64,000 nt of DNA from Mesostigma viride (lineage: Eukaryota > Streptophyta > Mesostigmatophyceae > Mesostigmatales > Mesostigmataceae), in the NCBI GenBank assembly GCA_009746045.1, contig RPFO01000015.1, positions 2,443,498-2,507,497 on the forward strand. Direction: 5' to 3'. Below are positions 1 to 64,000 of this stretch, one piece after another. The first letter of the stretch is position 1. Each line of letters opens with the position of its first letter. The translations under genes were made by a program, and so were the position numbers. A model generated the notes under the pieces. It searched no databases. It was not told where the DNA came from and worked only from the letters and a program-made list of their open reading frames with translations.

Positions 1-396
1 CCGCGGCTGAGCGGGACACCTCAGTACAGTACGGCAGGGTGTACGGTACTGAGGTGTCATGTGGACCGATGTGCGGTTAGTGCCAGACTGTGCCTAGACT
101 TCAGCTCGACCCGCCAGACCCGGGTTATCCGGTTCTGGACGGGCCGAGTGTAGTTGATGCTAGTGACGTGGTCGCATGGCATTGCAGTGTACAGTTGTCC
201 ACTGGTCGTGTGCTGCAGGTAGCACCGCCATAGGCATATAGGCGTAGCACTGGGGAGTGCCACAGCACCCGAGTTTGCCCAGACGTTCCATTCTGAGCTC
301 TCAGCTTCCATTGCTCTCTCATTGTATTATTGTAATACAATCATCATTCGCTCTCAGCTTTCGTCGTTGTTCGTCGTCCCTAGTCTCCATCCAACT
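1..396 (+). repeat. 5' LTR of element A (partial)
   Basis: Nearly identical to the LTR ending at 8,417. The window starts inside this LTR at the point equivalent to about 8,024 in the 3' copy. Identity ends at 396 (ccaact), where the 5' copy continues with TGGACTG and the 3' copy with acaagag. By eye the only clear difference is 2 extra bases near 105. Confidence 0.9.
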
Positions 397-411
397 TGGA
401 CTGAAAAGTTC
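397..411 (+). promoter_or_regulatory. Candidate tRNA primer binding site of element A
   Basis: TGGACTGAAAAGTTC lies immediately after the LTR end. A TGG start pairs with the CCA end of a tRNA. The tRNA was not identified. Confidence 0.5.
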
Positions 412-436
412 GATATTTTTTTTACAATCAAAAAAA

Positions 437-3093
437 AAGATATGGCTTCCAACAACGGCAACAACAACAAGGGGAAGGCGCCGGCCAGGCGCACCTCACC
501 CCGCCTTTCGCCGGAGGGCACGCCCTCCCCCACCGATGCGAGGGTGACGCCCAACGTCACCTTCAGCACGGTGGTCGCTGACCACCCCAGGCGTCGGGGC
601 CCGCAGGTGGGGCCCGGCGCCCGGGGATGGCGAGCGGTCGTCCGTTTGCCATGGCGGTTCGTCCGCCATGGCACCTGGGGGGCAGGTCCCCCGGGCACGC
701 AATGCCCCCGTCGCAGGTGACGGGGGTCGTGAGCGGAGTGATTCCTCGAGGAGGATGGCGAGGTGCCGCCTGCGAGGCCTCGGCCTTCGCTCGAGCTTTC
801 GTCGCAGACACCTGCGACGTCTGGCAACCTTTCCGTGGGCCGACAGATGGCCACCATGGACATTGACCGGTATGGGGAACATGTTCCGCCCCCGGTCGCG
901 TTCGGGCGCCCCCCCATTTTCTCCCCCTTGGGGAGGACGACATCCCGGCGTTCATTTCGGTGAACGGCCGGATTTACGTCAACGTTTTCAGATGCTTCCA
1001 GATGAGGAGATGCACGCGATAGAGGTTCATCGGGTGCACACGCTGATCGAGGGGCGTTGAGGATGCAGTCCTGGTTCAGGTGGCGTTTGGCTGTACTGTT
1101 TCGCCAATCGGCCGAGGCACAATCCCGGCACTGTTGATCAGTGGGCGTCCAGGCAGCGCCAGAGAGAGGCGCTGCGCGTGGTCGCCCGACAGGAGATCCG
1201 CTGACTCCGTTGGGGCCGTGGCCCCAAGTCACGCCAGTTGGCTGGGGCCCGGATAGGCGTGAGGCGGCTGCGATGCCGCCTGCGACGGGCGCGGGGCGGC
1301 AGACGCCCCCAACACGCCCATGGGTGGTGAAGCCACCCAGGACCCTCTGGCAGGTCAGAGGGTCCAACCTCAGCCGCAGGCTCCCCCGCCCAGCGTGGGG
1401 GGCCAGGTGGCTGAGGAGGCCACCGGGGTCGCAGGGACCCCGGCGGCGACACAAGCGCCCGGGGTCGCAGGGACCCCGGCAGCGACGCCGGCGCCTCCGG
1501 CGCTGGCGGGGGATGCAGCCCCCATGGAGGGTGTCACGGGCACCTCCAGCGGCTCTGGGGGGCAGGCCCCCTCTAGCCGCAACAAGGACAAGCCCTGGCA
1601 GGGCCGGAGGGGCCCAGGGTCCCACCGCAGCTGGGCAGCAACCAGCACTGCTGGAGGGCGACCTGCAAGGTCGCGACTTCATCACCCTGGGTGATGAGGC
1701 CGTGTGGCGTGCCATACAGACAGCCACAGCCTCCTTCCGTGGGCTGGCCGACAGGAGCCAGCAGATGCACGTCGCGGAGGCGGGCAGCCTGGTGTGTGCA
1801 ATCATCACGCACATCCTGGGCCTGCCCAACCTCCAGGGCACACGCAGGGTGTGCGACGACCTGCTGCCTGCCCTGCAGGCTCTCCTCTCAGGGAGGAGGG
1901 TGCAGGGCAGCAGGGTGCGTCTGGTGCGTTTGCTGGAGCTCCTGCACAACGCCATCCTGAGAGGGGCGGGTAGGTGGCTAACTCTGCCTACCTGGCTGCA
2001 TCATGATCTTACTAACCCTACTGACGATGAAGTGTCCCTCTCTCCCACCTTCCATGATTGGGAGGAGGCCCGCAGCAGGAGGCGGGAAGTGACACACACT
2101 CACACCCCCACCCAGCCCACCCCTATGTTGTCTAACCCTCCTACACAGCCCATGTTTGCCCATCCTGCTCAGCTCACTCAAGTAGCACTTCCCTCTCAGC
2201 AGGTCTCTCCTGTGAATGCTGCAGCAGCAACACCATCTTCTCCCTCTCCCCCTGCATCCCCCTCTAGGTTGCCCACTTACAATGAAAACCGTCCTGTGGA
2301 TAGGATTAATGTCAGGGGGCTGCCTGAGGGGTATACTAGGGAGCAGGGGAATCATGCACTTCTCTCTCTGCAGCTGGCTAGGGAGGAACTGAATGTCAAG
2401 AATTGGTTTGGATCTCTCATGCAGGGGGATTTCTACCATCAGTCCTCTTCTCAGATTCAGAATCTCATTCTTGTCTTCCAGCGTAGGTATCCCAAGTGGC
2501 AGGACACGCAGGCTAGGGCAGTTTGGGAGGCTTTCATGAAGGAGCTAACTGACCTCCTCTCCACCCCCTCATCTGTGGACATCTATGGGGCATTCAGGTG
2601 GGTAGAGGAATACAGGGTCACATCAGTGGACTATGTGGCTGAGACAAAGAAATATGAGCTAGCCATCAAAGCACGTCCTGATGTCCAGCAGCTAGATCAC
2701 AAGTTCTTGCTGCGTTCCTTCCTTGAGAAACTCAAACTTGACAAAAACACCTACGCTATGCTTGCCACAGGAATGGCAAAGTACTGGGAGGACATGAAGG
2801 AGGCATTGGATTATATCAAGCTGGCCTTGGCTCCCCTTAGCCAGGGGGCCATGGGCACCTCTGTAAAGAGGGTCAGGGGGGAAGAGAGGGAGGAGGAGGA
2901 TAGGGAGAGGGAAGACAGGAGCAAGAGACCTGTCACTATGGCAGAAGTCAAGTCCCTGCTGGGACAAATGTTTAAGGGCAAGGGCAAGGGCAAGGGCAAG
3001 GGCAAGGGCAAGGGCAGGGGCTGGGGCAAGGGCAAGGGTAAGGGGCAGTCTCCCTCCAAGGGGGGCAGCTCCAGCAACAACAACAACAACAGC

Positions 3094-3158
<65 letters not shown>

Positions 3159-4971
3159 GAAGCAGGACAAGGAGGACAAGTCTTCTCAGCGGTGCACCCG
3201 CTGTGGCATGAAGTACCACCTGCGGCCCACCTGCCGCAAGAACGTGGACGAGCTGGGGCATTTGGACGTCCTGTGCCACAAGTGCCACGGGCCGCCCCAC
3301 GGTGACCCCAAGGACTGCAAGCGGCCTCCTTACGGCAAGAAGTGTGAGTCTCCCTCTCATGCTGGCTTGAGTGTGCCTGCTTCACCTCTTTCATCTGCAT
3401 GCCCCACTGTCAGAGCAGTGAGCAGTTCTGGAAAGGTGCTACAGCTGGTTTCAGAAGATTATGTCTCTAAACCAACCTTCACATCTATGGTTCCCAAGGT
3501 GTGCAGAGTGTCCCCAGCAGAGGATGCTCAGATCAGTTTTCAGGAGCTTGCTTTGCAGTTGCATTTCCTTTATGGGCATGAAGTGAGTGCAGAGGTGGTG
3601 GCAGCAGCAATAGGGGGGGCAGCACTCAGACGTGCATGCCAGGTGGTCAGATCCCACTGCCAGCATTGTCAGTTCAATGCACCCAAACCCCCTAAGTGGC
3701 ATGTAGCTACCCCACCTAAGAGCAAGGGCAGGGTGGTAGGAGATGTCTTTCATATCAAAGGACAATCTTACTTGGCACTTAAAGATGCATGGTCAAGGTA
3801 CACAACCATTGAACCATTACCTGGAATGGACAAGACACAGTTGCTCAGGGCTCTCTTGATTGCTCAGGCCAGGTACTACCCTGTGGAGGCATTGTTACTG
3901 GATCAGCAGTTCACGTGTCTTGCCAATGAACCAGGGTGTGAGGCTATTGATCTGGCTGGGCTAGAAGATCATGAGAGGCAAGGCATTATTGAAAGGGCCA
4001 TCAGGTCCATTAAAACCCTTGTAGCCAAAGAAGATGGCAATCTGCTGGCTGACAGTGGGTCATATGCTGACAGAGCTCTGTGGTCCACCAGGTTGTGCCA
4101 AGTCCTCAACAGGAGGCCACTCATGAAAACCCCACAAGGGGTGGTCATTACACCAGATGGATTGCATGCAGGCATTTATCCACCTGAGGTACTAGCCCTA
4201 TACAACGCACAGCGAGCACAGACAGCTAGCAGGTTAGCTGTCAAGGATGCAAAGCATCCACGTCCCACCTTCAGAGAAGGGGATCAGGTCCTATTCTACA
4301 AGGAGTCGGGACTAGGCAAGGTGGGTACCTGGCATGGGCCAGCCACCATCCTAAAGTTTAACACCACTGGCAGGACAGTGTTAGTTAAACACAATGACAC
4401 GGGAAAAATTCACAGGTGTTCACCTCACAGGATGAAATTGTATTTTCCAACTGTGTCAGACGTGGCAGAGGAGGAAGAGCTGTTGGCCGACAGCCCTGTA
4501 CAGTTGCCTGGCATCCCAGCGTTGCCCAGTGAGTGGTTGTTTGGAACACCCACTGGTGAGTGTGAGAGCCACACCCACTGTGACACCCAGGTCACCCTTG
4601 ATGATTGCAGGCAGTCACTGCAGGCTTGGCCCCCTGCAGCAGAGGGTCACATTGGCAAAACAGGTGATCAGCAACCTATCACCTCTTCAAGTGTGAACAT
4701 AGCTCAGCCACTAGCTGCACCTTCCAAACGCAGCCTAGCAGACGCTGTTCGCATTTTACAAGCAGCTCATAGAGCCAAAGCTCAAACTGCTGCAGGATCA
4801 GCTAAGGTGGGGAAGGTTGGGCAGAATGACAATAGCCCATTTATGGTTGCAGTGGACACACAAGCCCAGGTCAGCATTATCAGTGCCCTGGCTGTGCCCC
4901 ATTGCCTTTGGAACCTTCACCCTGGCACCATGTGGCTGATTTCTCAGGGCAGTCATCCCTCAAGGTATTAG
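437..4971 (+). pseudogene. Element A Gag-integrase-protease-like polyprotein (frame-broken)
   Basis: Gag seems to start at the ATG near 441 (MASNNGNNN) but the frame is lost before 1,141. From there 1,276 codons stay open. In order: a proline/alanine-rich leader; a helical Gag core (about 2,290-2,930); a Gly-Lys repeat (2,970-3,050); poly-Asn (3,075-3,160); a CCHC-like knuckle CTRCGMKYHLRPTC (about 3,193); an integrase HHCC motif (LHFLYGH and CQHC, 3,560-3,670); integrase core acidic residues in GDVFHIKG, LLLDQQF and QGIIERA (3,740-4,000); and an SH3/chromo-like tail to 4,440. A protease-like motif VDTQAQVSII follows at 4,852, after the integrase rather than before it. A frame change near 4,920 ends this reading frame. 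There is no DSG/DTG motif between knuckle and integrase. Confidence 0.82.
2971..3160 (+). repeat. Coding microsatellites: (GGCAAG)n and (AAC)n in gag of element A
   Basis: An aagggc hexamer array (about 2,971-3,050) encodes Lys-Gly repeats. An AAC trinucleotide array (about 3,075-3,160) encodes some 30 asparagines broken by one serine. Both lie between the Gag core and the zinc knuckle, in a basic, probably RNA-binding linker. The long Val/Leu/Cys runs on the opposite strand are shadows of the AAC repeat. Confidence 0.9.
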
Positions 4972-5482
4972 GTCAGGTCATGTTGACTATACTCGGTATC
5001 CCCACTCCTTTTCAGGTATTGGAAGGTTATAAAGGGAATGCTTTGTTGGGGGATCCTTTTCTCTGTTACCCTGGTGTCTCATCTCCAGTGATAGACTATC
5101 CATCCAGGACATGGGTGGTGTTGATCTGAATCATTTCAAAATTTCTCTTGAAAAACTTCTTAACACCAACATTGCTTCTGTAAAATTTGCTACACCCAAG
5201 TATGCCCCAGGGCAAGAACCCTGTGTGGCAGACTTGGTTCACAACCAAAAACTTCATCCCAACTCATTTGGATTGGGCAAGCATGATGTGGCTAAAATGT
5301 CTCCTCTTTCTTATGAACAGATAGAGCAAGACTGTCGCACACACATAGGATTCCTAAAATGGGTGGAGGCCTTTAACAAGGCCAGGGAAGAATGGGTAGT
5401 GCCAGATCCTCTTAGTCCTTCTCATACTCCCCTGTCACACCTATTGACAAAAAGCCTGCAGGGTGCAAGCACTTGCGCCTGA
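4902..5482 (+). pseudogene. Element A protease-like C-terminal half and linker to RT
   Basis: After a frame change the protease-like fold continues with VADFSGQSSLKVLG and the C-terminal signature ALLGDPFLCYPGV (about 5,040-5,080). These align by eye with DFARSGSYKVLG...ALLGQPFL of the element at 25.7 kb and DFSGNVSMKILG...AILGQNFL of the element at 37.8 kb. A second frame change near 5,105 leads to a linker of about 120 codons (SFGLGKHDVAKMSPLSYEQI). The equivalent linkers in the other two elements contain matching words such as LGLNFHDFAKESPVS. Confidence 0.75.
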
Positions 5483-6898
5483 AGTTTGTGTGTAAACATA
5501 AGCCAGCAGCAGATGGGTCAGTCATTTTCATGCTAGACCTTGTGTGACAGAGTTCAAGGGCACCACTGATCTGACAGAGGCAGAGTTGTACACGCCAGGC
5601 ATTCAGCAAACATCCCTAAAAATCTTGCTGTCTGTCTTTGTGGGTCATCTCAATGATGGGGATGACTATGTATGTAAGGCTACAGACATTAAAAGGGCTT
5701 TCCTGAAAGGCTCACCTGAGATAGCACAACAAGTGTGGCATGGTCAGGTGTATGTAGTCTCCACTCCCAGAGTTTGGGCAAAACACATCCCTCAGCAGTA
5801 CCTGAAAGCTAACATAGGTGTTGAAGGGCTGCAATCAGCTCCTCGCATTTTCAGGATGTCAGCTCAGGCTGTGTTTGAAAAGCTAGGGGCTAGATATGAT
5901 GACATAGACCCTTGCTTCTTTGTGGTCCCACACCCTCATGGCATTCTCACCTTTGTGTGGCATGGGGATGATCAGCTGATTGCTGGGCCAAGGCGTGCTG
6001 TGGATGATTTTATTCAACAAGTGTCACAGCATTTTGAGATTGGCAAGCAAGTAGAGCTGGGCACCACTGCCATAAAATTTTGTGGCACAATGTTACAACT
6101 CCAGCAGCATCAAAACCAGTGGGTGTGTGCACTTACTCTCCCAATGATTACATGCACAGCTGCTTGGAGGTTTTGCAAACAAAAATCAAACCTGGAGCCT
6201 GTCCTACCATTAGAGGCAAGCTGGGGTGGTTGTGCTCAACGTGTGCACCTCACCTGGCTGTGGTTAGCAGAGTTGATGATGATGTCTTGATGCAAGTAGG
6301 TCACAAAGCCATCACCAAAACTCTCCAGGAAGGCCCTCCCCTTATCTTGCACTCCTTGGATCTCCACAAAACCATTCACATCCAAGCTATGATGGATAGT
6401 TCCATGGAGTCCAGGCAGATTACCAAGATGCAGGCAAGGGAGTCAGGCTTGTATTTTGTGCAGAATGATGATGCACCCTTGTCTCTCATTTCATGGTACA
6501 GCCGGTTGCATAGACGCAAGGCTGTCAGCAGCAATGCTGCTGAGTGCAGGGCAGTGGTGTCAGCAGTGCTTCATGCCAGGTACTTGAATCATGTGCTGGT
6601 TTGGTTGCAGATGCAAGCAGGCAGCAATGCTGGGGTGGTGGCACACTTGCTCACTGACAGTCAGTCAGTCCTCAGTTTCCTTGCTAACCCCTATGCTGTC
6701 CACACTGATCTTGACTGGGTGGTCCTGAAACAGGAGTCCACCTACTGGGAGTCCACCCGTCACGTGGAGGACAAACACAACGCTGCTGATGCACTCACTA
6801 AAGTGCCTCAGCAGGCAGCTGAACAATACCAGCTGTTGTACCACTTGATGAACCCCTATGGCAAGCAGGCAACCCTGCCCCATAGGGGGGACGCCTAG
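5445..6898 (+). pseudogene. Element A reverse transcriptase-RNase H (frame-broken)
   Basis: RT motifs in order: LRLKFVCKHK region (about 5,480), DIKRAFLKGSPE (5,690), GLQSAPRIF (5,830), catalytic box WHGDDQLIAG (about 5,957) and KLGWLCSTCAPHL (6,220). RNase H follows with MMDSSMESRQ, SWYSRLHRRKAVSSNAAECRAV, LTDSQSVLSFLANPYA and EDKHNAADALTKVP, ending at TAG 6,896-6,898. The order and wording match copia-type RT-RH, but the usual YVDD box is HGDD. A frame change near 6,200 breaks the domain. Loss of function is inferred from these breaks. Confidence 0.85.
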
Positions 6899-7876
6899 CA
6901 GGGTCCTGTTCACCAGGGCCGCCTAGGTCACCCAGTACCCCTTGGGCAGGTCCAAGGGGTAGGTTGTGGCTTCCAGCAAGGGGGGTTGGTTGGAGTCTGT
7001 TTTTCATACATCTGCGTGCCCTATGCCCAATAAAATCTGTTTTGATTTTCTCAACACCATGGAATTTCGTTATGCACACCTTCATAGGTGGGCATGGGAT
7101 GTATCTCACACCTTTATTCACTAGGGCGTATGCCTTGGTGGATTGGCCTTGAGCTCAGTGGCTCAGGTGCCCCCATTCAAGTGGAGGGTCAAAGCTCCCT
7201 TGACAGGTGGTTACCCAGGACCCCAGTTCACTGTGGATATCCTGGGCCACCTGGCCTTACTGTTCAGTGGCAGTAAAGGCATGGGTGCTGTCATGTTGTC
7301 TAGTACAACGTGCTCAGCACAGGTGCAGGATGAAATATTCCTGTCACCTGTCACCAGGACTTCAGTCACCCATGTGCAGGGCAGGGGTGGCTGGTCTCCC
7401 ACGTTGTGCAGGTGCCATGTGGCCAGGTCCAGGATGTCATAGTCCTGTCACCTGTCACTAGGACTTCAGCCCCCTCTGTGCAGGGCAGGGGTGGCTGGTC
7501 CTCACATGTTGTGCAGGTACAACATGGACAGTGCAGGGTGCAATAAACCTGTCCACTGTCACTCCTCAGGTTGCAGGTAACCTGAGCTCAGTTGACCCAG
7601 CCTGGCTGGGTATTTTTCTCTGAGTGGGCGATGATGATGGAACAACATGGAACCTCTTAAACGGTTACCTTGGCATTTTTTACAATGGCTTCTTGGCTGG
7701 TGGTGCACTCCCTGGATAGGCAGACAGGCATAGCTATCTCCCTTGTGAGCTCGCGAGGAGGAGGAACTCCCCGGGCATGTTGAGCTAAACGTGATGCCAT
7801 CACAAGTATTGCACGAGTTCTGGGGCCCATCTTTTTCAGTCCAGATGTTGCAGTATGGGTGTCAGTTGCTCAGCAC
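6899..7876 (+). other. 3' untranslated region of element A with degenerate tandem repeats
   Basis: No credible ORF. Between about 7,300 and 7,565 three degenerate units of about 100 bp recur, each with a cctgtcacctgtcac-like core and a gcaggggtggctggt core. AATAAA-like signals lie at 7,029 and 7,541. The exact 3' LTR start is unclear; homology with the inverted copy at 22.7 kb begins at 7,877. Confidence 0.55.
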
Positions 7877-8417
7877 CTCAGTCAGCTTGGAGTCAGTCTC
7901 CTAGCTGGGCAGGGTCAGGCTTGAAGTCGCTAGCCTTCAACCTGAAAGGAAAACATAATGGGAGTTAGATGAGATGCTTAGGCTGACACACGGATTTCCG
8001 GCCTGCGCGCCGCGTATTGCCTACCGCGGCTGAGCGGGACACCTCAGTACAGTACGGCAGGGTGTACGGTACTGAGGTGTCATGTGGACCGATGTGCGGT
8101 TAGTGCCAGACTGTGCCTAGACTAGCTCGACCCGCCAGACCCGGGTTATCCGGTTCTGGACGGGCCGAGTGTAGTTGATGCTAGTGACGTGGTCGCATGG
8201 CATTGCAGTGTACAGTTGTCCACTGGTCGTGTGCTGCAGGTAGCACCGCCATAGGCATATAGGCGTAGCACTGGGGAGTGCCACAGCACCCGAGTTTGCC
8301 CAGACGTTCCATTCTGAGCTCTCAGCTTCCATTGCTCTCTCATTGTATTATTGTAATACAATCATCATTCGCTCTCAGCTTTCGTCGTTGTTCGTCGTCC
8401 CTAGTCTCCATCCAACT
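7877..8417 (+). repeat. 3' LTR of element A
   Basis: The segment 8,024-8,417 repeats 1-396 almost perfectly. The 5' boundary is set from homology with the reverse-oriented copy at 22,236-22,742, which begins ctcagtcagcttgg. The LTR ends in ccaact and then joins element B sequence. The true start could lie up to about 30 bp upstream. Confidence 0.8.
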
Positions 8418-8418
8418 A

Positions 8419-8845
8419 CAAGAGACATTTTATTAAATACAGGTGAGGTGCTGGGAACAGCACGCTCACTTACAACCATGCTCCCCATTGCATCATTCAG
8501 GCCATCAGCCTCACCCTCCTCCTCTAGAGGAGCTTCCTGCCCTAAGGCAGGACTTCCACGCTCCAACATTGAAGGAGTACGCAAACTACCTCCAAGAGCC
8601 ATGTGGGAACGTTGTTGCCTTGTGGTAACTGCTTTCACCATGGTGACGTGGGAAGACCCAGTCACTACCCCATTGTGTTCTTCCTCCATGGATGCACCCT
8701 CAACCTGTGCAGGGGGACTCTCAACCTTAAATGGGAGACTCTCAACCTGTGCAGGGAGCAAATCAACTTCATCCAGAGTAATGGGGGGGTCACTCTTAGC
8801 CCCCTCCCTGGCGGACCCTAGCAAGCCCAGGGAAGGCTGAGCCCG
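8419..8845 (-). pseudogene. Element B: start of pol region in the same frame as gag, cut by element A
   Basis: After the gag UGA at 8,846-8,848 the same frame stays open through to the element A junction. It contains imperfect repeats of the type LPAQVESLPFKVESPPAQVEG and then acidic, low-complexity sequence. No catalytic domain is reached. Gag and the downstream region are separated only by UGA followed by C, the same arrangement as in the element at 36.2 kb. Confidence 0.5.
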
Positions 8846-9895
8846 TCAGGTTGGGTTGTTATACCCACCTTGGCCCCTTTGCTTACGCCAGCTAGGGCAG
8901 TCCTTACGGATGTGGCCCTGCTGGTGACAGAAATAACATGTGATACGAGGTGTCCCCACCCCAGGTGGTCCCCGCTGGGACCCCACCCTGTTGAAATCAA
9001 ATCTGGGACGCTGAGCCGCTGGCTGCTCCTGGGAAGGACCTCCACGACGCTTGAAGCCACTGAAGCCCTTGGCCTGGAAGCCCCCCCGCTTGGAAGGCCC
9101 TGACCTTGGTGGACCATAACCGTTGGAGGGCTGCCCCCCCCATTGGTTGCCCTTGACCTTGGGAACACTGCCCCCTGTTGCAGCTGCCATATCCACCTTA
9201 TCCTTCTCCTTCTGCTTCTCCCTGGCCTTGTCTGCCTCCTTCTTGCCTCCCACATACTTGCCCCTGAAATAATCCTTGATCTTGGCCACCATAGCAGCCC
9301 AGGTGGTGCATGTATGCATGTGCACCTGCAGGTTATCCAAGGTGACCTCATCCAATCCCAGGCTACCTAGGAAATCATCCATGGCAATCTCATCTGACAC
9401 TACATACCCCTTGCCAGCACAATTGTGCCTGAGCTCCTGAAAATCCTCAAATGCCTGCAGAATCAGACCCTCAGCCTTGAAATCAATGTACTCCTTCTTC
9501 CAAAAGGAGCCATCACTAGCTCTCTTATCATCTAGGAACACCTCAAACTCAGCTATAAAAACCTCCCAGGAATCTCCATCCTCAAACTTGTCATTTACAT
9601 ACTTCTGCACCCTCTTGGGACACTTAAGAAGGTACTGTGACATACACAGCACCTGCAGAGGATTGTTACCATTATATAAGCCCTTATATCCCTTAAGGTG
9701 CCTAATGGTAATATCCTTATCCTTAACAGTCCATTGCTCCTTGAGACTGGGAAGCTGGTTAAGAATAGCAAAGCCCTCCTGGGCCTTGGCTCTGCGGGGC
9801 TGCTCTGCTGCTGCTGGGCGATTAAAATTCTGATTAAAATTCTGACCCCGCAGCATTTGTTCGCCGCGTATCTCGCCGTCTTCCAAACCCTGCAT
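8846..9895 (-). CDS. Gag (nucleocapsid-type) of element B
   Basis: 349 codons from ATG 9,895 to TGA 8,846. A TTG 24 bases upstream is in frame, but the ATG is the better start. The N-terminal two thirds is a helical capsid-like region with a W/F-rich core (DSWEVFIAEFEVFLDDK, WAAMVAKIKDYFRGKY). It is followed by a basic Gly/Arg-rich stretch (KRGGFQAKGFSGFKRRGG) and one CCHC knuckle, CYFCHQQGHIRKDC, near the C-terminus. This is the classic retrotransposon Gag layout: particle formation and RNA binding. The frame is intact over its whole length, unlike gag in the three longer elements. Confidence 0.85.
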   Translation of the reverse strand: MQGLEDGEIRGEQMLRGQNFNQNFNRPAAAEQPRRAKAQEGFAILNQLPSLKEQWTVKDKDITIRHLKGYKGLYNGNNPLQVLCMSQYLLKCPKRVQKYVNDKFEDGDSWEVFIAEFEVFLDDKRASDGSFWKKEYIDFKAEGLILQAFEDFQELRHNCAGKGYVVSDEIAMDDFLGSLGLDEVTLDNLQVHMHTCTTWAAMVAKIKDYFRGKYVGGKKEADKAREKQKEKDKVDMAAATGGSVPKVKGNQWGGQPSNGYGPPRSGPSKRGGFQAKGFSGFKRRGGPSQEQPAAQRPRFDFNRVGSQRGPPGVGTPRITCYFCHQQGHIRKDCPSWRKQRGQGGYNNPT

Positions 9896-9985
9896 GGTCG
9901 CTGCGAATGCCGATGACAACTGTCGATGCCGATGCCGATGCTGAAGAAAGAATACTGCTGAGGAATTAATAAATTAATCCCTTAA

Positions 9986-9997
9986 GCTCTGGAACCA
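9986..9997 (-). promoter_or_regulatory. Candidate tRNA primer binding site of element B
   Basis: On the minus strand TGGTTCCAGAGC precedes gag by about 90 bases. It resembles the plant copia PBS TGGTATCAGAGC, which pairs with initiator tRNA-Met. The bordering LTR end was not fixed. Confidence 0.45.
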
Positions 9998-10044
9998 CGA
10001 AAAAATTTTCCTGAATTAATTCTCTGTTAATTATAACAGAAAAT

Positions 10045-10608
10045 TTAATCCAGCCGCATATCGTCGCGCGGAAACTGCAATACGTTATCCAAAATCTGCT
10101 GCACAATACTCGGATATAAATCAGGAAGCCCCTCGCTGTTTTCACCTGGCTGCTCAGCGTTTGATTGCCGCTGAATCGAAGCAGCGACGTTTATGATACC
10201 GTTGACTGACGACGCCCACCCGTTGTTGTTAACCGGAACTGCGACAGTCGGAAGAGTCGCCGAAATTCCAGACCACGCTGTCGCCAACGCCAGAACACCC
10301 AAACCGTAGGTGCGAAGCGCCGAAATTACTTGAGCTTGCTCGTCTGCTCCCGACGCTGCAAGCCTTCGGAAAATATGGGAATTTTCCGACAGGATTTCCA
10401 AATCTTGAGTAAGGTCGTCGACGAACTGATGCAGATCGTTAGAAACTGGCGGCCGGCTGACGAGCGTTTGAGACAGCGAAGGTTGAACAGCACGCGAATG
10501 CAGCGCAGCAGTTGACGCCGTACGTTGAACGTTGAAATTAAAGCCTGAAGACGATGGAGCCGACGCACGCTCGGGAGATGGCTCACGATATTCACGCGTG
10601 TTTCCCAT
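10045..10608 (-). CDS. Leader ORF upstream of gag in element B
   Basis: 187 codons from ATG 10,608 (a GTG 33 bases upstream is also in frame). It has a Ser/Pro-rich N-terminus (MGNTREYREPSPERASAPS) followed by a probably helical domain (DLHQFVDDLTQDLEILSEN, VISALRTYGLGVLALATAW). No family recognised. It ends about 125 bases before gag, with the PBS candidate between them, which would place it in the LTR or leader if that PBS is real. A similar-sized ORF precedes gag in the element at 33 kb. It may be an alternative Gag N-terminus or a spliced leader exon. Confidence 0.4.
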   Translation of the reverse strand: MGNTREYREPSPERASAPSSSGFNFNVQRTASTAALHSRAVQPSLSQTLVSRPPVSNDLHQFVDDLTQDLEILSENSHIFRRLAASGADEQAQVISALRTYGLGVLALATAWSGISATLPTVAVPVNNNGWASSVNGIINVAASIQRQSNAEQPGENSEGLPDLYPSIVQQILDNVLQFPRDDMRLD

Positions 10609-11468
10609 ATAATGGAAAAACACCGTAAAAATTGCCGACACCAGAAATCAATGCCGTAATCAGTAGATTACGAACTCGCTTGTAATTCGAGTTAACGAAA
10701 CTGTGGCTGAACTGTGGTTCAGCCTGCACTGATTAATATCTACAGAGGAAGTAGTTATATTAATCAATAGGTTTACGTTGCTGGTTATGGCTACCAGCAC
10801 AGAACGCACGAGGCACGTGAGAACCGTCGCCAAAGGTGCGAGGACACAGGTGCAGGGAAAGTGGTGCTACCAAGTGGCAGCGTCCTGCTCGTTATATACT
10901 AATTGTGACGCAGTCACATCCAGATGACTGATAGGACAGATCATCTCACATTATTGCTGTCCTTCACTCTGGACCAGCAGATCTCGACTCGTTATCCATA
11001 AATAGTCACATCAGTGTCCTGTCGCACAAGTCCTGTCACTATTTGTTACGTCTAATCAATAGCATTGAATAGACCGCAGTGTCGGAGACTAAATGTCCTA
11101 TCGTACACTGTGACAAGACGCCGTATGCCACGCGTCACTTGAAGAACCACCGTAGAATCACCGAATCCAAGTAGAATGTAGTAGAACAGTATCTTGCTCA
11201 TATCTCGAGCAATACTCATCAGAATGAACCCGTTTCTGGATTGTAGTAACCGGAAGTAGAATCTCTACAAGCCAAGTAGCTTAGTAGAATAATATTGCTT
11301 GCCAGGCAATATTAACTGTAAGCACCTGTGACTAGATGTTTATGAGATAGGAGGCCCTGTTTCCAGGGATGTAAAAACCCATCTGCTTTTCCCAAGAGAT
11401 GGTGGATTTCTGTTCAATGTCACTCTGCCTTCAAGTGTTTGGCTGTTGGACCTGGTAGGTCCAGTTTT
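10609..11468. other. AT-richer non-coding stretch, probable LTR/leader remnants
   Basis: No ORF of note. Words such as gtggtgctaccaag and cctgtcgcacaagtcctgtc resemble the LTR-like sequence at 20.6-21.2 kb on the same strand, so part may be the 5' LTR of element B. The right end (11,440-11,468) belongs to the 3' end of a different, plus-strand element because it leads into a polypurine tract. Confidence 0.35.
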
Positions 11469-11478
11469 GAGGGGGAGA
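11469..11478 (+). promoter_or_regulatory. Polypurine tract before LTR C
   Basis: GAGGGGGAGA lies 2 bases before TGTAACAAGC, the start of LTR C. This is a textbook copia-type PPT/LTR junction and marks the lost 3' end of a plus-strand element. Confidence 0.75.
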
Positions 11479-11480
11479 TA

Positions 11481-12904
11481 TGTAACAAGCAAAAATGACT
11501 TTGTTGTTACATCCTTTGTTTTGTGAATGTTTGGCTTTTATTCGAGGACTTTTGGATCAGTATTGAGAAAGTTATGAGGTTTCTAAGACGGCGGTACTTG
11601 GAGCTGGTACTTTGTCAACCGACTGGTAGGAGCCCTCATTGGTCGTGGCCTGATCCACGTGGGGTTATAGTTTGTTGGTCGGTACTATTGAGTCTTAAAT
11701 GCTCCTTTGGGACTTTAGTACTTACTACAGGTTCAGAATCTCATGGAAAGATTCTGCCAGGCTGTGTGTGGTGTTGTAGTTGAACGCCCTTCACCGCTGG
11801 CTAGCACGCCGGCGATGGAGACGGGATTTTTGTTGTTTGGGGAACCGATTGTGGGAGGCTGAGCCCGCAGCCGCCACTGATTGCTATTGAACCCTTGCAG
11901 CTGGCCAGGCCGCAAGGAGCTCAGCGGCGCGGCGCTAACCGATAAGGCATGCTCGAGCCTCTAACCCGAGACTACCGGTAGGCTACCCGATAGTGCATGC
12001 TCGAGCCTCTAACCCGAGACTACCGGCACTCAGCGGATCTGTGCTACCGAGGGCGACGGTTCTCTGACCGTCCCGGCGCGCACTGGCTTCCGTACCTTGC
12101 TTAGGCACCGACTAGCATCTAGACACCAATCTTTGATGCCCACCTGACTAGGCGCCCAGGCCGGCGACTACCGGCCAGCGGATAGATGCCACTCGGGAGC
12201 ACAACTCCCATACTTTCTTTTTAAATAATTATCATAAATTATTTAAACCGTGGGGCAATAGGGTAGCACTGACCCTACGTACGTTCAAGTAGAGAAACAC
12301 GTAACGGCACACTCGCCGTCCCCAAATCCTAAACCCCAAGGAGGGTGCCCTACGCTGGGATCTGAGCACGCCAAAAACACCCGGGCTTTGCTCCCGGCCT
12401 CCTTTTCTACTTGGGTGCAACTGCACCACATGCATCATTATTAGGCACACTGGCCGCCTGTCAGGTCTAGGGAAATGTATTCACAGTCTGTTTTGTGTGA
12501 CTAGGATGGATACGAAGATCTTGTCTAGAATTCCATGATTCTGATTGGTTCTCTTCAGGCTAAGGTTGAAGCAAGTTCGACAAGCACGTCGATATCAAGG
12601 ACGTGGGGTCGCCATTGTTGCTACGTTGGTTTTGATTCATCATGGTATAATAAAGCTTGTCTTTGTTGTCCATTCATAAGAGCCCCTTGGCTATAGACGT
12701 CCTTCAGTTCCACAGAGGTCGTCTATACACAAGCTTGTCTTTGTGTCTACAAGGGGTTGTGATTCCCTAAATCACGTGCTGTGGAATTTCCATCTCAACG
12801 TTGCTCGGATACTTGAAGATCTGTAACTCAAGAAAGCAACCCAGGTAAAAGATCTTTCATATTTGGACTATGGATGATGCTGATGATCATTTTTAGTCGT
12901 TACA
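11481..12904 (+). repeat. LTR C, plus-strand copy, with internal insertion
   Basis: Starts TGTAACAAGC next to a PPT. The right end is placed at TTACA (12,904), immediately before the satellite, which gives TG..CA ends; this end is inferred. Homology with a reverse-oriented copy (about 46,450-46,959) covers the first ~300 bp (tgtaacaa, gaggacttttgga, ctcattggtcgtggcctgatccacg, gattctgccaggctg). It resumes at about 12,490 and runs through gtcgccattg and the TATA-like ggtataataaagctt at 12,643. About 700 bp present here (11,785-12,485) are absent from the other copy. Confidence 0.7.
11785..12485. repeat. Insertion inside LTR C with a ~52-bp tandem duplication
   Basis: Comparison with the reverse-oriented LTR C at 46.6 kb shows about 700 extra bases. 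Within it, gcatgctcgagcctctaacc and following sequence to about 30 bp occur twice, at about 11,947 and 11,993. No coding sequence or clear terminal repeats seen. The edges are approximate. Confidence 0.45.
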
Positions 12905-15900
12905 GGCGCAGGTTTTTTCAGCTGTGCATGGAGAAAAAAACGTGTCTTAATCCAGGGACCCCCGTCGGTTCATGTCTGCAGCCTAGAAAACTGGAGCGAT
13001 GGAGCCACAACGAACGGGAAATCCGCATTCAAATTCGCCTATGTAGCCCACGGGTCACAAGTGGCCGACAGGTATGTAGATGCAGCCAGCCCCGGGCGTG
13101 TCGCAGACAGTAAGCACTACCGTAGGCCGCGGTGCCGCACCTCGGCGCAGTTTTTTTCAGCTGTGCATGGAGAAAAAAACGTGTCTCAATCCAGGGACCC
13201 CCGTCGGTTCATGTCTGCAGCCTAGAAAACTGGAGCGATGGAGCCACAACGAACGGGAAATCCGCAAATGTTCAAATTCGCCTATGTAGCCCACGGGTCA
13301 CATGCAAGTGGCCGACAGGTAGATGCAGCCAGCCCCGGGCGTGTTGCAGGGAGTAAGCACTACATACCCTAGGCCGCGGAGCCGCACCTCGGCGCAGGTT
13401 TTTTCAGCTCAGTGCATGGAGAAAAAAACGTGTCAGAAACCCCCGTCGGTTCATGTCTGCAGCCTAGACAACTGCACTCTCTCTGAGCGATGGAGCCACA
13501 ACGAACGGGAAATCCGCATTCAAATTCGCCTATGTAGCCCACGGGTCACAAGTGGCCGACAGGTATGTACAGCCAGCCCGGGGCATGTCGCAGACAGTAA
13601 GCACTACCGCAGGCCGCGGTGCCGCACCTCGGCGCAGGTTTTTTCAGCTCAGTGCATGGAGAAAAAAACGTGTCTCAATCCAGGAACGGCCCCCGTTGGT
13701 TCATGTCTGCAGCCTAAAAAACTGGAGCGATGGAGCCACAACGAACGGGAAATCCGCATTCAAATTCGCCTATGTAGCCCACGGGTCACAAGTGGCCGAC
13801 AGGTAGATGCAGCCAGCCCCGGGCGTGTCGCAGACAGTAAGCACTACCGTAGGCCGCGGTGCCGCACCTCGGTGCAGGTTTTTTCAGCTCAGTGCATGGA
13901 GAAAAAAACGTGTCTCAATCCAGGAACCCCCGTTGGTTCATGTCTGCAGCCTAAAAAACTGGAGCGATGGAGCCACAAGGAACGGGAAATCCGCAAATGT
14001 TCAAATTCGCCTATGTAGCCCACGGGTCACAAGTGGCCGACAGGTAGACGCAGCCAGCCCCGGGCGTGTCGCAGACAGTAAGCACTACCGTAGGCCCGGC
14101 GGTGCCGCACCTCGGCGCAGGTTTTTTCAGCTGTGCATGGAGAAAAAAACGTGTCTCAATCCAGGGACCCCCGTCGGTTCATGTCAGCAGCCTAGACAAC
14201 TGGAGCGATGGAGCCGCAACGAACGGGAAATCCGCAAATGTTCAAATTCGCCTATGTAGCCCACGGGTCACAAGTGGCCGAGAGGTATGTAGATGCAGCC
14301 AGCCCCGGGCGTGTCGCAGACACTAAGCACTACCGTAGGCCGCGGAGCCGCACCTCGGCGCAGGTTTTTTCAGCTGTGCATGGAGAAAAAAACGTGTCTT
14401 AATCCAGGAACCCCCGTCGGTTCATGTCTGCAGCCTAGAAAACTGGAGCGATGGAGCCACAACGAACGGGAAATCCGCATTCAAATTCGCCTATGTAGCC
14501 CACGGGTCACAAGTGGCCGACAGGTAGATGCAGCCAGCCCCGGGCGTGTCGCAGACAGTAAGCACTACCGTAGGCCGCGGTGCCGCACCTCGGTGCAGGT
14601 TTTTTCAGCTGTGCATGGAGAAAAAAACGTGTCTCAATCCAGGGACCCCCGTCGGTTCATGTCTGCAGCCTAGAAAACTGGAGCGATGGAGCCACAAGGA
14701 ACGGGAAATCCGCAAATGTTCAAATTCGCCTATGTAGCCCACGGGTCACAAGTGGCCGAGAGGTATGTAGATGCAGCCAGCCCCGGGCGTGTCGCAGACA
14801 CTAAGCACTACCGTAGGCCCGGCGGTGCCGCACCTCGGCGCAGGTTTTTTCAGCTGTGCATGGAGAAAAAAACGTGTCTTAATCCAGGAACCCCCGACGG
14901 TTCATATCTGCAGCCTAGAGAACTGAAGCGATGGAGCCACAACGAACGGGAAATCGGCATTCAAATTCGCCTATGTAGCCCACGGGTCACAAGTGGCCGA
15001 CAGGTAGATGCAGCCAGCCCCGGGCGTGTTGCAGGCAGTAAGCACTACCGTAGGCCGCGGTGCCGCACCTCGGCGCAGGTTTTTTCAGCTGACAGTGCCG
15101 CACCTCAGCGCAGGTTTTTTCAGCTGTGCATGGAGAAAAAAACGTGTCTCAATCCAGGGACCCTCGTCGGTTCATGTCTGCAGCCTAGAAAACTGGAGCG
15201 ATGGAGCCTGGCACAACGAACGGGAAATCCGCATTCAAATTCGCAGGCCTATGTAGCCCACGGGTCACAAGTGGCCGACAGGTATGTAGATGCAGCCAGC
15301 CCCGGGCGTGTCGCAGACAGTAAGCACTACCGTAGGCCGCGGTGCCGCACCTCGGCGCAGGTTTTTTCAGCTGTGCATGGAGAAAAAAACGTGTCTCAAT
15401 CCAGGACCCCCCGTCGATTCATGTCTGCAGCCTAGACAACTGGAGCGATGGAGCCACAACGAACGGGAAATCCGCAAATGTTCAAATTCGCCTATGTAGC
15501 CCACGGGTCACATGCAAGTGGCCGCGACAGGTAGATGCAGCCAGCCCCGGGCGTGTCGCAGACAGTAAGCACTACCGTAGGCCGCGGAGCCGCACCTCGG
15601 CGCAGGTTTTTTCAGCTCAGTGCATGGAGAAAAAAACGTGTCTCAATCCAGGAACCCCCGTTGGTTCATGTCTGCAGCCTAGAAAACTGGAGCGATGGAG
15701 CCAGAACGAACGGGAAATCCGCAAATGTTCAAATTCGCCTATGTAGCCCACGGGTCACAAGTGGCCGACAGGTAGATGCAGCCAGCCCCGGGCGTGTCGC
15801 AGACAGTAAGCACTACCGTAGGCCGCGGTGCCGCACCTCGGCGCAGTTTTTTTCAGCTCAGTGCATGGAGAAAAAAAAGTGTCTCAATCCAGGAACCCCC

Positions 15901-16476
15901 GTTGGTTCATGTCTGCAGCCTAGACAACTGGAGCGATGGAGCCACAACGAACGGGAAATCCGCATTCAAATTCGCCTATGTAGCCCACGGGTCACAAGTG
16001 GCCGACAGGTAGATGCAGCCAGCCCCGGGCGTGTCGCAGACAGTAAGCACTACCGTAGGCCCGGCGGTGCCGCACCTCGGCGCAGGTTTTTTCAGCTCAG
16101 TGCATGGAGAAAAAAACGTGTCTCAATTCAGGAACCCCCGTCGGTTCATGTCTGCAGCCTAGAAAACTGGAGCGATGGAGCCACAAGGAACGGGAAATCC
16201 GCAAATGTTCAAATTTGCCTATGTAGCCCACGGGTCACATGCAAGTGGCCGCGACAGGTAGATGCAGCCAGCCCCGGGCGTGTCGCAGACAGTAAGCACT
16301 ATACCGTAGGCCGCGGTGCCGCACCTCGGCGCAGTTTTTTTCAGCTGTGCATGGAGAAAAAAACGTGTCTCAATCCAGGGACCCCCGTCGGTTCATGTCT
16401 GCAGCCTAGAAAACTGGAGCGATGGAGCCACAACGAACGGGAAATCCGCATTCAAATTCGCCTATGTAGCCCACGG
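12905..16476. repeat. Tandem satellite, 15 units of ~240 bp
   Basis: The anchor word gtgcatggagaaaaaa recurs 15 times from about 12,924 to 16,348, with spacings of 235-249 bp and one unit of about 270 bp that carries a 31-35 bp internal duplication near 15,090. Units differ by small indels (cagctg versus cagctcag, with or without aaatgtt, with or without tgtaga). Because the period is near 240 (80 codons), long ORFs run through several units; indels break the frame, so these are not treated as genes. The array ends inside a unit at cccacgg, where a solo LTR begins. Confidence 0.95.
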
Positions 16477-17230
16477 TGTTACAAATACAGGTAGTCGGAG
16501 GAAAGTTCCGATCAATATTGCTTGATTACATTTTCATTATCAATATTCCATAGCCAAGTCAAAAGACAAGAAGAGATAGTGAGAAAGTGTAGGGACAACA
16601 CTTTTCACTTCATTTAGCATGCAAGCGCCTGCAACTTTAACCGTTAGATCAAGATCTGACGATCTAGGTGTGGCGGCGCTTATGTGACATAAAGCTCTAC
16701 CCATTGACCACAAGATTCCTACCAGTTTATGGCACTAACTGTGGTCACCATAGAGTCCACATCTGACCACCCATACATGGGCTCTGATCTTGCTCGGTGC
16801 ATGACATCATTCTCATGCGCAATACAAACTTATGGCAGTAGCATATAATTCCATAAGACAAGTCCACATGTGCTTGCACATACAGGCATTGAGACACAAG
16901 TGTCGGCGCCCAACAAATAAATGGCGCGGCGCTATCAGTGATGACAAGCTACAAGTGACGCAACGTTGGCGTACTGGGACAAAGCCACAGTGCCTCCAAG
17001 GCAGCGCCGGAACGTACAAGTCGTGCGCGAAGCGCGGATTCTGCTACATAACATACGGTGACAGCATAAGCAATCCAAACCGTACCGCCGGTGCCAAACC
17101 AGCACCGGTACAACATCTCGTAGCACTTCACAATGATATAGTCCCGACCCAAAAACAATCACAACGGGTCTCGTGAAGTATGATCCGTACAGTATCTCGG
17201 ACCTGAAAAACTCAGCACCAAAGTCAGTCA

Positions 17231-17992
17231 TGTTGAACAATTAAGGTATTGGAGGAACGATCTTTCCAATTATAAAATAATGTCGTATTAAAACACATTA
17301 CTTGCAATCGTTCCGAGATCGATTCACAAACCCCAGACTCCATGGCTGGAATCCAGTGGTATAAATTACGTGAGAACCTGAGCATCGTGTACAGGTGCAT
17401 CACTTTTGTCCAAGGTGCATGTGGGGCGGCTGGGCACTTTTCACCGTCGATATAAAAATCTACGGCTCATACAATATAAGTGCGGAGCACCACAAGTGCC
17501 GGCGCTCACACTGGTAAGTGGCGCGGCGTACCAAGTCAGGACTAGTAGAATGCAATGTATGATATGCTGGAGCAAAGTCACAGCGCCTCCAAGGCAGCAT
17601 CAAACATAGAAGGTGTGGCGCAACGCGCCTACACAGAGGTACACTTTTCTCTAACGGTACAGTCCAAGGTATACTGCGTGAAGCGCGGATTCCTCTAGAC
17701 ATCACAACGGCTAGTAGTCAAAGACACAAACGGCACAGAAAATTCAAAGTAGGTAAAAACGCACAAGTCCTAGAGAACGGCAAAGTACTACCCTAGTCTG
17801 CACAAAGGTCGTGCGAGCCACTACCTCGCGCGTTTTCATTCCGTCAAACATATCGGAATATTCCGTCGGAATCACAGATACGAAGCCCTCACAGTATCAT
17901 GGGCAGCAAAATATCTTGTAACATTCGAACTCTCGTCAAACATGAAAAATGTTTCTAGTCAGATTTACTGCTAGTCAGATTTCCGGCTGACA
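17231..17992 (-). repeat. 3' LTR of element E
   Basis: 762 bp, plus-strand ends tgttgaacaatt and ccggctgaca. Same length as the partner at 19,653. By eye five substitutions separate them, all transitions and four at CpG sites. Confidence 0.93.
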
Positions 17993-18000
17993 CCCCCCTT
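17993..18000 (-). promoter_or_regulatory. Polypurine tract of element E
   Basis: Plus strand ccccccttag directly follows the LTR; on the minus strand AAGGGGGG abuts the LTR start TGTCAGCC. Confidence 0.8.
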
Positions 18001-18090
18001 AGCAGGAAAAATGACAACAGACAAGTGAAAAAACAAAAGAAAGAGGTGGCTCAGGAAGCCCTGAGAGCAACGCACCCCAAAAAACAGATA

Positions 18091-18999
18091 CTACAGTTGA
18101 TCAGCGGGAGCCTCCACCCCAGTGTGGAAAACAAAACCAGGGGGCACTTCCAGTGCCTCCGGAGCAGGGGTGCCCGTCAAGTTGGCCTGCGCCTTGGCTT
18201 CTCCGTCCTTCCCCCCCTTACGAAGATGAGGGTGCTTCTTGTAACAGGTTGCGACCTTGTGTCCCGGTTTGCCGCAGTGGAAACAGCCTCCCTTCTTCCC
18301 GTCATCCATCGCCAGGGTAGCAAAGACGCCAGCCAGTGAACCAGTGTCCCTGGTGTCTCCCTGCTTCCCCCCGCCTGTGTTGCGCACGATGGCCGCCTGG
18401 GCCTTGATGCTGTCCTCAATCCTCAGCACACGTGCCTTGTACTCATCCCACGTGAGTGTGGTGATGCGTACATCCTGCGCTGCCATCATCACCCGGATCG
18501 CAGCGGGCATGAGATCATGAGTAGAGAGTACCATGTCTTGGTCGTCAAAACGTCCGTCCAGCTCCTGGACGTATTCCTCGCGCGTCAGCTCCCTCGCTGC
18601 CAGAAACTCATTGAGGGGCTTGTCCACTGGTGCAGGCTCCTTGGAACGAAGCTTGCGACGCAGTTCATCTTGATAGGTATCAGTTGTACGGTGGTGACCA
18701 AATCTCTTCATCAGGAGCTCCCATGCCTGTTTTGCACTGGTCACATTCTTGACCAGCATAAGAGCCAGGCCATCTAAAAAGATGCCCATCGCGGCCTGAA
18801 CTGCCGCGTCCTTGCCATCGTCCTCGATCTCACCCGTGATTACCCCATACAGGTTAAAGGCTTTCAGCAAACGGGTAAAGCGGACATTCGTCGCCTCCCA
18901 CTTACGAGGATCAACACCATCGAATTTCGGTAACTTATCAGCAGCACTAATGAAGGCTCCAATGCTGGTGGCCGCTGCTACTGCTGCGTCGGCTGCCAT
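18091..18999 (-). CDS. Gag of element E
   Basis: 302 codons from ATG 18,999 to the stop at 18,091; an in-frame GTG two codons upstream is less likely. The N-terminus (KLPKFDGVDPRKWEATNVRF) and the word SAKQAWELLMKRFGHH are typical of copia-type Gag. One CCHC knuckle, CFHCGKPGHKVATC, sits near residue 240, followed by a basic stretch. It is expected to form particles and bind the element RNA. The reading frame is intact. Its start overlaps the stop region of the upstream small ORF. No pol follows before the LTR. Confidence 0.88.
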   Translation of the reverse strand: MAADAAVAAATSIGAFISAADKLPKFDGVDPRKWEATNVRFTRLLKAFNLYGVITGEIEDDGKDAAVQAAMGIFLDGLALMLVKNVTSAKQAWELLMKRFGHHRTTDTYQDELRRKLRSKEPAPVDKPLNEFLAARELTREEYVQELDGRFDDQDMVLSTHDLMPAAIRVMMAAQDVRITTLTWDEYKARVLRIEDSIKAQAAIVRNTGGGKQGDTRDTGSLAGVFATLAMDDGKKGGCFHCGKPGHKVATCYKKHPHLRKGGKDGEAKAQANLTGTPAPEALEVPPGFVFHTGVEAPADQL

Positions 19000-19001
19000 T
19001 G

Positions 19002-19280
19002 TCACTCCTCACCAGCAGGACGAATTGTAGGATTCTCAGGGACAACAGTAGGCTGCTCTGGTGTAAGCTGATCCAGAAACTCCGCCAAACGGCGCAGAGT
19101 CCTAGGGGTGCAAACGATTTCCCAATTAAAACAGGTACCCCTGTACTGCACTTCAACAAATGCTATGTTAGGAGAGGGAGGTACCCCTTGATGGCCAGTA
19201 TTGTAGTCAGGATTCGGAATAACAACAGGGTCTCCAGCAGCTCTGGGACACCAAAATGCAGTGGTCAAATCCCTCTGCAT
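19002..19280 (-). CDS. Small ORF upstream of gag in element E
   Basis: 92 codons if started at the ATG at 19,280 (MQRDLTTAFWCPRAAGDP); the open frame reaches further up to 19,379. It ends with TGA only a few bases before the gag ATG at 18,999, so the two could be translated in series. It contains a Pro-rich tail (LDQLTPEQPTVVPENPT). No family recognised. It may be leader sequence without a protein product. Confidence 0.35.
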   Translation of the reverse strand: MQRDLTTAFWCPRAAGDPVVIPNPDYNTGHQGVPPSPNIAFVEVQYRGTCFNWEIVCTPRTLRRLAEFLDQLTPEQPTVVPENPTIRPAGEE

Positions 19281-19634
19281 ATACAAGTTTCTCCCCACTG
19301 AAAAATGTTGCAGAAAAAAACAGATTTTTACTGCCCAGGAAGAAGAACAGAAGACGTTTCTCTCAAAAAACGCCTCCACAGGAAGGATGCTTCAAGAATA
19401 AAGCCGAACTTCCCAATGCTAAAGTAGCCCTTATACCCAGGGTCTTACACTTCAAACAGAACACTACAGTTCCTTCAAGAAGAACACCTCCCACATAATT
19501 GGGTGGCTCGATTTCAACAAGAAAAGCGAAATAAGGCACATCCAAAGCTTGCAGTGAAAATGTGAAGCGTCCCCCTCACAAACTTGGACAAGGTGAAGCA
19601 GATTCAGCTTGGCTTCACCAGATTTAGCCTGTCG

Positions 19635-19652
19635 CTTTCTAACACGATACCA
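19635..19652 (-). promoter_or_regulatory. tRNA primer binding site of element E
   Basis: On the minus strand TGGTATCGTGTTAGAAAG starts at the base after the LTR end CAACA. The first eight bases match the plant copia PBS TGGTATCAGAGC up to TGGTATC. Confidence 0.75.
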
Positions 19653-20414
19653 TGTTGAACAATTAAGGTATTGGAGGAACGATCTTTCCAATTATAAAAT
19701 AATGTCGTATTAAAACACATTACTTGCAATCGTTCCGAGATCGATTCACAAACCCCAGACTCCATGGCTGGAATCCAGTGGTATAAATTACGTGAGAACC
19801 TGAGCATCGTGTACAGGTGCATCACTTTTGTCCAAGGTGCATGTGGGGCGGCTGGGCACTTTTCACCATCGATATAAAAATCTACGGCTCATACAATATA
19901 AGTGCGGAGCACCACAAGTGCCGGCGCCCACACTGGTAAGTGGCGCGGCGTACCAAGTCAGGACTAGTAGAATGCAATGTATGATATGCTGGAGCAAAGT
20001 CACAGCGCCTCCAAGGCAGCATCAAACATAGAAGGTGTGGCGCAACGCGCCTACACAGAGGTACACTTTTCTCTAACGGTACAGTCCAAGGTATACTGCG
20101 CGAAGCGCGGATTCCTCTAGACATCACAACGGCTAGTAGTCAAAGACACAAACGGCACAGAAAATTCAAAGTAGGTAAAAACGCACAAGTCCTAGAGAAC
20201 GGCAAAGTACTACCCTAGTCTGCACAAAGGTCGTGCGAGCCACTACCTCGTGCGTTTTCATTCCGTCAAACATATCGGAATATTCCGTCAGAATCACAGA
20301 TACGAAGCCCTCACAGTATCATGGGCAGCAAAATATCTTGTAACATTCGAACTCTCGTCAAACATGAAAAATGTTTCTAGTCAGATTTACTGCTAGTCAG
20401 ATTTCCGGCTGACA
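19653..20414 (-). repeat. 5' LTR of element E
   Basis: 762 bp, partner of 17,231-17,992. On the minus strand it runs TGTCAGCCGGAAATC to GTTCAACA and is followed directly by the PBS. Confidence 0.93.
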
Positions 20415-20525
20415 AGTTACCTGAACCGAATGGTCTGGAAAAGTATACACTCGTACCGTCCCACTAAATCAACAAACTGTAAGCCAAAACTAGACCAGGA
20501 CAGCTTTGGCCCACTACGACTGACA

Positions 20526-20596
20526 CACGGGTCACATGCAAGTGGCCGACAGGTAGATCTATGCAGCCAGCCCCGGGCGTGTCGCAGACAGTAAGA
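20526..20596. repeat. Satellite remnant right of the nested LTR insertions
   Basis: cacgggtcacatgcaagtgg through gcagacagtaag matches the 240-bp satellite unit and continues the unit broken at 16,476. It is cut after gtaag where LTR-like sequence begins. Confidence 0.9.
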
Positions 20597-20598
20597 GT

Positions 20599-21176
20599 TG
20601 TGAGAGATAAATGCCGAAGATCGCCATGGCTCTTGCAGGAATGTTGCCTTTATTGAATAATGGAAACACAGACGTAAGTCACGTCACTTCCAAGACTGCA
20701 CGCAGCACAGACGACAAGGTCGCAGTGCCAAGAGAACGTGCACGCAAGAGCTAGCGTCCTGGTGCTACCAAGTCTGACACATATAACTTGCTAGGGACGC
20801 GTCCAAGTATTCAGCTGCACTGTCACAGCTGAACTGTCAATCAATTGATCCCACAGACTCTGGCACGCCTTTGGCGCGCAGATCTATCAATGGTCCATAC
20901 GGCTAGTCCTGTGGACCTATCCGTACATTACTCAGCATCAATTGTCTCATAGTAGGTCCTGGCGCGCTACAGCACGCCTACCTATCAATTGACCATCAAG
21001 TCCTGTACAAGTCCTGTCAACGTCCTGCGGACTATCAAAGTGACACTTGTACATCCTGTGTCCGTACGCGCCCACAGTGGCGCGCCGGGTACTGTCGGCA
21101 CAGCCTAGGAACGTCATAACTTTTACGTCCCGTAACCAAATGAGGCGTTCAAGGTGCCGTTGGAAAGAGCGTAACA
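20599..21176 (-). repeat. Candidate LTR F fragment
   Basis: On the minus strand it starts TGTTACGCTC and ends TCTCACA, giving TG..CA ends, 578 bp. Its left edge coincides with the abrupt end of the satellite remnant. No second copy was found in the window and no target duplication is visible, so this is tentative. Confidence 0.35.
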
Positions 21177-21881
21177 ATCTCTATCCACATAACATAAATC
21201 CTTTACGTTAACTCCAATCCCTTCTTTTCTTTAGGGATCACATCCCCTGCCAGGGACCCTTGAAGTAGCTTGAAATGTCCTTCACTCCAGCTTGAAGCTT
21301 GAACAGATGTTTTTAATGGCCAATGCCATTCCCCCAGCTCTTTCTTTTAAGGAACTGGAAAAGAAACAGATCTGCCACAGGGAAAACCATTCCATGAGAA
21401 ATGGAGAAAAACCTATGGAAGTGGCATTACAGAGTACCACCAGATATTAGAAACACACAAAATTAAATACATACAGGTTATATTCTATGAGGTCTTCTCC
21501 AGGAATTAATCCCATCACCTCGGTAGAGCCTCCAGTACAATGACCTTCTGGCGGTGAGTAACTACATTAATCCCAGATACTAATCCCATAAAACCCAGAA
21601 CATATTTAATATAAGCACAATAAATCCATGACAATTAATATACCACTTGACAAAGTAAGGCGTATTACAATAGTTTGCCTGTCATTCTCCCAACAGGGGT
21701 CTATTGGCGCCCGTCTTACTTACGGCGCCCGTCTACTTGCCAGATGGTAAATTGCCACAGCAAACAAATGACAAAATGAAACACATAGGCAACAATTAAA
21801 TCCTGCCCTGGGGAACTAGGGAAGTCTGAACAGGCAAACACCTGAACAGGCCAGCTTGTAGAAACATAATACCAGGGAATC
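21177..21881. other. Non-coding stretch without recognised feature
   Basis: AT-rich, no ORF over 60 codons with recognisable content. The words ggcgcccgtcttacttacgg and ggcgcccgtctacttgcc near 21,710 form a short imperfect duplication. Confidence 0.3.
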
Positions 21882-22235
21882 AGTTAGCATTTTGGGCAAC
21901 CAATATGCTAAGTGGATGCAGTTTGGAAAGACCTTTCCAACGCCGTGCTGATCGCCTGAAACAGACAAGGGACGAGAAAGATATTCATGCGGTCCTGAAG
22001 TCCTAGCCGTCCGCGGCCGGCGAGGGTGCTATCCTCTGGTGAAGTGGACAGGACACGTGGCAGGCCGTGCCTGCACAGGCTTAGCCTGTCTATCACGTGA
22101 CTGTGGTCCACGTAGACCAGGAGGGACAGCAGCCTGCGACTGGTGGGGTACTGGAACTGGCACAAGGCTGCAAGGATAGTAAGTCTTGCAGGCTTGTGAC
22201 AGGTCCTAGTTGAGAGTGGACTAAACGAACAACTC
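21882..22235 (+). repeat. Diverged, partial LTR G copy
   Basis: Starts agttagcattttgggcaacc like the LTRs at 32,994 and 40,727. It shares acctttccaacgccgtg, acagacaagggac and ggacaggacacgtggcagg in the same order. It is more diverged and shorter than those copies and ends where the inverted LTR A copy begins. Confidence 0.75.
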
Positions 22236-22742
22236 ACTGAAAGGAAAAAAGAGAATGTATTATGAATGATAATACTTCGACCACAAAGGGCTCAGAATGG
22301 AACTCGATGCGTGAGCTGCTCGGTGCTATGGCACTCCCCAGTGCTTTGCCTACTATATGCCTATGGCAGCGCTCACTGCAGCGCCTACCAGTGGACAACT
22401 GTACACTGCAATGCCATGCGACCACGTCACTAGCATCAACTACACTCGGCCCGTCAGACCCGGATAACCCGGATCTGGCGGGTCGAGCTAGAGTCTAGAC
22501 ACAGTCTGGCACTAACGGCACAACAGTCCACATGACACCTCAGGACCGTACGACCTGCCGTACAGTACTGAGGTGTCCCGCTCAGCCGCGGTAGGCAATA
22601 CGCGGCGCGCAGGCCGGAAATCCGTGTGTCAGCCTAAGCATCTCATCTAACTCCCATTATGTTTTCCTTTCAGGTTGAAGGCTAGCGACTTCAAGCCTGA
22701 TCCTGCCCAGCTAGCTAGGAGACGGACTCCAAGCTGACTGAG
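22236..22742 (-). repeat. Inverted solo or partial LTR A copy
   Basis: The reverse complement matches 7,877-8,330 well (ctcagtcagcttggag, ggatttccggcctgcgcgcc, the ccgcggctgagcggg core) and becomes weaker toward 22,236. No internal region of element A is attached on either side within reach, so it behaves as a solo LTR or truncated end. Confidence 0.8.
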
Positions 22743-23212
22743 TTGTAAAGCATTACAAATGATGCTGGGCAGGGCTCGGAAAAATACTGTCGGAACGACA
22801 CATTGAAATAAACGTATGCATTATTCTGTCCAGGTTTCTGTTATGCAATATATCAGTTTGCTGCACGTGATGTTGATTACCTGGATGCGGACAATGAATC
22901 CGGCGCGACTCATGTCGTTGGCCAAAATGGTTGCCACAATGGTTGCAGTCTTGCCACGGGTTGTTAAGATATAACCATGGCAGACTTAAGTTTGGCGTCT
23001 GGTGTCTAGAAGGTTCCATGTGCACAACGCATACTGCATTGCCATACTTGTAACGACAGTGCAGGACAAGGTTTCTAGGCATCTCTAGAAGGTTGACGCT
23101 GAAAATGTATAAATTTAATGCAATAAACAGCGGCCAAGGAGCCGCAGCCATTGTAACCAAACAATTCCAAAGTCATTCTCAACTCGTACTCTTAATCACA
23201 CATTTTTTTACC

Positions 23213-24209
23213 ATGGCTCGTAGCCGTGCTGCGGCAAGCGCTGAGACTGACGCCATTGTCCTGACTGGACAGGACAAGAAGGAAATGAACAAATTAAAGC
23301 AGCACGAAGTTGGCAATGCGTTTGCTGCCCAAGCCGCTGCCACCCGGCAGCAAGGACCCGGAGAAGAAGGACTACTGCGACGGCCTGGGGTACTGGTACG
23401 CGAAGACAGTGAGTTTCCTGGACAACGACCACGTTGCTACGTTGCGATTCAGTGGACACGGCTCGTCGGGAATGCCGGCCGTCCGTGATTTGATCCGGAT
23501 TGCCCACGAGAAAAAGATGGAGTGGGCGGACTTTTACAGCCGTTTGAAGGAACTCCTTGTGCCCGAGGGCCTGCTCAAGTCGATCAAAGATATGATGCGG
23601 ATCCTCACTTTTGAGGTGTCGGGCGACCCGGTCCAGGCGACACTGGCATTCGAGAGGATGCTGGAAGACACTACGTTGACTTTTCCAGATGATTTCAGCG
23701 TCGTGCTTTTCCTGGGCAAGGCCCTCGCCAGTGGTGTGATTACTGACAGCAGTATCCAAGGCTTGGCTCCCGTCCTGACAAAGGAAAAGCTAGAAAGCAG
23801 GACTGCCAGCTTTACTGCCATCCGGGAGGCCTTCGCCCTCGGTGGCGCGGCACAGGAATTGGCGGGAAGGGGATCTGCCACCAAGCCCGCGGGAACAGCA
23901 AGCATCAGTGCTGTTTTTGGGGAGGGCGACAGACGCGAGAAGTGCCCGAGGTGCCAGGGCACTGGCCACAACCGTGACAGCTGCAATGCCAACAAGAATT
24001 TTCCTCTGTCGACCAATTAATTGTGTGGCAAATGCCACAAGCCAGGCCACAAGGCCAGGTTTTGCAAGTCCGGCAGGCAGCCGGACAAGAAAAACGATGC
24101 CACTGCCGACGAGGGTAGGGCCGGGCCCATTAGGAGGCCTCGTCGGAGCATGCGCTGGGTTCGTCCCCAGCAGGCGCAGCAGGCGCACCAGGCGCAGCAG
24201 GGAAACTAG
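23213..24209 (+). pseudogene. Gag of element 2 (frameshift and in-frame stop)
   Basis: ATG 23,213 (MARSRAAASAETDAIVLTG) opens the frame. A frame change near 23,350-23,370 moves it to the frame of KDPEKKDYCDGLGYWYAKTV, a helical capsid-like region. Two CCHC knuckles follow: CPRCQGTGHNRDSC (about 23,943) and CGKCHKPGHKARFC (about 24,024). An in-frame TAA (24,018-24,020) lies between them, and TAG 24,207-24,209 ends the frame. The second knuckle being intact beyond the TAA suggests a recent stop or some stop bypass. Confidence 0.75.
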
Positions 24210-24214
24210 ACGGC

Positions 24215-26347
24215 CCAGGACAGGGCGTATTCGACAGTGATAGGGTTCTGCAGTCTAGCCCAGCGGAGCGGCCCTTGGCAAATGAAAATCAAGGGGCAGC
24301 ACAAGATTTATCGGACAGTGTACCCGTAACTGATGGTAATGAAAAGCTTGTTTCTATTTACGGAATTGCCTCTCGTCTGCACACATTATTTGGCCATGGC
24401 ACAAATGCTTATAAATTTGCAAATGCACTGGGTGGGGCAGAGCTTTTGGCAGCATGTCGAGATTGCTATGCGCATTGTCCTGTGTGTCAGGCTACTGGGC
24501 CAAAGCTTCCCCGCCACCATGCTAAGCATCCCTCCGCATGCAAAGGGCAGATTGTAGGCGACGTACTGTTCTGGGCGTTTCTCCCTTATTTCATAGCCAT
24601 AGATAGGTATGCTCATAATGTAGCAGTCATCCCGCTGCGGGGTCAGTCAGCGGAAGATTTGGCGGAGGCTATTGACATTCTCTCTGCGTTTTTCTCTCCT
24701 ATTGAGTCACTACAAATGGACAGGCAGTTCGCATGCTTTGAGGGCAAGCCGGGGTTTGAGTACCTCCGGACAGTGGGCCGTCAAGACCATGAAGGGCAAG
24801 GTTTGGTGGAACGTGCTGTGCAGGAATTTAAACAAGCTGCACGGCGGAACGGTGAGGCTGCTCTTGGTTCTTATGCTTCCCGTTTAGTGTGGGCTTTGCA
24901 TATTTCTGCATGCCTAAACCGCCGTGTGCTCCTTTCAGTGCCTTCGCGCAATTGTGTTATCACTGCAGAGGGCTTGCAGCATGGCCACTACCTGCCTGAA
25001 GTAGAGGAGGAATGGGCACAGCATTTGCAGCAAAAGTTTGCCAATCTGGTTCGAAGGGATATGCGTAGGCCGGTTACCGCCTATAGCGTAGGGGACCAGG
25101 TTTGGATTCATGATGAGGGCTCCTTTGGCAAGAGGGGACAATGGGAGGGCCCAGCCACTGTGGAGGCTGTGGACGTGCATGTACGCAAGGCGATTGTGTC
25201 CTTGCAGGGCAAGCAACACCACATTCCCTGGAGCAGACTCAAGCCTTACCTGCCGCACACGAGCGCATGGGAGCGACTTCTCCACTACTACGCGGACGTG
25301 GCGCACTTCGTGCGAGAGCCAGGTGATGTTCCCACCTCTCCCCCTCGTTCTCTGCCTGCCTCTGACCCTATGGATGTCTTTGTGGGGAATAGCGAGGACG
25401 ATGGTGACGTAGATGATGATGGGGACGTGCGGGCTCTAGCGGAGGATGTTCGAGGCGTAATGAGCGAGCCCCCTGCTGACCTGCGCGAGGGTAGTAGGGC
25501 GGGCTTTACTCCTGCCGTTAGCCAGGATCCGGCTGCCGTTAGTCAGCCTAGCCAGGGGCGTGGTGGTTTGCTGAACAAGATTGTGCTAGGGCTGAGGCGC
25601 CGAGACAATACCATGGGGCTTGCTTCCCTTCGCAACCCAACCTGTGCAATGGGCAGTGCACCACCTCAGCTTGACCCGAGCATCGCTGTGATTTCCTCAC
25701 TCTCGGCCACTTGGTCACTTCAGTGTGGGCTTCTCGTAGACACCCAAGCCCAGGTCTCCATTATTGGGGAGTATTGTGTAGATGATGATTGTCCCTTGTT
25801 TCCCTCCCGGTGGACCCAGGTCACTGACTTTGCTAGGTCGGGGTCTTACAAGGTCTTGGGGGAGATCCCACTAGAGATCCTGGGTGTTGAGACGCCTATG
25901 TGTGTGGTGGAGGGATACGAGGGCCCAGCACTTTTGGGGCAGCCATTCTTGTCCCTACCCGGGGTCACAGTTAGTAGCACACAGTTGTCTCGAGCGGGAT
26001 TCGGTTACCTGAGATTAAACAATTTCTCCCTTGATGTAGCGACTAGGGGCCTCTCCTTGCCTATGGTGGCAGCCCTGAAAGGGGTAGAGTACAATGAGTT
26101 GCCTCCTGCCCGTGATCTCATTACCCCTAAGGCCCTTACCCCTGAAAGCTTGGGGCTTAATTTCCATGACTTTGCTAAAGAGAGCCCCGTGTCCTTCTTT
26201 GATGTAGCCAGGCACGTCTCGACTGGGGAGGGTCTAGACAATACCCAAGGTGCCATCTTGGCTGCGGGGGAACGATGGCTAGGGCTGGGGTGTGTGGAGC
26301 CTGTGGACGTTGTACCGAGGGATGGCAGATTGCTTCGCTTTACATAA
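24215..26347 (+). CDS. Integrase plus protease-like protein of element 2
   Basis: Open in one frame for about 700 codons, in a different frame from gag; the first ATG is at 24,281. Integrase: zinc motif LHTLFGHG...CPVC (24,377-24,490), core acidic residues in GDVLFWAF (24,560), LQMDRQF (24,712) and QGLVERAV (24,798), then an SH3/chromo-like tail (VGDQVWIHDEG...RLKPYLP, to about 25,255). After an acidic linker a protease-like domain starts at 25,735 with LLVDTQAQVSII, continues with YKVLGEIPLEILGV and ends with ALLGQPFLSLPGV (25,930-25,960). No DTG or DSG is present. The frame ends at TAA 26,345 exactly before the RT region. The integrase-before-protease order is unusual for copia-type elements. 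Confidence 0.82.
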   Translation, partial: PGQGVFDSDRVLQSSPAERPLANENQGAAQDLSDSVPVTDGNEKLVSIYGIASRLHTLFGHGTNAYKFANALGGAELLAACRDCYAHCPVCQATGPKLPRHHAKHPSACKGQIVGDVLFWAFLPYFIAIDRYAHNVAVIPLRGQSAEDLAEAIDILSAFFSPIESLQMDRQFACFEGKPGFEYLRTVGRQDHEGQGLVERAVQEFKQAARRNGEAALGSYASRLVWALHISACLNRRVLLSVPSRNCVITAEGLQHGHYLPEVEEEWAQHLQQKFANLVRRDMRRPVTAYSVGDQVWIHDEGSFGKRGQWEGPATVEAVDVHVRKAIVSLQGKQHHIPWSRLKPYLPHTSAWERLLHYYADVAHFVREPGDVPTSPPRSLPASDPMDVFVGNSEDDGDVDDDGDVRALAEDVRGVMSEPPADLREGSRAGFTPAVSQDPAAVSQPSQGRGGLLNKIVLGLRRRDNTMGLASLRNPTCAMGSAPPQLDPSIAVISSLSATWSLQCGLLVDTQAQVSIIGEYCVDDDCPLFPSRWTQVTDFARSGSYKVLGEIPLEILGVETPMCVVEGYEGPALLGQPFLSLPGVTVSSTQLSRAGFGYLRLNNFSLDVATRGLSLPMVAALKGVEYNELPPARDLITPKALTPESLGLNFHDFAKESPVSFFDVARHVSTGEGLDNTQGAILAAGERWLGLGCVEPVDVVPRDGRLLRFT

Positions 26348-27776
26348 GTGGACATTTCAGATGAAGCCCGTCCCGGGCACTGATAGGAAAGTAGAATTTG
26401 CTAGACCTGTAGTGCTAGAGTTTTCTGGATCTTCTGACATGCCCCCTTCGGCCTTGACTGCGCCAGGTTTAAACAAAGATACATGGCGCATGGTAGTGTG
26501 CTTTCATCTAGGGCGCTTGAATAGGGGTATGCCACATGGGTCCGCTGTGCTAGATTTTTCAAAGGCTTACCTCCACGGGGATGCCAATGAAAGTGCTCGG
26601 CTATGGGATGGAACCACACCCCTCTATGTTAGGACACCCAAAATCTGGGAGCCTCTTGTAGGAAAGAAGTTTATGCGGTTGATAAAGGCGGTTGATGGGA
26701 CCGTGGCTGGTCCACGGGCTTGGCGCCTGAGCCTAGAGCGCCTTCTCCTTGACACAGCTCGCATGGTGTACAGTGACTTGGACCCCTCCTTGTTTGTGGG
26801 CGTCTGGAAGGGCGAGCTGGTGTTTGTGTTCGTGCATGCGGATGACTGTGATTGCTTTGGCCCGCGTGAATGGATTGCCTGGTTCCATAGCATTGTGCAT
26901 GCCAGGTACCCTGTGGGCAAGCTTATTTTCCGTGAGCCGGGCAAGGTGGTTCAGTTCATGGGCATGGACACTGTCATGGATCACGATGAGCACGGCAAGT
27001 GGGCGATGTTGCTTCAGCCCAAGGGCAGCTATGTGCAGGATTTGGTTAAGGAGGTGATGAGCAGCAGTGGGCCGCTTCTTGCGTCTGAGTGTGGGACATT
27101 GCGTGGCAAGCTTAATTGGCTGGCCTGCACCACTAGCCCTGATTTGGCTGTCCTTAGCCGACTGCCTGACAATGTACTGTGCCTTATTGACCGTGCGGTG
27201 ATTGTGCAGTACCTCCTGGCCTCACCCGGGTTGATGTTACAAGGTGTAGACTGGGATAAGCCCGTGGAGCTTGTGTCTTATTGCGACAGTTCCCTAGATG
27301 CCCGCGTGCTCACCAAGATGCGTGGTAGGTGCGCTGCTGTCACTACCATTTGCAACGCTGACCAACCCACGATGTCTTCCATCTTTGCATGGTATTCCCG
27401 TTTGCACCGCCGCGTGTATGTGGGATCCGACACCGCTGAGGCGCGCGCATACTGCGAGGCTGCGAGCGAGCTGTCCTACTTCCACGCGCTCATTTGCTGG
27501 ATTCTCGCGGTGGGCGGCACCACTCCGCATCTCCGTCGCGTGATACGCACGGACAGCCAGGCGGTTGTTGATTTCATTGAGAACCCTTATGCCCGCACAC
27601 GGGACTTGGACTTCCTCAGGGTCAAGGAGTTCTCTGATTGTGTCAGTACCCAGCATGTGCCGGGCGAAAGGAACTACTCCGATGCCCTTACTAAACTGTA
27701 TAGCTCAGCTAAGGCACAGTACCCGCTTCTGCGACACACGATGAATAGGCTATCACTGGGTCAGTCTTCGCACTAG
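26345..27776 (+). CDS. Reverse transcriptase-RNase H of element 2
   Basis: The RT frame is open from upstream of 26,345 and intact to TAG 27,774. A likely product begins at WTFQMKPV or the ATG at 26,361. Motifs: FARPVVLEFSG, LDFSKAYLHGDA (26,550), AVDGTVAGPRAWRLS (26,690), catalytic VHADDCDCFG (about 26,836), LNWLACTTSPDLAVLSRL (27,110). RNase H: SYCDSSLDAR (27,280), FAWYSRLHRRVYVGSDTAEARAY, RTDSQAVVDFIENPYA (27,545) and VPGERNYSDALTKLY (27,658). This is copia-type RT-RH with HADD instead of YVDD. It lies in a different frame from the integrase-protease ORF and overlaps or abuts its stop. Confidence 0.87.
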
Positions 27777-28360
27777 TTGAGTTGCGTTGAACCATGAATG
27801 GCCCCGCGCCACGGGTTTTCAGCCTTGGTAGGTTTTCCCCGGGAGTGATTACCTATTGTATAATAATGTTCAGTGGGCATTACCCTCTGAGACTATGTCG
27901 GTGTTGTAGTTGCTATTCATGATGGCATGGCCCGCGCGGCCGTTAATGACTGATAAGAGTACGCTGGCCATCTTTGCCACATGAAAAAGAAAAGTGCTGG
28001 AGTTGTAAAGCATTACAAATTCTTGCTGTGTAGCAACCAGGGCCGGATGGAAAGCACTTGAATTATGTATTTTATTGTGCTCCGTGACTCCCCAGCAGGA
28101 ATTGAATTGAATTGGAACATAACTCCGTTGAGAGTATGTGTAGCACATATCCCTGAGCGCGGGCAACCTCCACGAGCCACGAGCCACGAGGTAGCCATGG
28201 ATGACGTCGGAGCTCATAACTTTCACGTTTGAGCACCGAGTTTAGCCGTGAATATCACTACCGCTTCGTCTTTCTAAGACGCACACGCTGGTATAATTTT
28301 CCGCATCTAAAACGCAATATATGACGAGTAAATGCCCGTCGACGCAACGCAGTTTGGCGG
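27777..28360 (+). other. 3' non-coding end of element 2 and junction to LINE ORF1
   Basis: No ORF of note on the plus strand. Holds agttgtaaagcattacaaat (28,001), an imperfect palindrome also found at 22,741, and a duplicated cgagccacgagccacgag near 28,172. The word tgctccgtgactcccca (28,078) recurs on the minus strand at about 46,430. Confidence 0.4.
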
Positions 28361-29650
28361 ATGCGCTCGCCTGCGGCAGCTGCCGATGCGGCAGCTGAGG
28401 CTGACGCTTTGCCAGCTCCGGCAGGCAGCGGTGACACTAGTCGTGCACTGGTGGTCACCCAGCAACCTCCCGGCCTCCATGCCTCGCCATCGGCATCGCC
28501 AGACCCTAAACGCGCCCGCTCAGCCGACAAAACAGGAGGGTCTTCACGCCCCTCGGAACCGCGCTTTCGGCTCAAACCTTTCCAGGTCGATGATCACGAC
28601 TGGACCAACATGTCTCCGTCCGATGCTCTGGACTGCATCTTCTACGGGGACTACGCCTCGCTTTACGACCTGTGCATCCATCTCCACGCCACCGGACGCC
28701 TCCTCGTCACCGACGGCCGTCGCTGGCACAACGTCAGCATGGTTTTCGGCTCCCCCCGCCCCGACCTCCAGCGTGCCATCCTCAACTCCCTTCTCCAGCG
28801 CTCTGACGGCGAGATCTGGGCTCCATCCATCTCCGCCCCCACCCTCCGTTCCATCCTCACGGAAGCCTTCCAGCAGCACGTGACCCCCCTTGCTGCTGAC
28901 GTCGCAGCAATGGGTGGCCCGCTGGCTGCTGAACTTCCTCACCTCACCGCCACCTCCACTGCCATTTCCGCCTCCACTGCCGACATCAAAGCCCAGCTCC
29001 TCGACCTCGACCAACGCCTTCAAGCCACCGCCACCGCCCTTGAGAGCTTGCATGACACCGCCGGCCTCACCGCCCAGGCGGTGAAGGACATCGCCGCCCA
29101 GCCGGCGCCTGCTGGCCCGGCCGGCGATGCTCCCTCCACCTGGGCGGACTTGCTTAAGCAGCATACCACCTCCACCACCTCCTCCATCTCGGCACAACTC
29201 AAGCAACAAGCCCTCGACCTTCGCGAGGAAGCCGACATCGCCCGGCGCAGCCACAATGTCATCGTCAAGCACTTCGACCAGCCGGCAGGTGAGACCTCCA
29301 CGAGCCTTCTTGAGGACATTTTTGCCCCCATGCGACTCACTGGTGAGCTGGACATGTCGGCTGTCCGCCTTCCCCGCGCGCGGGGGAAGGCTGGCCCGGC
29401 ACCCGTGCTCCTCACCTTTAAGTACATGGCGGACAAGCTGGCGTTCCTTAAATGCCGCAAGAAGCTCTTGAGGACTCGCTTCACGCTGGACGACGACTTG
29501 ACCCTGGCCCAGCAACAGCGGCGACGCGAGCTATGGCCGACCTACCTTCAGCTCCGGCAGAGCGCAGGGGGGAAGCCGGTATACTGGAGGGGGGCGGTCA
29601 TCCACGTTGACCACAAGCCCTGGCAGCCCCCTCCTGCCACCTCAGACTAG
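28361..29650 (+). CDS. ORF1 protein of a LINE (non-LTR retrotransposon)
   Basis: 429 codons from ATG 28,361 to TAG 29,648, intact. The N-terminus is Ala/Pro-rich with a basic PDPKRARS stretch. The middle (about residues 170-300) is a long Ala/Leu/Ser helical region (DIKAQLLDLDQRLQATATAL) likely to form a coiled coil. The C-terminal third (SHNVIVKHFDQPAGET, then VLLTFKYMADKLAFLKCRKKL, FTLDDDLTLAQQQRRREL and WRGAVIHVDHKPW) resembles the RRM-like plus C-terminal domain of L1-type ORF1 proteins, which bind element RNA as trimers. No RT follows directly, so the copy is internally deleted or ORF1-only. Confidence 0.7.
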   Translation: MRSPAAAADAAAEADALPAPAGSGDTSRALVVTQQPPGLHASPSASPDPKRARSADKTGGSSRPSEPRFRLKPFQVDDHDWTNMSPSDALDCIFYGDYASLYDLCIHLHATGRLLVTDGRRWHNVSMVFGSPRPDLQRAILNSLLQRSDGEIWAPSISAPTLRSILTEAFQQHVTPLAADVAAMGGPLAAELPHLTATSTAISASTADIKAQLLDLDQRLQATATALESLHDTAGLTAQAVKDIAAQPAPAGPAGDAPSTWADLLKQHTTSTTSSISAQLKQQALDLREEADIARRSHNVIVKHFDQPAGETSTSLLEDIFAPMRLTGELDMSAVRLPRARGKAGPAPVLLTFKYMADKLAFLKCRKKLLRTRFTLDDDLTLAQQQRRRELWPTYLQLRQSAGGKPVYWRGAVIHVDHKPWQPPPATSD

Positions 29651-29827
29651 GGAATCCATACCAGTAGTGTAGATTAGTCAGGCTTAGCCTAGCAATGATG
29701 TGGCCCACGCGCATGTGCGCCCATAATGGCCCCCATGGATGTTGCCTTCAGAATTTAGCCACGCCATGCCTATAATAATGGGACCCCCATGGATGTTGCA
29801 TTAAGAATTTAGCCATGCTATGCCTAT
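29651..29827 (+). other. Spacer after LINE ORF1 with a short tandem duplication
   Basis: ccccatggatgttgc followed by gaatttagccatgc-type sequence and atgcctat occurs twice (about 29,732-29,770 and 29,788-29,827), a unit of about 56 bp. No ORF. Confidence 0.5.
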
Positions 29828-30232
29828 GCGATATGTCCTAACCTGGCGTGCCCCCGGCCGCGCGCGGCAGGGCCGCCACCCGTGGACATTTCGTGATAGA
29901 CTCGGCATGGACATGTGCTACACTAGACGTGACGGGCTCACCCCCGGGCAGCCTCCTCAGTTTGTCTGTAATATGGAGGCGGATGGTGCGCAAGGATAGA
30001 TGGCAAGTAGTGATGAAGGAGACCACCCCCAAGCCTGTGGGGGCTCCGCGTGTGACCAAGTATGGCATTCATAGCGATTCGGGCCGCGGTGCCCACACCC
30101 CTGTAACTAGGACCTAGATAGCTTATACCATCCATTCCATCCCATGTTCCCCTCCCACTGAGGACTTATGCTCACGTGACGCAGTCACGTGTCTATTAAT
30201 TAATTAATTAATTAATTAATCAATTAATGCCT
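29828..30232 (+). mobile_element. LINE 3' end (copy 0) with (TTAA)n tail
   Basis: Matches 43,642-44,021 from gcgatatgtcctaacctgg to the tail. The short open frame ends WQVVMKETTPKPVGAPRV, like the end of a LINE ORF2, then a 3' UTR leads to an attaattaattaatt tail (30,193-30,232). Confidence 0.75.
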
Positions 30233-30421
30233 ATGCAGAGAGATGCTCTCTGTTGAGAAGCCATGCCCTAGCCCTTGTATAGCCATGATGATCTTCCTCC
30301 CCCGTGCCAGGATCCCCTTAGTTGGGTTGAACCTGAGACAGCATGGTGGTGCCGGTGCCCTTGAGGCACCTAGAGCAAGTGTTGCTTACATTCCACTCTT
30401 GCAGGAAGTAGCCCAGAATGT
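30233..30421. other. Spacer without recognised gene
   Basis: Contains agagagatgctctctgttg and a short possible coding stretch (HGGAGALEAP), not recognised. Confidence 0.25.
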
Positions 30422-30592
30422 ATTAACCCGTGTTTTTTTAATTAGAACGCGATATATCGCGTTGTAAGCTTTTTTTAGAACGCGTATAGCACCTAAGGAA
30501 AAATTTTTTTCATGGTCATGTATATACTTTCCTGAAAGCCCATAAATCAAAGGATTTTTTGAGCTACTCAGACCTACAAAATGCTTATTCAT
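30422..30592 (+). mobile_element. Element D, left part of split copy
   Basis: Matches 44,650-44,820 from attaacccgtgtttttttaa to gcttattcat. Broken at the ATTCAT word by the insertions at 30,593-32,545. It carries the palindromic gcgatatatcgc near 30,451. Confidence 0.88.
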
Positions 30593-31165
30593 GTCCCACG
30601 TAGCTCCCACAAAAACCAGCATCTTCATTAAAACAATAAGTGGAAGCATACATGTGACACTAATTGACATGCCCGGAGGCACGCCGTTCAAGGCCCTTCA
30701 TGAAGTACGTTGCCCTAGAGGCAACCAAGACAAGGGTGGGTGGGTGGGGAGCAAAGAAAGAGGCCGACAAAACCAGCCAGAGCGGCTTTTAGTCGCAAAA
30801 CCTCCCTTATCCCTAGCTAACTGACGTCATTAAACCCTTATGTTCAGTGATGCTAGTAAGACGCTAACCGTACAGACCGGGGGTAGAATATCCCGAATCT
30901 GCACGGCTAGTATTAAATAATGCGTAGGTTGTTCTTTTCAGGGGCACTGCACCTCACGCCCCGTTCCGCCCGGGTATAATCAACCCAAGCGCGGAACGCA
31001 CATTTTATTTAATTCATTTTTCGACCATGCACTATATTGCATCTACTAATCACAAAAGCTCTAGCCAAACAGCTACGAGAAAACACTACGACCTATAAGC
31101 CGCTCATCCAGCGGCCTCTTGTTCCCGCATTCACGTATAGAAGAAACTCCGTTCAAAGAACCCCG
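30593..31165. mobile_element. Insertion unit 1 (short) bordered by ATTCAT
   Basis: Begins gtcccacgtagctcccac and ends caaagaaccccg. ATTCAT lies on each side (30,587-30,592 and 31,166-31,171). Its left 110 bp and right 417 bp are repeated in unit 2, but the ~840-bp middle of unit 2 is replaced by about 40 bp. No terminal inverted repeats and no ORF. Confidence 0.85.
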
Positions 31166-31171
31166 ATTCAT

Positions 31172-32545
31172 GTCCCACGTAGCTCCCACAAAAACCAGCA
31201 TCTTCATTAAAACAATAAGTGGAAGCATACATGTGACACTAATTGACATGCCCGGAGGCACGCCGTTCAAGGCCCTTCATGAAGTAGGTTGCCCAATCAC
31301 CCCCGCCCTGGCTTTCCCTTGAAGCCGCACTCCACCTTGCTCGTTGTCACAAGTGACCGCCCTGCCGCAAAACGGGAGCCCCCCACATCGGGAGGCGTGT
31401 GCCCGGCGGCTGTGGATGCATGGCCAGGCCCAAAAAGGCCCAGCGCATTTGCACTGCGATTGCGCACGGCCAGCCTATCATGACCCCTCTCGGGGCCCCG
31501 AGTCGGTACCGCTATGGCCGTCTCCCCATAGACCCGGGGTGCTTCGAGAAAAAACGTGGACCTAGCCCAGGCCCCGCCAGCCCGGATGCCCGAGGCCACA
31601 GCCCCAGGCACCTGGCTGAACGAGAGTCCGTTCAGCCAAGACCGCATTCCCCCCGAGGTTTCTATGCGTGGGGAAAAAATTTCTAGCTTAGGCGCTTTTC
31701 CCATCGCCGTCCCCAGCCCCAACCACCCCCCCTCGGCGGAAGGCAATTGCAAAGTTTGCTGGCCAGCAGCAATTTCCGAAGAAAAAGCCGCAGGCCGCGG
31801 ACCGAGACACGGGTCGCCAGTGCCAGCCATCCGGCTCCAACCCGGGGTGCAAGCATCCCCAGGTACGGAGCACCAGCTCGCGCACTGTGCCGACCAAGCG
31901 ACAGTTGAGCACCTGTCACGGCATCCGGCCCACCAAAGACCCCAAGCTGGGGAAAAGGTGCGGACCGGAGGTAATCATTTTCTTTTCTTTTAGTTAACCG
32001 GGCGAGGAACTACGCCTGGCCGGTTAACAACTGGAAGTCTCACCACTGGCCAAGTGGCCGGTGCAACCAGTGCTTTTGGGATTTTGCTCCGCAGCACCCA
32101 TAGCTGCGGCTGCCGCCGCAACGACAACGAGCAAAGAAAGAGGCCGACAAAACCAGCCAGAGCGGCTTTTAGTCGCAAAACCTCCCTTATCCCTAGCTAA
32201 CTGACGTCATTAAACCCTTATGTTCAGTGATGCTAGTAAGACGCTAACCGTACAGACCGGGGGTAGAATATCCCGAATCTGCACGGCTAGTATTAAATAA
32301 TGCGTAGGTTGTTCTTTTCAGGGGCACTGCACCTCACGCCCCGTTCCGCCCGGGTATAATCAACCCAAGCGCGGAACGCACATTTTATTTAATTCATTTT
32401 TCAACCATGCACTATATTGCATCTACTAATCACAAAAGCTCTAGCCAAACAGCTACGAGAAAACACTACGACCTATAAGCCGCTCATCCAGCGGCCTCTT
32501 GTTCCCGCATTCACGTATAGAAGAAACTCCGTTCAAAGAACCCCG
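31172..32545. mobile_element. Insertion unit 2 (long) bordered by ATTCAT
   Basis: Same start (gtcccacgtagctcccac) and end (caaagaaccccg) as unit 1, with ATTCAT on each side (31,166-31,171 and 32,546-32,551). The extra middle (about 31,287-32,128) is GC-rich, with an open frame of about 145 codons (31,556-31,993) rich in Pro and Ala that matches no family I know. A ttttcttttcttttag stretch near 31,978 looks like an intron 3' end. The class of element is unknown. Confidence 0.8.
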
Positions 32546-32551
32546 ATTCAT

Positions 32552-32782
32552 TAGAGAGATACACTGGTTTGAATACAGGGGGGTCTGACCATGACCGCGA
32601 TTTCTTGACCCTAGGTCACAAGTCATGTGCTGATTCACAAATGGTTCATGAAAAAAATCTGGCTTCTTGCACGAGCTATGGGCAACATATGCAGGCTCTG
32701 TGAAACAAAACTCAGGCCCATTGGGCCACTGGAGCTATTTTTCATTAGCATCACAATTACAACGCAGTACAACGCAGTGGGA
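32552..32782 (+). mobile_element. Element D, right part of split copy
   Basis: Matches 44,821-45,051 (tagagagatacactgg to aacgcagtggga). Left and right parts together are 171 + 231 = 402 bp, exactly the length of the intact copy. Confidence 0.88.
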
Positions 32783-32993
32783 GCACGCTCGATACCCCTT
32801 CTTTTGCTCAATGCGTCACGCCGAACCGGGCCGTCGTAGAGCCTGACGTCGTTCCTAAAAGCAACGTGACTGCATCCTCTGTCTCATTCCGTGATGTGCT
32901 CACGCAATCCGTTGATGCTGCTCTGGCTCTGTCGCGCCAGGATCACGTGCTTCCTGAGCACGGGTCTACAATGCGTGACCTACTAAGCAATGT
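32783..32993 (+). other. Short possible coding fragment before LTR G
   Basis: The frame through 32,866-32,993 reads VSFRDVLTQSVDAALALSRQ and continues into the LTR. It has coding-like composition but matches nothing recognised. It may be an exon or gag fragment interrupted by the LTR element. Confidence 0.3.
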
Positions 32994-33648
32994 AGTTAGC
33001 ATATTGGGGCACCAATGTGCTAGATGGATGCAGGTTGAGGAGACCTTTCCAACGCCGTGTCAACCGCCTAGAACAGACAAGGGACTAGAAAGATATCTGG
33101 TCCCGAAGTACTGCCGACCGGTGGGCGAGGGCGGTGCACTCTCAGGGCATAGTGGACAGGACACGTGGCAGGCCGTGCCTGCACAGGCTTAGCCTGAACT
33201 CTCACGTGACTGGGACACAGTGTACTGAGGGCTCAACGGTACTGTGGCTAGTAGAAGCCAGTAACCAGCCAGCAGGTCTGCAAGGATGTAAGTCCTTGCA
33301 GGACTGTGGCAGGTCCTGTGCTGTCCTAGACACAGGATAGCCAGAGATTCCTGTATGCTGCCTGCAACGAGGATGCAGGGCAGCGATACGAGGCTCTGGC
33401 AATGTAGCGTTGCCCAGCGTTGCTCATGACCGAGGAACAAGGATGGAACGAGGTTGCATATAGCTCGAGGCTCAACGAGGCAACGAGCGTCTTCACACAC
33501 GAACCTTGGTCGTCACGACGAGTGGCGAGCCTATCGAGGGTCGTAGGCCTGGTGTGAGGATAAAGGTTGCTAGCCAGCAGCCTAGGGTCATTCCAGCCGG
33601 CAAGGACCAGGAGCTCACAAGCTCTGCTGACGAGTTGCTGCGCAAATC
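32994..33648 (+). repeat. 5' LTR of element 3 (LTR G)
   Basis: From agttagcatattgggg to ttgctgcgcaaatc, repeated at 40,727-41,387 with few changes. The ends are not TG..CA, so the true border may be a few bases off. Confidence 0.85.
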
Positions 33649-33672
33649 GTACTATTGCTTCCAAGCGCTTTC

Positions 33673-34371
33673 ATGTCTGGTTCATCGTCAAGCAGCCACG
33701 GTGCTGGTGAGGCGAACGAGCAGAGAGACGCGCAAGCGTTTTTCCCCTACCGTAACCAAGCAAACGCTCCAACATTCGTGCAAGCGGCCTACGTAGCGAG
33801 GCACTTGGCAGAAGAGGGGTGGGTGGCGGTGAGTGGGGGAGGCAGCAGGCCAGCGGCGGCGGACCCGATTATACAACGGGCTCGCGTCGTGATTTCTCCA
33901 GGTGAGACGGGGCGAGTGGCGGTGGAAGAGTTGGTGCGCATTCGTGACGCGCTAGCTGAAACTGCTAATCGTGTGGAGGTCGCTTATCAGGGCGCCCATA
34001 TCACGCTAGCCGGTCTCGACCTAGCCAGGGAGGCGCTTAGCCAGATCGTGGCAACAGCGCTCGGCAGCACCAGACTGTTCAACCACTGGGTGGCGACAGC
34101 AGTGCTAGGAGAGGGGGTACCAGACGCCGACATCATCCGGAACGCGCGTGCTCGGGAGACGGTGAATCCTTGGAGCACGGCGGAGGTATTTGCCCAAACC
34201 ATTGAGAATCTTGTTGCTGTCCTTTTGCAAGAGTCGAGAGGGTACGCAGACAGGTTCTTATTACCACGCAGCCTTTCGGAGTGTACTCCAGGCTTGATAC
34301 ACCGAGGCCGGAAACCACCACTGCGTGGGGTCCGGAGGTGGAGATTGTCACGGGGTCGAGAAGACGCCTGA
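33673..34371 (+). CDS. Leader ORF of element 3 upstream of gag
   Basis: 232 codons from ATG 33,673 (MSGSSSSSHGAGEANEQRD), starting only 25 bases after the LTR. The centre is strongly helical (VAVEELVRIRDALAETANRVEVA, ending LARSEALSQIVATALG-like). No family recognised. Its position before gag is like the leader ORF of element B, and element A has a similar helical stretch before its Gag core (about 1,670-1,970). It may be a real N-terminal Gag domain or accessory protein. The C-terminal part after about 34,260 looks non-native, so the frame may be broken there. Confidence 0.5.
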   Translation: MSGSSSSSHGAGEANEQRDAQAFFPYRNQANAPTFVQAAYVARHLAEEGWVAVSGGGSRPAAADPIIQRARVVISPGETGRVAVEELVRIRDALAETANRVEVAYQGAHITLAGLDLAREALSQIVATALGSTRLFNHWVATAVLGEGVPDADIIRNARARETVNPWSTAEVFAQTIENLVAVLLQESRGYADRFLLPRSLSECTPGLIHRGRKPPLRGVRRWRLSRGREDA

Positions 34372-35096
34372 AGACGTCCATTTTGAGTGGACTGACAAGC
34401 CAGAGGGCTCCGTCAAGCGCTCAGCCCAGCAGATAAACGAGGGCGACGGCACTACCGAGACCTACGAGGAAGGCAGAGAGCTGATCTGCATATCCCTCGT
34501 GAGGTGACTCACGAGTACGATCGTTACGGCCGAGGCGAGCAGAACGAGCTTGTCGGCGGCGGTAAGCGGTGGGTACGCGATCTTGCTTGGCATCGCAACC
34601 CAGGTGAGACACAACATCCAGTCGAACGCAAGGAGACGGGCGACCTGTGACCTGCGTGCTGGGAGAGTTTAACCCAGACCTCCAGATTGTCGCAGAGGCA
34701 GCAGCAGCCACATCGGTTGCTGAGGGTGTTGAGCAGCGTCCAGACCGTGAGGAGGGGCAGGCGAGTGCAAGCCAGGAGGCGGCCTCGTCTGGAGTAAGTG
34801 CGTGAGCCTGAGTGGGTTCCAGCAGCCATATCTGCGTGTGTTTCTGTGTATTCTATAATGCTTCGTAACACGCGCGGGGCGGCAGCGGGAGCGGGGCGGG
34901 AGCGGGGGATGGCGGGGTGAGGCAAGGGCAGACACGGGAGGCCCCGCCAACGTCGTGCCAGAGGGACAGGCAATCCCAACGGCAGAGGGCGTCAATGGCA
35001 GGAGGGCATCCAACCGGAAGAGGAAAGAGGTGGCACAAGGGGAGGAGCGTGCAGGGTGGCCAACCGACGGCGTGGTGCTGACGGGGGAGGGCCAGA
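34372..35096 (+). other. Linker between leader ORF and gag of element 3
   Basis: No single frame stays open, but short coding-like runs occur in changing frames (for example GGKRWVRDLAWHRNPGE near 34,560, and EGQAIPTAEGVNGRRASNRK near 34,957). This suggests a decayed part of the gag leader. Confidence 0.35.
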
Positions 35097-36199
35097 ATGA
35101 TGCTGAACGTCAAGCACCTGGTAAGAGACCATGTGTGCCTGGTCTGGTGTTCCTGCAGCTATGTTCCTGCGCCATTAGCACCTGTAGGAGCTGCTGTCAT
35201 TGGCAGTGACCCTCGTGCTTTGCCTGGGACTAGACCTCATATGAGTGCTGTGGCTGTGATGAATGGCCAGAAGCCTCTCAAGCCTCCTGTGGGACAGGAA
35301 GAGCTAGACAAGTGGTTGGAGGATATGGAGCTAGTTTCATGCTCTGTAGATCCCACTGTCAACCTTGTGCAGGTATTCCACACATCCACGACTAATAGGG
35401 ATTCAGTGAGCGTGAGGGACAAGGCTAGGCAAGCTGTCAAGGACAAGCTGACTTGGTCTCAGTTCCTAGAGGGCCTACGTCAGGAGTTTCTGATAAGGTA
35501 CTCAACCTCACTAATCACTATAAGCTCAGCTATGATACCTTTGAGATCAAGGGCACAATAGCTGAGGAGCTGCAGCGGCTCACACGCATCAGGGAGAAGG
35601 GGGCCAAGCATGGCTTCAATCTGACTGATAGAGCAGTGGCAGATTACTTCCTGGATCGCATGGGGCTGAGTGTGGATGGGAGAAATGCAGCTAGGATGTT
35701 TGCTGATCAGACAGATGGGACGTGGCCAGCCTTGCAAAAGGTTATTTTCAATATCCGTCCATCTGACAATGCTGCTTGCAAGGCAATCCAGGTGACTGGT
35801 GCCCCTTCAGCCTCCGCTCATCAGGTCCATGGTGACGCCCCTGGGCAGGGTGCTCAGGGAGAAACCAGACCTAGTAGGCGTCAGAGGGCTAACAGGCGCA
35901 GGCAGAATGGTAACCAGGGTGGCAAGGGCCAGCAGCAGGGATCCAAAGGCAAGGGTCAGCAGCAGGCTGGTGGTCACCAGGGTGGTCAGCAGAACAAGGG
36001 TGGCCAAGGGCAAGGCAAGAGCCAGGGCCAGGGCACCCAGGCCAGTCAGAGCAGCCAGAACCAGGGTGGCCTGAAGAAGGCTGCTGCTGGGAAGGATGAC
36101 AAGTGCTTTGGATGTGGCAGGACGGGTCATTGGCGACGTGACTGCCCAGACCAGGCCAAGTCTGCTGGAGCAGGCTCTGGCCAGGTGGGTAAGCCATGA
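35097..36199 (+). pseudogene. Gag of element 3 (one frame change)
   Basis: The first part (35,200-35,490) reads ELDKWLEDMELVSCSVDPTV...LTWSQFLEGLRQEF. After a frame change near 35,490 it continues NHYKLSYDTFEIKGTIAEEL...TWPALQKVIFNI, a helical capsid-like core. A long Gln/Gly/Lys linker (35,870-36,080) and one CCHC knuckle CFGCGRTGHWRRDC (about 36,104) follow. The frame ends with TGA 36,197-36,199, followed by C, and is open again in the same frame in pol. Confidence 0.75.
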
Positions 36200-37430
36200 C
36201 TTGAGATGTTGTCCCCTGTAAATAGTCAATCACCCCTAGTGGGACGAACAGTTGTACATAGTAATGGGGGTGTCCCTCTTGTGCAGCAGCAAGGGGTTGG
36301 GAATGATGAGGTGCTTCCACTCAATGATTGCAATAACGCTGCTGCAGCAGTGGAATTCCCTGTGCCTGTGGCAGGTGCAGGGTCTCCAGTTGTTGGGGTT
36401 GACTCTGGGAGTCAAGCCGCCAGACTGGAAGGACCTGCAGCTTCTGTGGGAACCGGGGCTGGCTCTGGGAGCCGAGCTACCTTGGAGGAGGTCCCTGGAG
36501 CAAGAGAACAGCAGGTGGGTCGTGCTATCCCAAGCACACAGTCTTTGTCACGTTCCTCTCTGTGCAGCCAGGCTGACAGGGGGTTGAGCTATGCTCAGGC
36601 TGGAAACACTCTACACCATATCTTTGGCCACTCTAAGCAGGCAGAGATGTTTGCTTGGAAGATTGGCAAGGAGCCTTTGCTAGAGGCCTGCAGTGCAGCT
36701 GCTCAGAATTGTGTCTGTCAGGAGAATGCTGTTCGCCTCCCACAGTCCCATGCCAGAGAACCTGCTAGAGAGCGGGGGGATATCCAGGTGGACATCCAAC
36801 ACATCAGGGGCATGTATCTGTTGGTGGGGGTGGATAGGTTTAGCAGATATAGGTTGCTGACCATTCTTCCTGGAATGCAGGAGCATCAGCTGTTGATGGG
36901 TCTCCAGTCTTTGTTGCCAGGCTTTGGGGTGTACACCAAGGTGCAAGCTGACTTGCAGTTTGACTGCTTGATCAAGCTGGCTGACCAGCTTCCTTGTAAG
37001 TTGGTAGTGGTCCCTAGGGAATGCCATGGGCAGCAGGGAGCTGTAGAGAGATCTATACGTGAAGTAAAAACAGTGGTGCTAGCAGCTAGGAGTGTGCCTG
37101 TTGTGGCATCAGCTCTAGAGAAAGCAGCTTGGTGTAAGGGGATTGAGGAGCAGCTTAACCACAGGGTAACCTATTACTATGATGGTGTGGCAGTCTCTCC
37201 CCTGGCATTGCAGTTTGGTATGCTATCACAGGACGTGGTGGCAGCCTGCCTGAAGAAGGCAGACAGGGTGTTTTCCAGATTGAGGCGTAAGGACAAGGGT
37301 TGGAAAATGCTGAGGCCCCAGGTGGGACTGAGGGTCAGGATGTGGAAGGAACCGTCATTACCAGGCAAGCGTGGCAAGTGGCAAGATGGGCAGGTAACCC
37401 ATGTTGAGAAGCTAACCATTCTTGTCTGGT
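36200..37430 (+). pseudogene. Integrase region of element 3 (same frame as gag)
   Basis: Open in the gag frame after the single UGA; the next ATG is at 36,206. The zinc motif is LHHIFGHSKQ...CVC (36,610-36,720). Core acidic residues lie in VDIQHIRGMY (36,788), VQADLQFDC (36,948) and QQGAVERSIRE (37,030), then an SH3-like tail (VGLRVRMWKEP...GKWQDGQV). Near 37,425 the sense sequence moves to another frame (YRLSWAHVKERRP). The middle of the core carries the D-x-QF-x-C wording shared with elements A and 2. Confidence 0.78.
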
Positions 37431-38397
37431 GGCTTTGGAGAGTAATCCCAAGCACGTGTACAGGCTATCCTGGGCTCACGTCAAGGAGAGAAGGCCAACT
37501 GCAATCTGGCCTGAAGACGGCCCTGATCCTCCCTTGGAGGGAGATGAGCAGGATGAGAGCCAGGCAGCAGATGCTAACCCACCATGCTTGGATTATGGTC
37601 TGTCCTGGATGGATGAGGGTGAGCAGGAGTCTGCTGAGACGTCTGTCACAAGGCCAGAGGTGGCCAGGGCTGCACCACAGTCCAGGGGGCTGCTTATGGC
37701 GGACATCATTCGAGCTCTGCAGAACAGCAAGCGTGATCCCAAGGTATCTAAGCTCACGGGATGGGGGTCATGTGGGGCACCAGCACTAGAAGTGGATACC
37801 AACTCACAGGTGTCCATTCTAAGGGTAGAGGATGCTGCAGGCTTGCAGTGGTCATCCCCTAGCTGCCTAGCTGTGTCTGATTTCTCTGGGAATGTGTCCA
37901 TGAAGATCTTGGGAGAAGTGAGTGTGCCTATCCTGGGGGTGCCCACCACGTTCAGTGTGGTTGAAGGGTATCAGGGGCCTGCCATTCTAGGTCAGAACTT
38001 CTTGTGCTTACCAGGGGTGAGGATATCCTCTGAGGAGCTAGCATTAGAAGGGCAGGGCCGCCTTCCCTTGCAGAGATATCGCTACTCCCAGGGTCTTAGT
38101 GTGGCTGTAAGGGCTGTGAGGGGTCTAGAGGCAGAGGGTCCTGATACAAAGGAGCCCATTGCTGGGGACCTGCTGATCCTCCCTACTACGTTTGACCCAC
38201 GTGAGTTGGGTGTGCAGAGGTACCAGATCCCAGGAACGAGTCCTGTACCTTGGCGCAAGCTAGTGGAGATGATGCAAAGCCCCAAGATGGCTAAGGCATG
38301 GACTCTTGGCTTTGTTGCTTCTGGGCATGAGTGGATAGTTGCCAACTGTGCAGAGCCTGTGGATGTCCTCCCTGAGGATCACCAGCTGCTCAGTTGA
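37429..38397 (+). CDS. Protease-like domain and linker of element 3
   Basis: The frame from 37,429 holds the end of the integrase tail (HVYRLSWAHVKERRPTAIWP) and an acidic linker. The protease-like motif ALEVDTNSQVSIL (37,784-37,822) follows, with VSMKILGEVSVPILGVP and the C-terminal AILGQNFLCLPGV (37,980-38,020). The linker to RT contains PRELGVQRYQIPGTSPVPW and ends with EPVDVLPEDHQLLS, then TGA 38,395-38,397. The TGA overlaps the ATG of the RT frame (TGATG). DTN replaces the DTG/DSG of retropepsins; activity is uncertain. Confidence 0.72.
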   Translation: MALESNPKHVYRLSWAHVKERRPTAIWPEDGPDPPLEGDEQDESQAADANPPCLDYGLSWMDEGEQESAETSVTRPEVARAAPQSRGLLMADIIRALQNSKRDPKVSKLTGWGSCGAPALEVDTNSQVSILRVEDAAGLQWSSPSCLAVSDFSGNVSMKILGEVSVPILGVPTTFSVVEGYQGPAILGQNFLCLPGVRISSEELALEGQGRLPLQRYRYSQGLSVAVRAVRGLEAEGPDTKEPIAGDLLILPTTFDPRELGVQRYQIPGTSPVPWRKLVEMMQSPKMAKAWTLGFVASGHEWIVANCAEPVDVLPEDHQLLS

Positions 38398-39790
38398 TGT
38401 TTGTCCTCAAGCTCAAGGAGGTAGATGGCGTGCAGGTGCCACATGTTAGACCAGTTGTGACTGAGTACCATGGCACTGGACAGTTAGCAGATGAGGAGCT
38501 TTACACACCAGGGATGCTGCATGATACATGGAGGATTTTGTTGTGCATTTATTTGTCTTTTCTGCAGAAGGGGATACCCTATAGCTCTGTGTTGGTAGAT
38601 TTCAAGAGGGCTTTTCTTAAGGGTGATCAGCAGGAAGCACAGGATACTTGGCGCACAATACCCCCTTTCTTTGTTAAGGTGCCTGCAGTGTGGAGGGCAG
38701 AGCTGAAGACGAGGTATTTGAGGATTCTCAAAGGCGTGGAAGGCCTTAGATCGAGTCCCATCATCTGGAGGAAGAGCTTGGAGAAGTACCTCAGGTCTGT
38801 CTGTGGTCTCTCAGTCTCTCCAGTTGATCCTTGTCTGTTTCAGGGTAGCTATGAGGGGCTGCCAGCGTTTGCCTCCCTGCATGGTGATGATCTGCATCTC
38901 CTGGGCCATCCCACTTGGCAAGAGTTGACTCTGGCCAGGATCCAGAAACGGTTTGAACTGGGTAAGATCCAGTACATGGTTGAGAATGAGCCCATGGTGT
39001 TTTGTGGAATGCAGGCGACCTTGGTCCATCAGCAGGGTACATGGTCCATCCAGCTGGAGGGTGGTAAGGATTATCCTCAGCAGATCATAGATGCCTTGCA
39101 GGAGCCCATCACCCAGGCCAGATGTGCAACAATACGAGGTATGTTGGCATGGCTGGCCAGCATTTGTGCTCCTGACCTGTTGGTACTGAGTCGGTTGACC
39201 GATTCCCAACTGGTTGAGGTGGGTGCTGAGAGAGTGGTAGAGGCTGTTCGCATGTCTCCCCCTCTCATGCTGGGTCCTTTGGATTTGTACAGGCCTTTTG
39301 ACATGATGCTCTATGTGGACAGTTCTATGGATAGTAGGAAGGTCACAGAGGTCAGGGGCCGTGCAGCAGCATTAATATCCCTGGTGCAGGAACAGTCCTC
39401 TCTGGTCTGCTGGTACAGTCGGTTGCAAACAGGGTAACTCCCAGCAGTGACATTGCTGAGTGCAGGGCAATCTGTGAAGGGCTTCATACTGCTCTTTACT
39501 TGAGGGAGCTATTTTACCAGCTATGTCAAGTGGCTTCCTGTCGGTTGCAGATGCACACACTGGTAAGAACTGACAGCATGGGCATGGTGCAGTTTGTGCA
39601 CAGGCAGCTGGCCAGGAGCAGGGACCTTGATTATTTGTTGCTCAAGGAAATGTCTTGCTTAGCTAACATTGAACATGTGGCTGGCGTGGACAACCCTGCA
39701 GATGCTCTCACCAAGCTGGAGGAGAAGGCTGAGCTGCAATACCCTTTGCTTCGTGGGCTCATGGCCTCCAAGGGGGGAGGGCCAGAGTAG
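38397..39790 (+). pseudogene. Reverse transcriptase-RNase H of element 3 (one frame change)
   Basis: RT from ATG 38,397: MFVLKLKEVDGVQV, VRPVVTEYHGTG, LVDFKRAFLKGDQQ (38,597), GVEGLRSSPIIWRKSL (38,737), catalytic LHGDDLHLLG (about 38,877), MLAWLASICAPDLLVLSRL (39,140). RNase H starts MLYVDSSMDSRKV (39,306) and WYSRLQ (39,412). The sense frame then changes near 39,435 and continues SDIAECRAICEG, VRTDSMGMVQFVH, DLDYLLLKEMSC and GVDNPADALTKLEEK, to TAG 39,788. The order is copia-type, with HGDD for YVDD. Confidence 0.85.
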
Positions 39791-40726
39791 ACCAAACAGC
39801 CTTGCTCTAGGTGGGAGGCATCCCAGTGGGCTGGGCAGCCACGTGGTGGCTGACAGCAGGTCCTTCAGAGTTCAGACACACTCTGCTGGACAGGGGTCAG
39901 GGTGGAGTCACTCCCCTGGCTGAGAATTTCGCCTGGCTCTGTCATGGAGCTGCAGAAGAGTCTTAAGGACTTTGTAATGGGCCTTGGGTCTTCATGGAAT
40001 GGACCCTGCAAGGGCAGCCCAAGTGTTGGCTCTAACAGGTTGCTGTACATTTGTATATATTCTCTGTAACCAACCTGTTGCATGCTAATAAAATCCCTGG
40101 TTGTGTGACCATGTTGGACGTGGTTGCCAGGGGCCTCACTATGGGTTATACTCTTTATAATAAAACATAATCTTGTTATTGTCATGTCTTGTTGTTTGTG
40201 ATGCTCAGTTCCAGGAGCTGATCCAAACCTGGAGGATATGGGGTGGGGTTCGATTCCCCAGCTGACCTCAGCCTGGCATGTATGAATCCTGAGTTTATCC
40301 CTCAGTGAGGACATGGGCTCCCCATGTGTTGGCTAACATTTGTCAGGGCTCTCTCAGTCTTTGGAAGGATTTAAAAGATAAAGGAGGCTCCGTGGCGGGC
40401 GCCATATGAACGGGCGCCTGTGATAACTGGATGACCAGGAACTCACAATAGTACGTTCATGGACTCCTCTATCCAAACTCCTCTGACTAAGTGAAGACCT
40501 AACTTTAATCTACACCAGGTTCCCAAAGAAAGGGTTGGGATGTCATGTGGGTCAGAGGGCAACCTTTGAACCAATGAGCAGGCCTAGCTAATATTTGGAG
40601 GCACCTCAGGTTCCAAAAGAAAAGGCAGGTCTGGTCTCTGGGAGGGATCAGATGTCTGAAGGCTTGTGGGGACAGTGGCTGATAGGTTCTCAGGCTGGTC
40701 CAAGCTCCAAAACAAGAAAGGGTTGG
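39791..40726 (+). other. 3' untranslated region of element 3
   Basis: No ORF of note. Contains two AATAAA-type signals (40,088 and 40,160). The purine-rich aacaagaaagggttgg just before 40,727 may be the polypurine tract. Confidence 0.5.
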
Positions 40727-41387
40727 AGTTAGCATATTGGGGCACCAATGTGCTAGATGGATGCAGGTTGAGGAGACCTTTCCAACGCCGTGTCAACCGC
40801 CTAGAACAGACAAGGGACTAGAAAGTTATCAAGTCCCGAAGTACTGCCGACCGGTGGGCGAGGGCGGTGCACACTCAGGGCATAGTGGACAGGACACGTG
40901 GCAGGCCGTGCCTGCACAGGCTTAGCCTGACTCTCACGTGACTGGGACACAGTGTACTGAGGGCTCAACGGTCCTGTGGCTAGTAGAAGCCAGTAGCCAG
41001 CCAGCAGGTCTGCAAGGATGTAAGTCCATGCAGGACTGTGGCAGGTCCTGTGCTGTCCTAGACACAGGATAGCCAGAGATTCCTGTATGCTGCCTGCAAC
41101 GAGGATGCAGGGCAGCGATACGAGGCTCTGGCAATGTAGCGTTGCCCAGCGTTGCTCATGACCGAGGAACAAGGATGGAACGACTGGTTGCATATAGCTC
41201 GAGGCTCAACAAGGCAACGAGCGTCTTCACACACGAACCTTGGTCGTCACGACGAGTGGCGAGCCTATCGAGGGTCGTAGGCCTGGTGTGAGGATAAAGG
41301 TTGCTAGCCAGCAGCTAGCCTAGGGTCATTCCAGCCGGCAAGGACCAGGAGCTCACAAGCTCTGCTGACGAGTTGCTGCGCAAATCC
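40727..41387 (+). repeat. 3' LTR of element 3 (LTR G)
   Basis: 661 bp, matching 32,994-33,648 from agttagcatattgggg to gcgcaaatc. It joins LINE coding sequence directly at 41,388. Confidence 0.88.
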
Positions 41388-43113
41388 TGTACTTTGCCGC
41401 CCCCCTCCAGGGTTGCCTCCAAGCGGTCCATGCTGCCCACCCGGCGGTCGCTATTCAGGCCTACTTGGATGATATCTACCTTCTGGGCCCTGTGCCGGAC
41501 ACCACCGCGGCTCTGCTGGCACTGCAGACCGTGGTGGCCGACATCAACCTCCAGTTGACCCTGGCCAAGTGCGCGGTGTACTCGCCCCAAGGTGATTGCT
41601 CCGGCTTTCCGCCCCAGCTCTTGGGCCGGGACAAGCGCCTCCATGGGTTGGATGTCCTCGGCGTTCCGGTTGGCGACCCCGCGTTTGTCATCGATGCTCT
41701 GCGGGCCGCCCTCGAGGCACGCACTGAGGTACTGCCCTTGATTGCGCGCCTTCATGATTCGCAGACCAAGGGTCTGCTTCTGTGGTTTTGCGCTCACCCT
41801 CGCGTCGTTCACTGGCTCCGGGGCGCTCTTCCGGCTCAGGTCCGGCTGGCCGCCGAAGGCCACGACGAACGCATCCAGTCGGCCTTGGCGCAGCTGGTCC
41901 CGGGCCCCGACCTCCCGCCACATGCTATTCGCATTGCCTCCCTGCCTGCACGGATGGGTGGCTGTGGTCTTACTCGTGCCGCCCGGCTGGCCCCAGCAGC
42001 ATTTTTGGGCTCCGTCACTCAGTCGTGGGCGGAAAGCTGCCGGCTCCTGCCCCTTTTGGCAACGGCAGCGCCTGACCTCCTGGACCCCAGCAGCCCTTTG
42101 CCCTTCGTCACCGCCATCCAGGAGGCCTATGCTGAGGTCCAGCAGGCCTGTTCTCCCGTCCGTGCCGCTCAGGCGGTACAGCGCCACCTCCCTCGCGGCA
42201 CTCCCTCGGTCGCCTCCGTTCAATCTCCCGCCGCATTCCCTGCTCGCGTCATCGATAAACACCAGAAAACCTACGCGGGTATTCTGCACACGGCTGATTG
42301 GATGGCTCTTTTCGCGGACCTCAACGCCCAGGGACGTGCGTGGCTGTTCTCGCTTTCCTTGCGGAGTGTGGGCTCGGCGTACCTTCGTGCTCTTCCCATG
42401 GCCCCCCATTCGCCTTGGCTCCCAGCCACTACTCGGTGGCGCTCCGGCACCAGCTATTTGCCCCGCAGCCTCTTGTTCCGGCCGGGCGGCCTTGTGGTAG
42501 CTGTGGGCAGCCGCTGGATCCCACGGGGACTCACTACCTTGCCTGCATGGGGGGCCAACAGAATCAGAATTGGTATTTGTATTTGCACACTGTCCTCCTG
42601 ACGGTGGTGCTCGCCATGATTCGGTCGGTTTTCCCCCACGCGAACATCCGGTCCGAGGATGCGGATGGCGCTGCCTTCTATTCCCCCAACCACCGGCCTG
42701 ACATCGTGGTGCTGGACTTTGAGGGGGGTGGCCGGCATCTGCTTATTGACGTTTCGGTGGCGCGGCCCTTGGCTCTTAGCCACGTGGCTGGGGCCTCCCT
42801 CACGGCAGGTTACACGGCGGACCGGGCGGAGCGGGCCAAGCTCCTGGCCTACGGCGACGTCGGGCACCATCGTGTGGTGCCCTTTGTCCTGGAGGAGTTT
42901 GGGGCCCTGGGGCCCCTGACCTCCGCCTTCTTCAAGGAGTGTTGCCGGCTCCGGGAGGACCGGCTGGACCTGGAGGGCCAGCGGGCCCCATGGTCGGCGC
43001 GGACCTGGACGTCATATTGGCGTCAGCGCTTGTCGGTGGCGCTGACTCGGGCCATGGCTGACATCATGCTCCGCCGTACGCGGGCTGATTTTGCGGTGCA
43101 GCAGGGCTATTAG
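41388..43113 (+). pseudogene. 5'-truncated LINE ORF2: RT tail, zinc finger and restriction-like endonuclease
   Basis: Coding sense begins at the junction with the LTR (QGCLQAVHAAHPAVAIQ) and reaches the RT catalytic box YLDDIYLLGP at 41,462-41,490. It continues with a thumb-like region, then, after a frame change near 42,430-42,470, with a zinc motif CGSCGQPLDPTGTHYLAC (about 42,505-42,555). A PD-(D/E)xK-like nuclease follows (NHRPDIVVLDFEGG...HLLIDVSVARP, 42,690-42,765), ending at TAG 43,111. RT plus C-terminal CCHC and restriction-like nuclease is the layout of R2/CRE/NeSL-type non-LTR elements; the subgroup is not resolved. The N-terminal part of RT is missing. Confidence 0.8.
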
Positions 43114-43641
43114 GTTCCTCCCGTTAGGCGTTTCCATTGGTCTTATCGTAGTATAGAGCTTTGACATGGCTCTGTATATAGGTTTATAGCTGGGCGTTTG
43201 CTTTGGTTTGAGTGATTTCACTCAGACTGCTGTAAGTAATTATATTTTTAATATATATACGTGTGAGCGCGGGGCAAGGGCTTTACAGGCATACGTGCCA
43301 GAATTATTGTGAGTGTAATTAACAATTTAAGTTTGCCAGGCCGGCCTTGAGGGGTTGGTTTTCCATTGCTAGTGTCGCGCCTTGAAACGACCAAAAATGA
43401 TCATCTACATCATCCATGATCAAAAAATAAGAAAGGTCTTTTTACCTGGGTTGCTTTCTTGAGAATGAAGGCTTCACGTAGGCAAGAGAAATGCTGAGAT
43501 GATGATTCCACAGTACAGTACGTGGTTTGGTTACCACAACCCTTGCAGACACAACTTAGACAAGTAATATCCTTGACTGGCCCGCACAGATCAGGTAGAT
43601 ACATCAGATAGACTAGCTGGCACCAAGCCCGCCCAGCCTGG
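43114..43641. other. Non-coding stretch after LINE ORF2
   Basis: No recognised gene. It holds a short AT-run (atatttttaatatatatac, near 43,240) and the inverted words aaaaatgatcat and atgatcaaaaaat (43,393-43,428). Confidence 0.3.
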
Positions 43642-44021
43642 GCGATATGTCCTAACCTGGCGTGCCCCCGCGCGCGCGGCAGGGCCGCCAGCCGTGGACA
43701 TTTCGTGATAGACTCGGCATGGACATGTGCTACACTAGACGTGACGGGCTCACCCCCGGGCAGCCTCCTGGTTTGTCTGTAATATGGAGGCAGATGGTGC
43801 GCAAGGATAGATGGCAAGTAGTGATGAAGGAGACCACCCCCAAGCCTGTGGGGGCTCCGCGTGTGACCAAGTATGGCATTCATAGCGATTCGGGCCGCGG
43901 TGCCCACACCCCTGTAACTAGGACCTAGATAGCTTATACCATCCATTCCATCCCATGTTCCCCTCCCACTGAGGACTTATGCTCACGTGACGCAGTCCCG
44001 TGTCTATTAATTAATTAATTA
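43642..44021 (+). mobile_element. LINE 3' end (copy 1) with (TTAA)n tail
   Basis: Matches copy 0 at 29,828-30,232 with few changes. It ends in ctattaattaattaatt and the next copy starts inside or at this tail. Confidence 0.82.
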
Positions 44022-44590
44022 ATGGAGGCAGATGGTGCGCAAGGATAGATGGCAAGTAGTGATGAAGGAGACCACCCCCAAGCCTGTGGGGGCTCCGCGT
44101 GTGACCAAGTATGGCATTCATAGCGATTCGGGCCGCGGTGCCCACACCCCTGTAACTAGGACCTAGATAGCTTATACCATCCATTCCATAGTGGTCCCAG
44201 CCCAGTTTGAGCACCGCATACACTCTCTCTCCCGTCTTTGGACTGTCATGCAGGACAAGACGCGGTGGAAGAAGATTGTCAAGGCGCACACGCCCGACCC
44301 TGTGGGCAAGCCACCTCCCCCCAAGCGGAGGAGGCGTTTTGATGAGTAGTGTAGTTAGGATTTTCTAGATAGCCTAGCGTTAGTATAGTTCGATTACGCG
44401 GCTCCCTCCACCCCATCCATCATGGAATATGTGCTACATGACCTCCCCACGGAGGCATGTTATAATTTAATTTAATTTAATTTAATTTAATCCATTCCAT
44501 CCCATGTTCCCGTCCCACTGAGGACTTATGCTCACATGACGCAGTCACGTGTCTATTAATTAATTAATTAATTAATTAATTAATTAATTG
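44022..44590 (+). mobile_element. LINE 3' end (copy 2), split by a second LINE fragment
   Basis: Left part 44,022-44,188 repeats 43,787-43,951 (atggaggcagatggtgcg to atccattcca). Right part 44,490-44,590 continues tccattccatcccatg to the attaattaatt tail. The copy begins exactly at the tail of copy 1, so two 3' ends lie head to tail. Confidence 0.8.
44189..44489 (+). mobile_element. Second LINE-family fragment with (TTTAA)n tail
   Basis: 301 bp flanked by the 10-bp duplication ATCCATTCCA (44,179-44,188 and 44,490-44,499). It encodes the end of an ORF2-like protein (LWTVMQDKTRWKKIVKAHTP, PPKRRRRFDE, stop at 44,349) and ends in a tttaatttaattt tail. 5' truncation, tail and target duplication are the hallmarks of target-primed reverse transcription. 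Confidence 0.85.
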
Positions 44591-44649
44591 TTTTTTGACT
44601 ACTTCTGTGGAACTGAGAGTGGTCAACGAGCAAGAGGCTTTGAGGATTA

Positions 44650-45051
44650 ATTAACCCGTGTTTTTTTAATTAGAACGCGATATATCGCGTTGTAAGCTTT
44701 TTTTAGAACGCGTATAGCACCTAAGGAAAATTTTTTTTCATGGTCATGTATATACTTTCCTAAAAGCCCATAAATCAAAGGATTTTTTGAGCTACTCAGA
44801 TCTACAAAATGCTTATTCATTAGAGAGATACACTGGTTTGAATACAGGGGGGTCTGACCATGACCGCGATTTCTTGACCCTAGGTCACAAGTCATGTGCT
44901 TATTCACAAATGGTTCATGAAAAAAATCTGGCTTCTTGCACGAGCTATGGGCAACATATGCAGGCTCTATGAAACAAAACTCAGGCCCATTGGGCCACTG
45001 GAGCTATTTTTCATTAGCATCACAATTACAACGCAGTACAACGCAGTGGGA
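44650..45051 (+). mobile_element. Element D, intact 402-bp copy
   Basis: Uninterrupted version of 30,422-30,592 plus 32,552-32,782. It contains ATTCAT once (44,815-44,820), so it is the empty site for the insertion units. It begins attaacccgtgttttttt and ends aacgcagtggga; no clear terminal inverted repeat or coding region. It is a small non-autonomous element of unknown class. Confidence 0.85.
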
Positions 45052-46016
45052 AACATGAGAGCCCTTGACAACATTACGCAACGACCCGAGCCCCATAAAC
45101 GGGGCCATAGTGAGCTTGGAGGGTCAAAACGTTGAAAATAGGTGTTGTATAAGTTATACTGCATCAAACATGCATCAAACATCATGACTGGATGACCTAA
45201 TATGACTGAATCAGGCAGCCATAGCCAAAGCATCATCCACTCTCACAACGTGTTGAGCACATGCCTCGTGGGAATGGAGGTGCTGGGTTTTCATTCCATA
45301 ACGCGTGCAATACTGAAAGAAAGAGGCACGTGTAATGCAAGGCTTGGATAGGTTGAGTGATCCATGAGCTTACATGCAGGCAAAGATGACGCTGGAATGC
45401 ATGCTAGCAAATGGTGGCAAGATGCTAACAACACATGATTATACACCATGATTATGGGCACCCAGCTGATCTTCTTGCACAATCAACGCAGTATAAACCA
45501 TCAACATCCAATCCTAGCTCACGATATATGCACGGCTTGACGACGTATACAGCACCTAAATACTGCACAACTGCAACCTGCTATGGCTGACATGCAAGCA
45601 ACGTCGAGTAGGATGGCGGTCTTAGAGAGGCTGGGCAGAGGTCGGTAGAAATAAGTGGAAAACTGGCAGAAACTAGGTAGAAACACGATATACTTACACC
45701 TGCAAGCACTATTGAGCCGGTGGCAGAGGCCATTTCCAGGAAAATACAGCATACCGTAGCAATAGCCACGGTCACGCCTTACGCTATTTGCAGGCACCAT
45801 CATGCCCGGAGCTACCCAATAAAAGTCTGCACAAATCTCGGTTTAGCCGAGAGTCCGGGCGTTCGGAATGAATAAACATGTGTTAAGAAGTCGAAACACC
45901 ATGGAAATACCAAGCATGGTGCCGCAGCAGACCCGAGTCATGACGTAATAATATGTATGCCGGTTTCCAGGGTTTCCGCATGAAAGTTGGGTGAGAAACT
46001 GGAAAAAACTACGTTT
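45052..46016. other. Non-coding stretch without recognised feature
   Basis: No credible gene. The word gcatcaaacatgcatcaaac (45,162) is a small tandem repeat. Confidence 0.3.
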
Positions 46017-46399
46017 CCTTTGCCCCAGTACCTCAACAAACTCGTAGAAACCTAATTATCAACCTTTGAACGCATCATCATGGTCGTGCTACCCAACAGC
46101 CACTGAAATTCGCGCGAAAACTGGCGAGATCTACCTGCCGCCATCGCCGTCGTCTTCACCTTCGTCCCGCGAAAATGCCTGATTTCAGTGGTACATATTT
46201 GTTTGCAGCTGTCACAAAAAAAATACCAAAAATACCAGGATTTTTTCTTGAATTCTATGAGATGTTTCTGACCTATTTTGAAAGTTTCAGACCAAAAATC
46301 GCATGTTTAACAGGTTTGCCACGTGTCAGATTACAACGCGATACATCGCGTTCTAACTCTACAACGCGATGTATCGCATTGTAAAAAAACACGGGTTAA
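46017..46399 (-). mobile_element. Element D2, inverted copy 1
   Basis: The reverse complement matches 48,044-48,421 along its length: ttaaccc-tgttttttaca, acaacgcgatgtatcgcgtt, acacgtggcaga, ttcgcgcgaatttcagtggc, cctcaacaaactcgtagaaa. It shares the ttaacccgtgttttttta end with element D. Confidence 0.85.
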
Positions 46400-46449
46400 T
46401 TAATTAGACTCGTGCTCCCGTTGGGGAGTCACGGAGCATTAACCCCGAT

Positions 46450-46959
46450 GGATGAATAAAGCTTTGAGGATGGATGAATAAAGCTTAACCTTATTATACC
46501 ATGTTAGATTAGATCATAACCAACGTTCCAGCAATGGCGACCCATACGTCCTAATATCAACGTGCACGTCGAGCACGCTCCAACGTTAGCCTGAAACGGA
46601 CCAATCAGGTTACAGCAACACAAGGCAAGATTCCTTCGTCCCTCGAACTAGACACGTAACAGAACAGCACACAAACCAGCCTGGCAGAATCCAGATGTGG
46701 AATCACCGAATCTTGATAAGCACTGGAGTCTTAAAGGATCATTTAAGACTTGGCAGAACCGACCAACTAATAACCCAACGTGGATCAGGCCACGGCCAAT
46801 GAGGGTCCGTACAAGTCAGCTGACCAAATTCAGGTCTCCAAATATCTCTTCACGTGGGAAACCTCATAACTTGCTCAATACTTGTCCAAAAGACCTCAAA
46901 TAAAACCCAAACTATTACAAAACACAGGATGTAACAACGAGTCAGATTTGGTTGTTACA
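46450..46959 (-). repeat. LTR C, minus-strand copy
   Basis: On the minus strand it starts TGTAACAACCAAATC (46,959) and follows the plus-strand LTR C of 11,481 through cattggccgtggcctgatcc, gtcgccattg and the TATA-like ggtataataagg (about 46,495). It lacks the ~700-bp insertion of the other copy. No PPT precedes it, so it may be a solo LTR. The lower edge is approximate. Confidence 0.75.
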
Positions 46960-48043
46960 CGCCGCCATTCTAATACATGCTAGGAGTAAGCTGTAAACCA
47001 GCTTGCATGTGTGCCACAAGGCTAAGTTTAAGAACCCCTCTCCTACATAAACATGACATTGTCCTGTGGATGTTGATTCTTGCAAGGCTAGCCCCCGCAG
47101 AGTGCCAGAGGTTGTGTAGATACCACGATCACACACTCTTGCGCCTGCATCTGCAACAGGAGGATAAAGGCAGCGGAGAGCTACATTTGGCAGGTCTGCC
47201 TAGGTCTTCACTATGTCAGCTTGGCCTCACTTGAAGCCTCCCCACTTTGCCACCACACCAGGCGGCAGCTCAATGGGCTTGCTGCCATCAGCTGGGAGTC
47301 CCTGGGAGGCGATTTGTTCCTGTCATGGCATCCGTCCGGACAAGGCGCCAGCATCAACAATACGGGGCAATGTGAGTACAAGACAGAGCATCCTGTCACG
47401 TCCGTGATCATTTACGCCTATGCACTCGAGAACGCAGTTAAGTAAGTGAGCAAGCAAGTACTTGCGTGTCATGCGCATGGGCATGCCACGGAGTACAATG
47501 CTAATCTCATTAGAAAATGATTACACGAAAGTGACAAATAACGCAGTTGTGTTAGGAATCGTTACGTCTGGTTCAGTTCCAAGTCAGCAGGCAGACTTAG
47601 TTCCGTTGGGACAGTGTGGAGACTGGAGCGCCACGCCGGAAAGGCCTGAATTTCTGGAGTTGAAAGTCTTAGGTGGCCTGACTAAGCTTCAGGCGCAAGA
47701 CTTGGGGCGCAGAGCCTTGATGGCTAGTGCGAAATAATCCAGTGCGCGACATTTGGCCAGCATTTACGAATCTTTTGTATTGGCAAGACGGAATGATGTT
47801 CAGTCCATATAACAAGCTAGATACGCATATCGTACTGCGTGATGTGTTGGCTTGCACATTGCTGGCTAACAGGCTTGTTCAGTGTGTTGCTGGCAGTCTA
47901 ACTGCACGCCAGGCGGCTTGCTGGCAAACGCGACAGCGCATGGATGCCAGGATTTTCGGAGGTATTTAGAAGTATGGCAGCGGCCATTCTGATTGTTGTT
48001 CGCTCGTTACTCTCCCTCACAACTTGGTGTTGTCATGATGAGG
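46960..48043. other. Non-coding or unrecognised stretch between D2 copies
   Basis: No gene recognised. A 91-codon plus-strand frame (47,462-47,737; SLENDYTKVTNNAVVLGIV) has coding-like composition but no known motif. The words gccgccattctaat (46,961) and gcggccattctgat (47,981) recur near the two edges. Confidence 0.3.
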
Positions 48044-48421
48044 TTAACCCCTGTTTTTTACAACGCGATGTATCGCGTTGTAAGGTTAGAACGCGACGTA
48101 TCGCGTTGTAATCTGACACGTGGCAGACACAGTAGATACGAGATTTTTGGTCTGAAACTCGGTGGACGGCCTCCTTACATCCCGTACACCTCAAGAAAAA
48201 ATCCTGGTATTTTTGGATTTTCTTTGTGACAGCTGCAAACAAATATGTACCACAAAAATTAGGCATTTTCGCGGGACGAAGGTGAAGACGACGGCGATGG
48301 CGGCAGGTAGATCTCGCCAGTTTTCGCGCGAATTTCAGTGGCTGTTTGGTGGCACGACCATGATGATGCGTTCGGTTGATAATTAGGTTTCTACGAGTTT
48401 GTTGAGGTACTGGGGCAAAGG
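48044..48421 (+). mobile_element. Element D2, copy 2
   Basis: Inverted partner of 46,017-46,399. It begins ttaacccctgttttttacaa with two gcgat(g)tatcgcg palindromes and ends ctggggcaaagg, immediately next to the 303-bp palindrome. Confidence 0.85.
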
Positions 48422-48723
48422 TTTTTGGTTGCTTTCCACATAAAGCACCCTGTGTTCCATGGTGCAGGCTGGCTGAGTTGCTTGTCATGAGGTCGGCGGG
48501 AAGGCCGTGACCTGCATCACACTGGTTTTGCCGCCGTAAGGCCGCGACCTGCATCACTCTGGTCTTACAGCCGGCCGTAAGACCAGAGCGATGCAGGTTA
48601 CGCCCTTCCCGCCGTAAGACCAGAGTGATGCAGGTCGCGGCCTTACCGCCGACTTCATGACAAGCAACTCAGCCAGCCTGCACAATGGACTCATGATGCT
48701 TTATGTGGAAAGCAACCAAAAAC
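48421..48723. repeat. 303-bp near-perfect palindrome (hairpin/foldback element)
   Basis: The outer arms read gtttttggttgctttccaca and, at the right end, the exact complement. The inner arms pair caggctggctgagttgcttg with its complement, down to a centre at about 48,573 (cttacagccggccgtaag). Inner arms also carry direct repeats of cgacctgcatcactctggtc. No ORF. It resembles a foldback MITE. Confidence 0.9.
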
Positions 48724-49004
48724 AATTTAATTCCATAAGGCTTTGACAAGAATTCAATTATTGTCCAGTCGCATACTGTCGTACTTGTAAGTCACTGTCC
48801 AAATAAGGCTAAGCGGTTCCTATATAGTCGATCACACACATGAGTATTCTGTTGCTGTGGATATGTCATCCAAGTGATAGCATAGGATATAATGGCAAAC
48901 AAACGCGACAGTCCAATTAGCCACATAGGATATCAGCATTATACTTGCTTCCGCCACATGCTGGGCAGTGCTTGGTCCTAATTTCGACTGAAAATTTTGT
49001 CAAC
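48724..49004. other. Non-coding stretch without recognised feature
   Basis: AT-rich, no ORF or repeat recognised. Confidence 0.3.
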
Positions 49005-49606
49005 TTGTCGACATTGTTGTAATTTACCTAAGCTCTTCATTCTCATAAAAAGGCTAGAGACATTTGAAAGAAACTACCTAGACGACAAACTGCCCTTGGC
49101 TATATTCCCAACTGGACAAGCAGGACAGCTGTTTACAACCGTGATTCACTTTCCGTGTAACGTGAGACTTGCGTCACAAAATCCCTACGAAATATACAAG
49201 CTTTGAACTATTCCTAGTCCTACTTTCAAAGCCCAATAGGGCTTGCCACGCAAAGTGCTTTCGTCACAAAATATGGCCACTGACAAGTGGCGACCGTCAC
49301 ATCACCAGCATGTGACGCCCGTTTTTCAGCAATGTCTTACATTCCATACTAGCTGCCTAAGGACTAGTGGCGCGCGGTCCGACCAAGGGCAGCCGGCCCA
49401 CAATGTCCCTTATTTAATTTATGACTTAATTGTCTGACGCCTGAAACCCGCGCGGCCGGCGGGACATAAAAACCGGCAGCTGTCCCAGCCGCCTGCGGCG
49501 GTCTCTCTCGTACCACTATACTAAACTATTTTCGAAGAAATCCGAAAAGTTGTCGACGTTGTTATAATTTACCTAAGCTCTTCATTCTCAGAAAAAGGCT
49601 AGAGAC
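49005..49606. mobile_element. Small element with 57-bp terminal direct repeats (TRIM-like)
   Basis: ttgtcgacattgttgtaatt to ggctagagac (49,005-49,061) recurs at 49,550-49,606 with 3 mismatches in 57. The 488 bp between have no coding content. Size and layout resemble terminal-repeat retrotransposons in miniature, but no PBS or PPT could be confirmed, so a simple local duplication is also possible. Confidence 0.4.
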
Positions 49607-49868
49607 TAGAAAAGTTTCTTTAATCGGCACTGAACGGAAGTAAATACATCCACAAGATAAGGAATCGCTGCTGCAAGGCATTGCTGCTGCAACGAGCCAG
49701 GGTAACCCCAGGGCCCTGGGATGATCAGTCGCGGAGCATAGGGGCAAGCTAGCTTAGCTAGCTCGGGGTAGGCTGGAGAACAGGGCTGTCATACACACAC
49801 CACACGTTATAAATAACCCACATCATAAAGCGCACAAACCGTACGCCCCTCATCATCACACAACGCAC

Positions 49869-49980
49869 CTCGCTGACAAACAGGCCGTGGAAACCGTAGG
49901 GCACTCGATGGGGCAGCACCACGCGCGCCACCGGCGTTGGCGACATGGTCTTGGCATCAAACACGTCAAACTCTGACTTG
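49869..49980 (-). CDS. CCD1: CCD1-like exon with fourth iron-ligand histidine
   Basis: Acceptor gttgccag at 49,981. Encodes [20 protein letters not shown] and [16 protein letters not shown]; the His of GFHG is the fourth ligand. A donor-like GAG/gtgcgt at 49,869 suggests one more short exon. Otherwise the frame runs on to a stop at 49,758 with 37 unrelated residues. Confidence 0.9.
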
Positions 49981-52900
49981 CTGGCAACACCAGGGTCCCC
50001 ACCATGGACCAGACCACATGTGAAGGTGATGACGGGACCGGGGTCAAAATAAAAACATTAAAACACGTGACTGCGTCACATGGGTCTTCCAAAGCCAAAA
50101 GGAACCGTCCCCCCCTATCGTACACAACGAGGAGGGAGAGCGCCGCAGGCCTGTAGATTCTCTCACTGCCTGAGGGGGGGGGGCCACCAAGCGCTCTCTC
50201 TGCATCAACGCACGACTGTGGGTGGTACCTAAGACCTGCACATACCACCAGGGACCACAGTTTGCATCTTAAAACCTATCGAGGGCTGGATGGATATTGA
50301 TATGGAATGTGTATGGGACATTGCAACAGCATAATCGCAAGCCAACCGCTTAGGGTTGCCTTGCGAAGCCTTAGAAGTCGCTGGGTTTCGATGTTGTAGG
50401 GTTGCTTGTCCCATGCATCAAAGCTGGGCTCCATCAAGCGTTGCCTTGCGAAGCCTTAGGAGTCCAAGGAATGAATGGGGGAAACAGGCTTCTGGGAAAC
50501 AGGATTCCTACCAGCAAAACGGAAGATTCTAGTAAGAAGCACGCAGTCATACAAGGCGGCCTTCCCACACAGCATTCAGACGACGACACTCCAACAGGGT
50601 AATCAGATGCCTTCTTCATCGTGAGAATACCTCAAGTTTCTGACCACAAAACATTGTCCTAAACTGTGACACCGTACCGCACGCTCCCACATCCTGGCGA
50701 ACAATGTTCTGATTACTGGCGCACGCGGCACAAGTACTCCATTTCCGATAGAGGCATAGTACAGTACATTTTAATCCCCTTAGCTCCTTGTCAAACATCT
50801 TGACTAGAAAAGCTGAATGTGATGGGGCTTGACTTCCAAAGCGGCAGATTTCCTACTCGCACAAAGGGTCAGCCCGCCATATCCACATTCCTTCTTTCAC
50901 AAAGTCATTATAAATTATGCTCAGTTGTGACCAAAGCACACTAAATCATTCAACGAGCAGTTATGTCATGTTCTCCTCGAACATTAACATGCTCCTATGG
51001 ATTGGCGTAAAACAAGTGCACTCTAAAGCACTCTGACTCGCACAACTCTCGGCTCACCCCGATGTGTCTTGCACAAGCCATGTACTAATAAACTCAATCA
51101 TTCCTAATCCCCTATTCCTACGCCCTATTCGCATACTCGGGCTAAGTGCGCTCACCCCATGTTCTCGTCGTGCACAAATCACACTCTCATTTGCGGACCG
51201 CTATTATAATAATTATTGTTATTATTATTATCATTACTATTATTGCATAGTATGGCATAACAGCTGAGAGCGCTCACCCGGTTGTCTCGTCGTGCACAAA
51301 CACGAGCAGGAAGCCGTCGTCCTCGCTCATCCCGCCCGCCCTCGGCACAAACACCGGCTCTCCCCCATACCGCTGCTCCCCATAGATGATCTTGCCGACC
51401 TCAGACGCGTCCTCGCCGGGCAAGTCCACATCGACCTTGACGATGCCCTCGATGCGGGGGCACGACATGTCGCGCGTGCCAAGGATGCCCGCGTAGACAA
51501 ACCGCGACTTGCGGCCAATCAGCGTATCCTTCACGCGGGGGAATTCCATGTGGGTCTTGGTCAGCCGGCGCTGCGTGACTGTGCCGGTGCTCAGCTGGAG
51601 CGTGTACTCAATGCTGGAGAAAGCAAACGAGACGAAGGGAGGGGGAGGAAGAGAAGGGGAGGAAGGGGAGGAAGGGGAGGAAGGGGAGGAAGGGGAGGAA
51701 GGGGAGGAAGGGGAGGAAGGGGAGGAAGGGGAGGAAGGGGAGGAAGGGGAGGAAGGGGAGGAAGGGGAGGAAGGGGAGGAAGGGGAGGAAGGGGAGGAAG
51801 GGGAGGAAGGGGAGGAAGGGGAGGAAGGGGAGGAAGGGGAGGAAGGGGAGGAAGGGGAGGAAGGGGAGGAAGGGGAGGAAGGGAGGAAGGGGAGGAAGGG
51901 AAGGAAGGGGAGGAAGGGGAGGATGGGAGGATGGGGAGGATGGGGAGGAAGGGGAGGAAGGGGAGGAAGGGGAGGAAGGGGAGGAAGGGGAGGAAGGGGA
52001 GGAAGGGGAGGAAGGGGAGGAAGGGGAGGAAGGGGAGGAAGGGGAGGAAGGGGAGGAAGGGGAGGAAGGGGAGGAAGGGGAGGAAGGGGAGGAAGGGGAG
52101 GAAGGGGAGGAAGGGAGGAGGAAGGGGAGGAAGGGGAGGAAGGGGAGGAAGGGGAGGAAGGGGAGGAGGGGGAGGAAGAGGAGGAAGGGGAGGAAGGGGA
52201 GGAAGGGGAGGTAGGGGAGGAAGGGGAGGAAGGGAAGGAAGGGGAGGAAAGAGGGGGGAGGAGGCGGGAACGTTTATTCAACCCTGGAGGTTTCAATGTC
52301 ACAAAAAGGCTTGTGGTGTCCATGCCGTCAGGTTGGCACACACAAGGTCGATTACATTTTACCTTTCCCTGTTCTTATCATTCTGGCCAGAATCTTATTC
52401 GTCCCTTGAATGTCATCATGCCATCCTTAAACAGGCATTCTCGGCGCGGCTCGTTCGGTGAGGACACTAACGTGGGGAGCGGGCGGAGGGGCCAGGCCAG
52501 CCAATGGCAGGTCGTCCCTTCATGGCATGGGAGCACATAGCCACGTTAGCCCAAAAGAAAAACACTCTAAAAGTGTCTATTAACGAAAACAGGTTCAACA
52601 AACTCTGCAGCTTGAGATCAAATGCTATGTATTGGCAACATACCAATTCCTACTTGCAGCAGTTGGGTGAAAACGAAGACCTTGTCACATGCGATGGCAG
52701 AGGGCGGCGTGACGAGTGTGTGATATACCAAATGACTTACACAGAGGCCGGCGTGACTAGTGTGTGATATACCAAACTGACTTACACAGAGGCCGGCGTG
52801 ACTAGTGGGTGATATACCAAACTGACTTACACAGAGGCCAGCGTGACTAGTGTGTGATATAGCAAAATGACTTACATAGAGGCCGGCGTGTTCGCGGTAT

Positions 52901-55900
52901 GGTTGAGATTCATGGATGGGAATGCACACGCGACCAGCTTGACAATATTATCGCCCTCCTCCCATGCGTTGGCTGGTGACGGACGTCATGGAACACACAC
53001 AAACAATATAATGTCATCGCAATTAAAACTTTGACTTTTATACTATTATTTTGTTTTCACTGGCTTTGAGCAGCACTCCCACATTGTCGTTACCGCCAAT
53101 CAATCCGCAAAAACAAAAATGTCGCATGCACGTGAACAAAATATTGCATCGCATGGACTGGAACCGGATCCATGCAGGATTGCCGAGGCATAGTTGGCAT
53201 GCTCCAATAGACAGGACATAATCGTAGAATAAGAAACGAGCGCAACAAGGGTGGGTGTGGCACACGCGATCCACCACCCAGAGACGACCCACCGTCCAGA
53301 GATGACCCATCATCCAGCGGGACGCACGTGGACAGATGCTGGAAAGCAGCCGAGCCCAGCAGGAAATGCTAAGGTATGTGTGACCAGTATGCACTATGCC
53401 CGTGGTGACACTTAAAATCATGACGCATCAATACGCTGTCACAACTACACAACTAAAACTTTCAGCAGGAGATAATAATTTTCAGCATTCGGCATGCTCG
53501 ACAGTACACTGAATGCATAACCCCCCAATGAGCTGACAACATTTAAGTGTCCATGCATAATTGCAGATCCCCTTTTCTATTTGACTTCTTTGTAGATGGT
53601 GAAGGTCTGGCAGTCTGCCTTTGAGCTGACTCTTCACCACGCAGGATGACAGAGGCCGCCATTAAAAGAAAGAAAGAAAGAAAGAAATTTCTGTAAGGCA
53701 GCTCATGATAGTTAAGGCTAGTTCAGGATGTCAGTACAGCCCGGTGAGGGCACCTGGGCAATACCAATAGACAAGGGCAAATCCAGAGAAACTAGGGTAA
53801 TGCCGGGTAATGGTACAGCTGGAAATGGCCCCCCAAACGCCACCAATTGTAACTAATTTCGCTCCTACCTCCGAGTAGGGCACATCCAGGGATTACGTTG
53901 ATGTCAGTTACCCGGTCCCTTTCAAGAGAATCGGAGCGCATGTTGCGCTCACCCAGCATGAGGCGCGAGGCAGCGGAGGGCCTCGCCCGCGGGATACACT
54001 GGGAGGCTTTTCATTAAATTATAAGGCTTTGAGTAGGCTTTTTATTGACTGCGGAACTCCAGGGTAACCAACATAACACTCACAAACTGGTTATGTCTTC
54101 CCCAATACTAATCCTTCTCAGGCCGCCGTGGCCTTATATTTGTCATCACCTCCGGCTCTACAACCTAGCAGGACAGCTATCTTCTTATTTAAGAAAACTA
54201 TGTTCAGCAAACGACGATCCTGATACTCAGATGTAGCATGCTGCACTGTGTGCAAGGCCTAGCACGCCTAACCTGTGAAGAAGATGCTTTCTATTTGAGA
54301 TGAATATACCGCCACCTGTGTAAGGATACTTTTTATTTGAAATAGAAAACGCCGCACCTGTGTGGATGATGCTTTCTATTTGATGAGATGAACACATGGC
54401 ACCATCCATGTTGATGATCATTTCTATATGAAATAGAACACGCCGCCGCACCTGTGTGGAAGATCCAGCACGCCTCCTTGAGCATGAACCACTTGATCTC
54501 GGATTCATCGCGCGCGTAGCGAGGGAGCAGGCCAAAGCGAGAGGGGAGCGACTTGTCGAACACAAAGGGGAGCTTGCCCTCCGCCACCATCACCTGGCAG
54601 GTCGGGGCCAATAGGGCATCACCAACGGGACAACGCAGACAGGAAAAAATGAGCTCAACATGATGGTGAAATGTTTTCCGAAATTCCAATCATTTCAAGC
54701 ACCAGAACAGATCGTCATTGAGGTCAAAACAGAAAAAATTCAAAACTGACTGGGTATTGAAACACCCGTTTAGTAACATTCAAAAGCGTCGCGTCAGGAA
54801 AGCAAACCAAAGAGGGAAAATGTTCGGGGGAAGGGGGGCCCGCCGGAGGGGGGGACTGGACGGCAGAATTTGTGTAGGCAATGGACACCGTTCGGCGGGC
54901 AGATTGAAAACAATTAGTCACTTCTACAACTTTCACTGAACATGCGGTCATCTCCTTTACCCTACATAAAGTTGTATGTGAGGAGCAACCAACAAAGCGG
55001 ATCATGTCACTATTTTATACCACTGGTTCTAACCACTAAATAACACTGGTTCTGACCACTAAATAACACTGGTTCTAACCACCAAATAGCCCTGGTTCTG
55101 ACCACCTGTCCCTGCCAGCAAAACATGTGGACGCTGCCTGGGCATCGCAAACGTTAGAAAAATATATTGCTTGACCTCTCATCCTAAAAACAAGCATTCA
55201 TTCGAGCAACGATCAGCAGCCCCACTACGCCACATGGCAAGCTGACCCCAAGCTGGGGTATCACGTCACCCTCGTATAGCGTGTGATGTCACCAGGTTGA
55301 CACAAACAGCAGTAGCAGGCTCGCACCCATGTGACACGTATAGCAGGCTTGCAGCGGCCGGCCAGGAACCTGCGAGCCACCCTCGTCTAGGTTCAAAAAG
55401 ATCCCTATTCCAGTTTCAAAAAGATCCCTCGTCCAGGTTCAAAAAGATCCCTATTCCAGTTTCAAAAAGATCCCTATTCCAGTTCCAAAAAGATCCCTCG
55501 TTCAGGTTCCAATAGATCCCTTCCAGTTTCAAAAGATGCCTTCCAGTTTCAAAAAGATCCCTATTCCACTTTCAAAAAGATCCCTATTCCAGTTTCAAAA
55601 ACTCGAGTCTTGGAGAGTATAAAAAAGCCTCAACCTGCCAAGGGAGCACAGTGGGCATGATGCCCGCGCCTTGAGCCGCAGCTGTGCAAGGAACAATCAG
55701 CCCCTTATTGACCCACGCCTTCAGCACTCCTAATTCCTGTACTCGATGCCGTGTGCCCCGATTAGTCTCAGAAAATAACCACCGAAGGCGGTTGTGAAAC
55801 AACATCCGAAAACGTTGTGGGGGCTACGGGTCTTCCCACTCTGTAAGGGGTTTGCTTCCGTTATCCTACGGAGGAGTGCTTAGCTGGAAACATGCCTAGG

Positions 55901-58900
55901 TCACCCATGCACCGCCAACGCATGCGTACGTTCCCCCCACGCACCTTGCCGTCGAACACGAGGGGCATGTCCAGGAAGATGGCAAACCGCTTTGTGATGG
56001 CAAAGTCGTGCATCATGATGGGCTTGGGGATCGTGATGGGCACGCCGCAGAACTGGAGCTTCGCGTCCTTACTCGCCACGCCGTACTTGATGTACGGCGG
56101 CTTCATCGCCATGTTGTAGCCAAAGAAGAAGAGCTCGCCTGCTCGCCATGTGGGGTGGGGTGGGGAGAAGAAAAGGTGTGTGTGTGGGGGGGGAGAGGTG
56201 AGGGGGAAATGGCAGGCGAAGACAAGTGGCAGAGTGAGAGAGAAAGAATATTAGGGAGGGAATAGAGCTACTAGCCTGCGACTTGAGAGTGCATTTGTGT
56301 GAGAGGGTGGATCGGAAAAGGGTCAGGGTTCCTGGCTCATAGTTTAAGGTGAACAGTTTAGGGTGTAGGGCTACAGGGGTTCCTATTCACCCTCCGTCCA
56401 CAGGCCATCAAACACGTTGTGGTGGGGTTGTCGGCACGCGATATAATAGAACCAGATGTAAGAGAGCCAGATATAAGAGAACCAGAGCGCCATGGCAGGC
56501 CGAAGCAGGGCCACTGATATCTCATGTAGATAACGAAGGTTAGTAATGGAAGACAAGGAAGATCCCAGCATGTACACGGCTGGCACCCCAAAGTGGATAT
56601 ACAGACAAGCAAGGGGCGCAGGTTCGCAAGAATAAAGCAGTGTTTCTTGAGATGTCAAGCCGCAGTGGTTATTTACTTAATAGTTACAATCATAACAACA
56701 CCCTAAATAGTGATGATAAGAACACATTCGGTAGTGATGATAAGTTCACAATCAAAAAGCGACGATCAGAACACCTTCATCTTGGGGGTGCTACTGTAGC
56801 CGCAACATTCGGTCCTATTATGATGACTGGATAGACCAGTGATCAGTGATGATTAGCACAGAAGCTTATAAGTGGGCGCCTCGGCAATGACAAGTGTATC
56901 CCCGTCCACCTTGGGATACCATGACTGCAAAAACAACATACTAGTAATCGATGGGAGCTCATATGAAAGATTTCTTCACTGCAAATCGTAGTATAAAAGT
57001 ATCTTCAATACTTTCAACAGGACCCACCTGTCTCTTCGCCCACCTGAGGGTATCCTCGCATTAACAACTGCATCCTAGTAGCAACAAACTAGTAACAGAT
57101 CGCGGGAACAACCAAATCAAATCATATGCTGTGGATCGTGCCCACCTGTCTCCGCGTCCACCTTGGGGTAGCAGTAACAATGAGCAATAGATAGTTAGAA
57201 ATAGATCGCATCATCATGTCAGATGATGCCCACCTGTCTCCGCGTCCACCTTGGGGTGCGCGGTCACGTTGTGCTTGAGCTGGCCGCCATAACTCTGCAG
57301 GCCCAGCGTCTCCAGCTCCCCGTCCATCAGCACCCGCAACGCATCTGGGCAGGGTGAGGCGCGGACACAGGAAGAATCGATGATGAGAAGTCACGATTCA
57401 GACAGGAGTGAGAAGCCTTTATCACCCCATCCATCATGAGACACACCTCGTCTGGGCACTGGGGGTGGGACATAACTTGCATGTGACGGCATGCGACCCC
57501 TAGCAAATGCAACCCAGGGGGGTTGGAGACGTCTTGCGATAGAACGGTTAGATAAAGGGCAAGAGATCAGAAATGGGAAACGCATCTCTCCTTTGCCATA
57601 CGACATTGCGTCACAGCCGCAGTGCGCAACATGGTGCCCCCACGACAAGGCATGCAAGTCATGGGCATTCCCACAAAGGCATCAAGGCAAAGTGTACAAC
57701 CATGTCACCAGGAAAACATGTCACAGTCCAGCCCTCCCCAAATGCCCTTAAGGGTGTGATGGCACAATTCGGCTACCCTTTAGCCCTTTCTTCAGCGATG
57801 CAGGGATGAAAAAACAAACGCTTCAATCTTAAACGAAATAGACGGCAAAGGGGAAAAAACGCTATTCATCAAACTGCACAAATGAAGGACAACATCCCAG
57901 CACTCAGCTCAGCGCTTGCAACAATTGTATTGCGGTCCAGTGGGCGGTCAGGGGACTAACCAGGGAGTAAGTGGACTGAGAGAGCGTAAGGGGGCATCAG
58001 CCCGGCATGCAGTTTGCAAGAAAATAAACTCACACAGTAGCAGGCCAAGCCCCAGAAAGCAACCAAGTCAATGCAGGTTGTTAGAGATATGTTTCAGCCA
58101 GCTGCCAAGGCAATCAGGCATGCCGCAACGATAAAAAAAATTAGCAAGGCAAAGAATGCCGTTCGTGATGTGCGACAAAACTAGAAATGCGAAGACTGCT
58201 GCCAATGGCGTAGAAAGGTGTGAAAAATCCAACGCTTACCGCTATGATAGACAATGGTTGCCAATAATTGTAGAAATCACTCAAAGCAAGCAGGAAGAAG
58301 CAATTACAAGGCATGTTGCACTTCTTGTTGCCCTAACATTTTCTGTTGTATCCCACCCCCCTTTATGCTCCCCTTTCATGCCAAAACTAGTTTCAACTAA
58401 AAGCTTCAGGGGGTTAAGTAGACAAAACAGGCATGCATCCCTTGCCACTTACAGGGGAGGTCGCCCTCATTCAGCGCCAGCAGCGTTTTTCCGTGGAAGA
58501 TGAGCGCTGTGTTGGCTGTGGCGCGCAATCAGCATGCAGTCGGAGCAATGGCCCCAATCGTTCAAGTGCGGCAGTGACAACGGGGGTTTAGTAAGGCGAG
58601 CCAGTCAGGCAGATTTCTACCTCATAGCTAGGCCAAAAATCCTTTGTGTGAAAGGTGATCTCTCTGGTCTGCATAACTACGAATCGGACGCCATGTACTA
58701 GGACAATGCCCTGCAGTACAAGACGCAGGGTACATGCGCCAGTATGGCATGTGGCTGTGGACAGCCTCCATCCACATCAGGAGAGGACCATGCTGGGCGT
58801 GTGCCGGCAGAAAGCCAGGTGACAGCAACCATCGACGGGATAAAGACTATCCCAGCTGAAGCACGGGGAAGCAAGCATGATTACTGTATTCCATATGGGG

Positions 58901-61436
58901 ATACGATCACAAGCACGATTACTGTATCCAATGCAGTACACCCTCCGCAGTGGTAGTTTTAATTCAGTTCAGCCAAAAGGCCCTTCGGAATTAGACATTA
59001 GCGTTTTATTGGTTGAAAGTGCTACTGTACCCGCCCAATTAATTAATTATTAGTTTGTTTGTTTGGTTACCGAACAACCGTTGAAGTGGCTGCGAAATTT
59101 AATAATTCTTTGTTTGTTGACTTTGTTCTGTAATAACCCAGCCGGATGCACTGCTCTTACGGCTAGGAAAAGCACATTTTTCAGCCAGAAATCATATTTC
59201 TTTGTTTGTTAGCGAGAAAGCTGCACACGTGACAGTAAAATAATATTTATTTACACTTTCTTTGTTTGTTTGGTAGCTTCAAAAACTACAGTTCACTACA
59301 CTCGGGAATTAGTTAATTAAAATTCTTTTGTTTTATTTATCGTTTGCAGCTGGTCGGCGCCCAGCCTCATAATTATTTAGTAAAACTACCAATGCGGAGG
59401 GTGTACTTGGGAAAGACAAAGCAAAGTGGCTGCGCCACGAAAAGGGGCAAGAGCATGATCATGCCAGGACAACTATTCCAGCAGATCATTCTTACTTGAC
59501 AAGCACAAGTACTCGGAAGCACACCCTACGCCACCGCAAATGGAAGGAAGAGCGACAAGAGTGCCAAGAGTGCCAAGAGTGCCAAGAGTGCCAAGAGTGC
59601 CAAGAGTGCCAAGAGTGCAAGAGTGCCAAGAGTGACAACGAAAAATGAAGGTAACTCAGCCAGGGTGGCGTGCCCAGAATACCACACATTCATCCATGGA
59701 GCTTCTCAGAGCGAACTATGGCCTACTATACAAGCCTCATGCACTTCAGTCCTAGCATACATTCCTTGTGCACCATGGGCCTACAAAGCAAGCCTCATGC
59801 ACTTAAGGCCTACTATAACTCTATCAAAGGCTTACTATATACAAGCCCCGCCTCTAACAACCCGCAATCCTGCCGCTCGCGCCCTGACAATCTTTAACGC
59901 GACTGAAAGTAAGCCACGCGCCCAGGCACCAGCGCGCTCGGGTGTCCCAGAAAGTTTTGGTTTTGCCAGCATAAGTGAACATTTTGGAACCATACTGGAT
60001 TCGTGCGCACGGGCCAGCACTTGTGTACATTGCGCTGGTCGGCCTTGGTCGCTGTGCCAGTTACTGCACAGGGCCAGCACTTGTGGATGTTGCGCTGATA
60101 AGCCTTGGTCACTGTGCCAGTTCTTGGCCACTGCCAGCTCCAACACAGTGCCACTAGTTATTCCCTCACCCGTTCCTTCGCTGCCCTGGATGACCCCCAG
60201 CTTCCTCTTTGCATTGGTAAGCAGCATGCGCAGGATGGCGGAGAAGCCGGCAAGGTCGCCCATCTGGCACACGCGCGTGCGCCGACCGCCGGAGTAGTAG
60301 CCCAATGAGTTGCCCACATAGTTGCCCAATTAATTGCTCAAGTAGCTGCCCAAATAATAGTCCAAATTATTGCCCAAGGAGTTGCCCATGAAGGAGTTGC
60401 CAGGGACGAGGAACAGGGGTTTGTCGATTGGGCGATGGCAGGGGAGGAGGGAACAAAAGGTATTGAATACCCTTTGCGGGGGGGGGGGGGACGCGTAATC
60501 GACAAACCGAATACTGAATTTAAGAACCAAATACCGATTTAACAAACCAAAATGCCAAAGTGACACACCAAATGTCTGTTTACTTAAAAACTAAATGCCT
60601 AAAATGCCTAGTAAAAAAGCACATGTCTAATTAACCAGCTAATTGCCTAACCAAAAGCCAAATGCCTAACGAACAAAACAAATTATATGGGTCACCGAGC
60701 ATGAATCCTTGATGAAGAATGAAGGGCTGCTGTGGCGTCTCGGGGGAATGGAATTGGATGCTTGAGCAAGATCTGAAGCACCACAAAGCCAAAACGCACT
60801 TTCTTGTAGCTGGCTCAACTCGGAATAAATGACACACGCAGGCAGCGCCAGACACGTAACGAATCCATGCCTTTGCCATCTCATCCCACATTCGTAAAAC
60901 CAGGCTGAGGGCATGAAGGGGACCACCCTGGTGGGGTCCAAACCTGCTCAGCTCCACATGCCACCGTCTAAGCAGGATGGCCGGAAGCGCACGCACTACA
61001 GACAATAGTAATAGTAGTAGTGGTGGTAAAGACATGCATGCCTAGCGTGGCAGAGACAAAACCATACTCGAAAGATGATGGCACCACAGAGCGAAAACAA
61101 GGGAATACGCCTGCACATGCTGAGTGTATGCGCAACGCATTAGAACCCTGCAACGCTCTCTCGGCTATTTTTTTTTAAATTATATTATTATTATTATTGT
61201 AAATTTACTACTACCATCATTATTGCTTCATCGTCCAGGCGCGCGTATCGGAGTGTGCACGGGTCCGCCCGCCGACGCCTCCTGTAGGGGGTATCAATGC
61301 GCCTGCCTTCATACTACACATCCTATCAGAATATACACACTCCTACGAAAGTAGTAGTTGCATGACAATTGAGAACCAGGGCCCACCCGCGCCTGGCGCT
61401 TACTGTAGTGTACACGGGCTCCCCAGCCTCCTCCTC
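49869..61436 (-). CDS. CCD1: Carotenoid cleavage dioxygenase, CCD1-like (nine exons found, N-terminus missing)
   Basis: Exons on the minus strand: 61,436-61,404; 60,263-60,170; 58,515-58,453; 57,344-57,234; 56,138-55,945; 54,593-54,452; 52,972-52,876; 51,613-51,278; 49,980-49,869. All junctions are AG/GT and all phases join. The ~394 codons follow the family to near its C-terminus: [91 protein letters not shown]. The four candidate iron-ligand histidines are in TAHPK, MMHDF, IFHTA and GFHGL. The family splits carotenoids or apocarotenoids oxidatively at 9,10-type double bonds, with non-haem iron in a beta-propeller; CCD1 types are usually cytosolic. The exon for the conserved WFDGDGM region and the start codon were not found. 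Introns carry unusual repeats. Confidence 0.93.
51051..51178 (-). repeat. Repeated exon-end/5' splice site copies in the intron after the 336-nt exon
   Basis: The junction ttgtgcacgacgaga...gtgagcgc at 51,271-51,300 recurs at 51,149-51,178 (close) and 51,051-51,079 (decayed: ttgtgcaagacacat...gtgagcc). Spacings are 122 and 98 bp. Each keeps a GGTGAGC-type donor. Confidence 0.85.
51278..51613 (-). CDS. CCD1: CCD1-like exon: beta-propeller C-terminal region
   Basis: 336 nt, acceptor tttctccag, donor ACCGG/gtgagc. Encodes [50 protein letters not shown] and [17 protein letters not shown]. The exon lies directly after a very long pyrimidine tract in the intron. Confidence 0.95.
51640..52262. repeat. 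Minisatellite (GGGGAGGAA)n, ~620 bp, purine strand plus
   Basis: More than 60 copies of a 9-bp unit with few interruptions, inside a CCD1-like intron. On the gene strand it is an uninterrupted C/T tract that ends about 25-50 nt before the 3' splice site tttctccag. Long Gly/Glu or Pro/Ser frames through it are artefacts of the repeat. Confidence 0.95.
52700..52871 (-). repeat. Tandem 46-bp copies of exon end plus 5' splice site
   Basis: Gene-strand unit ggcctctgtgtaagtcagtt plus tggtatatcacacactagtc and cacgcc. Copies sit at 52,822, 52,778 and 52,732 next to the true junction at 52,868, plus a remnant at about 52,702 that lost the donor. Three extra copies keep TGTGTAAGT. Confidence 0.92.
52876..52972 (-). 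CDS. CCD1: CCD1-like exon: [18 protein letters not shown]
   Basis: 97 nt, acceptor gtcaccag, donor CTCTAT/gtaagt. Encodes [18 protein letters not shown] and [14 protein letters not shown], matching the family NAWEE motif. The donor end is repeated four times downstream with a period of about 46 bp. Confidence 0.92.
53667..53692. repeat. (GAAA)n microsatellite
   Basis: Six tandem aaag units in the intron after the 142-nt exon. Confidence 0.9.
54268..54415 (-). repeat. Decaying copies of exon end plus 5' splice site, ~40-50 bp apart
   Basis: On the gene strand the junction atcttccacacaggtgcggc (54,447-54,466) is followed by similar junctions at about 54,396 (no donor), 54,349 (atccacacaggtgcggc), 54,309 (cttacacaggtggc) and 54,268 (cttcttcacaggtta). 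Each is followed by a tttctattt(g/c)-like word. Confidence 0.85.
54452..54593 (-). CDS. CCD1: CCD1-like exon with third iron-ligand histidine
   Basis: 142 nt, acceptor cctgccag, donor CACACAG/gtgcgg. Encodes [36 protein letters not shown] and CWIFHT. The His of IFHT is the third ligand. The donor end is repeated four times downstream in decaying form. Confidence 0.95.
55016..55105. repeat. Short tandem repeat, ~23-bp unit
   Basis: cactggttctgaccactaaataa-type units occur four times in the intron after the 194-nt exon. Confidence 0.85.
55385..55600. repeat. Minisatellite, ~25-bp unit
   Basis: About nine units of the type ttcaaaaagatccctattcc with agtt joints, in the same intron. Confidence 0.9.
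55945..56138 (-). CDS. CCD1: CCD1-like exon with second iron-ligand histidine
   Basis: 194 nt, acceptor ggcgagcag, donor GGCAAG/gtgcgt. Encodes [40 protein letters not shown] and DMPLVFDGK. His in MMHDF is the second ligand. Confidence 0.95.
56894..57170 (-). repeat. Copies of exon end plus 5' splice site in the intron after the 111-nt exon
   Basis: The junction aaggtggacgcggagacagg followed by tgggc (57,228-57,257) recurs identically over 30 bp at 57,140-57,170, with changes at 57,022-57,053 (gaagagacaggtggg), and in decayed form without donor at 56,895-56,918. Spacings are about 88, 118 and 127 bp. Confidence 0.9.
57234..57344 (-). CDS. CCD1: CCD1-like exon with first iron-ligand histidine
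   Basis: 111 nt, acceptor cctgcccag, donor GAGACAG/gtgggc. Encodes [32 protein letters not shown]. The His of TAHPK is the expected first iron ligand. Its 3' end with donor is repeated downstream at 57,140, 57,022 and 56,895. Confidence 0.93.
58453..58515 (-). CDS. CCD1: CCD1-like exon: [21 protein letters not shown]
   Basis: 63 nt, acceptor gcgccacag, donor CCCCT/gtaagt. Completes GTANTAL across the splice and gives [11 protein letters not shown] with the first two bases of the next exon. Confidence 0.9.
59556..59636. repeat. Minisatellite, 10-bp unit (agtgccaaga)n
   Basis: About eight units in the intron after the 94-nt exon. Confidence 0.92.
60009..60128. repeat. 60-bp tandem duplication
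   Basis: gggccagcacttgtgtacat and the following sequence to about 60 bp occurs twice in a row, with about 10 changes, just downstream of the 94-nt exon in the gene direction. It does not include the splice site. Confidence 0.85.
60170..60263 (-). CDS. CCD1: CCD1-like exon: MGDLAGF...GVIQGSEGT
   Basis: 94 nt after gtgtgccag, donor ACGG/gtgagg, phase 0 to 1. Encodes [20 protein letters not shown] and [11 protein letters not shown], the helix before the conserved GTANTAL motif. Confidence 0.85.
60297..60395. repeat. Short degenerate repeats of (a)gttgcccaa
   Basis: About eight variants of a 12-15 bp unit lie just upstream of the 94-nt exon in the gene direction. Confidence 0.8.
61247..61290 (-). 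pseudogene. Decayed duplicate of the 33-nt exon with its 3' splice site
   Basis: On the gene strand, ccccctacag is followed by GAGGCGTCGGCGGGCGG and CCCGTGCACACTCCGATACG. This matches the true exon with acceptor, but the donor gtaag has become gatacg. Distance to the real exon is about 155 bp. Confidence 0.7.
61404..61436 (-). CDS. CCD1: CCD1-like exon (33 nt): [11 protein letters not shown]
   Basis: A micro-exon between ccccctacag and gtaagcg. It is phase 0 on both sides and joins [11 protein letters not shown] to MGDLAGF, matching the acidic segment before the G-D-L motif in the family. It is short and therefore less certain than the others. A decayed copy of the whole exon lies at 61,247-61,290. 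Confidence 0.65.
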
Positions 61437-62008
61437 CTGTAGGGGGAGTAAAAGGTCAGGTCGCAAGCATTGCGTCGCAACGTACAGGCCACGCACCACA
61501 TGGGATTGTCGCAGGGAGGCATCAGACAAGACTATCTACGGGCTGCTAAAATTGGAATTAAAATCTCGTGACTGCGTCACTTGCTGATGGAAGGTAAAGA
61601 ATCCCCCCCCTTTTGAAAAGGGAAGCCCTCGCAAAGCAAAGCCCTGTTGCACTCCCTGGTGGATGGGGCTGCAAAACAAAATGGTGTAGGTCCCCCTGTA
61701 AGGGCTGCGAAAAAGACGAGAAGCTGTTTCATATTGAAGGATGAATAGATTGCTACTTATTGAGGCTGTTTCAGAATCCCCAGCAGCTTCGATGTGATGT
61801 AAGTGGGGCATGCACATGCTGCCACGGTGCCTGTCCGCATGCGCATGGGTCTGATCAAAATTTTATTACCTCTATGCACTTACACGCGCGCTTGCAAATT
61901 GTTTTTTGAAAGGTAAGCATGACGCCCACCCACGTAGAGATGTTTGCACACGAGGATAGTTGTGCGCGTGGATGGCCGGTGCCAGTGTCTCTAGTAACGT
62001 GACGCAGG
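61437..62008. other. Upstream intron or 5' region of the CCD1-like gene, no exon recognised
   Basis: The conserved N-terminal exons expected next (WFDGDGM region) were not seen on the minus strand here. aaaatctcgtgactgcgtcac near 61,560 resembles the LINE 3' words cacgtgacgcagtcacgtg. Confidence 0.3.
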
Positions 62009-62141
62009 CGTCAGCGGGCTGACGCGCCAGCTCTTACGCGTCAGGAATTTTACCCCGCGCGTCAGCCGTCTGACGCGTAAATTTTGGCCGCGCGTCAGGC
62101 GACTGACGCGTAAATTTAGGGCGTCCGTCAGTCGTCTGACG
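62009..62141. promoter_or_regulatory. Cluster of four 16-bp palindromes CGTCAG-NCGN/NGGN-CTGACG
   Basis: At 62,009-62,024, 62,060-62,075, 62,093-62,108 and 62,126-62,141, with spacers cggg, ccgt, gcga and tcgt. Each is followed by cg. Related sites are at 63,441 and 63,474. The function is unknown; binding sites or hairpins are possible. Confidence 0.6.
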
Positions 62142-63440
62142 CGCACCAAGTCCTCAGGCGTCAGACTGTCCTAGTGCTGGTTCGCCGCGTCAAAGTCTAT
62201 TCGTCGCGCCGGGCCTGAACCTGATGAGAGTATCCAACAAAATACATAAGTACTGTATTTTCAATTTTGCTGTGTTGAACCTGCATGCAAAATTTCTGAA
62301 CGTGCATGCCAAAACCTGCCAACGAGCGACAAAACGTATATTTCGTGCAGCCAGCAGCGCAGTCCACGAGGTGGCGATGGCCATTGCAGCGTCAGTCACG
62401 AGCGGATACCTTGATTACCTTTATGTAAGCCAAGATTACCTAACTTACGTTACATACATTTCGATTGCAGCTGCTTGTTCAGAAGTCTAGAAGCGTTTTT
62501 CTTGCAAGGGGGGCGTTGCATCGGTTTAGGTATCGCTGAGGCGGTAGGAAGTAAATTTCATCGGTCAAACCACGCCAGCTAAAGTGTAAGTATAGGCAAA
62601 GTTTTCTTGCCTTACATTGCCTGGTTTCTCATATCGTCAGCGAGGATTACGCACAACAGCGTGGCATGGCGTCACAAGGGGGCGGATTGTTCACAAGTTT
62701 TGAACCTGTTGCGAGATCGTCGTATTTCAAGAGACAAACTGCCGACAGGGCAGGATCAAGTGGTCCCGATCTTGTCGATATAACCCCTGCGACAAGGAGC
62801 TGGAGATGCGGAACAAGAGGAAAAGGGCAACCACTTGTGAGACTAGAGGCACAAGCCCCGGGAGGTGCAGTCAGCACCTACCTTGACAACGATGGATGGG
62901 CCGATGGGGGCTAGACAGTTTGTGTTATTTGTGGCAAAGGCCGTGTTTTATGCGCATGCAGACGTGCTAGTGATTGCAATTGAGCTTGATTCATAAAGTA
63001 CCAATCATTTACCATGTACTTTTCAAGCTCATTTTGTCATGCCCTTAGTTAGGGTAACCAATAAAGCTTCTTGGTAACAACCACTTGAAGGTGATATTAG
63101 AATGCCCGTTCAGGAATCTGTGACATTTATACATTGTGAAATGAAATTTTTCTCTCATTTTGTTTTTGAAAGCTTGATAAGGCCAGTTTTCTTTACCATG
63201 GAGCATGTTCGAGATCCAATGTTGTAATACCTGTCCTGCCCCTTCACCTTGAAGCGTCTCGCCAGTCGTCACCCTGACAGTCCCTGTCCCATCTTGCACT
63301 TGCCCCCAAGTTAACAACCCCAACCCCCCCTTCCCCAGTTATTCTGCTCCTTGGGGGTCCTTGAGGGTGATTCCGCCCTAGAGGGGGCCCCTGGGACCTG
63401 CCCCTAACTGATATGGGCTGACGCACCGCCAACGGCAGCG
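62142..63440. other. Stretch without recognised gene
   Basis: A plus-strand frame of 82 codons (62,666-62,914; MASQGGGLFTSFEPVARSSY) has coding-like composition but matches nothing recognised. The rest is AT-rich and non-coding. No CCD exon found. Confidence 0.3.
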
Positions 63441-63491
63441 TGTCAGCCGTCCGACGCGCCGCCAACAGCGGCGTGTCAGCCGTCTGACGCG
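63441..63491. promoter_or_regulatory. Two further GTCAGCCGTCYGACGCG palindromes
   Basis: tgtcagccgtccgacgcg (63,441) and tgtcagccgtctgacgcg (63,474), 33 bp apart, related to the cluster at 62.0-62.14 kb. Confidence 0.6.
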
Positions 63492-64000
63492 TGCCAAAAA
63501 CCCTTACTAGAAACAACACTGGCCGGTGCATGCATGGCTGCCAGCAACCAGGGTGTCTCTGCGCGTGTCTGACCACACTGTGTTTGTGTGCCTAAACAGA
63601 CTGCACGCAAATTTTCCAAACCTTGGTGGGTGGGCCTCATGACCAGACAACGAAGTGGGCTACAGTTCAGACAGCGTCGTCAGGAAACATCTACAAAAAA
63701 TGCAGCAACGGGAGGTATCATCAGCAAACCAAGTGTCCCGCCGTAGGGCCGCAACCCATCCAGTACTATTGCCAACTAATAGACTAAACACAATAGGCTT
63801 GGTAACCACGATCGCTGTAACAGTGTGACATCAAAGCACAGAAGATCTGGCCAGAACCTCCCTTGGAAACTTCCCGACCAAAACGTTAGCTGGTTCCCAC
63901 TATGTGCTCTCATGGCTTTACTTGAAATTTTTCTTCCACTCGCATTTGTGGTGCAAATGGCAACACGTCGACTTGGTAGCCCCATTCCTGACTCGCATGT
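63492..64000. other. Right edge, nothing recognised
   Basis: No ORF with known content and no repeat from elsewhere in the window. Confidence 0.3.

Follow-up and report, generated by a model that had tools for sequence, protein, structure and literature searches.

Copies of exon tails and 5' splice sites at the start of introns in Mesostigma viride

Introduction

Introner elements are families that spread to many sites, and to our knowledge only isolated precedents exist for the lengthening of introns by copies that span a splice donor. One such precedent is the minisatellite of the gene IFI6/6-16, which reportedly consists of 12-bp units in this one gene and whose downstream donors are said to be used. 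PMC2572611 cites it as a minisatellite from which an interferon-induced transcript obtains multiple splice donors. Tandem repeats are enriched near intron ends, most in the two green algae Chlamydomonas and Volvox (PMC3887541), and the available portions of that paper contain no mention of copied exon tails or of a difference between donors and acceptors. Tandem genomic duplication of AGGT is described as a route of intron gain (PMC3443670). Here we analyse a gene of Mesostigma viride in which several introns begin with copies of the preceding exon tail and its donor, together with introns of other genes of the same genome. The window is the whole stretch of 64,000 nucleotides in which this gene lies.

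Results

Four introns of a CCD1-like gene repeat the exon end and the donor

The host gene is predicted to encode a CCD1-like carotenoid dioxygenase (Pfam PF03055, E=4.1e-99), and the top three matches of its protein in the PDB are carotenoid 9,10-dioxygenases, with E values reaching 2.7e-104. The RPE65/carotenoid oxygenase domain and the closest similarity to 9,10-dioxygenases point to CCD1, with cleavage at the 9,10 position as a prediction. All gene models are predictions built in this analysis; that of the host gene has a stop-free joined reading frame and GT..AG introns and puts the exon ends exactly at 57,234 (intron B), 54,452 (D), 52,876 (E), and 51,278 (F). As the donor query, we took the final 25 bases of the exon with the first 15 of the intron, local-scored it against the following intron, and compared the result with 200 first-order Markov shuffles. 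The original prediction that four introns of this gene repeat the exon end plus the donor was borne out, with scores of 62, 37, 47, and 46 for B, D, E, and F against shuffle maxima of 24, 24, 25, and 21, respectively. Chance similarity was rejected as the source of the copies, since these scores lie above the shuffle maxima. The donors of the remaining four modelled introns (Z, A, C, and G) score 14-15, which is the chance level. The top score among the eight acceptors of the gene is 22 (acceptor of intron E, whole intron), reached by 3 of 200 shuffles; this acceptor scores only 11 inside 500 bases, and the other seven are at chance.

The copies are located as listed in Table 1. Their spacings are 88, 118, and 134 bp in intron B, 94, 42, and 43 bp in intron D, 45 bp in intron E (93% matches by TRF), and 122 and 98 bp in intron F. 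At B, D, and E, the first two units resemble each other in their intron parts as well (about 3, 6, and 6 sd above shuffles, respectively), and these are therefore tandem units. At F, the corresponding value is 2 sd for the window and 4 sd for another copy of the gene (C1801). Recognisable likeness in the later units of introns B and F is limited to the exon tail and the donor. A decay that grows with distance from the exon had been proposed and is not general: the best copy of intron B is the first, those of intron F are level (22/26 and 16/19), and in intron E the first copy matches the exon a little less well than the later ones do.

Table 1 Exon ends and their copies in introns B, D, E, and F of the CCD1-like gene (window positions).
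Feature	Position	Strand	Source
Exon B, source of intron B copies	57234..57344	-	gene model
Intron B copy 1 of exon tail, 24/24 identical, donor at 57145	57146..57169	-	
Intron B copy 2, 19/24, donor GTGGGT at 57027	57028..57051	-	
Intron B copy 3, 19/21, donor lost	56894..56915	-	
Exon D, source of intron D copies	54452..54593	-	gene model
Intron D copies of exon D tail, donors at 54357, 54315, and 54272; fourth copy (25/29) ends near 54247	54247..54370	-	
Exon E, source of intron E array	52876..52972	-	gene model
45-bp tandem array, 4.3 copies, first unit spans exon E donor (junction 52876)	52698..52890	-	TRF
Exon F, source of intron F copies	51278..51613	-	gene model
Intron F copy 1, 22/26, donor GTGAGC at 51155	51156..51181	-	
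Intron F copy 2, 16/19, donor GTGAGC at 51057	51058..51079	-	

Other copies of the gene carry the arrays at the same exons

Two more copies of the CCD gene on other contigs (C1801 and C113) also carry exon-end repeats, and both retain copies at B, D, and F. Repeats are typical error sites, and an assembly or sequencing artefact might have made those seen here. This origin is scarcely conceivable and was rejected, as the two separately assembled gene copies have repeats at the same exons, each with its own differences. Assembly error, which had been named as a possible refutation of the pattern, is judged unlikely because the arrays at B, D, and F recur in a separately assembled gene copy, which is about 92-95% alike to the window gene where the two can be aligned. 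The copy number in intron E is 4.3 in the window, less than 2 in C1801, and none in C113, where the donors of Z and E score 12 each. Copy 1 of intron B matches the exon at 24/24 positions in the window and at 20/24 in both C1801 and C113, and these two have two of the differences in common, both of them transitions. The F copy of C113 matches its own exon tail better (23/26) than the exon tail of the window gene (21/26); the rows that align the F copies of the window and C1801 are shifted by one base and are excluded. The comparisons of B copy 1 and of the C113 F copy may speak for re-copying of the exon tail, and the shared transitions could be parallel changes.

Copies are concentrated at true donors

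The survey sample comprised 60 introns in 11 genes, including CCD genes, CCT genes, one MCM gene, and an acidic-protein gene, with the donor queries run against the next 600 bases. A score of at least 32 was counted as positive, a cut-off fixed at the first scoring of the CCT genes; the window had been scored earlier with a cut-off of 37. Seven CCT loci were picked by size before their introns were seen. From their 55 junctions, 18 were dropped as unreliable models, among them two positive donors (32 and 37) and one positive acceptor (37); when all 55 are kept, 12 donors and 2 acceptors reach at least 32. The MCM model was corrected by hand by removing a predicted 49-nt exon, itself a copy of an exon tail. 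The C1801 gene was excluded as too close to that of the window, and a gene that we take to be exostosin-like was excluded as uncertain; the latter, with five predicted exons and outside the table of the survey, has no positive donor (scores 14-22).

Of the 60 donors, 20 have donor-spanning copies, compared with 3 of the 60 acceptors (paired p=1.1e-4), and the counts are 13/44 vs 3/44 when every CCD gene is left out (p=0.0065). Exon-end and donor copies are thus real and extend beyond one gene, at about a third of the donors and few of the acceptors among the tested genes. More donor than acceptor cases occur in 9/11 genes, and the reverse in 0/11. At stricter cut-offs without the CCD genes, the comparison is 9 donors vs 3 acceptors for scores of at least 36 (p=0.073) and 6 vs 3 for at least 40 (p=0.25). 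The asymmetry is not absolute because acceptor copies exist (L032_7208, MCM_2, and MCM_3), and the acceptor rate is not under the interior rate (P=0.26 for 3 or fewer).

Anchors placed in the interior of these introns are repeated at 10.5%. Draws from the interior anchors give an expectation of about 4.7 positive cases, and 20 was reached in none of 20,000 draws. Donor-like decoys are repeated in 20/250 cases (8%) within the same introns and in 8/120 in an unselected 200 kb, where random anchors are repeated in 305/5710 cases (5.3%). On this sample the copies are therefore more frequent at donors than at random intron positions, and the proposed anchoring on real 5' splice sites is supported by the decoys. 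In the unselected 200 kb, most predicted chains resemble transposable-element proteins, and one usable multi-exon gene was obtained (an acidic protein with no Pfam match), together with the uncertain exostosin-like gene. In a BLAST comparison of the 20 donor-positive introns, matches were confined to corresponding introns of the window gene and its C113 copy. Among these introns the units are thus private, in line with the view that one process recurs and no single repeat spreads.

The copied exon part is short

The exon part of the copies has a median of 27 nt, and 17/21 are under 41 nt, the other four being 41, 41, 50, and 55 nt; one exon part is limited to its spacing. The signal falls from 30% at position -10 of the exon to 8% at -30 and 0/60 at -50, with the copied block confined to about -35..+30. 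Spacings over the sample are mostly 37-175 bp, the nearest ones partly entered by hand. Young arrays consist of true tandem units, as in intron E, in L030_4113, and in the acidic-protein gene, where 80-bp units lie across the donor (L026:9106-9303). Positive introns without a clean tandem unit also exist, and in L029_3299, L032_3769, and C113_F the common part is the exon tail/donor block and not the spacers.

Discussion

A possible origin of the copies

We propose, with an even chance of being right, that junction-spanning tandem duplications are ignored by splicing and that the constrained exon tail keeps the copies recognisable, perhaps with re-copying. Tandem duplications across the 5' exon-intron border would originate or persist in roughly a third of the introns tested. 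Each copy contains ~10-40 nt from the end of the exon, in most cases the donor as well, and part of the intron. The outermost donor, attached to the complete exon, would stay in use, and the copies would lie harmlessly in the intron, lengthening it, because splicing keeps to that donor. Longer exon pieces are scarce, probably as they can be mistaken for exon and are hence selected away. Because protein selection holds the exon tail constant, its copies would lose their likeness to the source at a slower pace than the remainder of the unit does, and the exon may now and then overwrite a nearby copy, through short-tract gene conversion or renewed duplication, which would keep the copies recognisable. 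The neutral part of this model does not yield the 3-4 fold excess of donors over interior positions, and copies at donors presumably also arise more often or last longer than elsewhere. A bolder reading, which we hold tentatively and with some doubt, treats the exon tails as masters from which copies are made again and again in the first few hundred bp of the intron that follows, through a process linked to the real 5' splice site. Mostly less than ~40 nt of exon would survive, since longer pieces would be read as exon, and the genome would in effect have scanned by natural mutation how short an exon context can be and still be recognised by the spliceosome.

The repetition of interior anchors and of the unselected 200 kb, and the ordinary tandem repeats seen in young units, also fit a neutral growth of minisatellites at uniform positions of a repeat-rich genome, in which junction cases stay visible longer because the exon side is unchanging. 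We consider this unlikely. Three simulations of uniform neutral duplication with unchanging exons, which were simple (random sequence, one indel rate), gave about 1.1-1.4 as the ratio of donor to interior cases, and their exon profile was broad. The observed ratio of 3-4 and the observed profile, cut off by -50, were thus not reproduced; on these simulations uniform neutral duplication was rejected as the sole cause. The rate of 8% at the donor-like decoys of the same introns also argues against it. Specificity for true donors and the narrow confinement of the block would be expected if a donor-anchored process, such as template switching or RNA-templated repair at the 5' splice site, inserted splice-site copies of ~30-60 bp within a few hundred bp downstream in the intron, and the three introns that have the block but not the spacers in common are consistent with it. 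This process is nevertheless improbable, as the younger arrays are whole tandem units and not isolated short insertions, and we know of no intermediate, enzyme, or target-site mark for it.

Selection might instead preserve copies of the exon tail and donor as functional spare or decoy donors that tune splicing or intron retention, since in old copies these parts are best preserved and the spacers no longer alignable, and since C1801 and C113 retain the copies at B, D, and F. The suggestion that the copies supply spare donors nevertheless found little backing, and we rate it as doubtful at best. GT is retained in 18/21 best copies vs 17.2 expected from overall copy identity, donorless copies occur (C113 F and MCM_3), the copy number of intron E drops to none across the gene copies, and a check of the sequence predicts that use of a downstream donor would bring in a stop at B, E, or F and shift the frame at D. 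A tandem duplication containing GT is the same type of mutational event as in intron gain (PMC3443670), and the arrays might be remnants of intron birth through AGGT duplication or an introner-like insertion. This is very improbable. Exons ending in AG make up 12/20 of the donor-positive cases vs 24/40 of the others, and exons E and F end otherwise. The downstream exons lack a copied intron start (exons C, E, F, and G begin with GCGAGC, CCAACG, CATTGA, and CAAGTC), and AGGT-type gain was rejected on these two grounds. Intron E is moreover present in gene copies without the array, and the unit sequences are private to each compared intron.

Significance and comparison with known systems

If junction-spanning copies are genome-wide, they would represent a frequent way for introns to lengthen and turn over. 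The pattern offers a handle on intron growth and on how splicing ignores false sites, and it makes testable how the spliceosome chooses one donor among several near-identical ones within about 200 nt. The short and sharply bounded exon part would give a measure of the exon context required by a donor, and the gene copies allow dating of the re-copying of exon tails into introns.

The original prediction regarded the pattern as not described, which was too strong, as a multi-donor minisatellite and intron-end tandem repeats have been reported; for copies of the exon tail and donor at many introns, the literature accessible to our search holds no description. Like the IFI6-type minisatellite, the arrays start at the exon end, span the donor, and put donor-like copies into the intron. 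Tandem units that begin in the exon and include the donor are found in intron E (45 bp) and in the acidic-protein gene (80 bp). Unlike that minisatellite, reportedly of one gene and short units, the arrays here affect about a third of the tested introns, with longer spacings and private units. Intron sequence is multiplied across a genome as by introners, but each compared intron has its own unit. Tandem repeats are concentrated at intron ends as in Chlamydomonas and Volvox, where the units differ in being 1-50 bp and in forming a U-shaped distribution over both intron ends (PMC3887541). As in AGGT intron gain, a tandem duplication creates a second GT-containing junction; there, an intron is newly created within an exon, whereas here an existing intron is lengthened and the coding sequence is unchanged (PMC3443670).

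Exon-end copies in the CCD1-like gene

The window lies on contig C1469 of a 440-Mb genome. The predicted protein of its CCD1-like gene matches PF03055 (E=4.1e-99), with carotenoid 9,10-dioxygenase as its nearest solved structure; among solved structures, the putative product is closest to CCD1. As the original prediction had described, four introns (B, D, E, and F, each named after the preceding exon) begin with copies of the exon end and the donor. Their scores, given by the local match of the last 25 exon and first 15 intron bases to the following intron, were equalled in none of 200 shuffles each, and introns Z, A, C, and G scored 14-15 in the same test. No comparable mirror pattern was found at any of the eight acceptors of this gene, the highest score being 22 in intron E (3/200 shuffles).

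Positions of features in the window and on two other contigs
Feature	Position	Strand	Remarks
CCD1-like gene	window 49,758-60,263	minus	nine modelled exons (Z, A-H), one open frame, GT..AG introns
Source exon end B	window 57,234	minus	score 62
Source exon end D	window 54,452	minus	score 37
Source exon end E	window 52,876	minus	score 47
Source exon end F	window 51,278	minus	score 46
9-bp GAAGGGGAG array	window 51653-52249		66 copies, about half of intron E; much longer in the C1801 gene copy (about 2.2 kb, BLAST)
Satellite-like array	window 12905-16484		nearly 15 copies of a 241-bp unit, 83% matches
Long frames	window 1138-6898, 24134-27776, 35082-39790		read by eye, resemble Copia-type retrotransposon proteins
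Carotenoid-oxygenase matches	C113:2557129-2565497	plus	~50 kb from the C113 gene copy
MCM gene (L035)	C1106:4602700-4606800	minus	introns 2 and 3: exon start and 3' splice site copied upstream of the true acceptor

At B, D, and E, the first two units resemble each other in their intron parts too and so are tandem duplications. The E array is simply a tandem repeat of 45 bp. In the later units at B and F, recognisable likeness is limited to the exon tail and the donor. Among the 20 donor-positive introns compared across the genes surveyed below, the units of different introns bear no relation to one another, which supports the earlier proposal of one process at separate sites, not a spreading repeat.

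Donor copies in 11 genes

Since reliance on the discovery gene was to be avoided, introns of further genes were surveyed. The sample of 60 introns comprises seven CCT chaperonin genes, one MCM gene, one gene of an unselected 200-kb stretch, the CCD1-like copy on contig C113, and the window gene. CCT regions were taken from Pfam matches before their introns were seen, and 37 of 55 CCT junctions were kept; all gene models are sequence-based predictions of a small purpose-made gene finder guided by Pfam hits. At a score of at least 32, 20/60 donors versus 3/60 acceptors were positive (paired p=1.1e-4), with at least one positive donor in 10 of the 11 genes. Anchors inside the same introns led to an expectation of only 4.7 positive donors, and 20 was reached in 0/20,000 draws, which in this sample supports the suspicion that copies are commoner at donors than elsewhere in introns; the three positive acceptors are compatible with the interior rate. 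Donor-like GTRNGY words within the surveyed introns were positive in 20/250 cases, and in the unselected stretch the figures were 8/120 for AG|GTRNGY words and 305/5710 for random anchors. An exostosin-like gene outside the 60-intron table had no positive sites.

With the CCD genes excluded, 13/44 donors and 3/44 acceptors remained positive (p=0.0065), falling to 9 versus 3 at a score of at least 36 (p=0.073) and 6 versus 3 at 40 or above (p=0.25). The donor-acceptor contrast therefore depends on moderately diverged copies, while the donor excess over interior anchors persists at higher cut-offs (P=0.0045 at 40 or above).

Shape of the donor signal

Profiled in 30-base windows along the junction, the proportion of copy-bearing introns has a sharp edge on the exon side of the donor: 0/60 from -50 outward, 1/60 at -40, 8% at -30, and 30% at -10. 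It stands at 28% at the junction and declines to 7% at +40; the acceptor-side profile reaches 5% at the junction. The exon part of the copies, extended from the donor, has a median of 27 nt and exceeds 40 nt in 4 of 21 copies (three once one is capped at its spacing), against about 9/21 expected for uniform breakpoints at these spacings (P=0.0006 and 0.0017, with some spacings hand-entered). Neutral growth was considered as the sole cause in three simulations, in which tandem duplications fell uniformly and exons stayed constant; they are a first approximation using random sequence, one indel rate, and the observed unit lengths. In these simulations, the donor/interior ratio came out at about 1.1-1.4 and the exon profile was broad, so neutral growth alone explains neither the donor excess nor the exon-side edge.

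Turnover and probable re-copying in related genes

The CCD1-like gene on contig C1801 is about 92-95% alike to the window gene in alignable parts, introns included. The C113 exons are mostly 83-94% alike (75% for exon E), and the C113 introns align only beside exons. Both genes carry copies at B, D, and F, which speaks against assembly error, a source considered at the outset. The E array has fewer than 2 units in C1801 versus 4.3 in the window and is absent from C113; this comparison shows turnover. By BLAST, the C1801 gene (regions L004/L005) has arrays in introns B and F at places occupied by just one unit in the window, with about 12 matches each at spacings of 34 bp and 84 bp, respectively.

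All three genes have the same B exon tail. B copy 1 matches it at 24/24 positions in the window and 20/24 in both C1801 and C113, which have two of their differences in common. The simplest reading is that, after parting from C1801, the window copy had the exon written over it, for which parallel transitions would be the alternative. The F copy of C113 is closer to its own exon (23/26) than to the window exon (21/26), and exon tails have likely been re-copied onto intron copies. In the penultimate position of exon E (window 52877), the window exon has A (Ile versus Val codon), whereas its intron copies and the C1801 and C113 exons have G; the intron array thus retains the older exon letter.

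Acceptor-side copies and a proposed mechanism

Acceptor copies are rarer than donor copies; those of the MCM gene (scores 45 and 52 in introns 2 and 3) are the mirror image of the donor pattern. Since the copies in MCM_2, MCM_3, and L032_7208 sit upstream of the functional acceptor, it too is outermost, which suggests that the full exon, not the order of transcription, decides splice-site choice.

Duplications straddling a donor would not disturb the true exon or its donor and would shift the copies into the intron, leaving the protein unaltered if the outermost donor is the one used. In introns B, E, and F, splicing at copied donors is predicted to bring in a stop; in D, it would shift the frame. 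The donor is kept in 18/21 copies against 17.2 expected, no better than the rest of the copy; there is thus no sign of copies being maintained as donors, and the suggestion that they supply spare ones is not supported. A filter may act on the exon part of copies near 40 nt, which would fit the poor recognition of exons below ~50 nt in vertebrate test systems. The further donor excess suggests either a mutational bias acting at exon ends or prolonged persistence of copies via re-copying.

Relation to known systems

Two isolated precedents exist. A minisatellite in an interferon-induced transcript reportedly supplies several splice donors. In Chlamydomonas and Volvox, repeats are enriched near intron ends (PMC3887541). 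Intron gain by AGGT duplication (PMC3443670) involves the same kind of event as exon-tail copying but has a different outcome. The original suggestion of novelty was too strong as worded. A full-text literature search, its coverage mostly outside subscription journals, met no account in which a large fraction of donors is followed by copies of the exon tail.
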